Shown piece by piece: positions 1 through 49,753 of a DNA stretch of 49,753 bases. The notes below the pieces were generated by a model that searched no databases, was not told the DNA's origin, and saw only the letters and a list, made by a program, of their open reading frames with translations. The first letter of the stretch is position 1, and each line of letters starts with the position of its first letter. The position numbers and the translations under genes are program-made. Source of the DNA: Deltaproteobacteria bacterium (GTDB taxonomy: Bacteria > Desulfobacterota > Desulfarculia > Desulfarculales > Desulfarculaceae); the NCBI GenBank assembly GCA_020444165.1, contig JAHLLK010000042.1, forward strand, positions 1-49,753, in the 5' to 3' direction.

Positions 1-43
1 TATAAAGGAGAGCAGCCGCTTTTTTCAAAAACCGATTACCTTA

Positions 44-400
44 TGTCGGGGGAGGTCGCCCTTCGCACAGGGGCGTGTTCACTCCCGAAGATGGCCTGGG
101 GTATCCCAGAAAGGCGGCCGCGTCGCCGCGGCTGGCGTTACGTGTCGGGCGAGGTTGCCCTTCGCACGGGGGCGTGTTCGCTCCCGAAGATGGCCTGAAG
201 TCACCCCAGAAGAGCAGGCCGCGTCGCCGCGGCTGGCGTAACGTGTCGGGGGAGGCTTACCTCCGCACCAAGGCTGTCAGCTCCCGAAGTTGGCCTGGGG
301 TATCCCAGAAAGACGGCCGCGTCGCCGCGGCTGGCGTTACGTGTCGGGGGAGGTTGCCTAACGCCTCACCCTCGCCAGCTCCCGAAGTTGCCTTGGCGTC
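44..400. repeat. Imperfect tandem repeat, unit about 100 bp
   Basis: A unit starting TGTCGGG recurs at about 44, 143, 244 and 342 (spacings 99, 101 and 98). Each copy has a GAGGTTGCC-like block, CTCCCGAAG(A/T)TGGCCT and a conserved CCGCGTCGCCGCGGCTGGCG block. The last copy is partial. The block contains the palindrome CCGCGG. No convincing gene covers it. The 548 bases before the first gene consist of this array followed by two hairpins. Confidence 0.85.
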
Positions 401-430
401 TCTCACCGAAAAAAAGGCCCACGCCCCCCA

Positions 431-456
431 CGGCAAACGGCGTCAGCCGTTTGCCG
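431..456 (+). terminator. Hairpin with T-rich tail
   Basis: CGGCAAACGG (431-440) pairs with CCGTTTGCCG (447-456) over a 6-nt loop, followed by GGAGCTTTTCTTTTT. This is the form of an intrinsic terminator for plus-strand transcription entering from the left. No plus-strand gene is seen before it in the window. Confidence 0.5.
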
Positions 457-481
457 GAGCTTTTCTTTTTGGAAGGGGGGT

Positions 482-532
482 GCGGGGGGGAACCTTTTTC
501 TTTGGGCACCAAAGAAAAAGGTTCCCCCCCGC
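482..532. repeat. Long G-tract hairpin, copy A
   Basis: A perfect 24-bp stem (482-505 with 509-532) and a 3-nt loop. The arms run GCG7-AACC-T5-C-TTTGG. It lies just past the stop of the minus-strand SGNH hydrolase, so it may terminate that gene. Two relatives with the same G-tract, AAACCCC and T5 layout lie at 9731 and 42066. Confidence 0.8.
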
Positions 533-548
533 GAACTCTTACAAAATC

Positions 549-2396
549 TTACTTCACGCGCCAGTTGGTATCAGGCACGGCGCCGACGGTGCCTTGGTCG
601 AGGATGGAGGCGCCGGAGAGGAGCCAGGCGCCGACATCGCCGGAGGAGCCATTCCACCAGAGGATATCGCCGTAGCCGTCGCCGTTGTAGTCACCGGTAT
701 CGGCGACTTGCCAGTTGGAGCCCACGATGGTGCCCACGGGGGACTGGAGGTAGGAGGTGACGCCGTTCATGAACCAGATGACGACGCCGCCGGTGGAGCT
801 GTTGTACCACAGGAGGTCATCCATGCCGTCCAGGTTGAAGTCGCGGCCGGCTTTGAGGGCCCAGCCGGTGCCGGCCTGGCCCACGTTGGCCATTTGCAGG
901 ATCTCGCCATCCTTGAGGAGCCAGATGGAGGCGGTGCGGGTTGGCGGGTGGAACCAGAGGATATCGGCGTAGCCGTCGCCGTTGAAGTCGCCGGCTCCCA
1001 CCACCGTCCAGGAGGTGTCGCCCAGGTAACCCACGTTGGACATGCGCTGGATAGTGGCCCCGTTCATGTACCAGATGCTGATGGTGGTGGTGGGGGGATG
1101 GTACCAGAGGATGTCATCGGTGCCGTTGTGGTCGAAGTCGCCGGTGCCGATGATGGTCCAGGTGGAGTCGCCGAGGTTGCCCACGATGTAGGCGCCGGTG
1201 ATGGAGAAGCCGTTCAGGAACCACATGGAGAGCCAGCCCGTGGGCTCGTGGAGCCACAGGACGTCGCTGGTGCCGTTGCCGTCGAAATCGCCCCGGGCCT
1301 TGATCTGCCAGCCGGTATCGGGCACCACGGCGGTGACGGCGGACTGCACCAGGGAGAGGCCGTCCATGAGCCATTGGGACATGGCGCCGGCGGTGGAGTG
1401 ATAGAACAGGATGTCCGATTTGGCGTCGGCGTTGAAGTCACGTCCCAGGGCGGCGACCTGGGTGACGGTGTGGGTCTGGCCGGCGACGGAGATGACCCCG
1501 GTGCGGGTGCGCCGGGTGGTGTTGACCGCGGCGGAGTAGTTCACGGCGCCGGTGGTGGAGCCGCTGGCCCCGCTGGTGATGGTGAGCCAGGAGGAGTTGC
1601 TGCTGGCGGTCCAGGAGCAGCCGCTCTGGTTGGTGGTGACGGTGAAGGAGCCGGTGTCGCCGGCCGGGGCCAGGCCGCTGGCCGTGGCCGGGCTGACCGC
1701 GTAGGAGCACAGGGTGGGCCAGGAGCCCTGGTAGGCCTTGACCGCGGCGTAGTAGTTGCCGGCCATGACCCCGTAGCCCACCTGGTTGGGATGCAGCCAG
1801 TCGTTCATGAGGCTGGTGTAGGCGATCTTGGCCGAGGCGTTATAGAACGAGTTCCAGTTGCTGGACAGGATAAGCGCTCCGCTGATGCCCGCGATGTAGC
1901 CGTTGGCCGCGGCCATGGAGGCGGTGCTGGAGACCTCGGTGGTGGGGATGATGTAGGACACCGCCACGTTGGGGTGCGAGCCGTCGGCATTGGTATGGCT
2001 GCGGCAGGCGTTGACGATGGCTTGCAGGCTGCTGGCGATGGCGGCGCCGGAGCGTCCCTGATTGATGTCATTGGTGCCGCCCTGGACCAGGACGATGTTG
2101 GGATCGTCGTTGAGCCAGCCCTGGGAGACCAGGGCGTTGTAGATCGAATCGGTCCGCCAGCCGCCCAGGCCGTAGTTGAGCACGGTGAACTGGCTGCCGG
2201 GGTAGTCGGACTGTAGCCGGCTGGCCATCTGGGAGGGGTAGCTCACGGAGCTGTAGGTCCAGGGGTAACCGGCGGTGATGCTGTCGCCTATGCACATGAC
2301 TTTCAGTTTGTAGGTGGCGGCTTCAGCCGTAGCCGGGCCCCCCGCCCAAGCCACCATCAGCGCCAAGACTGCCAGGAAGCGGATTGCTTTTTTCAT
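549..2396 (-). CDS. Secreted SGNH/GDSL hydrolase with BACON domain and FG-GAP repeats
   Basis: A predicted secreted esterase or carbohydrate deacetylase of 615 residues. A signal peptide (about 1-27) precedes an SGNH fold: block I GDS at 37-39, block III GGTND at 106-110 and the DxxH catalytic pair D199/H202. A BACON domain (about 228-315), usually linked to carbohydrate or mucin binding, follows. Six FG-GAP/VCBS-type repeats (GDFNGDGxxDILW form) fill about 318-615, presumably as a calcium-binding propeller. The ATG at 2396 is chosen because the signal peptide begins there and GGAGA lies upstream; the open frame extends to 3020 but that part has no domain. The exact substrate is unknown. The propeller resembles the C-terminus of the hydrolase at 9848, suggesting a shared surface role. 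Confidence 0.85.
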   Translation of the reverse strand: MKKAIRFLAVLALMVAWAGGPATAEAATYKLKVMCIGDSITAGYPWTYSSVSYPSQMASRLQSDYPGSQFTVLNYGLGGWRTDSIYNALVSQGWLNDDPNIVLVQGGTNDINQGRSGAAIASSLQAIVNACRSHTNADGSHPNVAVSYIIPTTEVSSTASMAAANGYIAGISGALILSSNWNSFYNASAKIAYTSLMNDWLHPNQVGYGVMAGNYYAAVKAYQGSWPTLCSYAVSPATASGLAPAGDTGSFTVTTNQSGCSWTASSNSSWLTITSGASGSTTGAVNYSAAVNTTRRTRTGVISVAGQTHTVTQVAALGRDFNADAKSDILFYHSTAGAMSQWLMDGLSLVQSAVTAVVPDTGWQIKARGDFDGNGTSDVLWLHEPTGWLSMWFLNGFSITGAYIVGNLGDSTWTIIGTGDFDHNGTDDILWYHPPTTTISIWYMNGATIQRMSNVGYLGDTSWTVVGAGDFNGDGYADILWFHPPTRTASIWLLKDGEILQMANVGQAGTGWALKAGRDFNLDGMDDLLWYNSSTGGVVIWFMNGVTSYLQSPVGTIVGSNWQVADTGDYNGDGYGDILWWNGSSGDVGAWLLSGASILDQGTVGAVPDTNWRVK

Positions 2397-2413
2397 GACC
2401 AGCCTGTTCTCCG

Positions 2414-2575
2414 TTAGCAGGCGATGGGAAGGCTGCCTGCTAAGCACGCCGGGAGAGGCGCGCCAAAGTGCGTGGTTTTTAGACGGCAGACCAATTGGAC
2501 AAAGTTGGCAAAACCCGGGCTTCCGGCAAGCTTTGCTTGCTGGGGTGGCGCCACGCTTTGGCCAAGTTTGTCTGA
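2414..2575. repeat. Palindromic intergenic element, family 1 (copy 1)
   Basis: TTAGCAGGC (2414-2422) pairs with GCCTGCTAA (2435-2443). Next come GGCGCGCCAAA and a CAAGCTTTGCTTG palindrome, both shared with the long copy at 15230. It lies in the upstream region of the SGNH hydrolase gene. The rest of the gap to 2960 has no gene and only a promoter candidate near 2922. Confidence 0.65.
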
Positions 2576-2921
2576 AAAAGGCCCTGTATGGTCTTTTCCC
2601 GCATCTTGTTCTTAGGTCGGACCTCTGCCCGCCGTCTGGGGCCGGCAAGGTTGCAGTTCGCCCGACCCCGGGGGCTAGGGGCCGGATTCCAAGATAATTA
2701 GGGAAGTTCAACGCCAGACTATTAGCATACACGCCGCAAGGTGGCAAACCAATTTCCAGCGCGCAATCAAATACTCCGGCCCCTTGGCCCTCGGGGGGAG
2801 CCCCTCCGCCGGACGTCCCGGAAGAGATTTCACTGTGCCGTACCTTAATTACTACTTTTTCTTGAAAACTCCCCGGGGAGAAATCGTAGAATAAGGACGC
2901 CGGATTGATTTTGCCCCGTGG

Positions 2922-2951
2922 TTGACACTCCGCCCTCCCGGCGCGCACAAT
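2922..2951 (+). promoter_or_regulatory. Sigma-70-like promoter candidate, possibly giving a leaderless transcript
   Basis: A perfect TTGACA (2922-2927) is followed after 18 bases by CACAAT (2946-2951), four of six matches to TATAAT. Transcription would begin near 2958-2960, at or next to the ATG at 2961, which has no clear ribosome binding site. The mRNA may therefore be leaderless. Confidence 0.45.
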
Positions 2952-2960
2952 GTGAGACCC

Positions 2961-3293
2961 ATGACCGCTTCTCCGGAGCATAGGCCGCCCCAGGCCGCTC
3001 GCTCGGTCCCTGGCGCCCAAGGGCTGGGGGAGAGTGGTGGGGGTCGGCCGGAAATTCGGCTCCGGCGGGACCTCAGTCTGCGTCCGGCGTTCGTGGGTTG
3101 GGTGTTTTTATTCTACGCCTTTCTATTTCTGCTGCCGTTCCTGGCCGGGGGGGCCTTTTTCAGCTTGGGCGGAGCCTTCTACTATTATTTGATCTGGTGG
3201 CTGACCCTCATCGGCCTGTTGGTGGCGCTCAACCAGCCCCGCCGGGAGGGAGAGCCCCCGGAGGAGCCGGTGGCGGAGAGGGAACTCTCCTGA
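2961..3293 (+). CDS. Small membrane protein preceding the transporter-diguanylate cyclase
   Basis: A 110-residue protein with a charged, proline-rich first half and two hydrophobic segments (roughly residues 43-65 and 68-88), ending in an acidic tail. Its stop TGA overlaps the next ATG (TGATG, 3291-3295), so the two are translationally coupled. The arrangement resembles the small subunits found before sodium/solute symporters, but I do not recognise the family firmly. ATG 2961 is chosen; a TTG at 2922 in the same frame coincides with the -35 box and is less likely. Role inferred: a partner of the transporter-like sensor domain. Confidence 0.65.
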   Translation: MTASPEHRPPQAARSVPGAQGLGESGGGRPEIRLRRDLSLRPAFVGWVFLFYAFLFLLPFLAGGAFFSLGGAFYYYLIWWLTLIGLLVALNQPRREGEPPEEPVAERELS

Positions 3294-6200
3294 TGTCACC
3301 GGCCGTGGCCATCGTCGCGCTCCTGGTCTACCTGGGTTTTTTGATGGCCGTCGCCCTTTGGGCGGAACACGCCGCGCGGCAAGGCCGGAACCCCGGCAAC
3401 CATCCCCTGGTCTACAGCCTGTCCATGGCCATCTTCTGCACGGCCTGGACCTATTACGGCTCGGTGGGCATGGCCGCTTCGGCGGGGCTCTATTTCCTGG
3501 CCCCCTACCTGGGGGTGACCCTGGGCGCCCTGGCCTGGCCCCTGGTTTTGGGGCGCATGGTCCAGGTGAAGAACTCCCACCGGGTGACCTCGCTGGCCGA
3601 CTTCCTTTCGCTGCGTTACGGCAAATCCCAGGCCGTGGCCGTGGCCGCCACCCTCATCGCGTTGGTGGGGGTCACGCCTTATATCGGCCTGCAAATCCGG
3701 GCGGTCACCACCTCATTCAGCCTGCTGACCCAGACCTCCAGTGTCTCGGGCGCCTTTGGGGGCATCGGCATCGGGCCCCTGGCCGTGGCCCTGATGATCC
3801 TGTGCACCATCGCCCTGGGCAACCGCCGGGTGGACCCCACCCTGCGCCACCAGGGCATGGTGGTGGCCGTGGCCGTGGAGGCGGTGGGCAAGGTCCTGAT
3901 CCTCACCTTGGTGGGCGGGGTGGTGACCTTCGGGTTGTTCAACGGCTTTGGCGACGTGTTCTCCCGCTTCGCCCAGACCTTCCCTCACCTCTGGTCCGGC
4001 CCCTCCCAGACCATCGGCTGGCCGGCCTGGCTCTCCTTCCTCCTCTTGGGCATGTGCTCCTTCCTGCTGCTGCCCCGCCAGTTCCACGTGGCGGTGGTGG
4101 AGAACTTCGACCGCCGCCACATCCGCACCGCGGCCTGGGTGCTGCCGTTGTACCTGGTGCTCATCAACCTCTTCCTTTTCCCCATGGCCCTGGCCGGGCT
4201 GTTGGCCGGCTATCCCCCCAGCCAGGGCGACAGCTTCGTGCTCCTGTTGCCCTTGTCCCAGGGCCTTAATTTCCTGGCCTTGTTGGCCTTTTTGGGCGGG
4301 GTCTCGGCGGCCACGGCCATGGTGGTGGTGAGCACCACCACCCTGGCCACCATGGTCACCAACCACTTTATTCTGCCCCTGGTCCAGGTTTTGCCGGGCC
4401 TGGCCGGGGTGCGGCGCCATCTGCTCTCGGTCCGCTGGGCGGTGGTGGCCGGGGTGATCCTCACGGCCTACGGCTTTGAGGAGGCTCTCCGGGAGACCTA
4501 CCTCCTGGCCGGCATGGGGCTCATCTCCTTTGCCGCGGTTCTGCAGTTCGCCCCGCCGCTGTTGGGGGGGCTGTTCTGGCGCGACGGCACCAAGGCCGGG
4601 GCCCTGTGCGGCCTGGGAGCCGGCTTTGCGGTGTGGTTCTACACCATGCTTTTGCCCACCATGATCAAGAGCGGCTGGGTCGGGGCCGATCTTTTGCATC
4701 ACGGGCCCTGGGGCCTGGGCTTTCTGGCCCCGGAGCGGCTCCTGGGGCTCGGGGGGCTGGACCCCTTGTCCAACACCGTGTTCTGGAGCCTGGCGGCCAA
4801 CGTAAGCTCTTACGTGCTGGTGAGCCTTCTGCTCCGGAGGGATGCCGAGGAGGAGCGGGCCACCCAGGAATTCTTTGGTTTATTCTCGCCGATGGCGCAC
4901 TCGGAGCGGCTCCGGGGAGGCGCGGAGAACATCCCCCTGGCCGGCAAACTCCGCCGCCTGGAAGGCATCCTTACCGAGTACTTCCCGGCCTTCGGGGCCC
5001 GGCGGGTGGTGGTCGAGGCCCTGGACCGCCTGGGGCTCACCGACCGCGAGGTGGTCTCGGTCACCGGTTTGGCCGACTTGACCGCCGAAGTGGAAAAGGC
5101 CCTGGCCGGCTCCATCGGAGCGGCGGCGGCCCATGTGGCCATGCGCACCGCGAAGGTGTTCGATCCGGCCGAGGCCCTGGTGCTCTCGGAAGTCTACGCC
5201 CAGATGCTGGCCGACCTGAACGTGCCCCCCCAGGAGATCAAGGGCAAGCTGGACTACTTCCAGGAGCGGGAAACCTTTTTGCGGCGGGAGGCGGTCGAGC
5301 TGACCCACCGCATCCAGGAACGCGACCGGGAGATCAGCGAGCGCCGGCGGGCCGAGGAGGCCCTGAAGGCCAGCGAGGAGCGGCACCGCGCCCTGATGGA
5401 GGCCGCGCCCGACGCCATCATCGTCTTCGACCTGGAAGCCCGGGTGACCTTTGTCAACCAGGCCTTCACCCAGGTGTTCGGCTGGGAACTCGCCGACATC
5501 GCGGGCCGCCAGCTGCCCAACTTCGTGCCCGTGGAGAACGAGCCCGAGACCCGGGAGGCGGTGCGGCGGGTGCTGGCCGGAGAGAAGCTCCGGCTGTTCG
5601 AGTCCCGGCGGCAGACCAAGGACGGCCGGGTGCTGGACATGCAGATCAGCTCCTCGGTTTTCCTGGGCCCCGATGGGCAAAGGGCCGGCTCCATCGTCAT
5701 CCTGCGGGACGTGACCGAAAAGAAGCGCATGGAGGAAGCCCTGCGGGACAGCGAGGAGCGCTACCGTTACCTCTTGGAGGCCGCGCCCGACGCGGTGATC
5801 GTCTACGACAGCGAGGGCCTGGTCACCTACGTCAACCCGGCTTTCGAGCGCACCTATGGCTGGCGGCGGGAAGAGGTGCTGGGGGCCAGGCTGGACTTCG
5901 TGCCCCCCCACGAGAAGGCCAAGCTGGCCGAAATCCTCGCCCGCATCTCGGCCGGCGAGGACGTGGTGTGCGAGACCCAGCGGCTCACGGCGGACAGGCG
6001 GCTGTTGGACATCCGCCTGCAGACCTCCTTCCTGCGGACCACCGACGGCGGGCACCTGGGCACCCTGGTCACCCATCAGGACATCACCAGCCGCAAAAAG
6101 GCCGAGGAGGACCTGAAGCGGGCCCACCACGAGCTGGAACTCCGGGTGGAGGAGCGCACCCGGGACCTCACCCGGGCCAAGGACGAGTTGGAGGTCTACA

Positions 6201-7357
6201 AGGAGCAGCTGGAAGAGCTGGTGGAGGATCGCACCCGGGAGCTGACCGCGGCCAACCGCAAGCTGGGCCTGGTGGCGGCCGAGCAGGAGAGCCGGGCCCG
6301 GGAGTTGACCCTCTTGCACAACATGGGCGACCTGTTGCAGGCCTGCCGCCACGAAAAGGACACCCACCAGGTGGTGACCAGCCTGTGCAGCGAGCTTTTC
6401 CCCACCGACGCCGGCACCATGTACCTGGTGCACCCCACCCGCACCCACCTGGAGCTGGCCGCCAGCTGGGGGCCGCACCCGGGCCCGGGACCGGCCCCGG
6501 AGCTGCGCCTGGAGGACTGCTGGGCGCTCCGGCGGGGCAAGGACCATTACGTGGCCAACCCGGAGACCGGCTTGGTCTGCCCCCACGTGACCCCGGCCCC
6601 GGCCTGGGGCGCCCACCTGTGTCTGCCCCTGGCCGCCCAGGGCGAGGTGCTGGGCATGTTCCACCTCTCCCTGGCCCGGGCCGCCCAGGGGGAAGACGCG
6701 GAGCACCGGCGGGCCGCGGACAAGGCCAAGCTCCTGCTGGCCGAGCGGGTGGTGGAGCACTATTCCCTGGCCCTGGTGAACCTGCGCCTGCAAGAAACCC
6801 TGCGGATGCAGTCCATCCGCGACCCCCTGACCGGGCTGTACAACCGGCGCTTCATGGAGGAGACCCTGGAGCGGGAAATCCGCCGGGCCAAACGCCTGTC
6901 CCACTCCCTGGGGGTCATCATGGTGGATGTGGACCATTTCAAGCTGTTCAACGACACCCACGGCCACGAGCTGGGCGACCTGATCCTCATGCGCCTGGGA
7001 TCGTTTTTGCAGGACGGGGTGCGGGCCGAGGACGTGGCCTGCCGTTACGGCGGCGAGGAGTTCACCCTGATCCTGCCGGGCGCCGCCCTGGACGAAACCC
7101 TGGCCCGGGCCAACGCCCTGCACCGGCGCATCGGAGAGCACCTGCGCATCGAGCACCAGGGCGTGCTCCTGGGCATCACCGTGTCCATGGGCGTGGCGGC
7201 CTACCCTGCCAACGGCGACACCTACGGCGAGGTGCTGGCCGCGGCCGACGCGGCCTTGTACCGGGCCAAGACGGCGGGGCGCGACCAGGTGGTGCGGGCC
7301 GGGGTCTCGCTCAAAAAAACCCCGCGGCCCAAAGCCATAGCCCATCGGCGAAACTGA
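3293..7357 (+). CDS. Sodium/solute symporter-like sensor fused to PAS-PAS-GAF-GGDEF (diguanylate cyclase)
   Basis: A 1354-residue inner-membrane signalling protein. Residues 1 to about 520 form a many-helix sodium/solute symporter-family domain, as in CbrA-type sensors. Two PAS domains follow (about 687-812 and 813-937), then a charged coiled coil (about 938-1003), a GAF domain (about 1010-1156) and a C-terminal GGDEF domain (about 1176-1340). The catalytic motif GGEEF is at 1253-1257, with an RxxD product-inhibition site at 1244-1247, so active c-di-GMP synthesis with feedback control is likely. The ATG overlaps the upstream stop. The most probable function is reading uptake or presence of a small solute and converting it to c-di-GMP. 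The solute cannot be told from sequence. Confidence 0.88.
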   Translation: MSPAVAIVALLVYLGFLMAVALWAEHAARQGRNPGNHPLVYSLSMAIFCTAWTYYGSVGMAASAGLYFLAPYLGVTLGALAWPLVLGRMVQVKNSHRVTSLADFLSLRYGKSQAVAVAATLIALVGVTPYIGLQIRAVTTSFSLLTQTSSVSGAFGGIGIGPLAVALMILCTIALGNRRVDPTLRHQGMVVAVAVEAVGKVLILTLVGGVVTFGLFNGFGDVFSRFAQTFPHLWSGPSQTIGWPAWLSFLLLGMCSFLLLPRQFHVAVVENFDRRHIRTAAWVLPLYLVLINLFLFPMALAGLLAGYPPSQGDSFVLLLPLSQGLNFLALLAFLGGVSAATAMVVVSTTTLATMVTNHFILPLVQVLPGLAGVRRHLLSVRWAVVAGVILTAYGFEEALRETYLLAGMGLISFAAVLQFAPPLLGGLFWRDGTKAGALCGLGAGFAVWFYTMLLPTMIKSGWVGADLLHHGPWGLGFLAPERLLGLGGLDPLSNTVFWSLAANVSSYVLVSLLLRRDAEEERATQEFFGLFSPMAHSERLRGGAENIPLAGKLRRLEGILTEYFPAFGARRVVVEALDRLGLTDREVVSVTGLADLTAEVEKALAGSIGAAAAHVAMRTAKVFDPAEALVLSEVYAQMLADLNVPPQEIKGKLDYFQERETFLRREAVELTHRIQERDREISERRRAEEALKASEERHRALMEAAPDAIIVFDLEARVTFVNQAFTQVFGWELADIAGRQLPNFVPVENEPETREAVRRVLAGEKLRLFESRRQTKDGRVLDMQISSSVFLGPDGQRAGSIVILRDVTEKKRMEEALRDSEERYRYLLEAAPDAVIVYDSEGLVTYVNPAFERTYGWRREEVLGARLDFVPPHEKAKLAEILARISAGEDVVCETQRLTADRRLLDIRLQTSFLRTTDGGHLGTLVTHQDITSRKKAEEDLKRAHHELELRVEERTRDLTRAKDELEVYKEQLEELVEDRTRELTAANRKLGLVAAEQESRARELTLLHNMGDLLQACRHEKDTHQVVTSLCSELFPTDAGTMYLVHPTRTHLELAASWGPHPGPGPAPELRLEDCWALRRGKDHYVANPETGLVCPHVTPAPAWGAHLCLPLAAQGEVLGMFHLSLARAAQGEDAEHRRAADKAKLLLAERVVEHYSLALVNLRLQETLRMQSIRDPLTGLYNRRFMEETLEREIRRAKRLSHSLGVIMVDVDHFKLFNDTHGHELGDLILMRLGSFLQDGVRAEDVACRYGGEEFTLILPGAALDETLARANALHRRIGEHLRIEHQGVLLGITVSMGVAAYPANGDTYGEVLAAADAALYRAKTAGRDQVVRAGVSLKKTPRPKAIAHRRN

Positions 7358-7536
7358 TATACAAGCTTCATACATTTCCATATTACCTATTTGTGTATCC
7401 CATTACCGCGTGCTAGGTAGCAGGCAGCCTCGCCCTCCGGCCGGGGGTTGGACTGTCCTGCCCCGCGATCCGGCCGCGGCCGAACCCGCCGGCGTGGCGG
7501 GGCCGGCTGAACTGCGGTTCTCCAATTACGGCGAGT

Positions 7537-8217
7537 ATGTGGCAGCTTACCAAATCTCTTAGCGCCGGCTCACCGCCGGCAGCCAGGGTGCTGGCCCGGG
7601 GTCCGGCGGCGTGGTCCTATCTGGTGGTCCGCCTCGCCCTGGCCGGGCTTTTCCTGGCCGCCGGGGCGCTGAAGCTGCTGGACTTGGACGCCTTTGCCAA
7701 GACCATCGCCGCCTTTGGGCTTTTGCCGGGCTTCTTGGTGCCCTGGGCGGCGCTCCTCCTGCCTCCCCTGGAGATCGTGGCCGCCCTGGCCCTGGCCCTG
7801 GACCGGCCCCTGGGCCTGGCCGCGGTCAGCGGTTTTTTGGTGCTGTTTCTCCTGGTGCTCTTGTACGCCCTCTGGCTGGGCCTGGACATCGACTGCGGTT
7901 GCTACGGGCCCGGCGACCCCGAGGGCGAGGCCTTTCACAGCCTCCGGACTTCGCTGTACCGCGATTTGGGCATGCTGGCCGGCGCGGGATACCTCTATTG
8001 GCTTCGTCTGCTAAAGGCGCGGCGCGGGCGCCTCGCCCCGTCACGCCTGTCAAATCAGGACGATGAACGGTGCGTCCTGCACCGTTCATCTGGGAGTCTT
8101 GGCAAAAGCGTCGTTTTGCCAAAACTCGCAAATCACACGCCTATTAGGCTCGCGATTTGGCGGGCCATCCATGGCCCGCATGAGGCCGATGGCAACCAAC
8201 GCTCCGTCGAAAGATGA
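7537..8217 (+). CDS. MauE/DoxX-like membrane protein with repeat-derived C-terminus
   Basis: A 226-residue protein with four predicted membrane helices and the motif DCGCYG at 119-124, typical of MauE-family membrane proteins thought to handle electrons or thiol exchange. The family-like part ends near residue 165. The last 50 or so residues are encoded by the palindromic element at 8062-8207, so the natural end of the gene appears replaced by element sequence. The next gene encodes a secreted rhodanese, which fits a periplasmic sulfur or thiol redox role. The ribosome binding site is weak (GGCGAG). Confidence 0.75.
   Translation: MWQLTKSLSAGSPPAARVLARGPAAWSYLVVRLALAGLFLAAGALKLLDLDAFAKTIAAFGLLPGFLVPWAALLLPPLEIVAALALALDRPLGLAAVSGFLVLFLLVLLYALWLGLDIDCGCYGPGDPEGEAFHSLRTSLYRDLGMLAGAGYLYWLRLLKARRGRLAPSRLSNQDDERCVLHRSSGSLGKSVVLPKLANHTPIRLAIWRAIHGPHEADGNQRSVER
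8062..8207. repeat. Palindromic intergenic element, family 1 (copy 2)
   Basis: A chain of adjacent hairpins. GATGAACGGTGC (8062-8073) pairs perfectly with 8079-8090. Then come a TTGGCAAAA/GTTTTGCCAA pair, an AAATC/GATTT pair, and GCGGGCCAT with ATGGCCCGC. The last two blocks and the trailing GGCAACCAA match the copy at 15230-15510. The element lies inside the 3' end of the MauE-like frame. Confidence 0.75.
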
Positions 8218-8295
8218 CCTAACTTGTGGTTCGTACTTCGAGATGTCTGTAACAGCCGTTCATCGGCCTCAACCCTGGTTGCAAGGAGAAAAGAA

Positions 8296-8829
8296 ATGCG
8301 TGAATCCCGAGTGCTGACCGTGCTGGCCGCCCTGGCCCTGACCCTGGCCCTGGCCGCGCCGGCCTGGGCGTTGTTCGACGACAAGTTCGAGCAGGAGTTG
8401 GAAAAGGAAACCGGCGCCGTGAAGCTGTGCCGGGAGGTCCAAGAGGGCGGCTACGGCATCGTCACCGCCCCCGAACTGAAAAAATGGATGGACGAGAAAA
8501 AACCCCTGGTGATCGTGGACACCATGCCCTATGAGGACAGCTACGTGAAGGCGCACGTTCCCGGCGCCAAGCAGTTCCTGTTCCCCATTCCCCCCATGAC
8601 CACCTGGGACGCCAAGGAGACTGCGGGCAAGAGCGAGGCCGATTACGAGGCGCTGTTGGGCCCGGACAAGGACGCCACCATCGTCATCTACTGCGGCTTC
8701 GTGAAGTGCACCCGCAGCCACAACGGGGCCATCTGGGCCAAGAAGCTGGGCTACAAGAACGTGTACCGCTTCCCCGGCGGCATCTTCGCCTGGAAGGGCG
8801 CCAAGTACCCGGTGGCGGAAGGCAAGTAA
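8296..8829 (+). CDS. Secreted rhodanese-like protein
   Basis: A 177-residue protein with a signal peptide (about 1-26) ending after AWA and a single rhodanese domain. The active-site loop is CGFVKC (C133, C138) with a conserved VIVDTMP segment near 72-78. It probably acts in the periplasm as a sulfurtransferase or thiol-binding protein. The second cysteine in the loop is not standard for thiosulfate sulfurtransferases and could allow a disulfide. A strong AAGGAG (8283-8288) sits 7 bases before the ATG. It follows the MauE-like gene and is closed by a hairpin at 8846. Confidence 0.85.
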   Translation: MRESRVLTVLAALALTLALAAPAWALFDDKFEQELEKETGAVKLCREVQEGGYGIVTAPELKKWMDEKKPLVIVDTMPYEDSYVKAHVPGAKQFLFPIPPMTTWDAKETAGKSEADYEALLGPDKDATIVIYCGFVKCTRSHNGAIWAKKLGYKNVYRFPGGIFAWKGAKYPVAEGK

Positions 8830-8845
8830 GGAACTTACTTTTTCT

Positions 8846-8870
8846 CGAAGGGGGCTCCACGCCCCCTTCG
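8846..8870 (+). terminator. Intrinsic terminator-like hairpin after rhodanese gene
   Basis: CGAAGGGGGC (8846-8855) pairs perfectly with GCCCCCTTCG (8861-8870) over a TCCAC loop, followed by GGAGTTTT. The trailing GGAG also serves as the ribosome binding site of the next gene, so termination may be partial. Confidence 0.6.
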
Positions 8871-8881
8871 GGAGTTTTGAT

Positions 8882-9418
8882 ATGACCTTGGAAACCGACC
8901 GGATCATAGAGCGGGTGGGGGAACGGGCCGAGGCCCTTTACCGCGGCGGCGGCATGCTCTGCGCCGAGGCAGTGCTCACGGCGCTGAACCAGGAGTTCGC
9001 CGGCGGACTGCCCGCCGAGCAGATTTCCGGCCTGGCCGCGGGCTTTGCCATGGGCCTGGGGGAGGCCGGCTGCCTGTGCGGCGCTCTCTCCGGGGGGGTG
9101 ATGGGTCTCGGCCTTTTGTTGGGGGCGGGCGGTCCCTTGGACCACGGCCGCGTAGCCCGGCGGGCCGCCCGCCGCTTGCACCAGGCCTTCAAGGAAACCG
9201 AGGGCTCCACCTGCTGCCGGGTGCTCAGTTCCAAGGTTAAGCACGACAAGAAGGTCCATTTCGAGCAATGCGCCGGCATCACCGGGCGCACGGCCCGGGC
9301 CGCGGCCCGGGTGCTCTTGGAGGAGCGGCCCCGCCTGGCCGCCGCCAGCAACGGAGAGCCGCTGCGGGCCGTGGGCGCCGGCGGGCTGGGCCGCCTCTGG
9401 CGGCGGTCCCGCTCCTGA
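8882..9418 (+). CDS. C_GCAxxG_C_C family putative redox protein
   Basis: A 178-residue member of the small cysteine-rich family named for its C-GCAxxG-C-C signature, common in sulfate reducers and other anaerobes. Cysteines are at 27 (LCAEAV), 64 and 66 (CLCGALSGG), 111-112 (CC) and 130. No signal peptide is seen. The family is annotated as redox-active, possibly membrane-associated, but no reaction is established. GGAG lies 7 bases before the ATG. The tail after about residue 150 is arginine- and alanine-rich and poorly conserved in appearance. Confidence 0.8.
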   Translation: MTLETDRIIERVGERAEALYRGGGMLCAEAVLTALNQEFAGGLPAEQISGLAAGFAMGLGEAGCLCGALSGGVMGLGLLLGAGGPLDHGRVARRAARRLHQAFKETEGSTCCRVLSSKVKHDKKVHFEQCAGITGRTARAAARVLLEERPRLAAASNGEPLRAVGAGGLGRLWRRSRS

Positions 9419-9847
9419 ACCGGGCCTCCGGGGGACGGGGGCAGCTCGCCCCGGAGCGGTGGGAGTTGGCTCCGGCGCCGGCTCTGGTCGGGCAAGCCCC
9501 CCGGTCCCTGGGGACGCAGAAGACCGAAAACCGCGCGTTTCCGTGCATATCCTTTGCAATTCCTTGCAATTGCCCCGACAAATAGGTTATGGGAAGCTAG
9601 GAACGCGTCGAAATACGCGCGCCACAATTGTTTTCAGTCCCTTCCCCGCTTTCGGCAGGACCCGCGGCTTAAAGATGACTATTTATCAACCTGCTGAATA
9701 CTTTAAAGTTTTTTTGGGGAAGGGGGGTGGGGGGGGAAACCCCTTTTTGTCCGCAAAAAGGGGTTTCCCCCCACCTCCTCCTCTTCCTCCCCTAGACTCC
9801 CAGGCCCGCCCCCGGGGCAGACCGGCAACCCTGACAAGGATCGACCC
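9419..9847. other. Intergenic region without a gene
   Basis: This 429-base gap contains no convincing coding frame. Its only clear structure is the G-tract hairpin at 9731-9772 and a pyrimidine-rich stretch just before the next gene. Confidence 0.7.
9731..9772. repeat. Long G-tract hairpin, copy B
   Basis: G6-AAA-CCCC-T5-G (9731-9749) pairs perfectly with 9754-9772 over a 4-nt loop. The left flank (TTTTTTTGGGGAAGGGGGGTGG) has several G runs and could form a quadruplex. Arms and flank match copy C at 42066 in the opposite orientation. Confidence 0.8.
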
Positions 9848-12172
9848 ATGTCCAAGGCCGTTCCCCTTCGCCTGACCTTCTGGCTGATGACCCTCGGCTT
9901 GTGCCTGGCCCTGGTCCCCCGGCCGGCCGCGGCTCGCACCGGCGACAGCGGACCCGAGCCCGGGCCCTACGCCGTGGGCTGCACCAACCTGGTGGTGGAC
10001 CAGGCTCTGGTGGCCCCGGGCCACGCCCTGGAGGATTACCTGGCCGGCGACGTGGACGGCGGCAGCCTGCTCTACGTGGATCAGGTGCTGGCCCATCCCG
10101 CCGCGGCCTTCCACTTCGATTTGGTGGTGCCGAACGACACCAACCTCTACGGCGACTACGCCGGCGCCACCCTGCCCATGGTGGGGCTCATCAGCTACCC
10201 CACCGGCGACAGCAACCCCCGGGACGGCTACGACTTCCCAGGGGCCAACCGCACCCTTCCCCACATGCAGGCTCCGGGCGAGGCCCCCCTGTTCCCCGGG
10301 GTCACGGCCAGGTTCCCCCTCTTGCTGGCCTCGCATGGTTACGGGGGCAGCCCGGTGGATGACAACGGCACCATCCTGGCCCAGCTCCGCTACGCCAGCC
10401 ACGGCTACATCGTGGCCGCCCTGTTCCACGCCGACGGCCGCATTCCCGAAACCCAGGTCTACCCGCCCTTCCCCTACGTCCAGATGGCGCTCCGGGCCCT
10501 GTCCTGCAAGCAGGCCCTGGACGCCCTGGAAGCCGACCCCTACTTCGGGCCGCGCATCGCCTGGGACCGGGTGGGCGGCATCGGCGGCTCCTATGGCGGC
10601 ACCACGCTCCTCCTGTGGAGCGGGGCCGAGCTGTGGGACCTGGACACCTTTTTGGGCACCTTCCCCACCACTCCGGACCCCCGGGTGAAGGCGGCCGCCG
10701 GGCTGGTGTCTTTCTGCGGCAACGCCATCCTGCCCCTGTTCGGCCTGGGCTACTCGGGAGCCGGGCATATCACCGCGCCCCAGTTCATCGCCAGCGGCAC
10801 CCTGGACACCGTGGCGCCTGTGGATCAGGCCCGGGCCACCTTGAACGCCTCGCCCACCACCGGCTATCACGTCACCGTGGAGGGGGAGGAGCACCTGTTC
10901 ACGGACGAGGGCCTGTACGACGCCCAGACCTGGGCCTTGTTGTTCCTGGACGCCTACCTGAAGGGCGACACCGCGGCCCTGGCCCAGCTCCAGACCATGG
11001 GCGCGGTGCCCGGCGGGCCCCCGGACAGCGTGGAGATAATCAACGCCGGGGTGAGCCCCCTGCCGGACCCGCCCGCGGCCGGGCCGGAGCGGGTGCCCAT
11101 GTACCGGGCCTATCACCCCGGTCTGCTGTACCACTTCTTCACCACCAACCTGGCCGAAAAGAAAAACGCCCTGACCCTGGGCTACCAGGACGAGTCCACC
11201 CCTATCCCCTTTTACGTGCTGAACAACCCCACCACCGGGGCCCGGGCCATCCACCGCCTGGCCAACCCCAACACCTATCGCCACTACTACACCGCCGACC
11301 CGGCCGAGCGTGACGTGCTGAGGAGCCTGGGCTGGCGCTACGAGCGGGACGAAGGCTACGTGTATCCCATGGGCCTGCCCGCCCCGGCCGGCGGCCGGGA
11401 GGTGTTCCGCTTCTACAACACCCTCACCGGCGTGCACCTCTACACCATCCGGCCAGGCGAACGGGACTACATCCTGACCTACCTGCCCCAGTGGGAGCAG
11501 CACTCGAGCCTGGGTTGGGCCTATGCCGAGGCCGCCCGGGAGGCTGCGCCGGCCGACGCGTCCGCCGCAGCCGGCAAGCTGGCGGCGGGGGTTCAGGACG
11601 ACGCGATCGTTTCCGGCGGCGTTTATTTCTCCGGCGCGGGCCAGAGGGCCGCCGGCGCGGCCGCGGGCGGAAGCTCCCCGGCCGGAGCCTCGCGGAGCCC
11701 CGGCGCCGGCGGCGCGGTCTCCGGCGGGGAGGAGGCCGCTGCGTCCCCCCGGGCCCGGGCCGACTTCAACGGCGACGGCCGGGACGATCTGGTGGTGCGG
11801 GACCCGGCGGACGGCCGGGTGGAGCTGTGGCTCCTGGGGGCCGGGGGCGAGACCACCCGGGTGAGCGTGGGGCACCAACCCGGCGCGGGCAGCTTCCCGG
11901 CCGGCAGCGCGGATCTCACCGGGGACGGCCAGGCGGACATCGTGTGGCAGGCCGGGGCCGGCGGCCTGGTGACCCTGTGGGTCATGGACCACACCCGTCT
12001 GGTCCGGGCCGTGGACCTGGGCGCCCCGGCCGACCCGGCCTGGCGGCTGGTGGAGCTGGGCGACTACAACGGCGACGGCCGCGTGGACCTCTGCTGGCGG
12101 CATGGGGACGGCCGGCTGGCCCTGTGGCTCATGACCGGGGAGGACACCTTCCTGATAAAGGAGGTGGAGTAG
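9848..12172 (+). CDS. Secreted alpha/beta hydrolase with DUF5648 and FG-GAP repeats
   Basis: A 774-residue exported protein. A signal peptide (about 1-29) precedes an alpha/beta hydrolase of the dienelactone hydrolase/PAF-acetylhydrolase-like group with nucleophile S248 in GGSYGG, candidate acid D320 in GTLDTVAP and H349 in GEEHLF. Residues from about 417 to 560 resemble DUF5648 repeats (MYRAYHPG, RFYNTLTGVHLYT). A low-complexity Ala/Gly/Pro linker follows, then three FG-GAP/VCBS repeats from about 636 to the end (DFNGDGRDDL, DLTGDGQADIV, DYNGDGRVDL). The propeller resembles that of the SGNH hydrolase at 549. It is probably an extracellular esterase or lipase. The substrate is not visible in the sequence. 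Confidence 0.83.
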   Translation: MSKAVPLRLTFWLMTLGLCLALVPRPAAARTGDSGPEPGPYAVGCTNLVVDQALVAPGHALEDYLAGDVDGGSLLYVDQVLAHPAAAFHFDLVVPNDTNLYGDYAGATLPMVGLISYPTGDSNPRDGYDFPGANRTLPHMQAPGEAPLFPGVTARFPLLLASHGYGGSPVDDNGTILAQLRYASHGYIVAALFHADGRIPETQVYPPFPYVQMALRALSCKQALDALEADPYFGPRIAWDRVGGIGGSYGGTTLLLWSGAELWDLDTFLGTFPTTPDPRVKAAAGLVSFCGNAILPLFGLGYSGAGHITAPQFIASGTLDTVAPVDQARATLNASPTTGYHVTVEGEEHLFTDEGLYDAQTWALLFLDAYLKGDTAALAQLQTMGAVPGGPPDSVEIINAGVSPLPDPPAAGPERVPMYRAYHPGLLYHFFTTNLAEKKNALTLGYQDESTPIPFYVLNNPTTGARAIHRLANPNTYRHYYTADPAERDVLRSLGWRYERDEGYVYPMGLPAPAGGREVFRFYNTLTGVHLYTIRPGERDYILTYLPQWEQHSSLGWAYAEAAREAAPADASAAAGKLAAGVQDDAIVSGGVYFSGAGQRAAGAAAGGSSPAGASRSPGAGGAVSGGEEAAASPRARADFNGDGRDDLVVRDPADGRVELWLLGAGGETTRVSVGHQPGAGSFPAGSADLTGDGQADIVWQAGAGGLVTLWVMDHTRLVRAVDLGAPADPAWRLVELGDYNGDGRVDLCWRHGDGRLALWLMTGEDTFLIKEVE

Positions 12173-12304
12173 GAGTTCGGGAAAGGGCCGGGCGGGGTTC
12201 CGGGGGCTCGCCCAGGCCGACCAGGCCCGCGGGGGCCGCGGCCGGTCTGCCTGACCGGTTCATCGCGGGCGAGGCGCCCGCGCCCCCCGGGCCCCACGGA
12301 CAAC

Positions 12305-12521
12305 AACGGCCCGAACCCAAGGGGGGCCGGGCCGTAGCTATCGAATATGCCGGCCAGGCCGTCCTCGGCCTGCCCGGCCCTCGGTCGGGCATAAGCCGTG
12401 GTTTTGCCCTCCCTCCCGGGCGCTGCGCGCCCGGCGGGCCGTCCCTGGCCAGCGTCGGCCCGGGGTCCTTCGGCTCGCACAAAAACCACGGCCCGAACCC
12501 CCTGGGGGTCCGGGCCGTTTC
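12305..12521. repeat. Two similar GGCCCG hairpins downstream of convergent genes
   Basis: AACGGCCCGAACCC with GGGCCGT (12305-12336) and CACGGCCCGAACCCC with GGTCCGGGCCGT (12487-12519) are near-copies about 180 bases apart. They lie between two convergent genes (the 402-base gap 12173-12574). The second may terminate the minus-strand gene at 12575. Nothing else was seen in the gap. Confidence 0.6.
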
Positions 12522-12574
12522 AATACCTGCCGGCCGCGCCGGGCCGGATCAAGGCCCGGCCGCCGGATCGCGGT

Positions 12575-12904
12575 CTATTGTTCTATGGTGATCTTCACGC
12601 TGCCCTTGACGGTCCAGATGTAGACCTGATCCACCCCGGACGGGAACTGCTTGGTCCAATCCGGCGGCACCTTGCCGTAGGAGGTCCATTCCTCGGAGAG
12701 CTTGCGGAAGCCCTTGACCAGGAACATGCACTCGCCGTCGCCCACCAGCTCGCCCTTGACCGTGATCATCTTGTCCTTGCTCACCTCGAAGTAATGGTCC
12801 TCGCCTTCCTTCAAGGTGGCGCTGTTGCCCGAAGCCCACACCGGCACGGCCACCAAAACCAGCAGCAGGGCCACAAAGGCCGCCACGAATCTCATCCGTT
12901 TCAT
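12575..12904 (-). CDS. Small secreted protein of unknown function
   Basis: A 109-residue protein with a clear signal peptide (about 1-25, cut after VWA) and a mature part of about 84 residues that looks beta-rich and compact, with one cysteine and several Trp/Tyr. GGAG sits just before the ATG. I do not recognise the family. It has its own upstream region and a hairpin downstream, so it is probably transcribed alone. Export to the periplasm or outside is the only safe inference. Confidence 0.65.
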   Translation of the reverse strand: MKRMRFVAAFVALLLVLVAVPVWASGNSATLKEGEDHYFEVSKDKMITVKGELVGDGECMFLVKGFRKLSEEWTSYGKVPPDWTKQFPSGVDQVYIWTVKGSVKITIEQ

Positions 12905-13042
12905 ACCCTTCTCCTTGGCTAAAAACCGTTATCCCGTAGCGGCCCCGCCCCTGGCGGGAAGGCGCTTCTCTCTCGTGTGGTTTGCCGCCCAGGGCGCCTT
13001 CGCCTCGGCCGGCTGCCTGCTGCCATTGCCCCCGCGACCCCG

Positions 13043-13225
13043 CATCACTGGACCCACCGGCCCGGGGCGTCAGACCCGCTGGCCCCGCATCACTGGACCC
13101 ACCGGCCCCGGGTCACCAGAGCCACCGGCCCGGCATCACTGGACCCACCGGCCCCGGGTCACCAGAACCACCGGCCCCGGGTCACCAGAACCACCGGCCC
13201 CGGGTCACCAGAACCACCGGCCCGG
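13043..13225. repeat. Tandem repeat of 22-23 bp units
   Basis: Units of two related kinds alternate: CATCACTGGACCCACCGGCCC (three copies) and GGGTCACCAGAACCACCGGCCCC (four copies, nearly identical at the right end). The array lies in the 348-base gap 12905-13252, downstream of the minus-strand YkgJ-like gene. The short open frames across it are repeat artefacts. Confidence 0.85.
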
Positions 13226-13252
13226 GGGCGGAAACGGCAAGACACTCCGATA

Positions 13253-13942
13253 TTAGGGCAGATCGCCTTTGAGGGTCAAGGTATGGTTGTCGGCCCAGGC
13301 CAGCACCCGCCCCAGATCCAGCCGGCTGCGGGGCAGCTCGGGCACGGCCTCCAGGGCCAGGCGGCTGGCTTCCTCCAACAAGGCGTTGATCCGCCCGAAG
13401 TCCACGCTGGGGTATACCTGCCCCTGGGCGAAGCCGGCCCGGCCGCAGGTGCGGCTGTGCCCCTCCACCGCCACCGGGATGCCGTAGAGCCGGCAGGTGA
13501 GGGGGCGGGAGGCGTAAAGCAGGCAGCGGCCCGCGGTCAAAAGCGGGCAGGTCACCCGGGCCCGGCTGAACACGGTCAGGCGTTCGGCGGGCGGGGCGGC
13601 CAGGGCCTCGGCCACCACCCGGTCATAGGCCCGGGAGGCCTTGGAGCCCCGGCGGGCCGCGGCGCGGCGCTCCTCCCGGGGCAGCCGGGCATAGGCCCGG
13701 GCCAGGTCCAGGGCCTCCACCGGGGTCAGGTCGAACAGGGCGTGGCAGCAGTCGTCGCAGCCCGGGCGGCAGGCCACCTCCCGGGGGAACTGCCCGGCCA
13801 CCTCGGCAAAGGCGGCGTCGGCCCGGGCCCGCAGGTCTTGCAGGCGGGCATGGGCCTCCTGCCAGGCGGCCTGGTTCACCGCAGGGCGGGAGCCGGGCCC
13901 CGGGGCGGCGGCGGGGGGACGGGGGGGCAAGGGCAGGCTCAT
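13253..13942 (-). CDS. YkgJ/UPF0153-type cysteine-cluster protein
   Basis: A 229-residue protein with the family pattern of clustered cysteines: C58, C62, C65 and C66 (CRPGCDDCC), then C132, C140 and C150 in the CPLL..GRCLLYxxRPLTCR stretch, plus C166. Such clusters are thought to bind a metal, zinc or an iron-sulfur centre, but the function is unknown. The ATG (13942) overlaps the stop of the DUF192 gene as ATGA (13939-13942), so it is the third gene of a coupled operon. The first 25 residues are proline-rich. Confidence 0.8.
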   Translation of the reverse strand: MSLPLPPRPPAAAPGPGSRPAVNQAAWQEAHARLQDLRARADAAFAEVAGQFPREVACRPGCDDCCHALFDLTPVEALDLARAYARLPREERRAAARRGSKASRAYDRVVAEALAAPPAERLTVFSRARVTCPLLTAGRCLLYASRPLTCRLYGIPVAVEGHSRTCGRAGFAQGQVYPSVDFGRINALLEEASRLALEAVPELPRSRLDLGRVLAWADNHTLTLKGDLP

Positions 13943-14442
13943 GGGTTCTGCTTTCGCTTGGCCGAGGACTTGCCCTGGGCCTGGGCGCTGGCCAATTCCA
14001 GGGGCATGCCCGCTTTCACCCCGTGGGCCGCGGCCCAGCCGGCCGGCACCTCCAACACCACGTCCACCGGGGCCGGGGCCACGATGCTCTGCAGGCGGGG
14101 CGGGGTGGGGTAAACCTTGGGGGTCACGCCCAAAACCCGGCCTTCCCGGGCCCAGATGAAGTCGATGCCGAACTGCATGCCGGTCATGTGCATGTGGGCC
14201 TTTTGGGCCGGCAGGAAGGTGAAGATCATGGCCCGTCCCGGCGCCAGGGAGGGACGGCCCGACAGCCCGCGGTAGCGCTCCGGATTGGTGCGGGGGGCCT
14301 CGGCCAAAAGCTCCTGGCCGGCCAGGAGCACCTTGACCAGCGGCATATCGCTGGCCGCCCGGGCCGGCAGGGTCCCGGCCGCCACCAGGCCCCAGGCGGT
14401 CACTAAGGCCAGGGCCCAGCTCAACAGCGTCAGGGACCTCAT
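13939..14442 (-). CDS. DUF192 family exported protein
   Basis: A 167-residue protein with a signal peptide (about 1-30) and a DUF192 domain showing the typical course: RGLSGRPSLAPGRAMIF, then a short turn, then GIDFIWAREGRVLGV and a VVLEVPAGWAAAHGVKAG ending. The function of the family is unknown. It is the middle gene of a three-gene operon with ATGA overlaps on both sides (14439-14442 and 13939-13942). The lysine-rich tail (SSAKRKQNP) is unusual for the domain. Confidence 0.82.
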   Translation of the reverse strand: MRSLTLLSWALALVTAWGLVAAGTLPARAASDMPLVKVLLAGQELLAEAPRTNPERYRGLSGRPSLAPGRAMIFTFLPAQKAHMHMTGMQFGIDFIWAREGRVLGVTPKVYPTPPRLQSIVAPAPVDVVLEVPAGWAAAHGVKAGMPLELASAQAQGKSSAKRKQNP

Positions 14443-15188
14443 GCCGCGAACCCCGCCACGGTGTAGGTGCCGCTCCGGGCATCCTTGTTCAGGGTGATGA
14501 GCCCGTGCCGCTCCACGTCCAGGAGCATGTCGGAGAAGCTCCGGTAGCCGTGGTACGACTCGTCGAAGGAGGGTTTCTTGCGTTTCATGGTGTCTTTGAC
14601 CATGGAGGAGTAGATCACCGGCTTGTTCTCCCGCTGCAGGGCGGCCACCGACTGCAAAAGCAGGTCAAAGGCCTCCCGTTTCTCCTTGCCCAGGCTGCTG
14701 GGCAGTTTGGGCGGCTCCAGGGTCCGGCGCTCCAGGTCCTCGTAATACACGAACTCGTCGCAGTTGTCCCGCAAGAGATCGCTGGTGGAAGCCTTGACGC
14801 CCACCCCGATCACCGTTTTGCCATTTTCCTTGAGCTTGCTCACCAAGGGCGAGAAATCGCTGTCGCCGCTGACGATGACAAAGGTGTCCACATGAACCTT
14901 GTTGTAGCAGAAGTCCATGGCGTCCACCACCAGGCGGATGTCGGCGGAGTTTTTGCCGGTGAGCGAACGGCGGGGGATCTCGATCAGCTCGATGGCCTCT
15001 TCGTGCATCTCGTTTTTGAATTTGGCGAACCGGCCCCAATCGGCATAGGCCCGCTTCACCACCACCTTGCCCTTCTCCACCAGCCGTTCCAGGATCAGCT
15101 TGATGTCGAAGCTGTCGCTTTTTTTGAATCCCAGGGCCAGGTTCTCGAAATCGATGAAAACCGCCAGGGTGTGTTCCGTGTCCTGCAC
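14439..15188 (-). CDS. NYN-domain (PIN-like) protein with C-terminal OST-HTH/LOTUS domain
   Basis: A 249-residue LabA/DUF88-like protein. The NYN domain keeps the acidic residues expected for a metal-dependent RNase: D13 (FIDFEN), D83 and D89 (SADIRLVVDAMD), D109 and D111 (VSGDSDFSPLV). An OST-HTH/LOTUS domain (about 175-245, with YHGYRSFSDML) probably binds RNA. It is likely an RNA-processing or RNA-decay factor. The start is GTG at 15188, with GGAG six bases upstream; the longer frame to 15500 runs through a repeat element. The stop overlaps the DUF192 start (ATGA). Confidence 0.83.
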   Translation of the reverse strand: MQDTEHTLAVFIDFENLALGFKKSDSFDIKLILERLVEKGKVVVKRAYADWGRFAKFKNEMHEEAIELIEIPRRSLTGKNSADIRLVVDAMDFCYNKVHVDTFVIVSGDSDFSPLVSKLKENGKTVIGVGVKASTSDLLRDNCDEFVYYEDLERRTLEPPKLPSSLGKEKREAFDLLLQSVAALQRENKPVIYSSMVKDTMKRKKPSFDESYHGYRSFSDMLLDVERHGLITLNKDARSGTYTVAGFAA

Positions 15189-15229
15189 ACTATTCTCCGG
15201 AGGGCCGGCCGGCTCCGGCCCGGGGTTTT

Positions 15230-15510
15230 GGCAGGCTGTGGGAAAACAGCCTGCCAGGCGCGCCAGGGACCAGCCCAAACAAGCTACGGCTGGTTGGGGG
15301 CCCCGGGGAGGGCGCGCCAAATTGCGCTGCTTTGAAAAAGCAAGCAATTGGCCAAGCTTTGCTTGCCGGGGGCCCGGGTTTTGCCAAGCCTCACGAATAA
15401 CAAACCTTTCAGGTTTGTTATTCGGCGGGCCATCCACGGGGTCCCCAAACAAGCGAAGCTTGTTTGGGGTGAATCCGTGGCCCGCACGAGACCATTGCAA
15501 CCAAAAACTG
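15230..15510. repeat. Palindromic intergenic element, family 1 (copy 3, longest)
   Basis: A chain of hairpins. GGCAGGCTG (15230-15238) pairs with CAGCCTGCC (15247-15255), followed by GGCGCGCCAGGGACCA. Next are an AATTGC/GCAATT pair around a GCTTT/AAAGC core, and CGAATAACAAACCT (15394-15407) paired perfectly with 15411-15424. Last is GCGGGCCA...TGGCCCGC enclosing a perfect CCCCAAACAAGC/GCTTGTTTGGGG hairpin. The remainder of the 667-base gap up to 15855 is AT-richer and has no gene, only possible promoter sequence for the phosphorylase. Confidence 0.8.
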
Positions 15511-15855
15511 TCAAAAAATTAGATAAGCGGTTGTTATAATTATTGTTAGTCAGTAAATGCCGTGCAATGGTCTCTGTTAGAGTGTCGCCAAGATATCACA
15601 AGATATCACAATCCCGGCGGCCTCACCAGACAGCCCGGAGGCGCCCGCCCGGCTCGTCGCCGGAAAAATATGTGATTAGCATGGCTTGCTCAAACCAAGC
15701 CGGGAATCTCGCTTCCGGAAGCCACCAGCGCCAGGCTGGGCGGCCTGGGTTTGAGGCGCACTCAGGTCTTGCAATAGGCCGCCATAAAGGACAAAATCAG
15801 ACACGGCCCCGGATAATTCCCTAATTCCAGCGGGTAAATCCCTCGGAGGACTACG

Positions 15856-18408
15856 TTGCAACCCACGTTGAGTTTCCAAGTCAAACCGGCTTTGCCGCCA
15901 GCCTTGAAGCCCCTGGCCGAGCTGGCGGGCAACCTGTGGTACGCCTGGCATCCCGAAGCCGCCGAAATGTTGCAGCGCATTGACCACCAAGCCTGGTCTC
16001 AATTCAAACACAACCCCGTGGCCCTGTTGAACAGTGTCAGCCAGGACCGGCTGGAGGCCATGGCCTCCGACGCCGGCTTCCTGGCCCAGTTGGAGCGGGT
16101 CTACGACAACCTGCAGGACTACCTCAAAACCGAGGGCTGCTCCTATTTGGGCGACCGCGCCCCCCAGCTCTTCAACGTAGCCTACTTCTCCGCCGAGTAC
16201 GGCTTGGCCGAGTGCCTGCCCATCTACTCCGGCGGCCTGGGCATGCTGTCCGGCGACCACCTGAAATCGGCCAGCGACCTGAACCTGCCCCTGGTGGGGG
16301 TGGGCCTGGCCTACCGGCAGGGCTACTTCACCCAGTACCTCAACCCCGACGGCTGGCAGCAGGAAGAGTACCGCACCAACGATTTCTACGACCTCCCCAT
16401 GGAGCTGGTGCGCGACGCGGGCGGCAAGGAACTCCAGATCAAGGTGGACATCGAGAACCGGCCCCTGGTGGCCCGGGTCTGGCTGGTCCGGGTGGGCCGG
16501 GTGCCCTTGTACCTGATGGACGCCGGGGTGGACGCCAACCCCCCGGACCTCCGGGCCATCACCCACCGCCTCTACGGCGGCGACAGCGAGATGCGCATCC
16601 GTCAGGAGATCCTCCTGGGCATTGGCGGGGTGCGCATGCTGAAGGCCCTGGGCATCGAAGCCAGCGTGTTCCACATGAACGAGGGGCACAGCGCCTTTGC
16701 CTCCCTGGAGCGCATCCGCCTCCTCAGGGCCGAGAAGGGGCTCTCCTTTGACGAGGCCCGGGAAGTGGTGCGGGCCAGCAACGTGTTCACCACCCACACC
16801 CCCGTGCCGGCGGGCAACGACTACTTTGACCATTCCCTCATGGCCCGCCATTTCGCGGGCTACATGGGCGAGCTGGGCATCAGTTTGCCGGTGTTGATGG
16901 GCTACGGCCGGGTGCATCCCCACAACCAGGACGAGTTGTTCTGCATGACCGTGCTGGCGCTGCGGCTCTCGGCCTTTTCCAACGGGGTCAGCCGCCTGCA
17001 CGGCCAGGTGAGCCGGAGCATGTGGAAGGACGTGTGGCCCCACTTCCCCCTGGAGGACGTGCCCATCACCCACATTACCAACGGAGTGCACATCCCCTCC
17101 TGGATCAGCCGGGAGATGGCCTATCTGCACCTGCGCTACCTGGGCCCGGCCTGGATGGAGGACCCGGACAGCGCCTCGGTGTGGAAGGGCCTGGAGGCGG
17201 TGCCGGACGGGGAGTTGTGGCGGGTGCACGAGCACCGCCGCACCCAGATGATCTCCTACGTGAGGGGCAAGCTCTCGGGCCAGCTCAAGAGTCGGGGCGC
17301 CAGCGCCCAGGCCATCCGCGACGCCAGCGAGGTGCTCTCCTCCGAGGTGCTCACCGTGGTCTTCGCCCGCCGCTTCGCCACCTACAAGCGGGCCGTGCTG
17401 CTCTTGTCGGACCTGGACCGGCTGGCCGCCCTGGTCAACGACCCCAACCGGCCCATGCAGTTCATCTTCGCGGGCAAGGCCCACCCCCGGGACAACGAGG
17501 GCAAGGAGTTTATCCGCCGCATCGTCCAGGTCTGCCAGGATCCCCGCTTCCGCCACCGCTTGGTCTTCCTGGAGGACTATGACATGAACCTGGCCCGCCA
17601 CCTGGTCCAGGGCGCTGACGTGTGGCTGAACAACCCCCGCCGGCCCCTGGAGGCCTGCGGCACCAGCGGCATGAAAGCCGCGGCCAACGGGGCCTTGAAC
17701 CTCAGCGTGTTGGACGGCTGGTGGGACGAGGTGTTCGAGCCGGGTCTGGGCTGGCCCATCGGCCGGGGCGAGGAATACGGCGACGAGAGCCTGCAGGACC
17801 AGATCGAGGCCCGGGAGCTTTACCGCATCCTGGAGCGCGAGGTGGCCGAGCTGTTCTATGACCGCGACGCCCAGAAGCTGCCCCGGCATTGGATCGGGTA
17901 TATGAAGCAGTCCATGTCGGTGTGCTGCCCCCAGTTCAACACCCATCGTCAGGTGGAGGACTACGCCGACCTGGCCTATTTGCCGGCCAGCCACTGGTTC
18001 CAGAACCTCACGGCCGAGGACTACGCCCCGGCCCGGGGCCTGGGAGCCTGGGTCCGCAAGATCATGGAGAACTGGACCCAGGTGGAGGTGCAGGAGGTGA
18101 CCAGCCAGTCGGCCGAGACCCTCACCTGGGGCCAGGAGCTGACCGTGCGGGCCCGGGCGCGCCTGGGAGCCCTGGCCCCGGAGGACGTGGCCTGCGATCT
18201 GTACTTCGGCCGGGTAGACCCCCAGAACACCTTCCTGGACCGGGCCACCGAGGCCATGCAGCCGGTGGGCGGCAAGGACGGCGTCTATGAGTTTTCGGTG
18301 ACCATCAAGTGCCAGGTCACCGGCCGGCTGGGGGTCAAGGTCCGGGTGGTGCCCTATCACCCCCGGCTCTCCAGCAAGTACGCCCTGGGCTTGGCGGCCT
18401 GGGGCTAG
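15856..18408 (+). CDS. glgP: Alpha-glucan (glycogen/maltodextrin) phosphorylase
   Basis: An 850-residue GT35-family phosphorylase that releases glucose-1-phosphate from alpha-1,4-glucans. Visible family features are YFSAEYGL near the start of the catalytic core, IYSGGLGMLSGDH, HMNEGHSAF, THTPVPAGND, and the pyridoxal-phosphate lysine K607 in GTSGMKAAANG. The length fits the long bacterial glgP type (about 850 residues). The start is TTG at 15856 with CGGAGGA five bases upstream. No ATG precedes it in frame after the last stop. It stands alone, so it is probably general glycogen turnover. Confidence 0.93.
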   Translation: MQPTLSFQVKPALPPALKPLAELAGNLWYAWHPEAAEMLQRIDHQAWSQFKHNPVALLNSVSQDRLEAMASDAGFLAQLERVYDNLQDYLKTEGCSYLGDRAPQLFNVAYFSAEYGLAECLPIYSGGLGMLSGDHLKSASDLNLPLVGVGLAYRQGYFTQYLNPDGWQQEEYRTNDFYDLPMELVRDAGGKELQIKVDIENRPLVARVWLVRVGRVPLYLMDAGVDANPPDLRAITHRLYGGDSEMRIRQEILLGIGGVRMLKALGIEASVFHMNEGHSAFASLERIRLLRAEKGLSFDEAREVVRASNVFTTHTPVPAGNDYFDHSLMARHFAGYMGELGISLPVLMGYGRVHPHNQDELFCMTVLALRLSAFSNGVSRLHGQVSRSMWKDVWPHFPLEDVPITHITNGVHIPSWISREMAYLHLRYLGPAWMEDPDSASVWKGLEAVPDGELWRVHEHRRTQMISYVRGKLSGQLKSRGASAQAIRDASEVLSSEVLTVVFARRFATYKRAVLLLSDLDRLAALVNDPNRPMQFIFAGKAHPRDNEGKEFIRRIVQVCQDPRFRHRLVFLEDYDMNLARHLVQGADVWLNNPRRPLEACGTSGMKAAANGALNLSVLDGWWDEVFEPGLGWPIGRGEEYGDESLQDQIEARELYRILEREVAELFYDRDAQKLPRHWIGYMKQSMSVCCPQFNTHRQVEDYADLAYLPASHWFQNLTAEDYAPARGLGAWVRKIMENWTQVEVQEVTSQSAETLTWGQELTVRARARLGALAPEDVACDLYFGRVDPQNTFLDRATEAMQPVGGKDGVYEFSVTIKCQVTGRLGVKVRVVPYHPRLSSKYALGLAAWG

Positions 18409-18437
18409 GCCGGAACATTTCTGGAAGACGGGGGGCC

Positions 18438-18550
18438 GGCTGCGCCAGATGCCCGCCGGCTTCGTTGCGGACTTCGCTCCAACCTCGACGTGGCTTTGGC
18501 TACGCCTCCGGTTGTCGCTCGTCCGTCGCCTTGCCGGCAGCCACCTGGCT
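18438..18550. repeat. Dispersed repeat family 2 (copy 1)
   Basis: The segment with GCCAGATGCCCGCCGGC, GCTCCAACCTCGACG, CTACGCCTCCGGTTGTCGC and TCGTCCGTCGCCTTGCCGG recurs in inverse orientation at 42276-42405 with high identity by eye, and in fragments at 42419 and 34942. It sits directly after the phosphorylase gene and runs into a 50-bp tandem array. Confidence 0.8.
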
Positions 18551-18745
18551 GGGCCGGTCCGGGGCACGAAACGTGACCGGCGGAACCTGAAATCCCGGCT
18601 GGGCCGGTCCGGGGCACGAAACGTGACCGGCAGAACCTGAAATCCTGGCTGGGCCGGTCCGGGGCACGAATCGTGACCGGCGGAACCTGAAATCCTGGCT
18701 GGGCCGGTCCGGGTCACGAAACGTGACCGGCGGCACCCGAAAGCA
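18551..18745. repeat. 50-bp tandem repeat, 3.9 copies
   Basis: A unit beginning GGGCCGGTCCGGGGCACGAA starts at 18551, 18601, 18651 and 18701, a period of exactly 50. Each unit contains an inverted pair CCGGTC...GACCGG and so can form a hairpin. A few substitutions separate copies. No gene covers it, and the rest of the gap to 18909 shows nothing further. Confidence 0.92.
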
Positions 18746-18909
18746 GGTAAAAACCCATACCAAATGCAGATTGTTGCCGAACCAGCCCCCCGTCCCCCTG
18801 AAACACCCTGGCTAAGCTCCAGCCCTTTCGTCAGGAAAAGTATGAAAATCACGCGTCCCCACTCCCGCAAGGGAGCGGGGGCTTTACCTCGCACCGGAGT
18901 TGTGTTCCC

Positions 18910-19200
18910 ATGAATAGAAGATGGTTGGCCACGGGAACCCTGGCCACGGCGGCCTTGGCGGCCCTGTGGCTGACCCCAGCCCCGGCGGACCAGGGCCCGG
19001 AACCCCGGCAACTGGTGCGCCTGCACTGCACGGTCTGCCATACGCTGAAGCGGGTGCGGGCTCACGTGGGCGTGTTGTCGCAAGACGAATGGTTGAGCTA
19101 CCTGGGCCGCATGCAGAAGCACGGCGCCAAGCTCAACGACGCCGAAAAGGAAGTGGTGGCCGCCTGGTTGGGCGGCCTCACCTCGGGGAAAGATATTTAA
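18910..19200 (+). CDS. Small monohaem c-type cytochrome-like protein
   Basis: A 96-residue protein with an N-terminal signal segment (about 1-26) and one haem-attachment motif CTVCH (C40, C43, H44). M68 in GRMQK is a candidate sixth ligand. The mature part is only about 70 residues, short for a classical class I cytochrome c. It is followed within about 50 bases by a ferric-reductase-like membrane protein, suggesting a small periplasmic electron carrier or a partner subunit for it. No strong ribosome binding site was identified. Confidence 0.75.
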   Translation: MNRRWLATGTLATAALAALWLTPAPADQGPEPRQLVRLHCTVCHTLKRVRAHVGVLSQDEWLSYLGRMQKHGAKLNDAEKEVVAAWLGGLTSGKDI

Positions 19201-19251
19201 CCGCTGGCGGGGCCAAGACGCCCGGCCGGCCCGCTCCAAAGGAGGTGGCCC

Positions 19252-19872
19252 CTGGGACGCAAGCCCCTTTTGCTGATCTTGATCCTGTTGCCCCTGGCCG
19301 GAGCCCTGGGAGGCTGGGCCGGGCTCTATCTGGGCGGCGGGGAGGCGGCCGAAGGCACTGAGAAGCTGGAGGCCACCGCCAACTTCCTCTCCCTTACCGG
19401 TATCACCTTCCTGATCCTCCAGGTGGCCACCGGCAGCCTGAACCGCTGGTTCAAGGAGGCTTTCGGCGCCGCGGCCCTGTTGAACTACCACCGCCGGGCC
19501 GGGGTGATCATCATCCTGGCCTTTCTGACGCACGGCTTCATCCACACCCTGGGCCACTCCCTGGAAAGCGGGCGCCCCCTGCTGGCGGTGGTGCTCCATT
19601 CCTGGACCGTCTGGCAGCTGGTCCTGGGCGAGTCGGCGGTTATTCTCTTGTTGGTGGGCGGGACCGCGGCCTTCCTGGGCTGGATAAAGAAGCTCCCGCG
19701 CAGCACCTGGAAACCCGTGCACTACCTCATGTACCTGGCCGTGCCGCTGGGTCTGACCCACGCCATCACCATAACCCACGACACCCGGGAGCTGCCCTTG
19801 GTGGCGGTGTGGATCTACCTGGTGGCCGCGTTTTTCATCCTGGCCTGGCAGCGGCGGCAGCGCGCCTCCTGA
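19252..19872 (+). CDS. Ferric reductase-like transmembrane protein (probable CTG start)
   Basis: A membrane protein of about 206 residues with five to six hydrophobic helices and histidines spaced as in haem b-binding ferric-reductase-like domains (NYHRRAG, LTHGFIHTLGH, KPVHYLMY, GLTHAITITHD). No flavin domain is attached, so it probably passes electrons across the membrane to a partner such as the preceding mini-cytochrome. Start choice: CTG at 19252 lies 6-7 bases after GGAGG (19241-19245) and adds MGRKP, the positive residues expected before the first helix. The first in-frame conventional start, TTG at 19270, lacks both features. Confidence 0.75.
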   Translation: MGRKPLLLILILLPLAGALGGWAGLYLGGGEAAEGTEKLEATANFLSLTGITFLILQVATGSLNRWFKEAFGAAALLNYHRRAGVIIILAFLTHGFIHTLGHSLESGRPLLAVVLHSWTVWQLVLGESAVILLLVGGTAAFLGWIKKLPRSTWKPVHYLMYLAVPLGLTHAITITHDTRELPLVAVWIYLVAAFFILAWQRRQRAS

Positions 19873-19918
19873 GCCTATCGGGAGGTCCCGCGCCGGTTTG
19901 GGCCGGCCGGGGCCTCCC

Positions 19919-20533
19919 TCACTCCGCCAGGAACTCCTCCACCGAGCCCGCCCCTTCCCGGAGCACCTCGGGCTCGTCGCCCACCAGGCTCACCACGCTG
20001 GACTCCTCGCCGGGCACCGGCCCGCCGTCCACCACCAGATCCAGCTGGTGGCCGTAGAGGTCCTCGATCTCCCAAGGGCTCAACAAGAGACGGCCGTCCT
20101 CGTCGGCCGCGGTGGCGTTCACCACCGGGCGGCCCAATTCCGCGGCAATGGCCACGCACACCGGATGATTCGGCACCCGGATGCCCGCGGTCTTGCGGCG
20201 GGTGAGCATCATGTTGGGCACCTCGCGGCTGCCCTCCAGAATGAAGGTGTAGGGCCCGGGCAGGCAGCGCTTCAAGGTCTTGTAGGCGTAGTTGGTCACC
20301 CGGGCGTAGCGGGACAGCTCCTTCAGGTCCGGGCAGATGAAGGAAAAGGGCTTGGACTCGGGCTGGCGGGTGATCTGGTGCAAGCGGCGGATGGCCTTCT
20401 TGTTCATGATGTCGCAGCCCAGGCCGTAGGCGGTGTCGGTGGGATAGGCCACCACCCCGCCCTCCAGGAGCACCTCCACCACCCGCCGCACCTTGCGCGG
20501 TTGGGGATACTCGGCGCTGATTTCCAGGATCAT
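19919..20533 (-). CDS. Sua5/YciO/TsaC family protein
   Basis: A 204-residue protein of the YrdC-fold family, which includes the enzyme making threonylcarbamoyl-AMP for the tRNA t6A modification. Visible family segments are VVAYPTDTAYGLGCD, KPFSFICPDLKELSRYA, PGPYTFILEGS, KTAGIRVPNHP and a VVDGGP near the C-terminus. The KPFSFIC form and the short length fit the YciO branch better than TsaC proper, and YciO's own role is not settled. ATG 20533 is preceded by GAAAGGACGACGTGCC. It is divergent from the DNA ligase gene. Confidence 0.85.
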   Translation of the reverse strand: MILEISAEYPQPRKVRRVVEVLLEGGVVAYPTDTAYGLGCDIMNKKAIRRLHQITRQPESKPFSFICPDLKELSRYARVTNYAYKTLKRCLPGPYTFILEGSREVPNMMLTRRKTAGIRVPNHPVCVAIAAELGRPVVNATAADEDGRLLLSPWEIEDLYGHQLDLVVDGGPVPGEESSVVSLVGDEPEVLREGAGSVEEFLAE

Positions 20534-20659
20534 GGCACGTCGTCCTTTCCCGGCCGGCCTCGGGGCCTCGGGCCCCCTGCTCCGGCCGCTTGCGCCCGGC
20601 GCCGGGACCGTCCCGGGGGCGCTTCTGGCGCTCGCCCGGGGGCTCCCGACAATTTTTAA

Positions 20660-22834
<2,175 letters not shown>

Positions 22835-22859
22835 GGACGCGGAAAGCACGAGGAGGCAC

Positions 22860-23138
22860 ATGGAGACCGTAAGAGCCGCGGCCGTGATCAGCGGCCGGGT
22901 GCAGGGGGTTTGGTTCCGGGCCAGCACCAAGGAGATGGCCGACGAGCTGGGCCTCAAGGGATTTGTGAGGAATCTGCCGCTCCGGCGGGTGGAGGCCGTG
23001 TTCGAGGGACCCCGGGATTTGGTGGAGCAGGCCCTGGCCTGGTGCCAGCAGGGCCCGGCCCAGGCCGAGGTCAGCGAGGTTCACGTGAGCTGGCAAGACC
23101 CCACCGGCGAATTTGACAGCTTCGAGATAAGATACTAA
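22860..23138 (+). CDS. acyP: Acylphosphatase
   Basis: A 92-residue single-domain acylphosphatase that hydrolyses acyl phosphates. It has the catalytic arginine in GRVQGVWFRA and the asparagine in GFVRNLP. The length is typical. AGGAGG lies unusually close to the ATG (three bases). It follows ligA by 25 bases and is probably cotranscribed. Confidence 0.92.
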   Translation: METVRAAAVISGRVQGVWFRASTKEMADELGLKGFVRNLPLRRVEAVFEGPRDLVEQALAWCQQGPAQAEVSEVHVSWQDPTGEFDSFEIRY

Positions 23139-23221
23139 CCCAGGCTCTCGCCTTTACTTTTTAGTCCGGGCGGGACATAATTTTTTACTTTGGCCGCCAA
23201 CCGCCCCCGGAGATGAAATCT

Positions 23222-24187
23222 ATGTCTTGGTTATCTGGCTCACACAAGCTTGGCCCCGTCCGGCCGCCTTGGCTGCTTTGTCCGCTGCTGGTTTTGGCTC
23301 TTTTTTGGGGAGGCTGCTCCTACACCGCCAGCGTAACCAACGCGGTGACCAGCACCTTCCGGGATTTTTGGGACAGCCGGGACAGCGGCATCCGTAAACG
23401 CCTGGCCGTGGCGCCGTTCCAGACCCCCCTGCCCCAGGTGGGGCAGCCCCGGGCCAGCGCCCTGGGCAAGTCGGTCATGGGCGAGCTGGCCCAAAAGGGC
23501 AGCCTGATCCTGATCGACTACAACCAGCTCATCGACATGTCCCAGGCCGAGCCGCCGGTCAAGGGCGACCCCCGGGAAGCCATGCTGGTGGCTGCCCGCA
23601 AACTGGGGCTGAACGCCATCCTCTCGGCCACCATCACCGACCTCTCCATGCAGCAAGACCTGACCGGCGTTTACGGCTTCCGGGAAAACACCCCCTTCCT
23701 GAACATGGAACTGGACCTGACCCTGGTGGACGTGGCCAGCGGGGTCATCCTCACCGAGAAGGCCTTCCGCGAGCAGGTGGAGCTGACCTCCATCCAGGCC
23801 ACCAACATCAACCAGGGCACTCCGCCGCCGACCGAGCTGGTCGACGCCGTCACGGCCAAGCTGCTGGAGCCGGCCACCGACTGGGTGACGGAGAACCTCG
23901 CGGCCCAGCGCTGGGCGGGTTACATCCTGGAAAAAAAGGACAATCAGTACCTGATCACCGTGGGCCGCGACACCGGCCTGCCCACCGGTTCCAAAGTGCG
24001 GGCCTACACGCCCGGCCAGGCCATCAAGACCGGTTCGGGCCAGACCGTGCACGTGGCCAACAGCCCCGTGGGCTGGCTGGTGATCGGCGAGCTGATGGCC
24101 CGCACCAGTTGGGCCACCCCGGCTCCGCCCGAGGGCGAGGAGAAGCCGGGCAATTTCGAAGTGGGCCAGGTGCTGTTCAGCCACTAG
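23222..24187 (+). CDS. Lipoprotein, CsgG/FlgT-like
   Basis: A 321-residue lipoprotein: a hydrophobic signal ends in LFWGGC, giving lipidated C32. The middle (about 60-220) resembles the CsgG/FlgT type of outer-membrane assembly protein (AVAPF start, GELAQKGSLILIDYNQL, NAILSATITDLS, LDLTLVDVASGVIL). The C-terminal 90 residues look like the FlgT C-terminal domain (GYILEKKDNQYLITVGRDTG). A role in outer-membrane or envelope assembly is inferred. Start: ATG 23222, nine bases after GGAG; the ATG at 23213 touches the GGAG and is less likely. Confidence 0.75.
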   Translation: MSWLSGSHKLGPVRPPWLLCPLLVLALFWGGCSYTASVTNAVTSTFRDFWDSRDSGIRKRLAVAPFQTPLPQVGQPRASALGKSVMGELAQKGSLILIDYNQLIDMSQAEPPVKGDPREAMLVAARKLGLNAILSATITDLSMQQDLTGVYGFRENTPFLNMELDLTLVDVASGVILTEKAFREQVELTSIQATNINQGTPPPTELVDAVTAKLLEPATDWVTENLAAQRWAGYILEKKDNQYLITVGRDTGLPTGSKVRAYTPGQAIKTGSGQTVHVANSPVGWLVIGELMARTSWATPAPPEGEEKPGNFEVGQVLFSH

Positions 24188-24210
24188 CAGGCTGTTGAAA
24201 AACCGCCTGC
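24185..24210. repeat. Family 1 palindrome, solo left hairpin
   Basis: AGCAGGCTGTTGAAAAACC followed by GCCTGC forms the same left-end hairpin as the copies at 15230 and 49701. It overlaps the stop of the lipoprotein gene. The rest of the 472-base gap to 24659 is GC-rich with no gene; a TATGAT at 24611 could be a -10 box but has no clear -35 partner. Confidence 0.6.
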
Positions 24211-24659
24211 CCGCCGCTCCAGGCCTGGCGCGGCGGCCCGGGGGCCTGAACCCCGGAGCCCGCGGCCCCAGATCCGACGCCCAGGGCCGGTCGTTCCGGG
24301 CCGGGGCGCCGGCAAAACCCGGCCCTCCCGGCTGACCGGGCCCGCCAAGGGCGGGCGAGTCCCTCCCCGGGGCCACGGGGAAGGGGCGGCCGCGGTGCCG
24401 GCCGGGGCCTGCCGGGAACCGACGCAGCCAGGGGGGGGAAGTTCCGGGGCGAGGATTCCCGGGGCACGCCCGCCTCCGCCGCGGCGGGCCAATACCTCTA
24501 CCCCCGGAGCACCCGGAATCCGGGGAGCTGACCATTTACCGGCGGGCCGCGTCTTCGGGCCGGCCGGCCACCCCGCTCTTCTCCCACCGCTGTCCGCCTT
24601 CCGATCCGGGTATGATGTAGTTATGGGCGCGCCGCCCGTAAGCGGTGTGGGAGGCTCCT

Positions 24660-27593
24660 GTGATTTTTCTCAACCTGATTCACAACGTGGCTCTCCTGGT
24701 CTCACTGACCATCATCCACAGCCTGATCATGCGGCGGTGGCGGCGGAATCACGCGGCCTATCGGCTCATCACCGGGCTTTTGTTCGGGGTGGTCTCGGTC
24801 ATCGGCATGCTGAGCCCGGTGGTGATCGAGGAAGGGGTCATCTTCGACGGCCGCTCCATTGTCCTGTGCATCGCCGGGCTGTTCGGCGGCCCCGCGGCCG
24901 GAACCATTGCCGGAGCCATCGCCGCGGGCTACCGCATCTGGCTGGGCGGGACCGGGGCCTTCATGGGCGTGGCGGTGATTTGCGAGGCCGTGGGGTTCGG
25001 CGTGGTTTTCCACCACTATCGCCAACACAACCCCCGGGTGGTCAGCGCCGGCGGGCTCTTGGGCCTGGGGTTTGCCGTACACGTGGTGATGCTGATCTTC
25101 ATGGGTTTGCTGCCCGCTGCTTCCATCGAGCCCACCTTCCGGCTCATCGCCCTGCCCGTGCTCACCATCTACCCCCTGGCCACCGTGGCCCTCGGCCTGT
25201 TGTTCCTGGACCAGGAGTCCCGCCTGGCGGCCGAGGAAGGCCTCTCCGCCCGGACGGCGGAGCTGGACAGCTTCTTTGCCAACAGCCTGGACCTGTTGTG
25301 CATCGCCGACCTGGACGGCTATTTTCGGCGGTTGAACACCCAGTGGGAGCGGGTGTTGGGCTATCCCCTGGCGGAGCTCACGGGCCGCCAGTTCATGGAG
25401 CTGGTCCACCCCGACGACGTGGCGGCCACCCAGAAGGCCGTGAACGACCTGGCCCGGCACAAGAAGGTCCTGAGCTTCGTGAACCGTTACCGGGCCAGGG
25501 ACGGCTCCTACCGCTGGATCGAGTGGAACTCCCAGGCCCTGGACGGGGTGATCTACGCCGCCGCCCGGGACATCACCGAGCGCAAACAGATGGCCGAGGC
25601 GCTGTGGGAGAGCCAACAGCGTTTCCGGCGCATCGTGGAGACCTCCCACGACGGGGTGTGGGAGATCGATGAAAACCTGCGGACCGTGTTCGTCAACGAC
25701 CGCATGGCCGAAATGTTGGGCGTCACTCCCGGCGAGATGCTGGGCCGGGAGGTGGACGAGTTCGTGCACCCCGAGGAGCGCGAGGACACCCGGGAGCGCC
25801 TCCACACGCGGCGCCAGGGGGTGCGGGAGGGCTACGAGCGCCGGCTCCTCGCCCCGGACGGCCGGGAAATCTGGACCCTGGTGTCGGCCGCGCCCAAGTT
25901 CGCGCCGGACGGCGCCTTCCGGGGTTCCTTTGCCATTTACAGCGACATCACCGCGCGCAAGACCACCGAGCTGGCCATCCGGGACTCCCGCATGCGCCTG
26001 GCCCAGGTCATCGAGTTCCTGCCCGACGCCACCTTTGTCATCGACACCGCCGGCAAGGTGCTGATGTGGAACCGGGCCATGGAGGAGCTGACCGGCATTC
26101 CGGCCGCGGACATCCTGGGCCAGGGCGATTACGCTTACGCCCTGCCCTTCTACGGCGCCCGCCGCCCGGTGCTCATCGACCTGGTGCTCCGGCCCGACCA
26201 GGAGTTCGCCGGCCGCTACCGGAGCTTCAGCGACCAGGGCGGCCACTTGTTCTCCGAGACCTTCCTGGAGAGCTTCCGGGGCCGGTCGCGGGTGCACCTC
26301 TGGAACACCGCCTCCCGGCTCCTGGGCACCCAGGGGGAGGTGATTGGAGCCATCGAATCCATCCGGGACATCTCCGACTGGCGCGAACTGGAGGAGGAGC
26401 GGAGCAAGATGGAGGCCCAGCTCCGCCAGGCTCAAAAAATGGAAGCCATCGGCACCCTGGCCGGGGGCATCGCCCATGATTTCAACAACATCCTGGGAGC
26501 CATCCTGGGCTATGCCGAGCTGGCCCAGAGCCAGGTCTCCCCCGAGGAAAAGGTTTTCACCCACTTGGCCCACGTGTTGGCCGCGGCCGAGCGGGCCCGC
26601 CGCCTCGTGCGCCAGATCCTCACCTTCAGCCGCAAGGTAGAGCAGGATCTCCGGCCCCTGAACCTCAACGAGGCGGTGCGTCAGGCCGTGCAGATCCTGG
26701 TGCCCACCCTGCCCAAGATGATCCGCCTGGAGCTGCAACTGGCTGGAGAGCCCTGGCTGGTGAACGCCGACCTGGGGCAGATGCAGCAGGTGCTCCTGAA
26801 CCTGGCCAGCAACGCCAGCGACGCCATGCCCGAGGGGGGCCGGGTGGTGGTGGAAACCCGGAACGTGGAGGTGAGCGAGGGCGAGGCCGCCCCGGCGCCG
26901 GACATGAACCCCGGCCGCTACCTGCTCCTTGCGGTGACCGATTTCGGCCAGGGCATGGACGCGGCCACCCGCGACCAAATCTTCAACCCCTTCTTCACCA
27001 CCAAGGAGGTGGGCCGGGGCACCGGCCTGGGGCTTTCCACGGTCTACGGCATCGTGAAGAGCCACGGCGGCCACATCTCGTGCCAGAGCGAACCGGGCCG
27101 GGGCACCACCTTTCTGCTGTATCTGCCGGCCGCCGGAGCCGGGACCCCGCCCGCGCCGCCCGTGGCCGAGGTTTCCCGGGAAATCCTGGGTGGACCGGAG
27201 AACATCCTTCTGGTGGATGACGAGGAGGCGCTCCGGGAGCTGGGGAGCAGCATGCTCCGGGACATGGGCTACCAGGTGGCGACCGCCGCCAACGGCGAGG
27301 AGGCCCTGGAGATGTACCGGAACGCGGTCGCGCCCTTTGACCTGGTGATTTTGGATCTGGGCATGCCCGGCATGGGCGGCAACCGCTGCCTGCGGGAGCT
27401 GCTCAACCTGGACCCCGGAGCCAAGGTGCTCATCGCCAGCGGCTATTCCGTGGACGGGCAGGTGAAGACCTCCCTGCGGGAAGGCGCCCGGGATTTCGTG
27501 GCCAAGCCCTACGGCCGGGCCGACCTGCTGAAAAAAGTGCGGCAGGTCCTGGACCAGACCGCGCCGCTTCCGCCACTCCCGCCGGCCGCTTGA
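24660..27593 (+). CDS. Hybrid histidine kinase: 5TM sensor, three PAS domains, HisKA, HATPase, receiver
   Basis: A 977-residue membrane kinase. Residues 1 to about 190 form a 5TM LytS-type receptor ([20 protein letters not shown]). PAS domains follow at about 195-312, 313-437 and 438-575. The phospho-accepting histidine is H606 in [12 protein letters not shown]. The ATPase domain (about 720-825) has [21 protein letters not shown] and [15 protein letters not shown]-terminal receiver (about 848-970) has D899 in [13 protein letters not shown] 24660 is chosen because GGGAGG lies five bases upstream. It stands upstream of the methanol island but no direct partner is evident. Confidence 0.93.
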
Positions 27594-28440
27594 GCCACCC
27601 GCCGCCAGGCCAGCCCGGTTACTTCATGGGGGCTGGGTGGCCAGGTTGCGGTTGGAATGATATGCGAAGCGCCGCCGGGGGCATCTGGCGCAACCAGCCG
27701 CCCGGTCCTCATGAAATATGCGGGCCAGCCCCGCTTCCCCACCTTCCCGCTCCCCTTGGCCAGACCTGCGCCCCAGAGCCGTCCTCCGGCCGCGCGGGGC
27801 AGCTCCACCACGCCGCGGCCCCTGCGCCTCCCGGGTCCCCCGGGCCCCCTCCCGTCGCCGTTGGCGAGGCGGTTCTTTTCTGAGATTTATTTTGCTTCAC
27901 ATAATTAAGTTTCATTCTTAGGAATTAGGTGTTGATTTGTGCGTGGAAGTTCTGAAAAAATATTACCTAATGGCGAAAACCTGGCAGGGGGGGGCGGAGG
28001 CGCCGCATTTTACGCGGGCCCATGAGTGTAAGCCACGCAGCATCGCCGAGGCAGACCCGGCGGTACATAATCCGGGTTTTCACAAGCTTCAATGGATGAA
28101 ATTGCCATGCCCCACAATTTCATATGGTTTCGGACAGTTCCCCACCCCGCCCCTCCAAGGCCCCCCGGGCCGCGGCGGGGTAGCGCCGGTCCGGACCGCC
28201 AGGTTCCGGCCATACCGCATTGGTCCGGCCCCGCGGCCAGCCTTGGCCTCTCCCGTGGCCGCAGCCTATGGGATTTCTTGGCTAAAGGCGATCAACGCCC
28301 GCGGAGTGCCGCTTCCCTGCGACGTCCTCGCCATCCCTTACCAGGCTCCCCACCTCCCTTCATCGCCGGATTTTCCCACCACTGCTGTAGATTTTTTTCC
28401 GCCGGATCAGAAGCCCTGGCAAACGATTTGCCCGGGGATT
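27594..28440. other. Long intergenic region
   Basis: No convincing gene between the kinase stop and the leader of the PAS-LuxR gene. The section from about 27870 to 27975 is AT-rich and may hold promoters. GGCAAA-CGA-TTTGCC (28418-28432) followed by CGGGGATTTTTT looks like a small terminator. The frame spanning 27937-28563 has no recognisable protein character. Confidence 0.6.
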
Positions 28441-28474
28441 TTTTCCGGCCCGAGTCGCCGGGAGCGGAGAATTG

Positions 28475-28650
28475 GAGAGGCCGGAAACTGCTATGACTGT
28501 CGCTTGGGGTGGGAGGAAAACAGTCCAAAGGCCGCGGCCGTGCCTGACACGGTTGTGGCCTAGATAAAGCGTCCAACCTGGGCGCCAAGGTCACCCGGAC
28601 AGCCGGGAGACCAGGGCCTTTGGAAAGACGGTTCAAGTCCTGGCAGGAGA
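28475..28650 (+). promoter_or_regulatory. Structured leader with a B12-box-like sequence (possible cobalamin riboswitch)
   Basis: AGCCGGGAGACC followed by AGGGCC (28601-28617) closely resembles the conserved 3' B12 box of cobalamin riboswitches. It is preceded by a long hairpin (GGCCGCGGCCGTG with CACGGTTGTGGCC, about 28532-28562) and GGTCACCCGG/CCGGGAGACC pairing. Just before the start, AAGTC...GACTT can fold around the AGGAG (28645-28649). The gene behind it regulates corrinoid enzymes, which fits. Canonical upstream core segments (GCCACTG, the AAUCC loop) were not found, so this is a candidate only. Confidence 0.4.
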
Positions 28651-28656
28651 CTTTTT

Positions 28657-29568
28657 ATGTACCAGGAAATAGTTTGCCAAGACTATACGGAGCTGCGGAC
28701 TCAGCCTTATCACGAATATTTGACTTATCAGGAGGTGATAGACGCCCTGAGTCAGCATGTGGCGATCCTGGACCCGGAAGGCCGCATCGTGGCCACCAAC
28801 CAGGCCTGGCGGCGCTTCGCCGGAGAAAACCGGGCCCGGGTTCCCTTTGACATGTTGGGCATGAACTACCTGAACATCTGTGAGCGCTCCGGCGGGCCCC
28901 ACGCCATGCCGGCCTACGAGGCCGCCGAAGGCATCCGGGCGGTGGCCGTGCACCAAGTTCCGGAGTTCACTCAGATTTATGAATGCCATTCACCAGTGGC
29001 CGAGCGCTGGTTCCGCATGAAAGTCAGCCGCATGAGCGGCCCCGCCTCCAATCTCCTGATGATCTATCACGAAGATTGCACCGAGGTGGTCAAGGCGCAG
29101 ATCAACGTGAAGGCCCGGGAGGCGGAGCTAAAAGAAATACGGCAAAGCTTCAACGAAATGGGTATCACTTTGCGGGTGCTTTTAAAAGAGCAAGAAAAGA
29201 AAAACAACGAGGTGGAGGAAAAGATTGAAGCCAACGTGAAGGAACTCGTATTACCTTTTCTCAAAAAGGTTCGGCGTGGTCATTTGACTGCGGATCAATT
29301 AAGCTGGCTGGAGTTGGCTGAAGCTTATCTGGAAAACATTGTTTCCCCTCTAGCGCATCGCCTCTTTTCCCATTATCGCGGATTGACCTCCACAGAAATA
29401 CGAGTAGCGGAGTTCATTAAGGACGGCTACGCAAATAAGGAGATTGCCTCGATCATGGGTATCTCTGTACGCACGGTGGAGTTCCACCGGGCACATCTCC
29501 GTCACAAATTGGGTTTGAAAAGCCGTCGGGACAATCTACGGGCCTATCTTTTGGCCTATAGCAGATAG
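28657..29568 (+). CDS. PAS-LuxR transcription regulator of the methanol island
   Basis: A 303-residue cytoplasmic regulator. An N-terminal PAS-like domain (about 25-140, with VAILDPEGRIVATNQAW) leads to a helical, charged coiled-coil linker (about 145-230) and a C-terminal LuxR/GerE helix-turn-helix (about 240-300: LTSTEIRVAEFIKDGYANKEIASIMGI, RTVEFHRAHLRHKLGL). It has no receiver domain. The regulator at 47782 has the same design and a similar NLR(A/S)YLLA ending. AGGAG at 28645-28649 precedes the ATG. The 3' half is clearly less GC-rich than its neighbours. It probably senses a small molecule or redox state and acts on the methyltransferase genes ahead. Confidence 0.87.
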   Translation: MYQEIVCQDYTELRTQPYHEYLTYQEVIDALSQHVAILDPEGRIVATNQAWRRFAGENRARVPFDMLGMNYLNICERSGGPHAMPAYEAAEGIRAVAVHQVPEFTQIYECHSPVAERWFRMKVSRMSGPASNLLMIYHEDCTEVVKAQINVKAREAELKEIRQSFNEMGITLRVLLKEQEKKNNEVEEKIEANVKELVLPFLKKVRRGHLTADQLSWLELAEAYLENIVSPLAHRLFSHYRGLTSTEIRVAEFIKDGYANKEIASIMGISVRTVEFHRAHLRHKLGLKSRRDNLRAYLLAYSR

Positions 29569-29624
29569 TTTTATACCCGTAGTCGCGGCTCCCGCACCTT
29601 CCACCCCGGGTCCGCGAGTCGGGT

Positions 29625-29639
29625 GTAACCCCAGGTGTC
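29625..29639. promoter_or_regulatory. Candidate activator site upstream of mtaA
   Basis: GTAACC-CCA-GGTGTC is an imperfect inverted repeat of the same form as the two sites before mtaB (GTAACC-N3-GGTTAC). Its centre is 112 bases before the -12 GC of the promoter candidate at 29731, as against 110 for the nearer mtaB site. Confidence 0.55.
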
Positions 29640-29730
29640 AAACTGTCCAAGCCTCCTCACCCGCCCTGCGTTGGGAGGGGTGGCATAGGTATTTTTTGTC
29701 CTTATTTTCGTGAGTTAGCTAAGTATACCA

Positions 29731-29746
29731 TGGTTGTTCCCTTGCA
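29731..29746 (+). promoter_or_regulatory. Sigma-54-type promoter candidate for the mtaA-mtaC genes
   Basis: TGGTTGTTCCCTTGCA has the invariant GG (29732-29733) and GC (29744-29745) twelve bases apart, and a full TTGCA -12 element. The -24 element matches only at TGG. The upstream site at 29625 strengthens the call. Confidence 0.5.
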
Positions 29747-30141
29747 CCAGACACAAAAATTACCAATGCAATATCAGTTGCTTAGCCAATACTAGGTGAC
29801 ACCTCGTATTATACTAGTGTTTAATCCGGGATCATGGGCCTTGAATATGAGAAAGCGCATAGCCTACAAATTAATAATGCATTGATAAATGGGAGGTGAA
29901 AGAACTAACAACCTAGATATCCTTTATTCATATTACGTCTCGCGCTCTGAATTCTCTGCTGACCGCTCGCGCGCTCCTTTCTACAACATCTGTGCATAGC
30001 CTCCAGGTTTGACCATGTGGTGTACTTTTGGTTATTACATTTCCTATCGTCATTGGTGGTCGCGGAACACCATTTATTAATAGAAACAACGATTAACCGA
30101 ATGGCTTCCGCTACCGGCGCCGTTAGTTAGGAGAGGAATAA

Positions 30142-31143
30142 ATGACCCCCAAGGAACGTATTTTCAGCGTTATTAACCAACAGAAACCCGACCACATGCC
30201 TGTGTTTGGGGCCAATTCCACCGTCACCTACGCTCAGATGGAAAAGGTTGGGGCCTTCTGGCCCGAGGGGCACGAGAAGGGCGAGGCCATGGCCAAGCAG
30301 GCCCTGGCAGCCTATACCATGCTGGGTTTCGACGCGGTGCGGGTGCCCTTTTGCCAGACCTTCGAAGCCGAGGCCCTGGGCTGCCAGATCAAGTCCGGCG
30401 GCACCGAGGGTATCCCCGGCATCGCGCACCCCACCCCTTATACCCTGGACGACACCCCCTCGTTCCCTTCCGACTTCCTGTCCCGGGGCCGCATCCCCGA
30501 GCTGTTGAAGGCGGTCAAGATCTTGAAGAAGGAACTGGGCGATGAAGTGCCCGTGGTGGGCGGCATCATCGGACCCTTCACCATTGCCGGCTCCCTGGTG
30601 GACACCGTGCCGCTCTTGAAGGCCACCTTCAAAAAACCCGACAAGATGCATCCCTTCCTGGAACTCGGCATGCGGGCCGGCCGCGAGTTGGCCAAGGCTC
30701 TGGTGGACGCCGGCGCGGACATCATCTCCGTGGAGGACATGACCGCCTCTCCGGACCTGATCGCTCCCACCACCTACCGTGATTTCGAGATGGATTACCA
30801 GCGCCGGCAGATCGAGGACCTGGGCGTGCCCCGCATCCTGCACATCTGCGGCAACGTGGACAATATCGTGGAATACATGGGCCAGACCGGGGCGGAGATC
30901 CTGTCCCTGGAGCCCAAGGCCGATGCGGGCCTGGCCCGCCGCAAATGCGGACCCAAGGTGGTCCTGATGGGCGGGGTGGACACCGCCACGGTTCTGTTCA
31001 TGAAGGATCCGCAAACCGTAAAGGAGGGCTGCGAAGAGAGTATTCAGGAAGGTATTCAGATGCTGGCGCCTGGTTGCGCGGTTGCGCCCGGCACCCCCAC
31101 CGAAAACCTTTTGGCCATGGTCGCAGTGGCCAGGGCTCATTAA
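30142..31143 (+). CDS. mtaA: MtaA-like methylcobamide methyltransferase (uroporphyrinogen decarboxylase fold)
   Basis: A 333-residue member of the UroD/MtaA/CmuA family that takes a methyl group from methylated corrinoid protein. The zinc site expected of MtaA is present: H234 and C236 (LHICGN) and C312 (APGCAV). In methanogens the acceptor is coenzyme M. In bacteria with this gene set tetrahydrofolate is the likely acceptor, which is an inference here. GGAGAGG lies ten bases before the ATG. The corrinoid protein gene follows after 212 bases. Codon use is that of a well-expressed gene. A related UroD-fold protein of other specificity cannot be fully excluded. Confidence 0.85.
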   Translation: MTPKERIFSVINQQKPDHMPVFGANSTVTYAQMEKVGAFWPEGHEKGEAMAKQALAAYTMLGFDAVRVPFCQTFEAEALGCQIKSGGTEGIPGIAHPTPYTLDDTPSFPSDFLSRGRIPELLKAVKILKKELGDEVPVVGGIIGPFTIAGSLVDTVPLLKATFKKPDKMHPFLELGMRAGRELAKALVDAGADIISVEDMTASPDLIAPTTYRDFEMDYQRRQIEDLGVPRILHICGNVDNIVEYMGQTGAEILSLEPKADAGLARRKCGPKVVLMGGVDTATVLFMKDPQTVKEGCEESIQEGIQMLAPGCAVAPGTPTENLLAMVAVARAH

Positions 31144-31149
31144 GTCGGT

Positions 31150-31184
31150 TCCCCTCTCCCCGCTCCTGGCGGAGGGGGGAGAGG
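31150..31184. other. Strong hairpin between mtaA and mtaC
   Basis: CCCCTCTCCCC pairs with GGGGGGAGAGGG around GCTCCTGGCGGA, right after the mtaA stop. There is no T-tract, so it looks more like an mRNA-stabilising or processing structure than a terminator. It could adjust the mtaA to mtaC ratio. A second pair, CCGCCGC/GCGGCGG, follows at about 31196-31227. Confidence 0.5.
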
Positions 31185-31355
31185 GTCCACGGATCCGCCG
31201 CGTGGCAAGGGATTTTTGCGGCGGGTCACCATTAGCGGCTCGGAATTTACAAAATTTTATTTGGCAGGCTCTGATTGAGGTGAGAGAAGGTTTTTGCCGT
31301 AACCAGTCAAACCATTAGATTCCCGGATTCTCCGGGGCGAGAAGGGGAGGGGCCA

Positions 31356-32102
31356 ATGAAGGTTCTGAACGATTTCACCAATATATTCAAACGCTACGAC
31401 CTGCACCTCGAAAAGTCTGGTGAGGCCAAAAAGGTCTCGGCCGACCCTGTGATGCAGGAGATCGCCCAATTTGTCGTGGATGGCGACGAAGAGGGTATCG
31501 CTCCCGTGGTCGAAAAGGCTTTGAAGAGCAAATCCCCCTTGGACGTCATCAACGATTCCTTGATCGCGGGCATGAACGAGGTCAGCCGCCTGTGGGACGA
31601 AGGCATCTATTTCCTTCCCCAGGTCATCCTGGCCTCTGATGCCATGAATAAGGGCATCGAGCTTTGTGAGGTGGCCATGGGCAAGTCCATGGACCGCAAG
31701 GCCAAGGTGGTGACCCATACCGCTGAAGGCGACATTCACGACATCGGTCAAGTCATTGTGAACGCCCTGTTGAACGCCAACGGTTTCGACGTGATCAACC
31801 TGGGCGCCGACGTTCCGGTGGACAAGGTAGTGGCGGCTTGCAAGGAGCACCGTCCCGTCATGGTCACCGGCACCGCGCTGATGACCACCACCATGACCGC
31901 CTTCCCCAAGATTGCGCATCAGCTCAAGGCTGCCGGCCTGGAAATCCCCTTCATTTGCGGGGGTGGGGCCGTCAGCGAAGAGTACGTGACTGGCTATGAT
32001 TTGGGCGTCTGGGGCAAGGAAGCCGCGCAGGCACCGGACATGGCGGAAGACGCTCTGGCCGGCGAAAGCTGGAACTCCATGCGTGGAAAGTGGAACGGCT
32101 AA
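31356..32102 (+). CDS. mtaC: Methanol corrinoid protein
   Basis: A 248-residue corrinoid-binding protein that shuttles the methyl group from MtaB to MtaA. An N-terminal four-helix cap (about 25-110) precedes the B12-binding Rossmann domain, with the cobalt-ligating histidine H128 in EGDIHDIG (D126-x-H128-x-x-G131), then a GADVP loop and TGTALMTTTM, typical of MtaC. The length fits the family. GAGGGGCCA before the ATG is a reasonable ribosome binding site. It lies 212 bases after mtaA and probably shares its sigma-54-type promoter. Confidence 0.93.
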   Translation: MKVLNDFTNIFKRYDLHLEKSGEAKKVSADPVMQEIAQFVVDGDEEGIAPVVEKALKSKSPLDVINDSLIAGMNEVSRLWDEGIYFLPQVILASDAMNKGIELCEVAMGKSMDRKAKVVTHTAEGDIHDIGQVIVNALLNANGFDVINLGADVPVDKVVAACKEHRPVMVTGTALMTTTMTAFPKIAHQLKAAGLEIPFICGGGAVSEEYVTGYDLGVWGKEAAQAPDMAEDALAGESWNSMRGKWNG

Positions 32103-32123
32103 CTGCACCTGGCAGGTGTTTAT

Positions 32124-32163
32124 TGCCCGGAGGCCCGCCCCTGGCGGGCGGGCCATCGGGCAG
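32124..32163 (+). terminator. Two-level hairpin after mtaC
   Basis: GGCCCGCC (32132-32139) pairs with GGCGGGCC (32147-32154) inside an outer TGCCCG/CGGGCA pair. Further pairs (CGGGA..GCAA/TTGC..TCCCG, about 32180-32205) follow. No T-run is attached, so termination is only likely. The rest of the 501-base gap to 32603 has GC-rich sequence, a GGAGG/CCTCC element fragment near 32540, and no gene. Confidence 0.5.
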
Positions 32164-32603
32164 GCCGTAAAACGGCCAGCGGGATCGCAAGTCTTTTGCA
32201 ACTCCCGTGTTTAGGGCGGACCGGACCAGGGATGGCCGCCCAGGAATAGGGCCATTAAGGCTCTTTTTCCAAGGTCTCCGTAGTTTTGCGGACTGGCGAA
32301 GGCACTAACCGGATTCCGGGCGGAGGGGGGTGAGCCCCGTTGGCTTGCCCCCACCGCCCAATTTTCCTATCCCCCGCGGGTTGGCCACGGGGCCCGAAAC
32401 CGAACTTAACCCAGCTTCCCTCCGGATGTTAAACTCTCTGTGACAGGGTCCCCGGCCGCGGCCCCGGGCCGCTCCGGCGCTCCCACTCACTGACGGGAAG
32501 CACAGACCGGCCCCGGGGCCCGCGCGGCCTTCCCCTGGCAGGAGGTTGAAAAAGGCCCTCCCTGGCCTCTTTCGGCAGCCTCCTAGAGAGGTTCCGTCAA
32601 GTT

Positions 32604-33581
32604 ATGGTCATCGATATTATTTTCGGCTTCTTGGGCGCTGGCAAGACCACCTTCATCAAGCGCCTGATCGAGCATCTGGCCCCCCGGGAAAAGCTGGCGG
32701 TCCTGGTCAACGAGTTTGGTGAGGTCGGCATCGACGGCCAACTCCTGTCCGGGCTGGGCGGCGAGGTGGTGGAGATGGCCAGCGGGTGCATCTGTTGCAC
32801 CATCCAGTCGGACTTCCGCAGCCAGGTGGTGGAGATCCACGACACCTTCCACCCGGCCCGTCTGGTGGTGGAGCCCACCGGAGTGGCCACCATCGGCCAG
32901 ATCCGGCACATCTTCACCTCCGAGCTGTTCGAGCCCCGGGTTTCGCGGATCAACTATATCCTGGTGGCCGACGCCGCCGGGTTCTTGAACCTCTATGCGG
33001 CCAACCGCCACTTCGTGGAGTCCCAGGTCTCCAACTCCGACCTCATCCTCTTGAACAAATGCGACCTGGTAACCCCCAAGCGGGCAGGCCTCATCGAGGC
33101 CTCCCTGGTCTCCCTGAGCCCGGCCTCCCCCATCCTCAAGACCGAGTTCGGCCGCCTGGACTGGCGGGAGTATCACGGGCTGTTGGCGGCCCGGGCCCAG
33201 GCCGACCAGCACGCCCTGGGCGCGGAGCACGAGGACGAACCCGAGCATGACCACGCGCCCGGCCCCGAGCACCACCACGAGGAAGACGCCCTGGGCTACA
33301 GCTCCTTTGGCCAGCGTTTCCCCGGCCTGGAGTTCCTGCCGCCGGCCCTGGAGAGCTTTTTCCAGGACTTGGCCGCGGGTAGCCTGGGCGAGGTGGTGCG
33401 GGCCAAGGGCATCTTCCGGACCGGGGAGGACTGGCTCCTGTGGGAGCTGGCCTCGGGGAACCTGAGCCACGAGACCGTGGCCCCCCAAGCCGAGAGCCTG
33501 GTGAGCATCATCGGCCGCGACCTGGACACCAGCCGGCTCAAGGACCAGATCTTCCGCGCGGTCAAGGGAGCCTTGCTTTGA
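32604..33581 (+). CDS. CobW/COG0523-type GTPase
   Basis: A 325-residue G3E-family GTPase. The Walker A motif is GFLGAGKT (8-15), the metal-binding CxCC motif is C62-I-C64-C65, and the guanine motif is NKCD. A His/Glu/Asp-rich loop (about 203-229) precedes the CobW C-terminal domain. Family members insert metals or support cobalamin assembly. The neighbours MtaA and MtaB are zinc enzymes and MtaC carries a corrinoid, so zinc or corrinoid delivery to them is plausible but inferred. Its stop overlaps the TTG start of the sigma-54 activator (TTGA, 33578-33581), so the two are made together. Confidence 0.88.
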   Translation: MVIDIIFGFLGAGKTTFIKRLIEHLAPREKLAVLVNEFGEVGIDGQLLSGLGGEVVEMASGCICCTIQSDFRSQVVEIHDTFHPARLVVEPTGVATIGQIRHIFTSELFEPRVSRINYILVADAAGFLNLYAANRHFVESQVSNSDLILLNKCDLVTPKRAGLIEASLVSLSPASPILKTEFGRLDWREYHGLLAARAQADQHALGAEHEDEPEHDHAPGPEHHHEEDALGYSSFGQRFPGLEFLPPALESFFQDLAAGSLGEVVRAKGIFRTGEDWLLWELASGNLSHETVAPQAESLVSIIGRDLDTSRLKDQIFRAVKGALL

Positions 33582-34939
33582 AGCAGGAAGCCAAAAAGCC
33601 GGTGGTCCTCATCGTGGACGATCCGGAGCGCTGCCTCCTGGGCCTCTCCCGGGTCATCTCCCCGGAGTCCTTTGCCCCGGTGTGGAAGTGCGGGGACACC
33701 GAGGGTCTGGCCTATCTGGCGGCCCATCCCGGCCGCGCCGCCGTGGTCATCGTGGACCAGAAGTCGGCCGGCCTGGGCGGCGGCGGCTTTTTACAGGCGG
33801 CCCGGGGCCTGGCTCCGCAAGCCTCCTTCCTGGTCACCGGCCCCCTGGGCCCCTTTCTCCTGAAGGGCGGCGAATTCTTCGAGTTCACGGGCCCCAGCCT
33901 GAAGAACACCATCAACGAGGTGCTGTGGGGGGTCCTGGCCCGGCCCGACGGCAACGGCAAGTCCCTGCCGCCCCGCCGCCCCCCGCGCCGGGGCCTGGGG
34001 GAAATCCTGGGCCAGAGCGGGGCCATGAACCGCCTCTACGAGCTGGTAGAGAACCTGGCCCCCACCAACGCCACCGTGCTGATCTCCGGCGAAAGCGGCA
34101 CCGGCAAGGAGCTGGTGGCCCAGACCATCCACCAACTTTCGGGCCGGGCCACGAAGCCCTTCGTGGCCGTGAACTGCGGGGCCATCCCGGCCGGGCTCAT
34201 GGAGAGCGAACTGTTCGGCCATGAGCGGGGCTCCTTTACCGGCGCCGTGGCCCAACGCCGGGGCAAGTTCGAGACCGCGGCCGGGGGCACCCTGTTCCTG
34301 GACGAGGTGGGCGAGTTGGACCCTTCCCTGCAAGTGAAGCTTCTCCGGGTGCTGCAGGAAAAGGAGTTCTGCCGGGTGGGCGGCGAGCGCACCCAGAAGG
34401 CCGAGGTCCGGGTTTTGGCCGCCACCAACCGTGACCTCAAGGAAGCCGTGGAGATCGGGCAGTTCCGGGAGGATCTGTACTACCGTCTCAACGTGATCCC
34501 CCTGGAAGTGCCGCCCCTCCGGGACCGCGGGGAGGACCTGGGCCTCTTGCTGGAGCATTTCCTGGGCCTGGCCGCGACGGAATTCGGCCGCCCGCTGCCG
34601 GCCATCGAGGACGAAGCCTGGCGGGCGCTCCTGAACCACAACTACCCCGGCAACGTGCGGGAACTCCGGAACCTGGCCGAGCGGATCACCGTCTCCTGCC
34701 CCTCCGGGGCGGTGAGCCTGGCCGACCTGCCGCCGGAGGTGGCGACCGCGGCCGACGCGCCGGACGCCGGCCGGGTGCTGGGCGAGCTGCCCACCGGTGG
34801 GGTCAGTCTCCGGCAGCTGGAAAAAGAGCTGATCCTCAAGACCCTGGAAAAGGCCGGGGGCAACAAGGCCGCCGCCGCGCGCATGCTGGGGGTCACCCGC
34901 CGCTTCCTCTATCTCCGCCTGGCCGAATACGCCGCTTGA
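33578..34939 (+). CDS. Sigma-54-dependent transcription activator
   Basis: A 453-residue enhancer-binding protein. A receiver-like domain (1 to about 120) keeps VDD and a candidate phospho-acceptor in VIVDQ but seems to lack the conserved lysine. The AAA+ domain (about 140-375) has Walker A GESGTGKE (near 170), the sigma-54 contact loop as GSFTGA (218-223, a common variant of GAFTGA) and FLDEVGEL. A Fis-type helix-turn-helix (about 410-453, NKAAAARMLGVTRRFLY) ends it. TTG 33578 is chosen because it overlaps the preceding stop and AAGGGAG lies eight bases upstream. The perfect sigma-54 promoter of mtaB lies just downstream, making this the obvious activator. Confidence 0.9.
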   Translation: MKQEAKKPVVLIVDDPERCLLGLSRVISPESFAPVWKCGDTEGLAYLAAHPGRAAVVIVDQKSAGLGGGGFLQAARGLAPQASFLVTGPLGPFLLKGGEFFEFTGPSLKNTINEVLWGVLARPDGNGKSLPPRRPPRRGLGEILGQSGAMNRLYELVENLAPTNATVLISGESGTGKELVAQTIHQLSGRATKPFVAVNCGAIPAGLMESELFGHERGSFTGAVAQRRGKFETAAGGTLFLDEVGELDPSLQVKLLRVLQEKEFCRVGGERTQKAEVRVLAATNRDLKEAVEIGQFREDLYYRLNVIPLEVPPLRDRGEDLGLLLEHFLGLAATEFGRPLPAIEDEAWRALLNHNYPGNVRELRNLAERITVSCPSGAVSLADLPPEVATAADAPDAGRVLGELPTGGVSLRQLEKELILKTLEKAGGNKAAAARMLGVTRRFLYLRLAEYAA

Positions 34940-34941
34940 GC

Positions 34942-34985
34942 CGGATATTTCAGGAAGACCGGGCGTCCGGCTGCGCCAATTGCCA
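34942..34985. repeat. Fragment of dispersed repeat family 2
   Basis: GATATTTCAGGAAGACCGGGCGTCCGGCTGCGCCA resembles the left border of the copy at 18415-18455 (ACATTTCTGGAAGACGGGG..CCGGCTGCGCCAGATGCC). It lies directly after the activator gene. Confidence 0.5.
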
Positions 34986-35023
34986 CCCGGCCCCCTTGAG
35001 ATATCCGGCCCTGAACACCCGCC

Positions 35024-35068
35024 GTAACCTCCGGTTACACTTATTTCTTCTCTGTCACCCTGGGTTAC
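35024..35068. promoter_or_regulatory. Two upstream activator sites of mtaB
   Basis: A perfect inverted repeat GTAACC-TCC-GGTTAC (35024-35038) is followed by an imperfect one, GTCACC-CTG-GGTTAC (35054-35068). Centres are exactly 30 bases apart, about three helical turns, and the nearer one is 110 bases before the -12 element. This is the layout of enhancer sites for a sigma-54 activator, presumably the product of the gene ending at 34939. Confidence 0.75.
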
Positions 35069-35157
35069 ATACGTCCCACCCTCCGGCCAATCCCGGGAGT
35101 ATCTTTTATTCTTTGGCAATCAAATCAGCCCCTTGACCGCCGAGCGCTCCAACCGCC

Positions 35158-35173
35158 TGGCACGGGTCTTGCT
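35158..35173 (+). promoter_or_regulatory. Sigma-54 promoter of mtaB, perfect consensus
   Basis: TGGCACGGGTCTTGCT matches the -24/-12 consensus TGGCACG-N4-TTGCW at every fixed position. Transcription should begin near 35184, giving a leader of about 75 bases before mtaB. Confidence 0.9.
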
Positions 35174-35259
35174 CCTATAGCCGCCCAAAGGTGAGGGCTC
35201 GTCACCACACCGCATCATTTTTTCAGACCGCTATATTTTTTGGGGAGAGGAGACTATTC

Positions 35260-36636
35260 ATGGCTCGTAAGAAGATAACCAAGATGGCTTATGGCAGTGG
35301 CGCGGACATGATTTTCGGTACCGCGAAGTACCCCGTCAGCACCAAGCGTGGCATGGTGATCGGCGGCGGCTATGTGAACCCGGAGGTGGTGCCCCACCCC
35401 CGTCCCGGCAGCGAGAAAACCATGAAGACCCTGCTCCGGGAGTATGAGCGGGCCAATGGCGACGCCCTGGAGAGGATGGTCATCGTGGGCCACCCCACCC
35501 TCCAGATCGAGAACGAGCACATCTTCCAGATGACCCACAACCCCAAGTGGGGCGGGGAAATCGCGGCCCAGACCGCCCGGCAGATGGATGACTACCTGGC
35601 CAAGTACGGCCTGCAGTGCGCCTACCGCGCCACCATCGCCGACCTCCGCAAGCCGGACATGGTGGACATGCGCCAGAGCGACTACACCATGGAGATCCTG
35701 GAGTCGTTCAAGGAGTGCGCCAAGCACGCGGACATCGTGTCCATCGAGTCCATGGGCGGCAAGGAAATCTTTGACCACGCCGTCATCCGCAACGACATCG
35801 CGGGCATGCTCTTCGGCATCGGCGTCCTGGGCGCCATCGACATGGAGTGGATGTGGGACCAGATCGTGGATATCGCCACCAAGGCCGGCTGTATCCCCGG
35901 TGGTGACACCAACTGCTCCGAGGCCAACACCGCCATGTTCATGGCCGGCGGCATGACCTCCAAGGATGTGCCCCACGTCATCGCGGCCCTGTGCCGGGCC
36001 ATCGCGGCCTCCCGTACCCTGGTGGCCTATGAGTGCGGCGCCACCGGCCCCTCCAAGGACTGCGCCTACGAGGACCCGATCATCAAGGCCATGTCCGGCG
36101 TACCGATCTCCACCGAGGGCAAGACCAGCGCCTGCGCCCACTCCGACCTGGCGGGCAACCTGATCATGGCGGTCTGCGACCTTTGGAGCAACGAGGCCGT
36201 GGAGTACCACGACATGTTCGGCGCCTCCACCACCTCGGTCTTCGCGGAGATCCTGGGTTACGACTGCGCCATGCTGAACTCGGCCATCGATCTGGGCTAT
36301 CAGGAGCAAATGAAGGAGATCCTGGTGAACTCCGACATGTACCGCGACTCCCACAGCCTGATCCTGGCCCCGGACAATGCCTGGAAGGTGGGCAACGCCA
36401 TCGTGTCCAACCGCAACAAGAGCAATTACGAGAGCGCCAAGGCCGGCGCCGTCATGGCCGGCCAGATCATCATGGGCGACTCCAAGATGGCCCTGACCGG
36501 CCCCGAGAAGGATGCCCTGACCAAGGCCATGAAGGACCTGGAAGGCCTGCCGGCCTCGGAAGGCGACTTCATCGACCTTTGCCTGAACAAGTACAAGAAC
36601 GTCAAGGGCTTCAATCCCAAGTCCTACGGGCTGTAG
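35260..36636 (+). CDS. mtaB: Methanol:corrinoid methyltransferase
   Basis: A 458-residue MtaB that transfers the methyl group of methanol to MtaC-bound Co(I). The three zinc ligands known from the Methanosarcina enzyme (Glu164, Cys220, Cys269) appear here as E163 (SIESMGG), C219 (DTNCSEA) and C268 (SKDCAYED), a constant offset of one, so the active site looks intact. The length is normal. GGGGAGAGGAG precedes the ATG. It has its own sigma-54 promoter and is separated from mtaC by the GTPase and activator genes, an unusual order since mtaB and mtaC are often adjacent. Confidence 0.96.
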   Translation: MARKKITKMAYGSGADMIFGTAKYPVSTKRGMVIGGGYVNPEVVPHPRPGSEKTMKTLLREYERANGDALERMVIVGHPTLQIENEHIFQMTHNPKWGGEIAAQTARQMDDYLAKYGLQCAYRATIADLRKPDMVDMRQSDYTMEILESFKECAKHADIVSIESMGGKEIFDHAVIRNDIAGMLFGIGVLGAIDMEWMWDQIVDIATKAGCIPGGDTNCSEANTAMFMAGGMTSKDVPHVIAALCRAIAASRTLVAYECGATGPSKDCAYEDPIIKAMSGVPISTEGKTSACAHSDLAGNLIMAVCDLWSNEAVEYHDMFGASTTSVFAEILGYDCAMLNSAIDLGYQEQMKEILVNSDMYRDSHSLILAPDNAWKVGNAIVSNRNKSNYESAKAGAVMAGQIIMGDSKMALTGPEKDALTKAMKDLEGLPASEGDFIDLCLNKYKNVKGFNPKSYGL

Positions 36637-36662
36637 GCCAAGCCTGACATCCCCTGGCCATT

Positions 36663-36708
36663 GGGCGGGCGGGACGGAGCGGACGGGTTCCGCTCCCCCC
36701 GCCCGCCC
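36663..36708 (+). terminator. Large hairpin after mtaB
   Basis: GGGCGGGCGG (36663-36672) pairs with CCGCCCGCCC (36699-36708), enclosing a second pair GGAGCGG/CCGCTCC. There is no T-run directly after it. It may terminate or stabilise the mtaB mRNA. Confidence 0.55.
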
Positions 36709-36773
36709 TCCTTGTACGAGGCAAAAAACCCAGCGCAAGGATATTCATTGCCCTGCTCCGGGGCCAACCAACC

Positions 36774-37060
36774 GGGGCCAGGCTTTTTTGTCGCCCCTGG
36801 GCGCGGCGAAGATCCGGGGCCAGGCTTTTTGGTCGCCCCGGGGCGCGGCGACGATTCCGGGCCAGGCTTTTTGGTCGCCCCTGGGCGCGGCGACGATTCC
36901 GGGCCAGGCTTTTTGGTCGCCCCTGGCGCGGCGACGATCCGGGGCCAGGCTTTTTCCCCCCTGGGCGCAGCGGTGATCCGGTGCTAGGCTTTTTTTAGGC
37001 CCCGGTCCAGGGCGAAAATCCGACGCCAGGTTTTTTTGTTCCCCCGAGGCGCGGCGACGA
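36774..37060. repeat. 42-bp tandem repeat, about seven copies
   Basis: A unit CCAGGC-TTTTT-GGTCGCCCCTGGGCGCGGCGACGATCCGGGG recurs with the CCAGGC core at 36778, 36820, 36862, 36904, 36945, 36984 and 37026 (periods 42, 42, 42, 41, 39, 42). The middle copies are nearly identical and the outer ones decayed. It fills most of the 530-base gap between mtaB and the zinc-ribbon gene. Open frames on both strands here are repeat artefacts. Confidence 0.93.
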
Positions 37061-37166
37061 ACCAAATACGAGGCTAGCTCATGATCCTGCTTCCCCGGCC
37101 CCCGCTCCGGCTCTGCCCGGCGGCCTTCACCGCCGAACCCTCCGGCCCGTGGCGGGAGCCCCGGGC

Positions 37167-37364
37167 GTGAAAGCCTGCCAAAAATGCGGCAACTGGCACC
37201 TGCAGGCCGAAAAGGTCGCCGGGCATCGGTTATCTTGCGACCAAGTGAAGAAGCATTGGGCCGCGGTGAAAAGAAAACACTACGAATCCTACGGCCACCG
37301 GGCCCAACCGGTGACCAACCCCGCGGGCTGGTACGTGTGCGCCACCTGCGGGCGCCCGTTGTGA
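37167..37364 (+). CDS. Small zinc-ribbon-like protein
   Basis: A 65-residue protein with two CxxC pairs (C4/C7 and C58/C61) framing a basic middle part, plus C24, likely to bind one zinc. It ends with CATCGRPL. GTG 37167 is chosen because GGGAG lies eight bases upstream; GTG 37149 would add six residues. I do not recognise the family. It lies about 100 bases before the RamA-like gene and may belong to the methanol system, but it could equally be an unrelated small gene. Confidence 0.55.
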   Translation: MKACQKCGNWHLQAEKVAGHRLSCDQVKKHWAAVKRKHYESYGHRAQPVTNPAGWYVCATCGRPL

Positions 37365-37461
37365 AAATACTTTTATTGGCCGGCACAGCGGCCGTCCCAT
37401 TTTTTACCCCCGCGTTTGCCCGACGGGGCCACCAGGCTCCGTTGGGGGAGGTGAGCCAAAC

Positions 37462-39159
37462 ATGAAACGCTACGGCGTGGCCCTGGACCTGGGCACCAGC
37501 GGATTCCGCGGCCAGGCCCTGGACCTGCAACAGGACGGAGCCATTCTCGCCACGGCGGTGACCAGCCGCCACCCCCTGCCGGGGGCCAATGTGATGGACC
37601 ATATTCATTTCACCCTGGAAGTCGGCTCGGAGACGGCCCAGGAGATCATGATCGGGGCGGTGAACCTGGTGCTGGAGCAGCTGGGCATCGACCTGACCGG
37701 CGTGGAGCGCCTGGCCATCTGCGGCAACCCCATCCAGCTTTCCCTGTTCCAGGGCATCGAGATCCGCGATTTGGCCTTTGCCGGCCAGCGCAAGCTGGAT
37801 TCCCTGGGGGTGGTGCCGCCCAAACGGGACGCCCACGTGGCCAACGTGGACCGCTTTCCGGGCCTGAAACTGCCGCCCCACGCCGAGGTGCTGGTGCCGC
37901 CGGCGGTCCGCCATGAGATCGGGGCCGACGCCCTGGCCATGATGTTGCAGACCGGCATGCTGCACAAGGAAGAAACCGCCCTGGTCACCGACTACGGCAC
38001 CAACGCCGAGATGGCCCTGATCCACAAGGGCGTGGTGTACACCGGTTCCACCGCCGCCGGCCCGGCCCTGGAAGGCCAGCACATCGAGGACGGCATCCTG
38101 GCCCTGCCCGGGGCCATCTCCGACGTGGAGTTCCTGCCTTCCTCCGCCCGCTCCGCCGGCCCGGTGCGCTCCGACCGGCCTCTGCCGGGCGAGTTCGCCA
38201 CCACGGTGCTGGACGAGGAGATGCGAGGCCGCCCGGGGGATCAGGTGGACCCGGTGACCGGCCGGGTGTCCGTGGAAGGCGAGCTGGAAGCAGTGGGCAT
38301 CACCGGCACCGGGGTGGTGGCTCTCTTGAGCCAGGGCATCCGGGGCCAGCTCGTCACCCTGCCCCGCATAAACACCACCGACGCCGAGATCCACCTGCCC
38401 CAGGACCTGAAGTTCACCGAGACCGACCTCAAGGAAGCGGGCAAGGCCATCGGCTCCATCCGGGCCGGGCACCTGACCCTGTGCCTGGAAGCCGGCATCG
38501 AGATGAAAGAGGTGGTCACGGCCTACATGTCCGGCGCCTCGGGCACCTATGTGGACGCCCTGAAGGCCCGGGAGTTGGGCATGGTGCCACCCCTGGTGGA
38601 GCGCATCTACCAGGTGGGCAACACCTCCCTGGCCATGGCCCGGGACATGGCCGCCGATCCGGACAAGCTGTGGATGTTGCAGGACGTGGCCGACCATTTG
38701 CGCCAGCACCACTGCATGTTCGCCGCCTCCAAGGTCTTTGAGAAGGTCTACATCCTGGAGCTGGCCTACTGGACCGAGGGCATGCCCGACGCCCAGTATG
38801 ACAAGTTCCTCAAAAAGTACGGTTTCCCGCCCAAGCCCACCCTGGGCGAGCCGCCGGAGGTCATCAAGACCGTGGAGCGGGACATCCCCGATTTCGGCCC
38901 TGGCGGGCTCCGGATCATCCGGGATATCGGCATCCGCAAGGACTGGCATTTCGAGGGCTGCACCGGCTGCGGCTCCTGCGTGGAGGAATGCCCCGAAAAG
39001 GCCATCCTCCTGGCCGAGGACGGCGAAACCTGGCGGGTGTCCCTGGACACCTCCCTGTGCAACGGCATCGCCTGCCGGCGTTGCGAGCGCATCTGCCCGG
39101 AAAAGGGCTTCGACTTGGTGGCCCTGTTCACGGGAGGGGCGGCCAAGCGGGAGTTCTGA
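37462..39159 (+). CDS. RamA-like corrinoid protein reductive activase
   Basis: A 565-residue ASKHA-fold protein with a C-terminal ferredoxin domain, the design of RamA, which uses ATP and electrons to return inactive Co(II) corrinoid proteins to Co(I). The N-terminus (GVALDLGTSGFRGQ) and VTDYGTNAEMAL are ATPase motifs. Two [4Fe-4S] sites are at C500/C503/C506/C510 and C533/C538/C541/C545; the second has an extended CxxxxC spacing. The substrate is probably MtaC 5 kb upstream. GGGAGGTGAGCC precedes the ATG. The next gene begins 13 bases after the stop, indicating an operon. Confidence 0.9.
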   Translation: MKRYGVALDLGTSGFRGQALDLQQDGAILATAVTSRHPLPGANVMDHIHFTLEVGSETAQEIMIGAVNLVLEQLGIDLTGVERLAICGNPIQLSLFQGIEIRDLAFAGQRKLDSLGVVPPKRDAHVANVDRFPGLKLPPHAEVLVPPAVRHEIGADALAMMLQTGMLHKEETALVTDYGTNAEMALIHKGVVYTGSTAAGPALEGQHIEDGILALPGAISDVEFLPSSARSAGPVRSDRPLPGEFATTVLDEEMRGRPGDQVDPVTGRVSVEGELEAVGITGTGVVALLSQGIRGQLVTLPRINTTDAEIHLPQDLKFTETDLKEAGKAIGSIRAGHLTLCLEAGIEMKEVVTAYMSGASGTYVDALKARELGMVPPLVERIYQVGNTSLAMARDMAADPDKLWMLQDVADHLRQHHCMFAASKVFEKVYILELAYWTEGMPDAQYDKFLKKYGFPPKPTLGEPPEVIKTVERDIPDFGPGGLRIIRDIGIRKDWHFEGCTGCGSCVEECPEKAILLAEDGETWRVSLDTSLCNGIACRRCERICPEKGFDLVALFTGGAAKREF

Positions 39160-39172
39160 AAGGAATGTGGCC

Positions 39173-39769
39173 ATGGCGCCCGAGGACTTTATCGATGAGT
39201 ACGTACTCCAGCTTTTGGAAAAGGTGAAGGGACTGCGCCTGGCGGAGCGGCTCTCGCCCGAGGACGGCCGGACCCTGTTGGAAATCGAGGAGGAAGCGGA
39301 GAAGCGCTCCCTCATGGGGCTGGGCAAGGTGGTCAACGCCGGCATGCGCCGGGTGCTGGCCCAAAATCGTCTCTACGCCGCGGTGACCACCCCGGAATTC
39401 GCTTGGTGCGGCTCCAGCCTGGTGCTCAAGAAAGGCGACGAGGTGGTGGGCATGGAGACCCGCGATCCGGAGCTGTTGGCCCACTATCACCGGCAGGACA
39501 ACACCTGGTTCCTGCACCGCAACTTCGTGGTATTCAAGGACCGCATAGATTTTCCGGGCGACATCATGAAAAAGATCTGCCACTTCGAGATTCCGGAGAT
39601 GACCCCGGAATGGTGCGAGGCCGCGGACCGGCTGGCGGCCATCCTCTCCCTCAGCATCGCGGTGCCCGCCCCGCCGGGCGACCAATATCTGAAGGAGACG
39701 ATCTTCCCCTCGGCCACCGAACAGCAGGCCGGCACCATTGTGGTGGGGGTGCGGATGGCGCTGTGCTGA
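39173..39769 (+). CDS. Unknown protein paired with the corrinoid activase
   Basis: A 198-residue soluble protein I do not recognise. The first 60 residues are helical and charged; the rest looks mixed alpha/beta, with cysteines at 79 (AWCGSS), 136 (KICHFE), 148 (EWCEAA) and 198, the very last residue. No signal peptide or membrane segment is seen. ATG 39173 is preceded by AAAGGA; GTG 39167 is an alternative. It starts 13 bases after the RamA-like gene and is almost certainly cotranscribed, so a part in corrinoid reactivation or methyl transfer is inferred from context only. Confidence 0.8.
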   Translation: MAPEDFIDEYVLQLLEKVKGLRLAERLSPEDGRTLLEIEEEAEKRSLMGLGKVVNAGMRRVLAQNRLYAAVTTPEFAWCGSSLVLKKGDEVVGMETRDPELLAHYHRQDNTWFLHRNFVVFKDRIDFPGDIMKKICHFEIPEMTPEWCEAADRLAAILSLSIAVPAPPGDQYLKETIFPSATEQQAGTIVVGVRMALC

Positions 39770-40313
39770 GGCTCCGCCCCGCCCTCCCCCGGCCCGGCCG
39801 GGAGGCGCGGGGCCGGGCCTGAGCCGGAACCACCGACTGCTGCCCGCGACGCGGGGCCGGTCTGCTTCGGGAATCGGGGCTCCGGCCCTCCCGGAGCCAG
39901 GCCCGGTCGCGGCCAGGGGCCCGGCTGGGCTCCTTGTTTACGCCGGTTTTCCAACCCTCTGGGCGCGGGTCTCCCCCGGCCCCTCCACCCCTGGTGGTGA
40001 CCGACGATTGACCTGGTAATCAATCCCGCGATAAGATGAATGACCCGCCCGGCCTGCCGCGGCGCCGCGGGGAGAGGCGGCGGCCGCCCGGCGGAGCCGG
40101 GGAACGCTTTGTTTCCCCCGGGCTCTCCCGCGCCGGAGGTCGGGCCCGGAGGCGGCGTGGGCTGCGTCTCCCTGGCGGAAGGCCGGCCGCCAGCCTGGCG
40201 CGCCCTTTCTCCCTGCCCTATCCCCTGGCCTCCGACCTCGCCCGCCTTGCGAGGGGCCAAGTGGCTCCAACCGAGACCCAACCAGTCCCTACCCCAGCTT
40301 GGGAAGGCAGCAT
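39770..40313. other. GC-rich intergenic region
   Basis: No gene, repeat or clear promoter was recognised in these 544 bases. A few short GC-rich inverted repeats occur, as expected from composition. Confidence 0.6.
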
Positions 40314-42041
40314 ATGGCAAAGACGAACGAAATCCGCGGCTGGTCCATCGGCAGCAAGATCGTGGCGGCCCAATTGTTAATCGCCCTGGGGCTCATCGCC
40401 ATCTTCTTTGTGCTTTACGCCTGGAAATCCCGCCAGGATTCCCTGGCGCAGTACGTGGACAAGGCCCGCACCCTGACCCTGGCGGCCGAGAGCGCCCGCG
40501 AAGAGATGGACGCCAAATGGGCCCTGGGCCTGTTCACCTTGGAGCAGATGCGCCGCTACGGGAACACCGGCCAGACCGACAAGCTCCTGGCCACCGTGCC
40601 GGTGGTCACGGCCTGGCAGACGGCCATGCGCAAGGCCCACGAGGGCCACTACACCTTCCGCGTGGCCAAGTTCTCCCCCCGCAATCCGGCCAACCAGCCC
40701 ACCCCCCTGGCCGCCGCCGCCCTGCGGGAGATGAAGGCCAAGGGCCTGGACGAGTATTACGTGCTGGACCCGGCCGGCGACAGCGTGCACTACTTCCGGG
40801 CGGTGCGTCTGAGCCGCACCTGCCTGGTCTGCCACGGCGACCCGGCCACCAGTAAAGCCCTGTGGGGCAATGACCAGGGCCTGGACATCACCGGCACCCG
40901 CATGGAAGGCTGGGAAGACGGCTCCATGCACGGCGCTTTCGAGGTGATCCAGTCCTTGGCCCCGGCCCACGCCGCCCTCCGGCGGAACCTCCTGGCCGCG
41001 GCCGGGGTCGCCCTGGCCGTGGTGGCCCTGGGCTTTTTGGTGAGCCTGGTCACCGCCCGGGGCCTCAGCCGGCCCATCCGCCAAGCCACCCAGTTCCTGG
41101 GCCAGGCCGCGGAAGGCGACTTCACCGCCCGGCCCCTGCCGGCCCACCTGACCCGGGGAGACGAACTCGGTGAAATGACCCGCCACCTGGAACACATGAA
41201 CTCCTCGCTGAGCCGCACCGTGGCCGCGGTCTCCGAAGCCGCACAGACCGTGACCCAGGGCGCGGAGGAGATCAGCGTGGGCAACCAGGACCTGGCCCAA
41301 CGCACCCAGAGCCAGGCCAGCGCCATCGAGCAGACCGCCAGCGCCCTGGAGGAACTCACCGGCTCGGTGAAGCAGAACGCGGCCAACAGCTCCTATGCCA
41401 ACGATCTGGCCGGCAAGGCCGCCGACTTGGCCACCCAGGGCGGCCAGGCGGTGGAGCGCACCGAGCAGGCCATGGCCCAAGTGACCGAGTCCAGCAAGAA
41501 AATCGCCGACATCATCAGCGTGGTGAACGAGATCGCCTTCCAGACCAACCTCCTGGCCTTGAACGCCGCGGTGGAGGCGGCCCGGGCCGGCGAAGCCGGC
41601 CGCGGCTTCGCCGTGGTGGCCCAGGAAGTGCGCAAGCTGGCCGGCCGCAGCGCCTCGGCCGCCAAGGAGATTCAGGGGCTCATCACCGACAGCGTGGCCA
41701 AGGTCGGCCTGGGCAACCAGATGGTGGCCGAGAGCGGCCGGCTCCTCCGGGAGATCGTGTCCGGGGTGCGGGAAGTGACCCAAACCGTCAACGAAATCAG
41801 CGCGGCCAGCCAAGAGCAGGCCCTGGGCATCGACGAGATCAACCGGGCCGTGGCCATGATGGACGACGGCGTCCAACAAAACGCCGCCCTGGTGGAACAG
41901 GCCGCCGCCGCCAGCGCCTCCCTGGCCGACTCGGCCGGCGACCTGCTGAGCCAAATGGACCGCTTCCGCATCCGCCCCCCAGAGGACGAGGACCCGCCCC
42001 CGCCCCGGGCCCTGCTGACGGAGGGCAAAGAGAAAGCCTAA
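40314..42041 (+). CDS. Methyl-accepting chemotaxis protein with c-type haem sensor domain
   Basis: A 575-residue chemoreceptor. A first membrane helix (about 22-42) leads to a periplasmic DUF3365/Tll0287-like domain containing a haem-attachment motif CLVCH (C170, C173, H174), then a second membrane helix (about 225-248), a HAMP domain and a standard signalling domain (about 310-545) with the conserved hairpin [20 protein letters not shown]. Haem-containing receptors of this kind are known from Geobacter and relatives and sense redox potential or gas ligands. It is monocistronic. The G-tract hairpin at 42066 follows directly. Confidence 0.9.
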
Positions 42042-42065
42042 GATTATTTCGGAGGAAGAAGAAGA

Positions 42066-42113
42066 TGTGGGGGGAAACCCCTTTTTGTGAACAAAAAGGG
42101 GTTTCCCCCCACA
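42066..42113. repeat. Long G-tract hairpin, copy C
   Basis: TGTG6-AAA-CCCC-T5-GT (42066-42088) pairs perfectly with 42091-42113, so the 23-bp stem leaves only two unpaired bases. The right flank (CCCCCTTCCCCCAAAAAACTTTAGTG) is the inverse of copy B's left flank at 9705-9725. It may end the chemoreceptor transcript. Confidence 0.85.
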
Positions 42114-42275
42114 CCCCCCTTCCCCCAAAAAACTTTAGTGTTTTAGCTTGGTTGGTTCGTCATCGGTTGCTGCCTCCCCATTTCTTGAGGGATTGGCTAC
42201 TCATCTTTTTTCTGAAGGGTGGGGGCTTAGGTTGCTGCCTCCCCATTTCTTGAACTTACCTTTGCCCCCGGACCG

Positions 42276-42482
42276 GCACAGCCAGATGTTCGCCGGCAAG
42301 GCGACGGACGAGCGACAACCGGAGGCGTAGCTGAAGCTACGTCGAGGTTGGAGCGACGTCCGCAACGCCGCCGGCGGGCATCTGGCGAAGCCGCCCCCGT
42401 CCTGAAATGACAACCCTAAAACGAGGTTGGAGCGAAGGCCTGGGACGCAGCCGGCGGGCATCTGGCGAAGCCGCCCCCGGTC
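42276..42482. repeat. Dispersed repeat family 2 (copy 2, inverse, plus partial copy)
   Basis: Positions 42276-42405 are the reverse complement of 18438-18550 with some substitutions (GACGGACGAGCGACAACCGG, GGTTGGAGCGACG, GCCGGCGGGCATCTGGC). A shortened second copy follows at 42419-42482. Together they occupy most of the gap between the chemoreceptor and acpS. Confidence 0.82.
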
Positions 42483-42495
42483 TGAAATTACCAGC

Positions 42496-42861
42496 CTAAT
42501 CCCAGCGGAGGGCGAGCGCCACCACCGTGTCGCCATCGTAGGAGAGGCTCACCTGGAGCGCCGGGCCGCCGGCCCCGGCCGCCCGGGAGCCTCGCCAGGC
42601 CACGGTGGGTTCGCCCCGCGCGCCCCGGCCCACCTCCAGATCCCGGAAGTCGGCGCCTTCCTGCCAGGCCGAGTCCAGGGCCTTGAACACCGCCTCCTTC
42701 ACCGCGAACGCCGTGGCGTAATGCCGCGCCGGGTCGCGGCTGGCCGCGGCCCGGTCCCTCTCCGCCGGGGTGAACACCCGCGCCAGGAACACCTCCCCCG
42801 AGCGGGCCACGGCCTCCCGCACCCGGCTGAGCAAGAGCACATCCACCCCTACCCCCGGCAT
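42496..42861 (-). CDS. acpS: Holo-[acyl-carrier-protein] synthase
   Basis: A 121-residue AcpS-type phosphopantetheinyl transferase that moves phosphopantetheine from CoA to a serine of ACP. It has GVDVLLLSRV at the start and the catalytic FAVKEAVFKAL. The later SISH motif reads SLSY. GGAGG lies four bases before the ATG, inside ackA: the two genes overlap by 13 bases (42849-42861). As the last gene of the operon that also encodes an ACP, its natural substrate is probably that ACP. Whether the genome has another acpS for fatty acid synthesis cannot be seen here. Confidence 0.87.
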   Translation of the reverse strand: MPGVGVDVLLLSRVREAVARSGEVFLARVFTPAERDRAAASRDPARHYATAFAVKEAVFKALDSAWQEGADFRDLEVGRGARGEPTVAWRGSRAAGAGGPALQVSLSYDGDTVVALALRWD

Positions 42862-44102
42862 GCGGCCTCCGCCCCGGCGGCCAGGCCCGCCTCCCCGGCC
42901 CAGCCCGCGGCCAGGCGGGCCGTTTCCCGGGCGATCATCAGCTCTTCGTCCGTGGGGATCACCAGCACCGTGACCGGCGCGCCGGCCGGGCTGATGGCCC
43001 GCTCGCCCGTGGCCGGGGCCTCGTTCAGGGCCGGGTCCAGGGCCACCCCGGCGAACTCCAGCCTCTCCAGGCAGCGCCGCCGCACCAGGGGCGAGTTCTC
43101 GCCGATGCCCCCGGTGAAGACCACCAGGTCCAGCCCGCCCAGCACGGCGGCATAAGCCCCGAGGTATTTCCGCACCCGGTAGGTGAACATGTCCAGGGCC
43201 AAGGCGCACTGGGCATGCCCGTTGGAGGCCAGGTCGGAGATGCACCGCACGTCGTTGGTCACCCCCGACACCCCCCGGAGCCCGGCTTCCTGGTTCAACA
43301 TCCGGTCCACCTCGGCCAGGCCCATCCCCAACTCCCGCTGGAGATACAGCACCACCCCCGGGTCCAGGTCGCCGCAGCGGGTGCCCATCATCACCCCTTC
43401 CAGGGGAGTGAAGCCCAGGCTGGTGTCCACGCTCTGGCCGTCCTGCACCGCGGCCACGGTGCAGCCATTGCCCAGATGGCAGATGACCATGCGCCGGGGC
43501 GGCGGCCCGCCCCCCCAGCGAGCCGCCCGCCCGGCCACATAGGCGCAGGAGGTCCCGTGGAAGCCGTACTTGCGGAGGCCGTGGCGCTGGTAAAGCTCAT
43601 AGGGCAGAGCGTACAGGAAGGCCCGGGGGGGCATGGTCTGGTGAAAGGTGGTGTCGAACACCCCTACCTGAGCCGCCCCGGGCAAAAGTTCCCGCGCCGC
43701 GGCGATGCCGGCCAGGTTGGCCGGGTTGTGCAGGGGGGCCAGGGGGATGCAGGCCGTGAGCTTGGCGATGACCTCCTCGTCGATGAGCACCGAGCCCGTG
43801 AACTTGTCCCCGGCGTGCACCGTGCGGTGGCCCACCGCGCCCACCTCGGCCAGGCTGGCCAGCACCCCGGCCTCCGGGCGCACCAGGGCGGCCATGATGG
43901 CGGCCAGGCCGGCGGGATGGTCCGGCCGGTCCAGGCGCTCCCGCCACTCCCCGGCCGGGGTGGACAGGCTGAGCGCGGAGGTGGGCTGGCCCAACTCGGC
44001 CACCAGGCCCCAGGCCAGCCGGGCGGGCTCCGCGCCGGGGCGCTCCTCGAACAGGCTGAACTTGATGGAGGAGCTGCCGCAGTTGATGACCAGGAGTTTC
44101 AT
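42849..44102 (-). CDS. ackA: Acetate kinase
   Basis: A 417-residue acetokinase-family enzyme that makes ATP and acetate from acetyl phosphate (or the reverse). It shows the N-terminal LLVINCGSSSIKFSLF, GHRTVHAG, VFDTTFHQTMPPRAFLYALP, HLGNGCTVAAV and FTGGIGENSPLVRR. One oddity is the second family signature, usually YGFHGTSH, which reads YGFHGTSC. This could shift substrate preference to another acyl phosphate. The gene starts one base after the pta stop and overlaps acpS at its end, so it is in the middle of a tight operon. Confidence 0.95.
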   Translation of the reverse strand: MKLLVINCGSSSIKFSLFEERPGAEPARLAWGLVAELGQPTSALSLSTPAGEWRERLDRPDHPAGLAAIMAALVRPEAGVLASLAEVGAVGHRTVHAGDKFTGSVLIDEEVIAKLTACIPLAPLHNPANLAGIAAARELLPGAAQVGVFDTTFHQTMPPRAFLYALPYELYQRHGLRKYGFHGTSCAYVAGRAARWGGGPPPRRMVICHLGNGCTVAAVQDGQSVDTSLGFTPLEGVMMGTRCGDLDPGVVLYLQRELGMGLAEVDRMLNQEAGLRGVSGVTNDVRCISDLASNGHAQCALALDMFTYRVRKYLGAYAAVLGGLDLVVFTGGIGENSPLVRRRCLERLEFAGVALDPALNEAPATGERAISPAGAPVTVLVIPTDEELMIARETARLAAGWAGEAGLAAGAEAACRG

Positions 44103-44103
44103 G

Positions 44104-45099
44104 TCAATCCCGCGCCGCCACCAGGAGCGCCGCCCCGGTCACGTCCTCGGCCGTGGCCCCCCGGGAGAGGTCGCTCACCGGCCGGGCGAAACCCTGCAAC
44201 ACCGGGCCGTAGGACTTGGCCCCGGCCAGGCGCTGCACCAGCTTGGCCGCGATGTTGGCCGCATCCAGGTCCGGGAAGATGAGGATGTTGGCCCGCCCGG
44301 CCACGGGGCCCACCGCCCCGGTCTTTTTCTGGGCCACGGCCGGCACCAGGGCCGCGTCGGCTTGCAGCTCGCCGTCAAGGAGCAGGTCCGGGGCCTTGGC
44401 CCGGGCCAGGGCCACGGCCCGGGCCACCTTGTCCACCCGGGCATGGGCGGCGCTGCCCCGGGTGGAAAAGGACAGCAGCGCCACCCGGGGCTCCCAGCCC
44501 AAAAGCTCCCGGGCGCTCTGGGCCGTGGCCACGGCGATGTCCGCCAACTGGGCCGGGTCCGGGTCCGGGTTCACGGCCGGGTCGGCAAAGATGATCCGGC
44601 CCTCCTCGCCGCCGGGGTAGCCGGCCAGTTCCATGACGAAGAAGCTGGAAGCCAGGCTGAGGCCGGGCCGGAGGCCGATGCACAGTTCGCTGGCCATGAT
44701 GACCTCCTCGGTGGGGCAGGCGATGCCGGCCACCAGGCCGTGGGCGTCGCCGGCCCGGACCATCATGCCGGCCAGGCACAAGGGCTGGGCCAGGATGCGC
44801 CGGGCCGCCCCGGCCGGCAGGTCCCGGGCCGCGCACAGGGCGTCCAGGTACTCCGCCCCCCGGGGCGGGTCAGCCGGCGGGATGATCTCCACCCCGGCCA
44901 GGTCACGGGCCAAGTCCAGGCCCACCCGCCCGGCCGCCTCCCGCATCGCCGCGGGATCGCCCAGAAGGAGCGGCCGGGCCAGGCCCCCGGCGGCCAGGGC
45001 GCCGGCCGCGGCCAGGATCACCGGGTCCTCTCCCTCGGGAAAGACGATGGCCCGCGCGGATTCCCGGGCCTTGGCGGCCAAAAACGCCTGCAAATCCAT
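44104..45099 (-). CDS. pta: Phosphate acetyltransferase
   Basis: A 331-residue class I phosphotransacetylase that exchanges an acyl thioester (normally acetyl-CoA) with phosphate. Family segments are present: [10 protein letters not shown] at the start, [38 protein letters not shown] and [13 protein letters not shown] near the C-terminus. The ATG at 45099 is preceded by GGAGGGTGAAGAC. It lies 83 bases after the ACP gene and one base before ackA. With an ACP and a thiolase in the same operon, acyl-ACP rather than acyl-CoA as substrate should be considered, but nothing in the sequence proves it. Confidence 0.94.
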
Positions 45100-45182
45100 G
45101 TCTTCACCCTCCCGGCCTCCAAGGGGGGCCGAGGAAGGGGGGGCCGGAGCCCCCCCGGTTGCGGCTGCCCGCGCAGCCGGGC

Positions 45183-45425
45183 TCACATCTTCGCTTGCAC
45201 CAGGGCCACCACCTCGCCCACGGTCCCCGGCTTGCGGATGTCGAAGTTGCTGATCTCCACCCCCAGGCGGTCTTCCAACAGGGCGGCCAACTCGATGCGG
45301 CTCACCGATTTCAGGCCCAGGTCCTCGGCCAGCCGGGTGTCGGGGCCCAGTTCGCCGGGCTCCCGCTTGGCGATCCTGGCCACGATCTCTTGCACCACGG
45401 CGGCCGCTTGTTCCTTGTCCGCCAT
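45183..45425 (-). CDS. Acyl carrier protein
   Basis: An 80-residue acidic helical ACP. The phosphopantetheine serine is S40 in [13 protein letters not shown]. The residue before it, normally Asp (DSL), is Lys39 and the one after is Val, so this is not the housekeeping fatty-acid ACP. It starts one base after the DUF35 gene. Its placement between a thiolase/DUF35 pair and pta-ackA-acpS suggests a carrier dedicated to this pathway. Confidence 0.9.
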
Positions 45426-45426
45426 G

Positions 45427-45828
45427 TCACGCCACCTTGAAGGCCAGGACGTTGAGCCCGCCCACGTCCCGGATGTCCGGCTCCACCGCACAGGGCCCCC
45501 GCTCGAAAAAGCCCTGGAGGGTGGCCGGGTCCACCGCCACCCCGGTGATGATGGCCTGCACGTACACGCCTTCCTCGAGGCGGATGTGTCCGTAGGCGTA
45601 GGGGGCGATCTCCGCGAAGCGGGGGTTGGGCGGCGGGGCCATGCCGTGGGACACGTACAAGAGGTTGCCCCGGCCGGAAAGCTCGGCCGATTCCTGGTCC
45701 GGGCTGCCGCAGGCCTCGCAGGCCGTGGTGGGCGGGAAGGTCACCGCCCCGCACTGGCGGCATTTTTTCCCCAGGAGCTTGCCTTGCCCCAGGGCGTCGT
45801 AATACTGCTTGATGATGGATTCCGGCAT
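45427..45828 (-). CDS. DUF35 zinc-ribbon/OB-fold protein
   Basis: A 133-residue protein with an N-terminal rubredoxin-like zinc ribbon (C23, C26, C37, C40) and a C-terminal OB fold. Such proteins bind next to thiolases and HMG-CoA synthases and are thought to let acyl-CoA intermediates pass between subunits. The gene starts one base after the thiolase stop, so a complex of the two is very likely. Confidence 0.92.
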   Translation of the reverse strand: MPESIIKQYYDALGQGKLLGKKCRQCGAVTFPPTTACEACGSPDQESAELSGRGNLLYVSHGMAPPPNPRFAEIAPYAYGHIRLEEGVYVQAIITGVAVDPATLQGFFERGPCAVEPDIRDVGGLNVLAFKVA

Positions 45829-45829
45829 G

Positions 45830-47110
45830 TCAGTTCCCTCCGTTGAGCACCAGGACGGTGCTGATCATGGCGTAGCCGTGGGTGTGGATCACCGCGACTT
45901 CCGGGGCCTGTTTGATCTGCCGCGCCCCGGCCAGGCCCCGAATCTGCTTCACCGCCTCGTAGGTGTCCGAGCCGGCGCTGGCCGCCCAGGCGTGGCCAAA
46001 GGCGTGCCGCCCGCCGTGGGTGCTCATGGGGCGGTCGCCGTCAAAGCGCAGCCGGCCCTCCTCGGCGTACTTGAGGCCCTGGCCCGCCGGCAGATAGCCC
46101 GCGGTCTCGGCCACGCAGACGCCCATGATGTGGGAGCAGTCGTGGGTGTGCAGGTAGTTGATGTCCCCGGGGGAGATGCCGGCCATGGCGTAGGCCTTCT
46201 GGAAGGACTCGCGGTCAATGGGCATCAGGGTGGGGTCGTCGGTGTACCAGGGGAGATCCATGACGCTGATGCCGAAGCCGGCCAGGCGCACCGGCGCGGA
46301 GGCCTTCGCGTTGATGGCCTCCTTGCCGCCCAGCACGATGGCCGAGGCCCCGTCGGCCGGGGTGACCACGCTGTAGAGCCGGGAGGGCCAGGCCACGTGG
46401 GGGTTGTAGCGGGAACTCCAGAACTCGCCCACCTCGTTGAAGCCCAGGCCCTTGGCCTCGTCCTCCAGGGTCTGGTTGCGGATGGCCTTGGGGTTCAGGG
46501 AGCCGTGCAGCCGCCGGGTCTGGCACACGCCCAAAAGCCCCCGGTCCAGCTCCTCCAGGCTGAGGCCGTATTTGCGGCAATAGCCCAGGGCGTTGAACCC
46601 GTTGTAGGTGGGGAAGATGTCATAGCCCTGGGGCACGCTGTAGGCCTGGCCCACGCAGTAGTCGGTCCAGAGCCACATCTCCTCGGTGGGGATTGTCCCC
46701 CGCTCATAGGGCGAGAGGTTCTGGGGCTGGCTCAGGGTGGATTCCAGGCCCACCACCAATACCCGCTCGTACACCCCGGAGGCGATGCCCATGGCGGCCA
46801 TGGTCACCCCCACGTTGGTGGTGGAGCAGGCCGCGTCAAAGTGCACCCCGGCCTTGAATTTGGTCCCCAGCCACTTGGCGAGCTGGCTGTAGGTGGCCGG
46901 CAGTTGGCTGGTGTGCATGGTCACGTTGCCCACGAACACGGCATCCACGTCCTGGGGCCCCAGCCCGGCGTCGGCCAGGGCTTCCTGGGCGGCCCGGGCG
47001 GCCAGCTCCTGCAGGCTGAGCCCCTTGATCTCCGGGGTTTCCAAGAGATTGCCGAATTTGGTGCATCCCACTCCCAGGATGTAAATCGGCTCCTTTAACT
47101 GGCTTTTCAC
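45830..47110 (-). CDS. Thiolase-family protein (SCP-x-like)
   Basis: A 426-residue thiolase-fold enzyme. The nucleophilic cysteine is C95 in DAACSTTNV. Later motifs are HTHDCSHIMG and a GH pair in HAFGHAWAAS; the C-terminal motif reads HTHGYAMIS, without the usual CxG cysteine, as in the SCP-x/acetyl-CoA acetyltransferase-like branch that works with DUF35 proteins. It probably forms or cleaves a beta-ketoacyl thioester. GTG 47110 is the start, with AAGGAG seven bases upstream; upstream in-frame sequence has no domain. It is the first gene of the six-gene operon. Confidence 0.88.
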   Translation of the reverse strand: MKSQLKEPIYILGVGCTKFGNLLETPEIKGLSLQELAARAAQEALADAGLGPQDVDAVFVGNVTMHTSQLPATYSQLAKWLGTKFKAGVHFDAACSTTNVGVTMAAMGIASGVYERVLVVGLESTLSQPQNLSPYERGTIPTEEMWLWTDYCVGQAYSVPQGYDIFPTYNGFNALGYCRKYGLSLEELDRGLLGVCQTRRLHGSLNPKAIRNQTLEDEAKGLGFNEVGEFWSSRYNPHVAWPSRLYSVVTPADGASAIVLGGKEAINAKASAPVRLAGFGISVMDLPWYTDDPTLMPIDRESFQKAYAMAGISPGDINYLHTHDCSHIMGVCVAETAGYLPAGQGLKYAEEGRLRFDGDRPMSTHGGRHAFGHAWAASAGSDTYEAVKQIRGLAGARQIKQAPEVAVIHTHGYAMISTVLVLNGGN

Positions 47111-47781
47111 GGCGTTGCTCCTTGAGGGGTTTAAGTTTTCACGTCCGGCTTTGCCGAGCGGGCCGGGCGGGCCCAGCGCCGGCCCCAAGGCGTAGCAACC
47201 CTGTCGCGTCCGGCTGGTTTTTCCGGGCGCTAAATGATCGGGACAATCAAGCATGTCCGGCTTGATCCCAGGCGGAAATGCCGCGTGATTTACGGTCATA
47301 ATCGCGGCAAACCCGCCCAAGTGTCAACGCTCAAAGAGTGCTGGCAAGGTACTAGGAAAGTGCTAGGTAGGCATGGCTTTTTTGTGGTTTATCTGTTTGT
47401 TATAAACTTGCTTGGCGGAAGGTACGGCGCGGTGCGAGAGCGGTGGCGCGAGGTGCGCATTCATATTTACCCTGACTTTGCGGCCCTGGCCATACTTTTT
47501 TAAGGGAGGTTGTTAGATGTAACTTTGATGTTTTATTGCTGCGGCTGGATAGCCCCGTTGGCCGCGACCTTACCGTATACCGGTCCGGAAGATTCGGAGA
47601 GATAGGCCGGAGACCATCAGCCATCGTGCGCGGCGATCCCATCAGGCGATCCGCCGCTATTGTCCGCTTGACTTTAGCGAATGGCGTATTCTAGGCTGGA
47701 ACATTCAGCAGGAGATAGGAGAGAGCGCGAAGGAGGGGGGCCAACGCCACGCCGCAAACCGTGGCGGGAAGGAAGGCGGGC
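47111..47781. other. Divergent control region between the thiolase operon and a PAS-LuxR gene
   Basis: 671 bases, less GC-rich in the middle. It contains an operator-like inverted repeat (47246-47266) and a hairpin TGCCGCGTGATT/AATCGCGGCA (about 47280-47309). A plus-strand frame at 47234-47503 overlaps both and has no recognisable character. A GGCCGGAGACC near 47602 resembles part of a B12 box but lacks supporting structure. Confidence 0.6.
47246..47266. promoter_or_regulatory. Operator-like inverted repeat before the thiolase operon
   Basis: ATCAAGC (47246-47252) and GCTTGAT (47260-47266) form a perfect 7-7-7 inverted repeat, about 136 bases upstream of the thiolase GTG. It could bind the divergent PAS-LuxR regulator, but it might also be a chance hairpin. 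Confidence 0.4.
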
Positions 47782-48735
47782 ATGATCGGCGAACCAGGCT
47801 TTGAGCAACTGCTGCAACGCATCACCGAGTTGGAGCACAACGTGCTCCAACCTTCGGGAGCCGAGGACTACCACGTCTGGGAGAAGGTCTTCAACCGCCC
47901 CCTGGTGGACAGCCTGCCCGCCGGGCTGGCCTTCTATGACAACGACCTGAACCTCCTCATGCACAACCAGAGCTACCACGAATTCCTGCGGGTCTACTCC
48001 CCCGTGCAGGCCGAGCACTACGTGGGGCTCAACCACTACTACCTGAAGCCGGGCAGCAAGGGGTTCTCCGAGGAGCTGTTCCGTTTCGTGACCCACGCCC
48101 GCAGCGCCCGCACCTGCTATGACTTCCACCTGGAGATCGACATGGGCCCGGCCCCCCAGGGCAGCTTCTGGGACGTGCACCTCTCGCCGGTCACCGACTC
48201 CCGAGGCAGCCTGCGGGGGCTGTTGATGTTCTGCCTGGACCTGACCCACCGTAAATTGGCCCGGCAGGTGAGCCTGGCCGGCGAGGGCTGGGACGAGGCC
48301 GGCGAGGCCGGCTCCGAGGAGCTGAAGGCCGCGCTCCGCACCGTGCTCCGCCTGCGGGAGGAGGAAAAGCAGGACTCCCAGGAGCGGCTCCTGTCCCGGA
48401 TGAACAGCCTGGTGCTGCCCTACATCGAGCGCCTGAAATCCACCAGCCTGGACCCGGAGCAGAAGACCTATCTGCAAATCCTGGAGAGCAACCTGAGCCA
48501 GCTCCTCTCCCCCGATCCCCCGGCCGCCTTCTCCACCTACAGCCGCCTCACCCCCCGGGAGCTGGAGATCGCCGACCTGATCCGCGATGGCAAAACCAGC
48601 AAGACCATCGCGCACCTCCTCCGGGTGTCCAAGGCCAACGTGGAGTTCCACCGCCTGAACATCCGGAAGAAACTGAGGTTGGACAACCAGAAGGTTAACC
48701 TGCGGTCCTATCTATTGGCCATGGGGAGGTGTTGA
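47782..48735 (+). CDS. PAS-LuxR transcription regulator, divergent from the thiolase operon
   Basis: A 317-residue regulator with a PAS-like domain (about 40-165: GLAFYDNDLNLLMHNQSY, SPVTDSRGSLRGLLMFCLD), a charged helical linker and a C-terminal LuxR-type helix-turn-helix (about 252-312: LTPRELEIADLIRDGKTSKTI, ANVEFHRLNIRKKL). It shares its layout and the NLRSYLLA ending with the regulator at 28657. ATG 47782 is chosen because AAGGAAGG lies five bases upstream; GTG 47761 is an alternative. Divergent placement suggests it controls the thiolase operon. Confidence 0.87.
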   Translation: MIGEPGFEQLLQRITELEHNVLQPSGAEDYHVWEKVFNRPLVDSLPAGLAFYDNDLNLLMHNQSYHEFLRVYSPVQAEHYVGLNHYYLKPGSKGFSEELFRFVTHARSARTCYDFHLEIDMGPAPQGSFWDVHLSPVTDSRGSLRGLLMFCLDLTHRKLARQVSLAGEGWDEAGEAGSEELKAALRTVLRLREEEKQDSQERLLSRMNSLVLPYIERLKSTSLDPEQKTYLQILESNLSQLLSPDPPAAFSTYSRLTPRELEIADLIRDGKTSKTIAHLLRVSKANVEFHRLNIRKKLRLDNQKVNLRSYLLAMGRC

Positions 48736-48862
48736 GGAATAAAGTTCCGAAAAATAACACTACAATGGTTTATTTTACTAAGCCGCTCATCCGTTTTCCA
48801 TATTTTAAAATACGCATTTCCGGCCCGGTTCCGGGCCCTCCCATATCGCATCCAACCATTCG

Positions 48863-49636
48863 TTAGGCACCTTTTCCATGCCTGATCGCCGCCAATATGG
48901 GATTTTTGTGTACGCGGCTCATTTCCGTGGCTCTCCATTGGCCAACCTTGGCAAAGTATGAATCATACTCTGCCAGGGCGGCAAATCGCATCGCGAGCTT
49001 TCCATCCGGCGTTTCAGTCAAAATTCCTTTTTCTATGAGGCCTTCAATGGCCGGGTCCCCAAGGTCAACCTTTAGACCGTCAAGGGCATAGTCGACAATG
49101 ACCTCGGCAACGGCATCTTTTTCAACTAATGACAACTGCTTGAATGCCTGATGAAACTCAACCGTCCCCTTGGGCACCCGCCCAACCAGTGACTTTGCCA
49201 CAAAGATTTCTTGGGGTATGTCCTCATGGATCAGCTGCGAGTGGTTCTTGAAGCCATACCGATGGAAGTAGGAAGGCAACCCTACTAGCGCACAACCCTT
49301 GCCCCCCAGGGACTTCAGCAAGGCCAAGCCGGTATTCACCAGAGCCTTGCCTATGCGACGCACCTGATACTCCGGCCGCACGGATACCGGACCGAGGCCA
49401 TACCAGTTCGTGGTTCCATCGGAAATCGTCACGGGTGAAAAGGCAATATGCCCCACCACCCGACCCTCAACCTCACTCACCAGCGATATGGTCAGGGCGC
49501 CCGCCTCGCGGAGATCACTAATGATAAACGGCTCTGTTTGTTGACTATAGCAATCAGCCTCAAAAGCCTTCTTGGTTACCTCGGCGATTGCCTCGATATC
49601 CGATGGCTTTTCGCTTCTGATGATCATCTTTACCAT
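48863..49636 (-). CDS. GNAT-family N-acetyltransferase with C-terminal extension
   Basis: A 257-residue protein. Residues 1 to about 165 form a YhbS-like GNAT acetyltransferase (IRSEKPSDIEAI, GRVVGHIAFSPV, GLGPVSVRPEYQVRRIGKAL, VGLPSYFHRYGF). About 90 further helical residues have no domain I recognise. In the acetyl-CoA loop the usual Q-x-x-G-x-G reads QVRRIG. The gene is visibly less GC-rich than the rest of the window, a sign of recent acquisition. ATG 49636 is used; ATG 49627 is possible. Confidence 0.85.
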   Translation of the reverse strand: MVKMIIRSEKPSDIEAIAEVTKKAFEADCYSQQTEPFIISDLREAGALTISLVSEVEGRVVGHIAFSPVTISDGTTNWYGLGPVSVRPEYQVRRIGKALVNTGLALLKSLGGKGCALVGLPSYFHRYGFKNHSQLIHEDIPQEIFVAKSLVGRVPKGTVEFHQAFKQLSLVEKDAVAEVIVDYALDGLKVDLGDPAIEGLIEKGILTETPDGKLAMRFAALAEYDSYFAKVGQWRATEMSRVHKNPILAAIRHGKGA

Positions 49637-49700
49637 CTCTACGACCTCTATCCGGTCCCCATTTCCACCTGCGTCGGTTCCGGGTGCAGGCAGGGATCTC

Positions 49701-49753
49701 TAGCAGGCTGTTGAAAAACAGCCTGCTAGGCGCGCCAGGGACCACCCCAAACA
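49701..49753. repeat. Palindromic intergenic element, family 1 (copy 4, cut by window end)
   Basis: TAGCAGGCTG (49701-49710) pairs perfectly with CAGCCTGCTA (49719-49728) over TTGAAAAA, followed by GGCGCGCCAGGGACCACCCCAAACA, which matches 15256-15280 almost base for base. The element continues beyond the window. Confidence 0.85.

Follow-up and report, generated by a model that had tools for sequence, protein, structure and literature searches.

A Candidate Acyl Carrier Protein-Tethered Pathway for Acetyl Cleavage and ATP Conservation in a Deltaproteobacterial Operon

Textbooks treat substrate-level phosphorylation from thioesters as the business of CoA. An operon in the 49,753-nucleotide stretch of deltaproteobacterial DNA analysed here (the window) raises the question of whether an acyl carrier protein (ACP) might stand in for CoA in such a process. 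It encodes an ACP and a holo-ACP synthase (AcpS) together with a thiolase, a DUF35 protein, a phosphotransacetylase (Pta) and an acetate kinase (AckA). A preliminary description had proposed that a beta-ketoacyl thioester is cleaved, or a condensation run in reverse, on the ACP, with the acetyl group leaving as acetyl phosphate to yield ATP.

Organization and Conservation of the Operon

All six open reading frames lie on the minus strand, exactly where the preliminary description had placed them, and the spacing that it gave was borne out, with gaps of 1, 1, 83, and 1 bases followed by a 13-base overlap. Every product matched Pfam models above cut-off: Thiolase_N and Thiolase_C_1, zf-ChsH2 and OB_ChsH2_C (DUF35), PP-binding, PTA_PTB, Acetate_kinase, and ACPS. 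From 5' to 3' along the operon, with the flanking elements, the features are:

47761-48735, plus strand: divergent PAS and LuxR-type regulator (Pfam)
47298-47327, minus strand: weak candidate for a sigma-70-like promoter, 10/12 match, upstream of the thiolase gene (pattern match)
45830-47110, minus strand: SCP2/archaeal-type thiolase, 426 aa (Pfam, invariant residues, fold)
45427-45828, minus strand: DUF35 protein of 133 aa with ChsH2-type zinc ribbon and OB fold, probably the partner of the thiolase (Pfam)
45183-45425, minus strand: dedicated ACP of 80 aa with Lys-Ser at its attachment site and a net charge of -3 (Pfam, alignment)
45100-45182, minus strand: ACP-Pta gap with predicted RNA hairpins (RNA folding)
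44104-45099, minus strand: variant phosphotransacetylase of 331 aa that has lost CoA-phosphate contacts (Pfam, alignment, fold)
42849-44102, minus strand: acetate kinase, 417 aa (Pfam, TIGR00016)
42496-42861, minus strand: holo-ACP synthase variant, 121 aa (Pfam, alignment)
42066-42113, minus strand: 20-pair inverted repeat, terminator-like, downstream of the operon (repeat)

The thiolase gene starts with GTG, with AAGGAG just upstream, and one sigma-70-like promoter match was found where 0.4 would be expected in shuffled sequences. Hairpins of at least eight pairs were predicted in the ACP-Pta gap in six of the seven operon loci folded, L005 being looser; relative to shuffled sequences (five loci), the folding z-score was -2.22 in the window and -2.96 to -4.76 in L002, L003, L004, and L006. 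At the place of the window's PAS and LuxR-type regulator, L002, L003, L004, L006, and L008 carry an AraC-type regulator, an assignment made by a Pfam run on the L002 gene.

The six-gene order is not unique to one strain, a concern raised at the outset; it recurs in other phyla. One deltaproteobacterial and two Chloroflexota genomes (L002, L003, and L004) share the identical order, and a chance neighbourhood was rejected because the order is conserved across several phyla. A third Chloroflexota copy, that of L005, is split by a contig end: the first five genes run up to it, and AckA and AcpS close a separate contig from that genome. Shortened or reordered forms occur in Bacillota and Actinomycetes. 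AckA is absent from L006, and AckA and AcpS are both absent from L008, in whose genome only one AcpS-superfamily protein, of 244 aa, was found; the two genomes with an operon lacking AckA carry this gene elsewhere. Two exact peptide patterns picked out 41 genome loci of this thiolase, a list that is not exhaustive; the ACP adjoins the thiolase in nine of them and is missing beside it in 32, so that the thiolase/DUF35 pair can presumably use another acceptor. The only viral pattern match was not a relative, and the one plasmid record above 60% identity, from Paracoccus ferrooxidans, holds thiolase and DUF35 alone.

Evidence Bearing on the Carrier

The proposal that the ACP and AcpS are dedicated to this operon is supported by separate housekeeping ACPs, extra AcpS-type copies, divergence shared by the two proteins, and a fusion of AcpS to ACP in one genome. 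The window ACP matched PF00550, the PP-binding domain with its attachment Ser, and scored 34 against the cut-off of 70.45 for TIGR00517, the model of fatty-acid-synthesis ACP, with Lys-Ser rather than Asp-Ser at its attachment site. Operon ACPs carry a Lys/Arg-Ser motif and little net charge, differing in both from housekeeping ACPs. They are second copies, as a housekeeping ACP above the cut-off is also present in 11 of 11 relatives' genomes; for the relatives, the idea that a housekeeping ACP is merely situated here was thereby rejected. The operon AcpS shows changes that match those of the ACP. The window copy scored 55.9 against TIGR00516 (cut-off 59.8) and 65.7 against the broader domain model TIGR00556 (cut-off 45.35). 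Further AcpS-type copies in six of eight genomes (G002-G005, G007, and G008) counter the view that the operon AcpS is the housekeeping enzyme; in G001 the other two matches lie in frames of 251 and 1158 aa, and in G006 only a 244-aa match was found. An alignment of six other AcpS copies, with L045, L046, L050, L053, and L059 set aside, has Arg in five (Asn in L043) and His in five (Phe in L044).

The window Pta is a clear family member (PF01515, 308.4 bits, cut-off 24; fold match to 6iow with TM 0.88-0.92), and it falls below the NCBIfam equivalog cut-off for pta (TIGR00651, 277.2 vs. 311.2). The Pta of Porphyromonas gingivalis binds the 3'-phosphate of CoA through Arg89 and Lys92 and its beta-phosphate through Arg135; the authors of that work consider that the active site probably lies elsewhere (PMC6461089). 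When the window Pta was aligned with 119 relatives listed among 7960 matches, all 120 had a non-basic residue at the site of Methanosarcina thermophila R133 and a 3-residue deletion in the 3'-phosphate loop, so that neither feature of a CoA-dependent Pta, a basic R133 site or an intact loop, was seen in any. The solved references have Arg at this site in 4/4 and the whole loop in 3/4 (1vmi is without two residues). The catalytic residues are kept (M. thermophila numbering: S309 and R310 in 119/120, D316 in 117/120), all three of them in the window.

Across 1193 genomes with 52 Pta loci and flanks of up to 1.5 kb, ACP or AcpS flanked seven of nine non-basic Ptas, compared with none of 43 basic ones. 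The non-basic Ptas form one clade, and the association thus represents essentially one event. No ACP or AcpS was found near L117 and L118, which are basal in this clade, or near L083. The earlier suggestion that Pta acts on acetyl-ACP gains support, at the level of sequence, from the lost CoA-phosphate contacts and the ACP/AcpS linkage, which point to ACP rather than CoA as the thiol used. AckA scores 448.4 against the cut-off of 293.4 for TIGR00016, a broad acetate/propionate kinase subfamily.

Proposed Pathway and Alternative Readings

The thiolase has the features of the SCP2 type, interpreted after PMC12329534: a nucleophile, Cys95, an HDC motif at 323-325, and a GH motif ending in His373. 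C95, H323, D324, C325, G372, and H373 are invariant among 32 aligned sequences. Ten ACP-associated thiolases were compared with 30 pair-only sequences, L011, L013, and L026 being set aside. They differ at positions 126 (L in 8/10 vs. R in 28/30), 128 (Q in 8/10 vs. K/R in 29/30), 218 (E in 10/10 vs. R/K in 20/30), and 350 (E in 8/10 vs. R in 26/30). These differences agree with a changed carrier, but they deserve little weight because they are confounded by kinship. No ligase or dehydrogenase able to make a beta-ketoacyl thioester is encoded among the six genes.

The set of ACP, AcpS, Pta, and kinase recurs in operons where the thiolase was not seen. In this second module the kinase is a butyrate-kinase-like enzyme, and transporter genes lie alongside in two loci. 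Together with the AraC-type regulators of the relatives, these transporter genes lean towards a catabolic role.

The explanation that we consider best, at about even confidence, is an ACP-tethered, ATP-conserving acetyl-cleavage pathway. AcpS would attach phosphopantetheine to its own ACP. The substrate would be a beta-dicarbonyl (C-acetyl) compound; in the thiolase/DUF35 complex, Cys95 would attack its acetyl carbonyl, the rest of the molecule would be released, and the acetyl group would be handed to the thiol of the ACP. Next, phosphorolysis of acetyl-ACP by the altered Pta would give acetyl phosphate, from which AckA would form acetate and ATP. Use of an ACP would keep this thioester pool apart from acetyl-CoA and from the fatty-acid ACP. 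We infer the use of acetyl-ACP by Pta, the direction, and the substrate class.

It is unlikely, in our judgment, that Pta still uses CoA while the ACP serves the thiolase only, as it would if it carried the leftover acyl chain, for instance, the Pta changes being tolerated drift. Arg87, which binds the 3'-phosphate, persists in 105/120 Ptas, its alignment beside the deletion being uncertain, and L117 and L118 show the loss without an ACP nearby. This Pta is also the only one found in four of eight genomes, most of them draft MAGs, and may therefore have to serve CoA too. A mutant of the R133 equivalent in P. gingivalis Pta (R135) lost only 21% of its activity (PMC6461089). Against drift stand the fixation of the changes in 120/120 Ptas (the window and the 119 listed of 7960) and the company that Pta keeps with ACP/AcpS in operons where the thiolase was not seen, a link that a thiolase-only role for the ACP cannot explain.

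Pta and AckA are reversible enzymes. A biosynthetic direction would accordingly have them load the ACP from ATP and acetate, with thiolase/DUF35 C-acetylating an acceptor, as in PhlABC; the dedicated ACP would suit this equally well. Phenols are C-acylated by PhlC (PMC6392133), a relative that is thiolase-like, has a DUF35 partner, and gave a fold match here. We nevertheless give this direction a low probability: no PhlA/HMGS-like partner was found among the six genes and four neighbours scanned, the AraC-type regulators and transporter genes better suit uptake and breakdown, and acetyl-CoA would presumably be a cheaper donor. Less probable still is a carried group other than acetyl, such as propionyl or substituted acetyl. 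The breadth of TIGR00016 and the butyrate-kinase-like enzyme of the second module would allow it, but the Pta lies far closer to phosphotransacetylases than to phosphotransbutyrylases (279.5 vs. 61.4 bits), and such a group would alter the substrate, not the ACP principle.

The ACP-tethered reading extends to a portable module of Lys/Arg-Ser ACP, its own AcpS, a Pta that would no longer need CoA, and acyl kinase. We would put at even chances that this module lets anaerobes carry out substrate-level phosphorylation on a separate acyl-ACP pool, apart from CoA and the fatty-acid ACP, and that it is coupled to two or more different acyl-cleaving front ends (thiolase/DUF35, and an S15-type hydrolase with flavoproteins). 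If ACP does replace CoA, cells would hold a second, separate thioester currency for ATP formation. Engineers would gain an insulated acyl pool, and the inference of acetate formation from genomes would change, given that the Pta is the sole one found in four of eight genomes and the operon AckA the only one found in five of eight, most of these being draft MAGs.

Comparison with Known Systems

Among the open-licence PMC papers that literature searches listed, none described, by title and abstract opening, an ACP-dependent Pta or an operon of this kind, and a search there on acetylacetone and thiolase likewise listed none. The nearest relative is the Pta-AckA pathway, in which acetyl-CoA and phosphate give acetyl phosphate and then acetate and ATP. 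The operon shares both enzyme families, their catalytic residues, and the product logic, but its carrier would be a dedicated ACP, the CoA-phosphate contacts of its Pta are altered, and it is linked to AcpS and thiolase/DUF35. PlsX, an acyl-ACP:phosphate acyltransferase, serves lipid synthesis and is not known to act in ATP formation. Conversion of acyl-ACP and phosphate to acyl phosphate would be shared chemistry, whereas PlsX belongs to a separate family: PF02504 does not match the window Pta, and it matches three relatives only below its cut-off (24.0-25.8 vs. 29.1).

Both thiolase/DUF35 systems compared here have the pair in common with the operon. In PhlABC/PpATase, thiolase-like PhlC and DUF35 PhlB carry out CoA-independent C-acyl transfer through an acetyl-Cys intermediate (PMC6392133); the operon, by contrast, shows no PhlA partner among the genes scanned and continues into an ACP/Pta/AckA chain, and the fold matches share 19-20% identity. 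The benzoylsuccinyl-CoA thiolase BbsAB and the archaeal thiolase/HMGCS/DUF35 complex resemble the operon pair also in fold. They act on CoA substrates, unlike the system proposed here, and the window pair scores far under the equivalog cut-offs for BbsB (91.9 vs. 750) and BbsA (28.9 vs. 250).

Operon layout and conservation of gene order

The operon is conserved and, judging from its sequence, probably encodes an ACP-based variant of the Pta-AckA pathway. The six-gene layout and intergenic gaps of the preliminary description proved exact to the base, and each open reading frame matched its Pfam family over the cut-off:

45830-47110, minus strand, thiolase
45427-45828, minus strand, DUF35
45183-45425, minus strand, ACP
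44104-45099, minus strand, Pta
42849-44102, minus strand, AckA
42496-42861, minus strand, AcpS

The sole wide gap, between ACP and Pta (45100-45182), contains a predicted hairpin of at least 8 pairs. Such hairpins are also predicted in five of the six relatives folded (loci L002, L003, L004, L006 and L008 of other genomes; not clearly in L005), with no obvious sequence conservation among loci, and may set ACP and thiolase levels above those of Pta, AckA and AcpS. A 20-pair inverted repeat lies downstream of the operon, and across it a convergent gene (40299-42041, plus strand) encodes a chemoreceptor with a Tll0287-like sensor domain. A methanol methyltransferase set (30142-39159, plus strand) comprises MtaA-like, MtaC-like, CobW-like GTPase, sigma-54 regulator, MtaB-like and RamA-type genes; the MtaA-, MtaC- and MtaB-like proteins all fall under equivalog cut-offs, and the RamA-type corrinoid activase is over its own.

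The thiolase and its relatives make up a coherent family, with 62-83% identity to the window's enzyme in 119 listed relatives (of 360 matches, the window's own entry included) and as low as 55% in genome loci. An incomplete list of 41 thiolase loci was obtained from genome contigs with two exact peptide patterns, drawn with a 32-row alignment; nine contain an ACP. The expectation that the gene order would extend beyond this strain was borne out by L002 (titled Deltaproteobacteria) and by L003 and L004 (Chloroflexi, Anaerolineales), which carry all six genes in the same order. L005 has the first five before its contig ends, and in the same genome a different contig ends with AckA and AcpS. The Geosporobacter operon (L006) lacks AckA, that of Sinanaerobacter (L008) lacks AckA and AcpS, L007 is cut by a contig end after ACP, and the order is altered in L009 (Actinomycetes) and L012 (Syntrophomonadaceae). 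Thiolase and DUF35 stand alone in 32 of the 41 loci, mostly from Proteobacteria and several on short contigs; one of these, L010, has two such pairs. The second pair lies near the first both there (2542-4229) and in L009 (15050-16749), and its thiolase shares about 40% identity with that of the window. Thiolase frames are broken in L011, L026 and L037, through real breaks or sequencing error. Compared by eye, 12 of the 119 listed Pta relatives have a contig identical in length to that of a listed thiolase relative, and probably share it.

The operon AckA was the sole acetate kinase found in genomes G001-G004 and G007, and the operon Pta the sole Pta found in G002, G003, G004 and G007, absences that are soft in mostly draft MAGs. 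A full acetate kinase is encoded elsewhere in G005 and G006, whose operons lack AckA, and G008 has two.

A probable dedicated carrier in a portable module

The ACP had been described as dedicated, with its own AcpS, and several observations uphold this view. All 11 genomes tested encode a separate housekeeping ACP over the TIGR00517 cut-off; the 11 operon ACPs score 26.5-66.8 bits, all under it. The comparison comprised 41 profile matches in all, and all but 15 of these were read for motif and charge. A Lys/Arg-Ser motif occurs in all 10 ACPs of thiolase operons and in the four read from a second kind of operon (below); all 12 housekeeping ACPs compared have Asp-Ser. Net charge over the matched region is 0 to -7 in the nine operon ACPs computed, and the 12 housekeeping ACPs range from -12 to -20; the whole window ACP has a net charge of -3. 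Three other ACPs below the cut-off have Asp-Ser and charges of -10 to -12.

The AcpS set comprised 13 proteins, eight of the thiolase kind (one, L052, lying away from the operon and counted by similarity) and five of the second kind. All 13 have another residue, followed by Asp or Glu, in place of the His of the canonical S-x-S-H motif, and 12 have lost the Arg before FAAKEA. Six other AcpS-type copies from the same genomes keep the His in five cases and the Arg in five, and none has the acidic residue. In L112, AcpS and ACP are fused in a single protein. The two are predicted to form a private pair.

The second kind of operon groups AcpS, Pta, a butyrate-kinase-like enzyme and ACP (L111, L113 and L115, and L112 with its fusion); L114 has Pta and AcpS before its contig ends. 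An S15-type hydrolase, an FMN reductase and an Fe-S/flavin oxidoreductase were confirmed by Pfam in L084/L115 and L083, with similar frames in most other loci of this kind. L115 also has a TRAP transporter gene (Pfam), and L111 has ABC-transporter-like genes, judged by eye. These regions showed no match to thiolase. The module is portable, and its recurrence without a thiolase match is the strongest reason to regard ACP, AcpS, Pta and kinase as a unit, predicted to convert acyl-ACP to acyl phosphate and thence to ATP.

Altered putative CoA contacts in Pta

The window Pta (predicted model with a Pta fold, pLDDT 91.3) was aligned with 119 listed relatives, the best of 7960 matches, and four solved Ptas. 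Among these 120 proteins, the site of R133 (M. thermophila numbering) is always Met, Leu, Ile, Thr or Val, and three residues are always deleted directly past R87, although exact gap placement there varies between alignments. All four solved Ptas have Arg at the R133 site, including 1vmi, which lacks two residues at the deletion site. Conservation is 119 of 120 for both Ser309 and Arg310, 117 for Asp316 and 105 for Arg87. In the P. gingivalis enzyme, an excerpt of PMC6461089 describes binding of the CoA 3'-phosphate by Arg89 and Lys92 and of the beta-phosphate by Arg135, with activity losses of 58% (R89) and 21% (R135) in mutants; the authors' probable active site is another site. In the malic-enzyme PTA domain, acetyl-CoA was no longer bound once the Arg in contact with the 3'-phosphate had been mutated (PMC7902834, excerpt). 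Because the catalytic residues are kept, and R133 and the adjoining loop are changed at positions with CoA-contact roles in other PTAs, the window-type Pta is predicted to retain catalysis with weaker contacts to the portion of CoA missing from an ACP.

This variant was compared with its neighbourhood in whole-genome surveys of the phyla of G001, G003 and G005 (395, 400 and 398 genomes; cut-offs 1e-70, 1e-70 and 1e-75), which yielded a total of 52 Pta loci (22, 3 and 27, respectively), with flanks inspected up to 1.5 kb. ACP or AcpS lay beside seven of nine Ptas without a basic residue at the R133 site, versus none of 43 with one (Fisher p 2.7e-7). Removal of the survey-seeding genomes, three of the seven, left four of six versus none of 43 (p 7e-5). 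Both p-values overstate independence, since all 25 non-basic proteins cluster together (support 95) in a rapid phylogeny of 73 Ptas built with the trait columns retained; the association has one origin. Branching first in that group are L117 and L118 (genomes G649 and G530), which have Glu in place of R133, a shortened loop and no ACP or AcpS seen nearby. An additional class survey of 85 genomes gave four matches, including G001: L084 has a non-basic Pta with ACP/AcpS; the Pta of L083 is non-basic too, and its contig of 10.7 kb contains neither; that of L085 is basic, again with neither.

Substrate, direction and known systems

The predicted role of ACP as carrier is well supported by these sequence comparisons; the proposed pathway may run in a catabolic or a biosynthetic direction. 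Because the six genes include no ligase or dehydrogenase, a ready-made C-acetyl or beta-dicarbonyl compound would be the simplest substrate. The regulators at L002 and L037 each combine AraC_binding_2 and HTH domains, and similar genes adjoin L003, L004, L006 and L008. The window thiolase retains Cys95, HDC and GH, and is similar to BbsB, to a thiolase of Pyrococcus, to the archaeal complex and to SCP2 thiolases, the last of which have their catalytic Cys in an HDCF motif (PMC12329534, excerpt). An excerpt of PMC6392133 describes how PhlC and its DUF35 partner move acetyl groups onto and off carbon by way of an acetyl-Cys, with no CoA involved.
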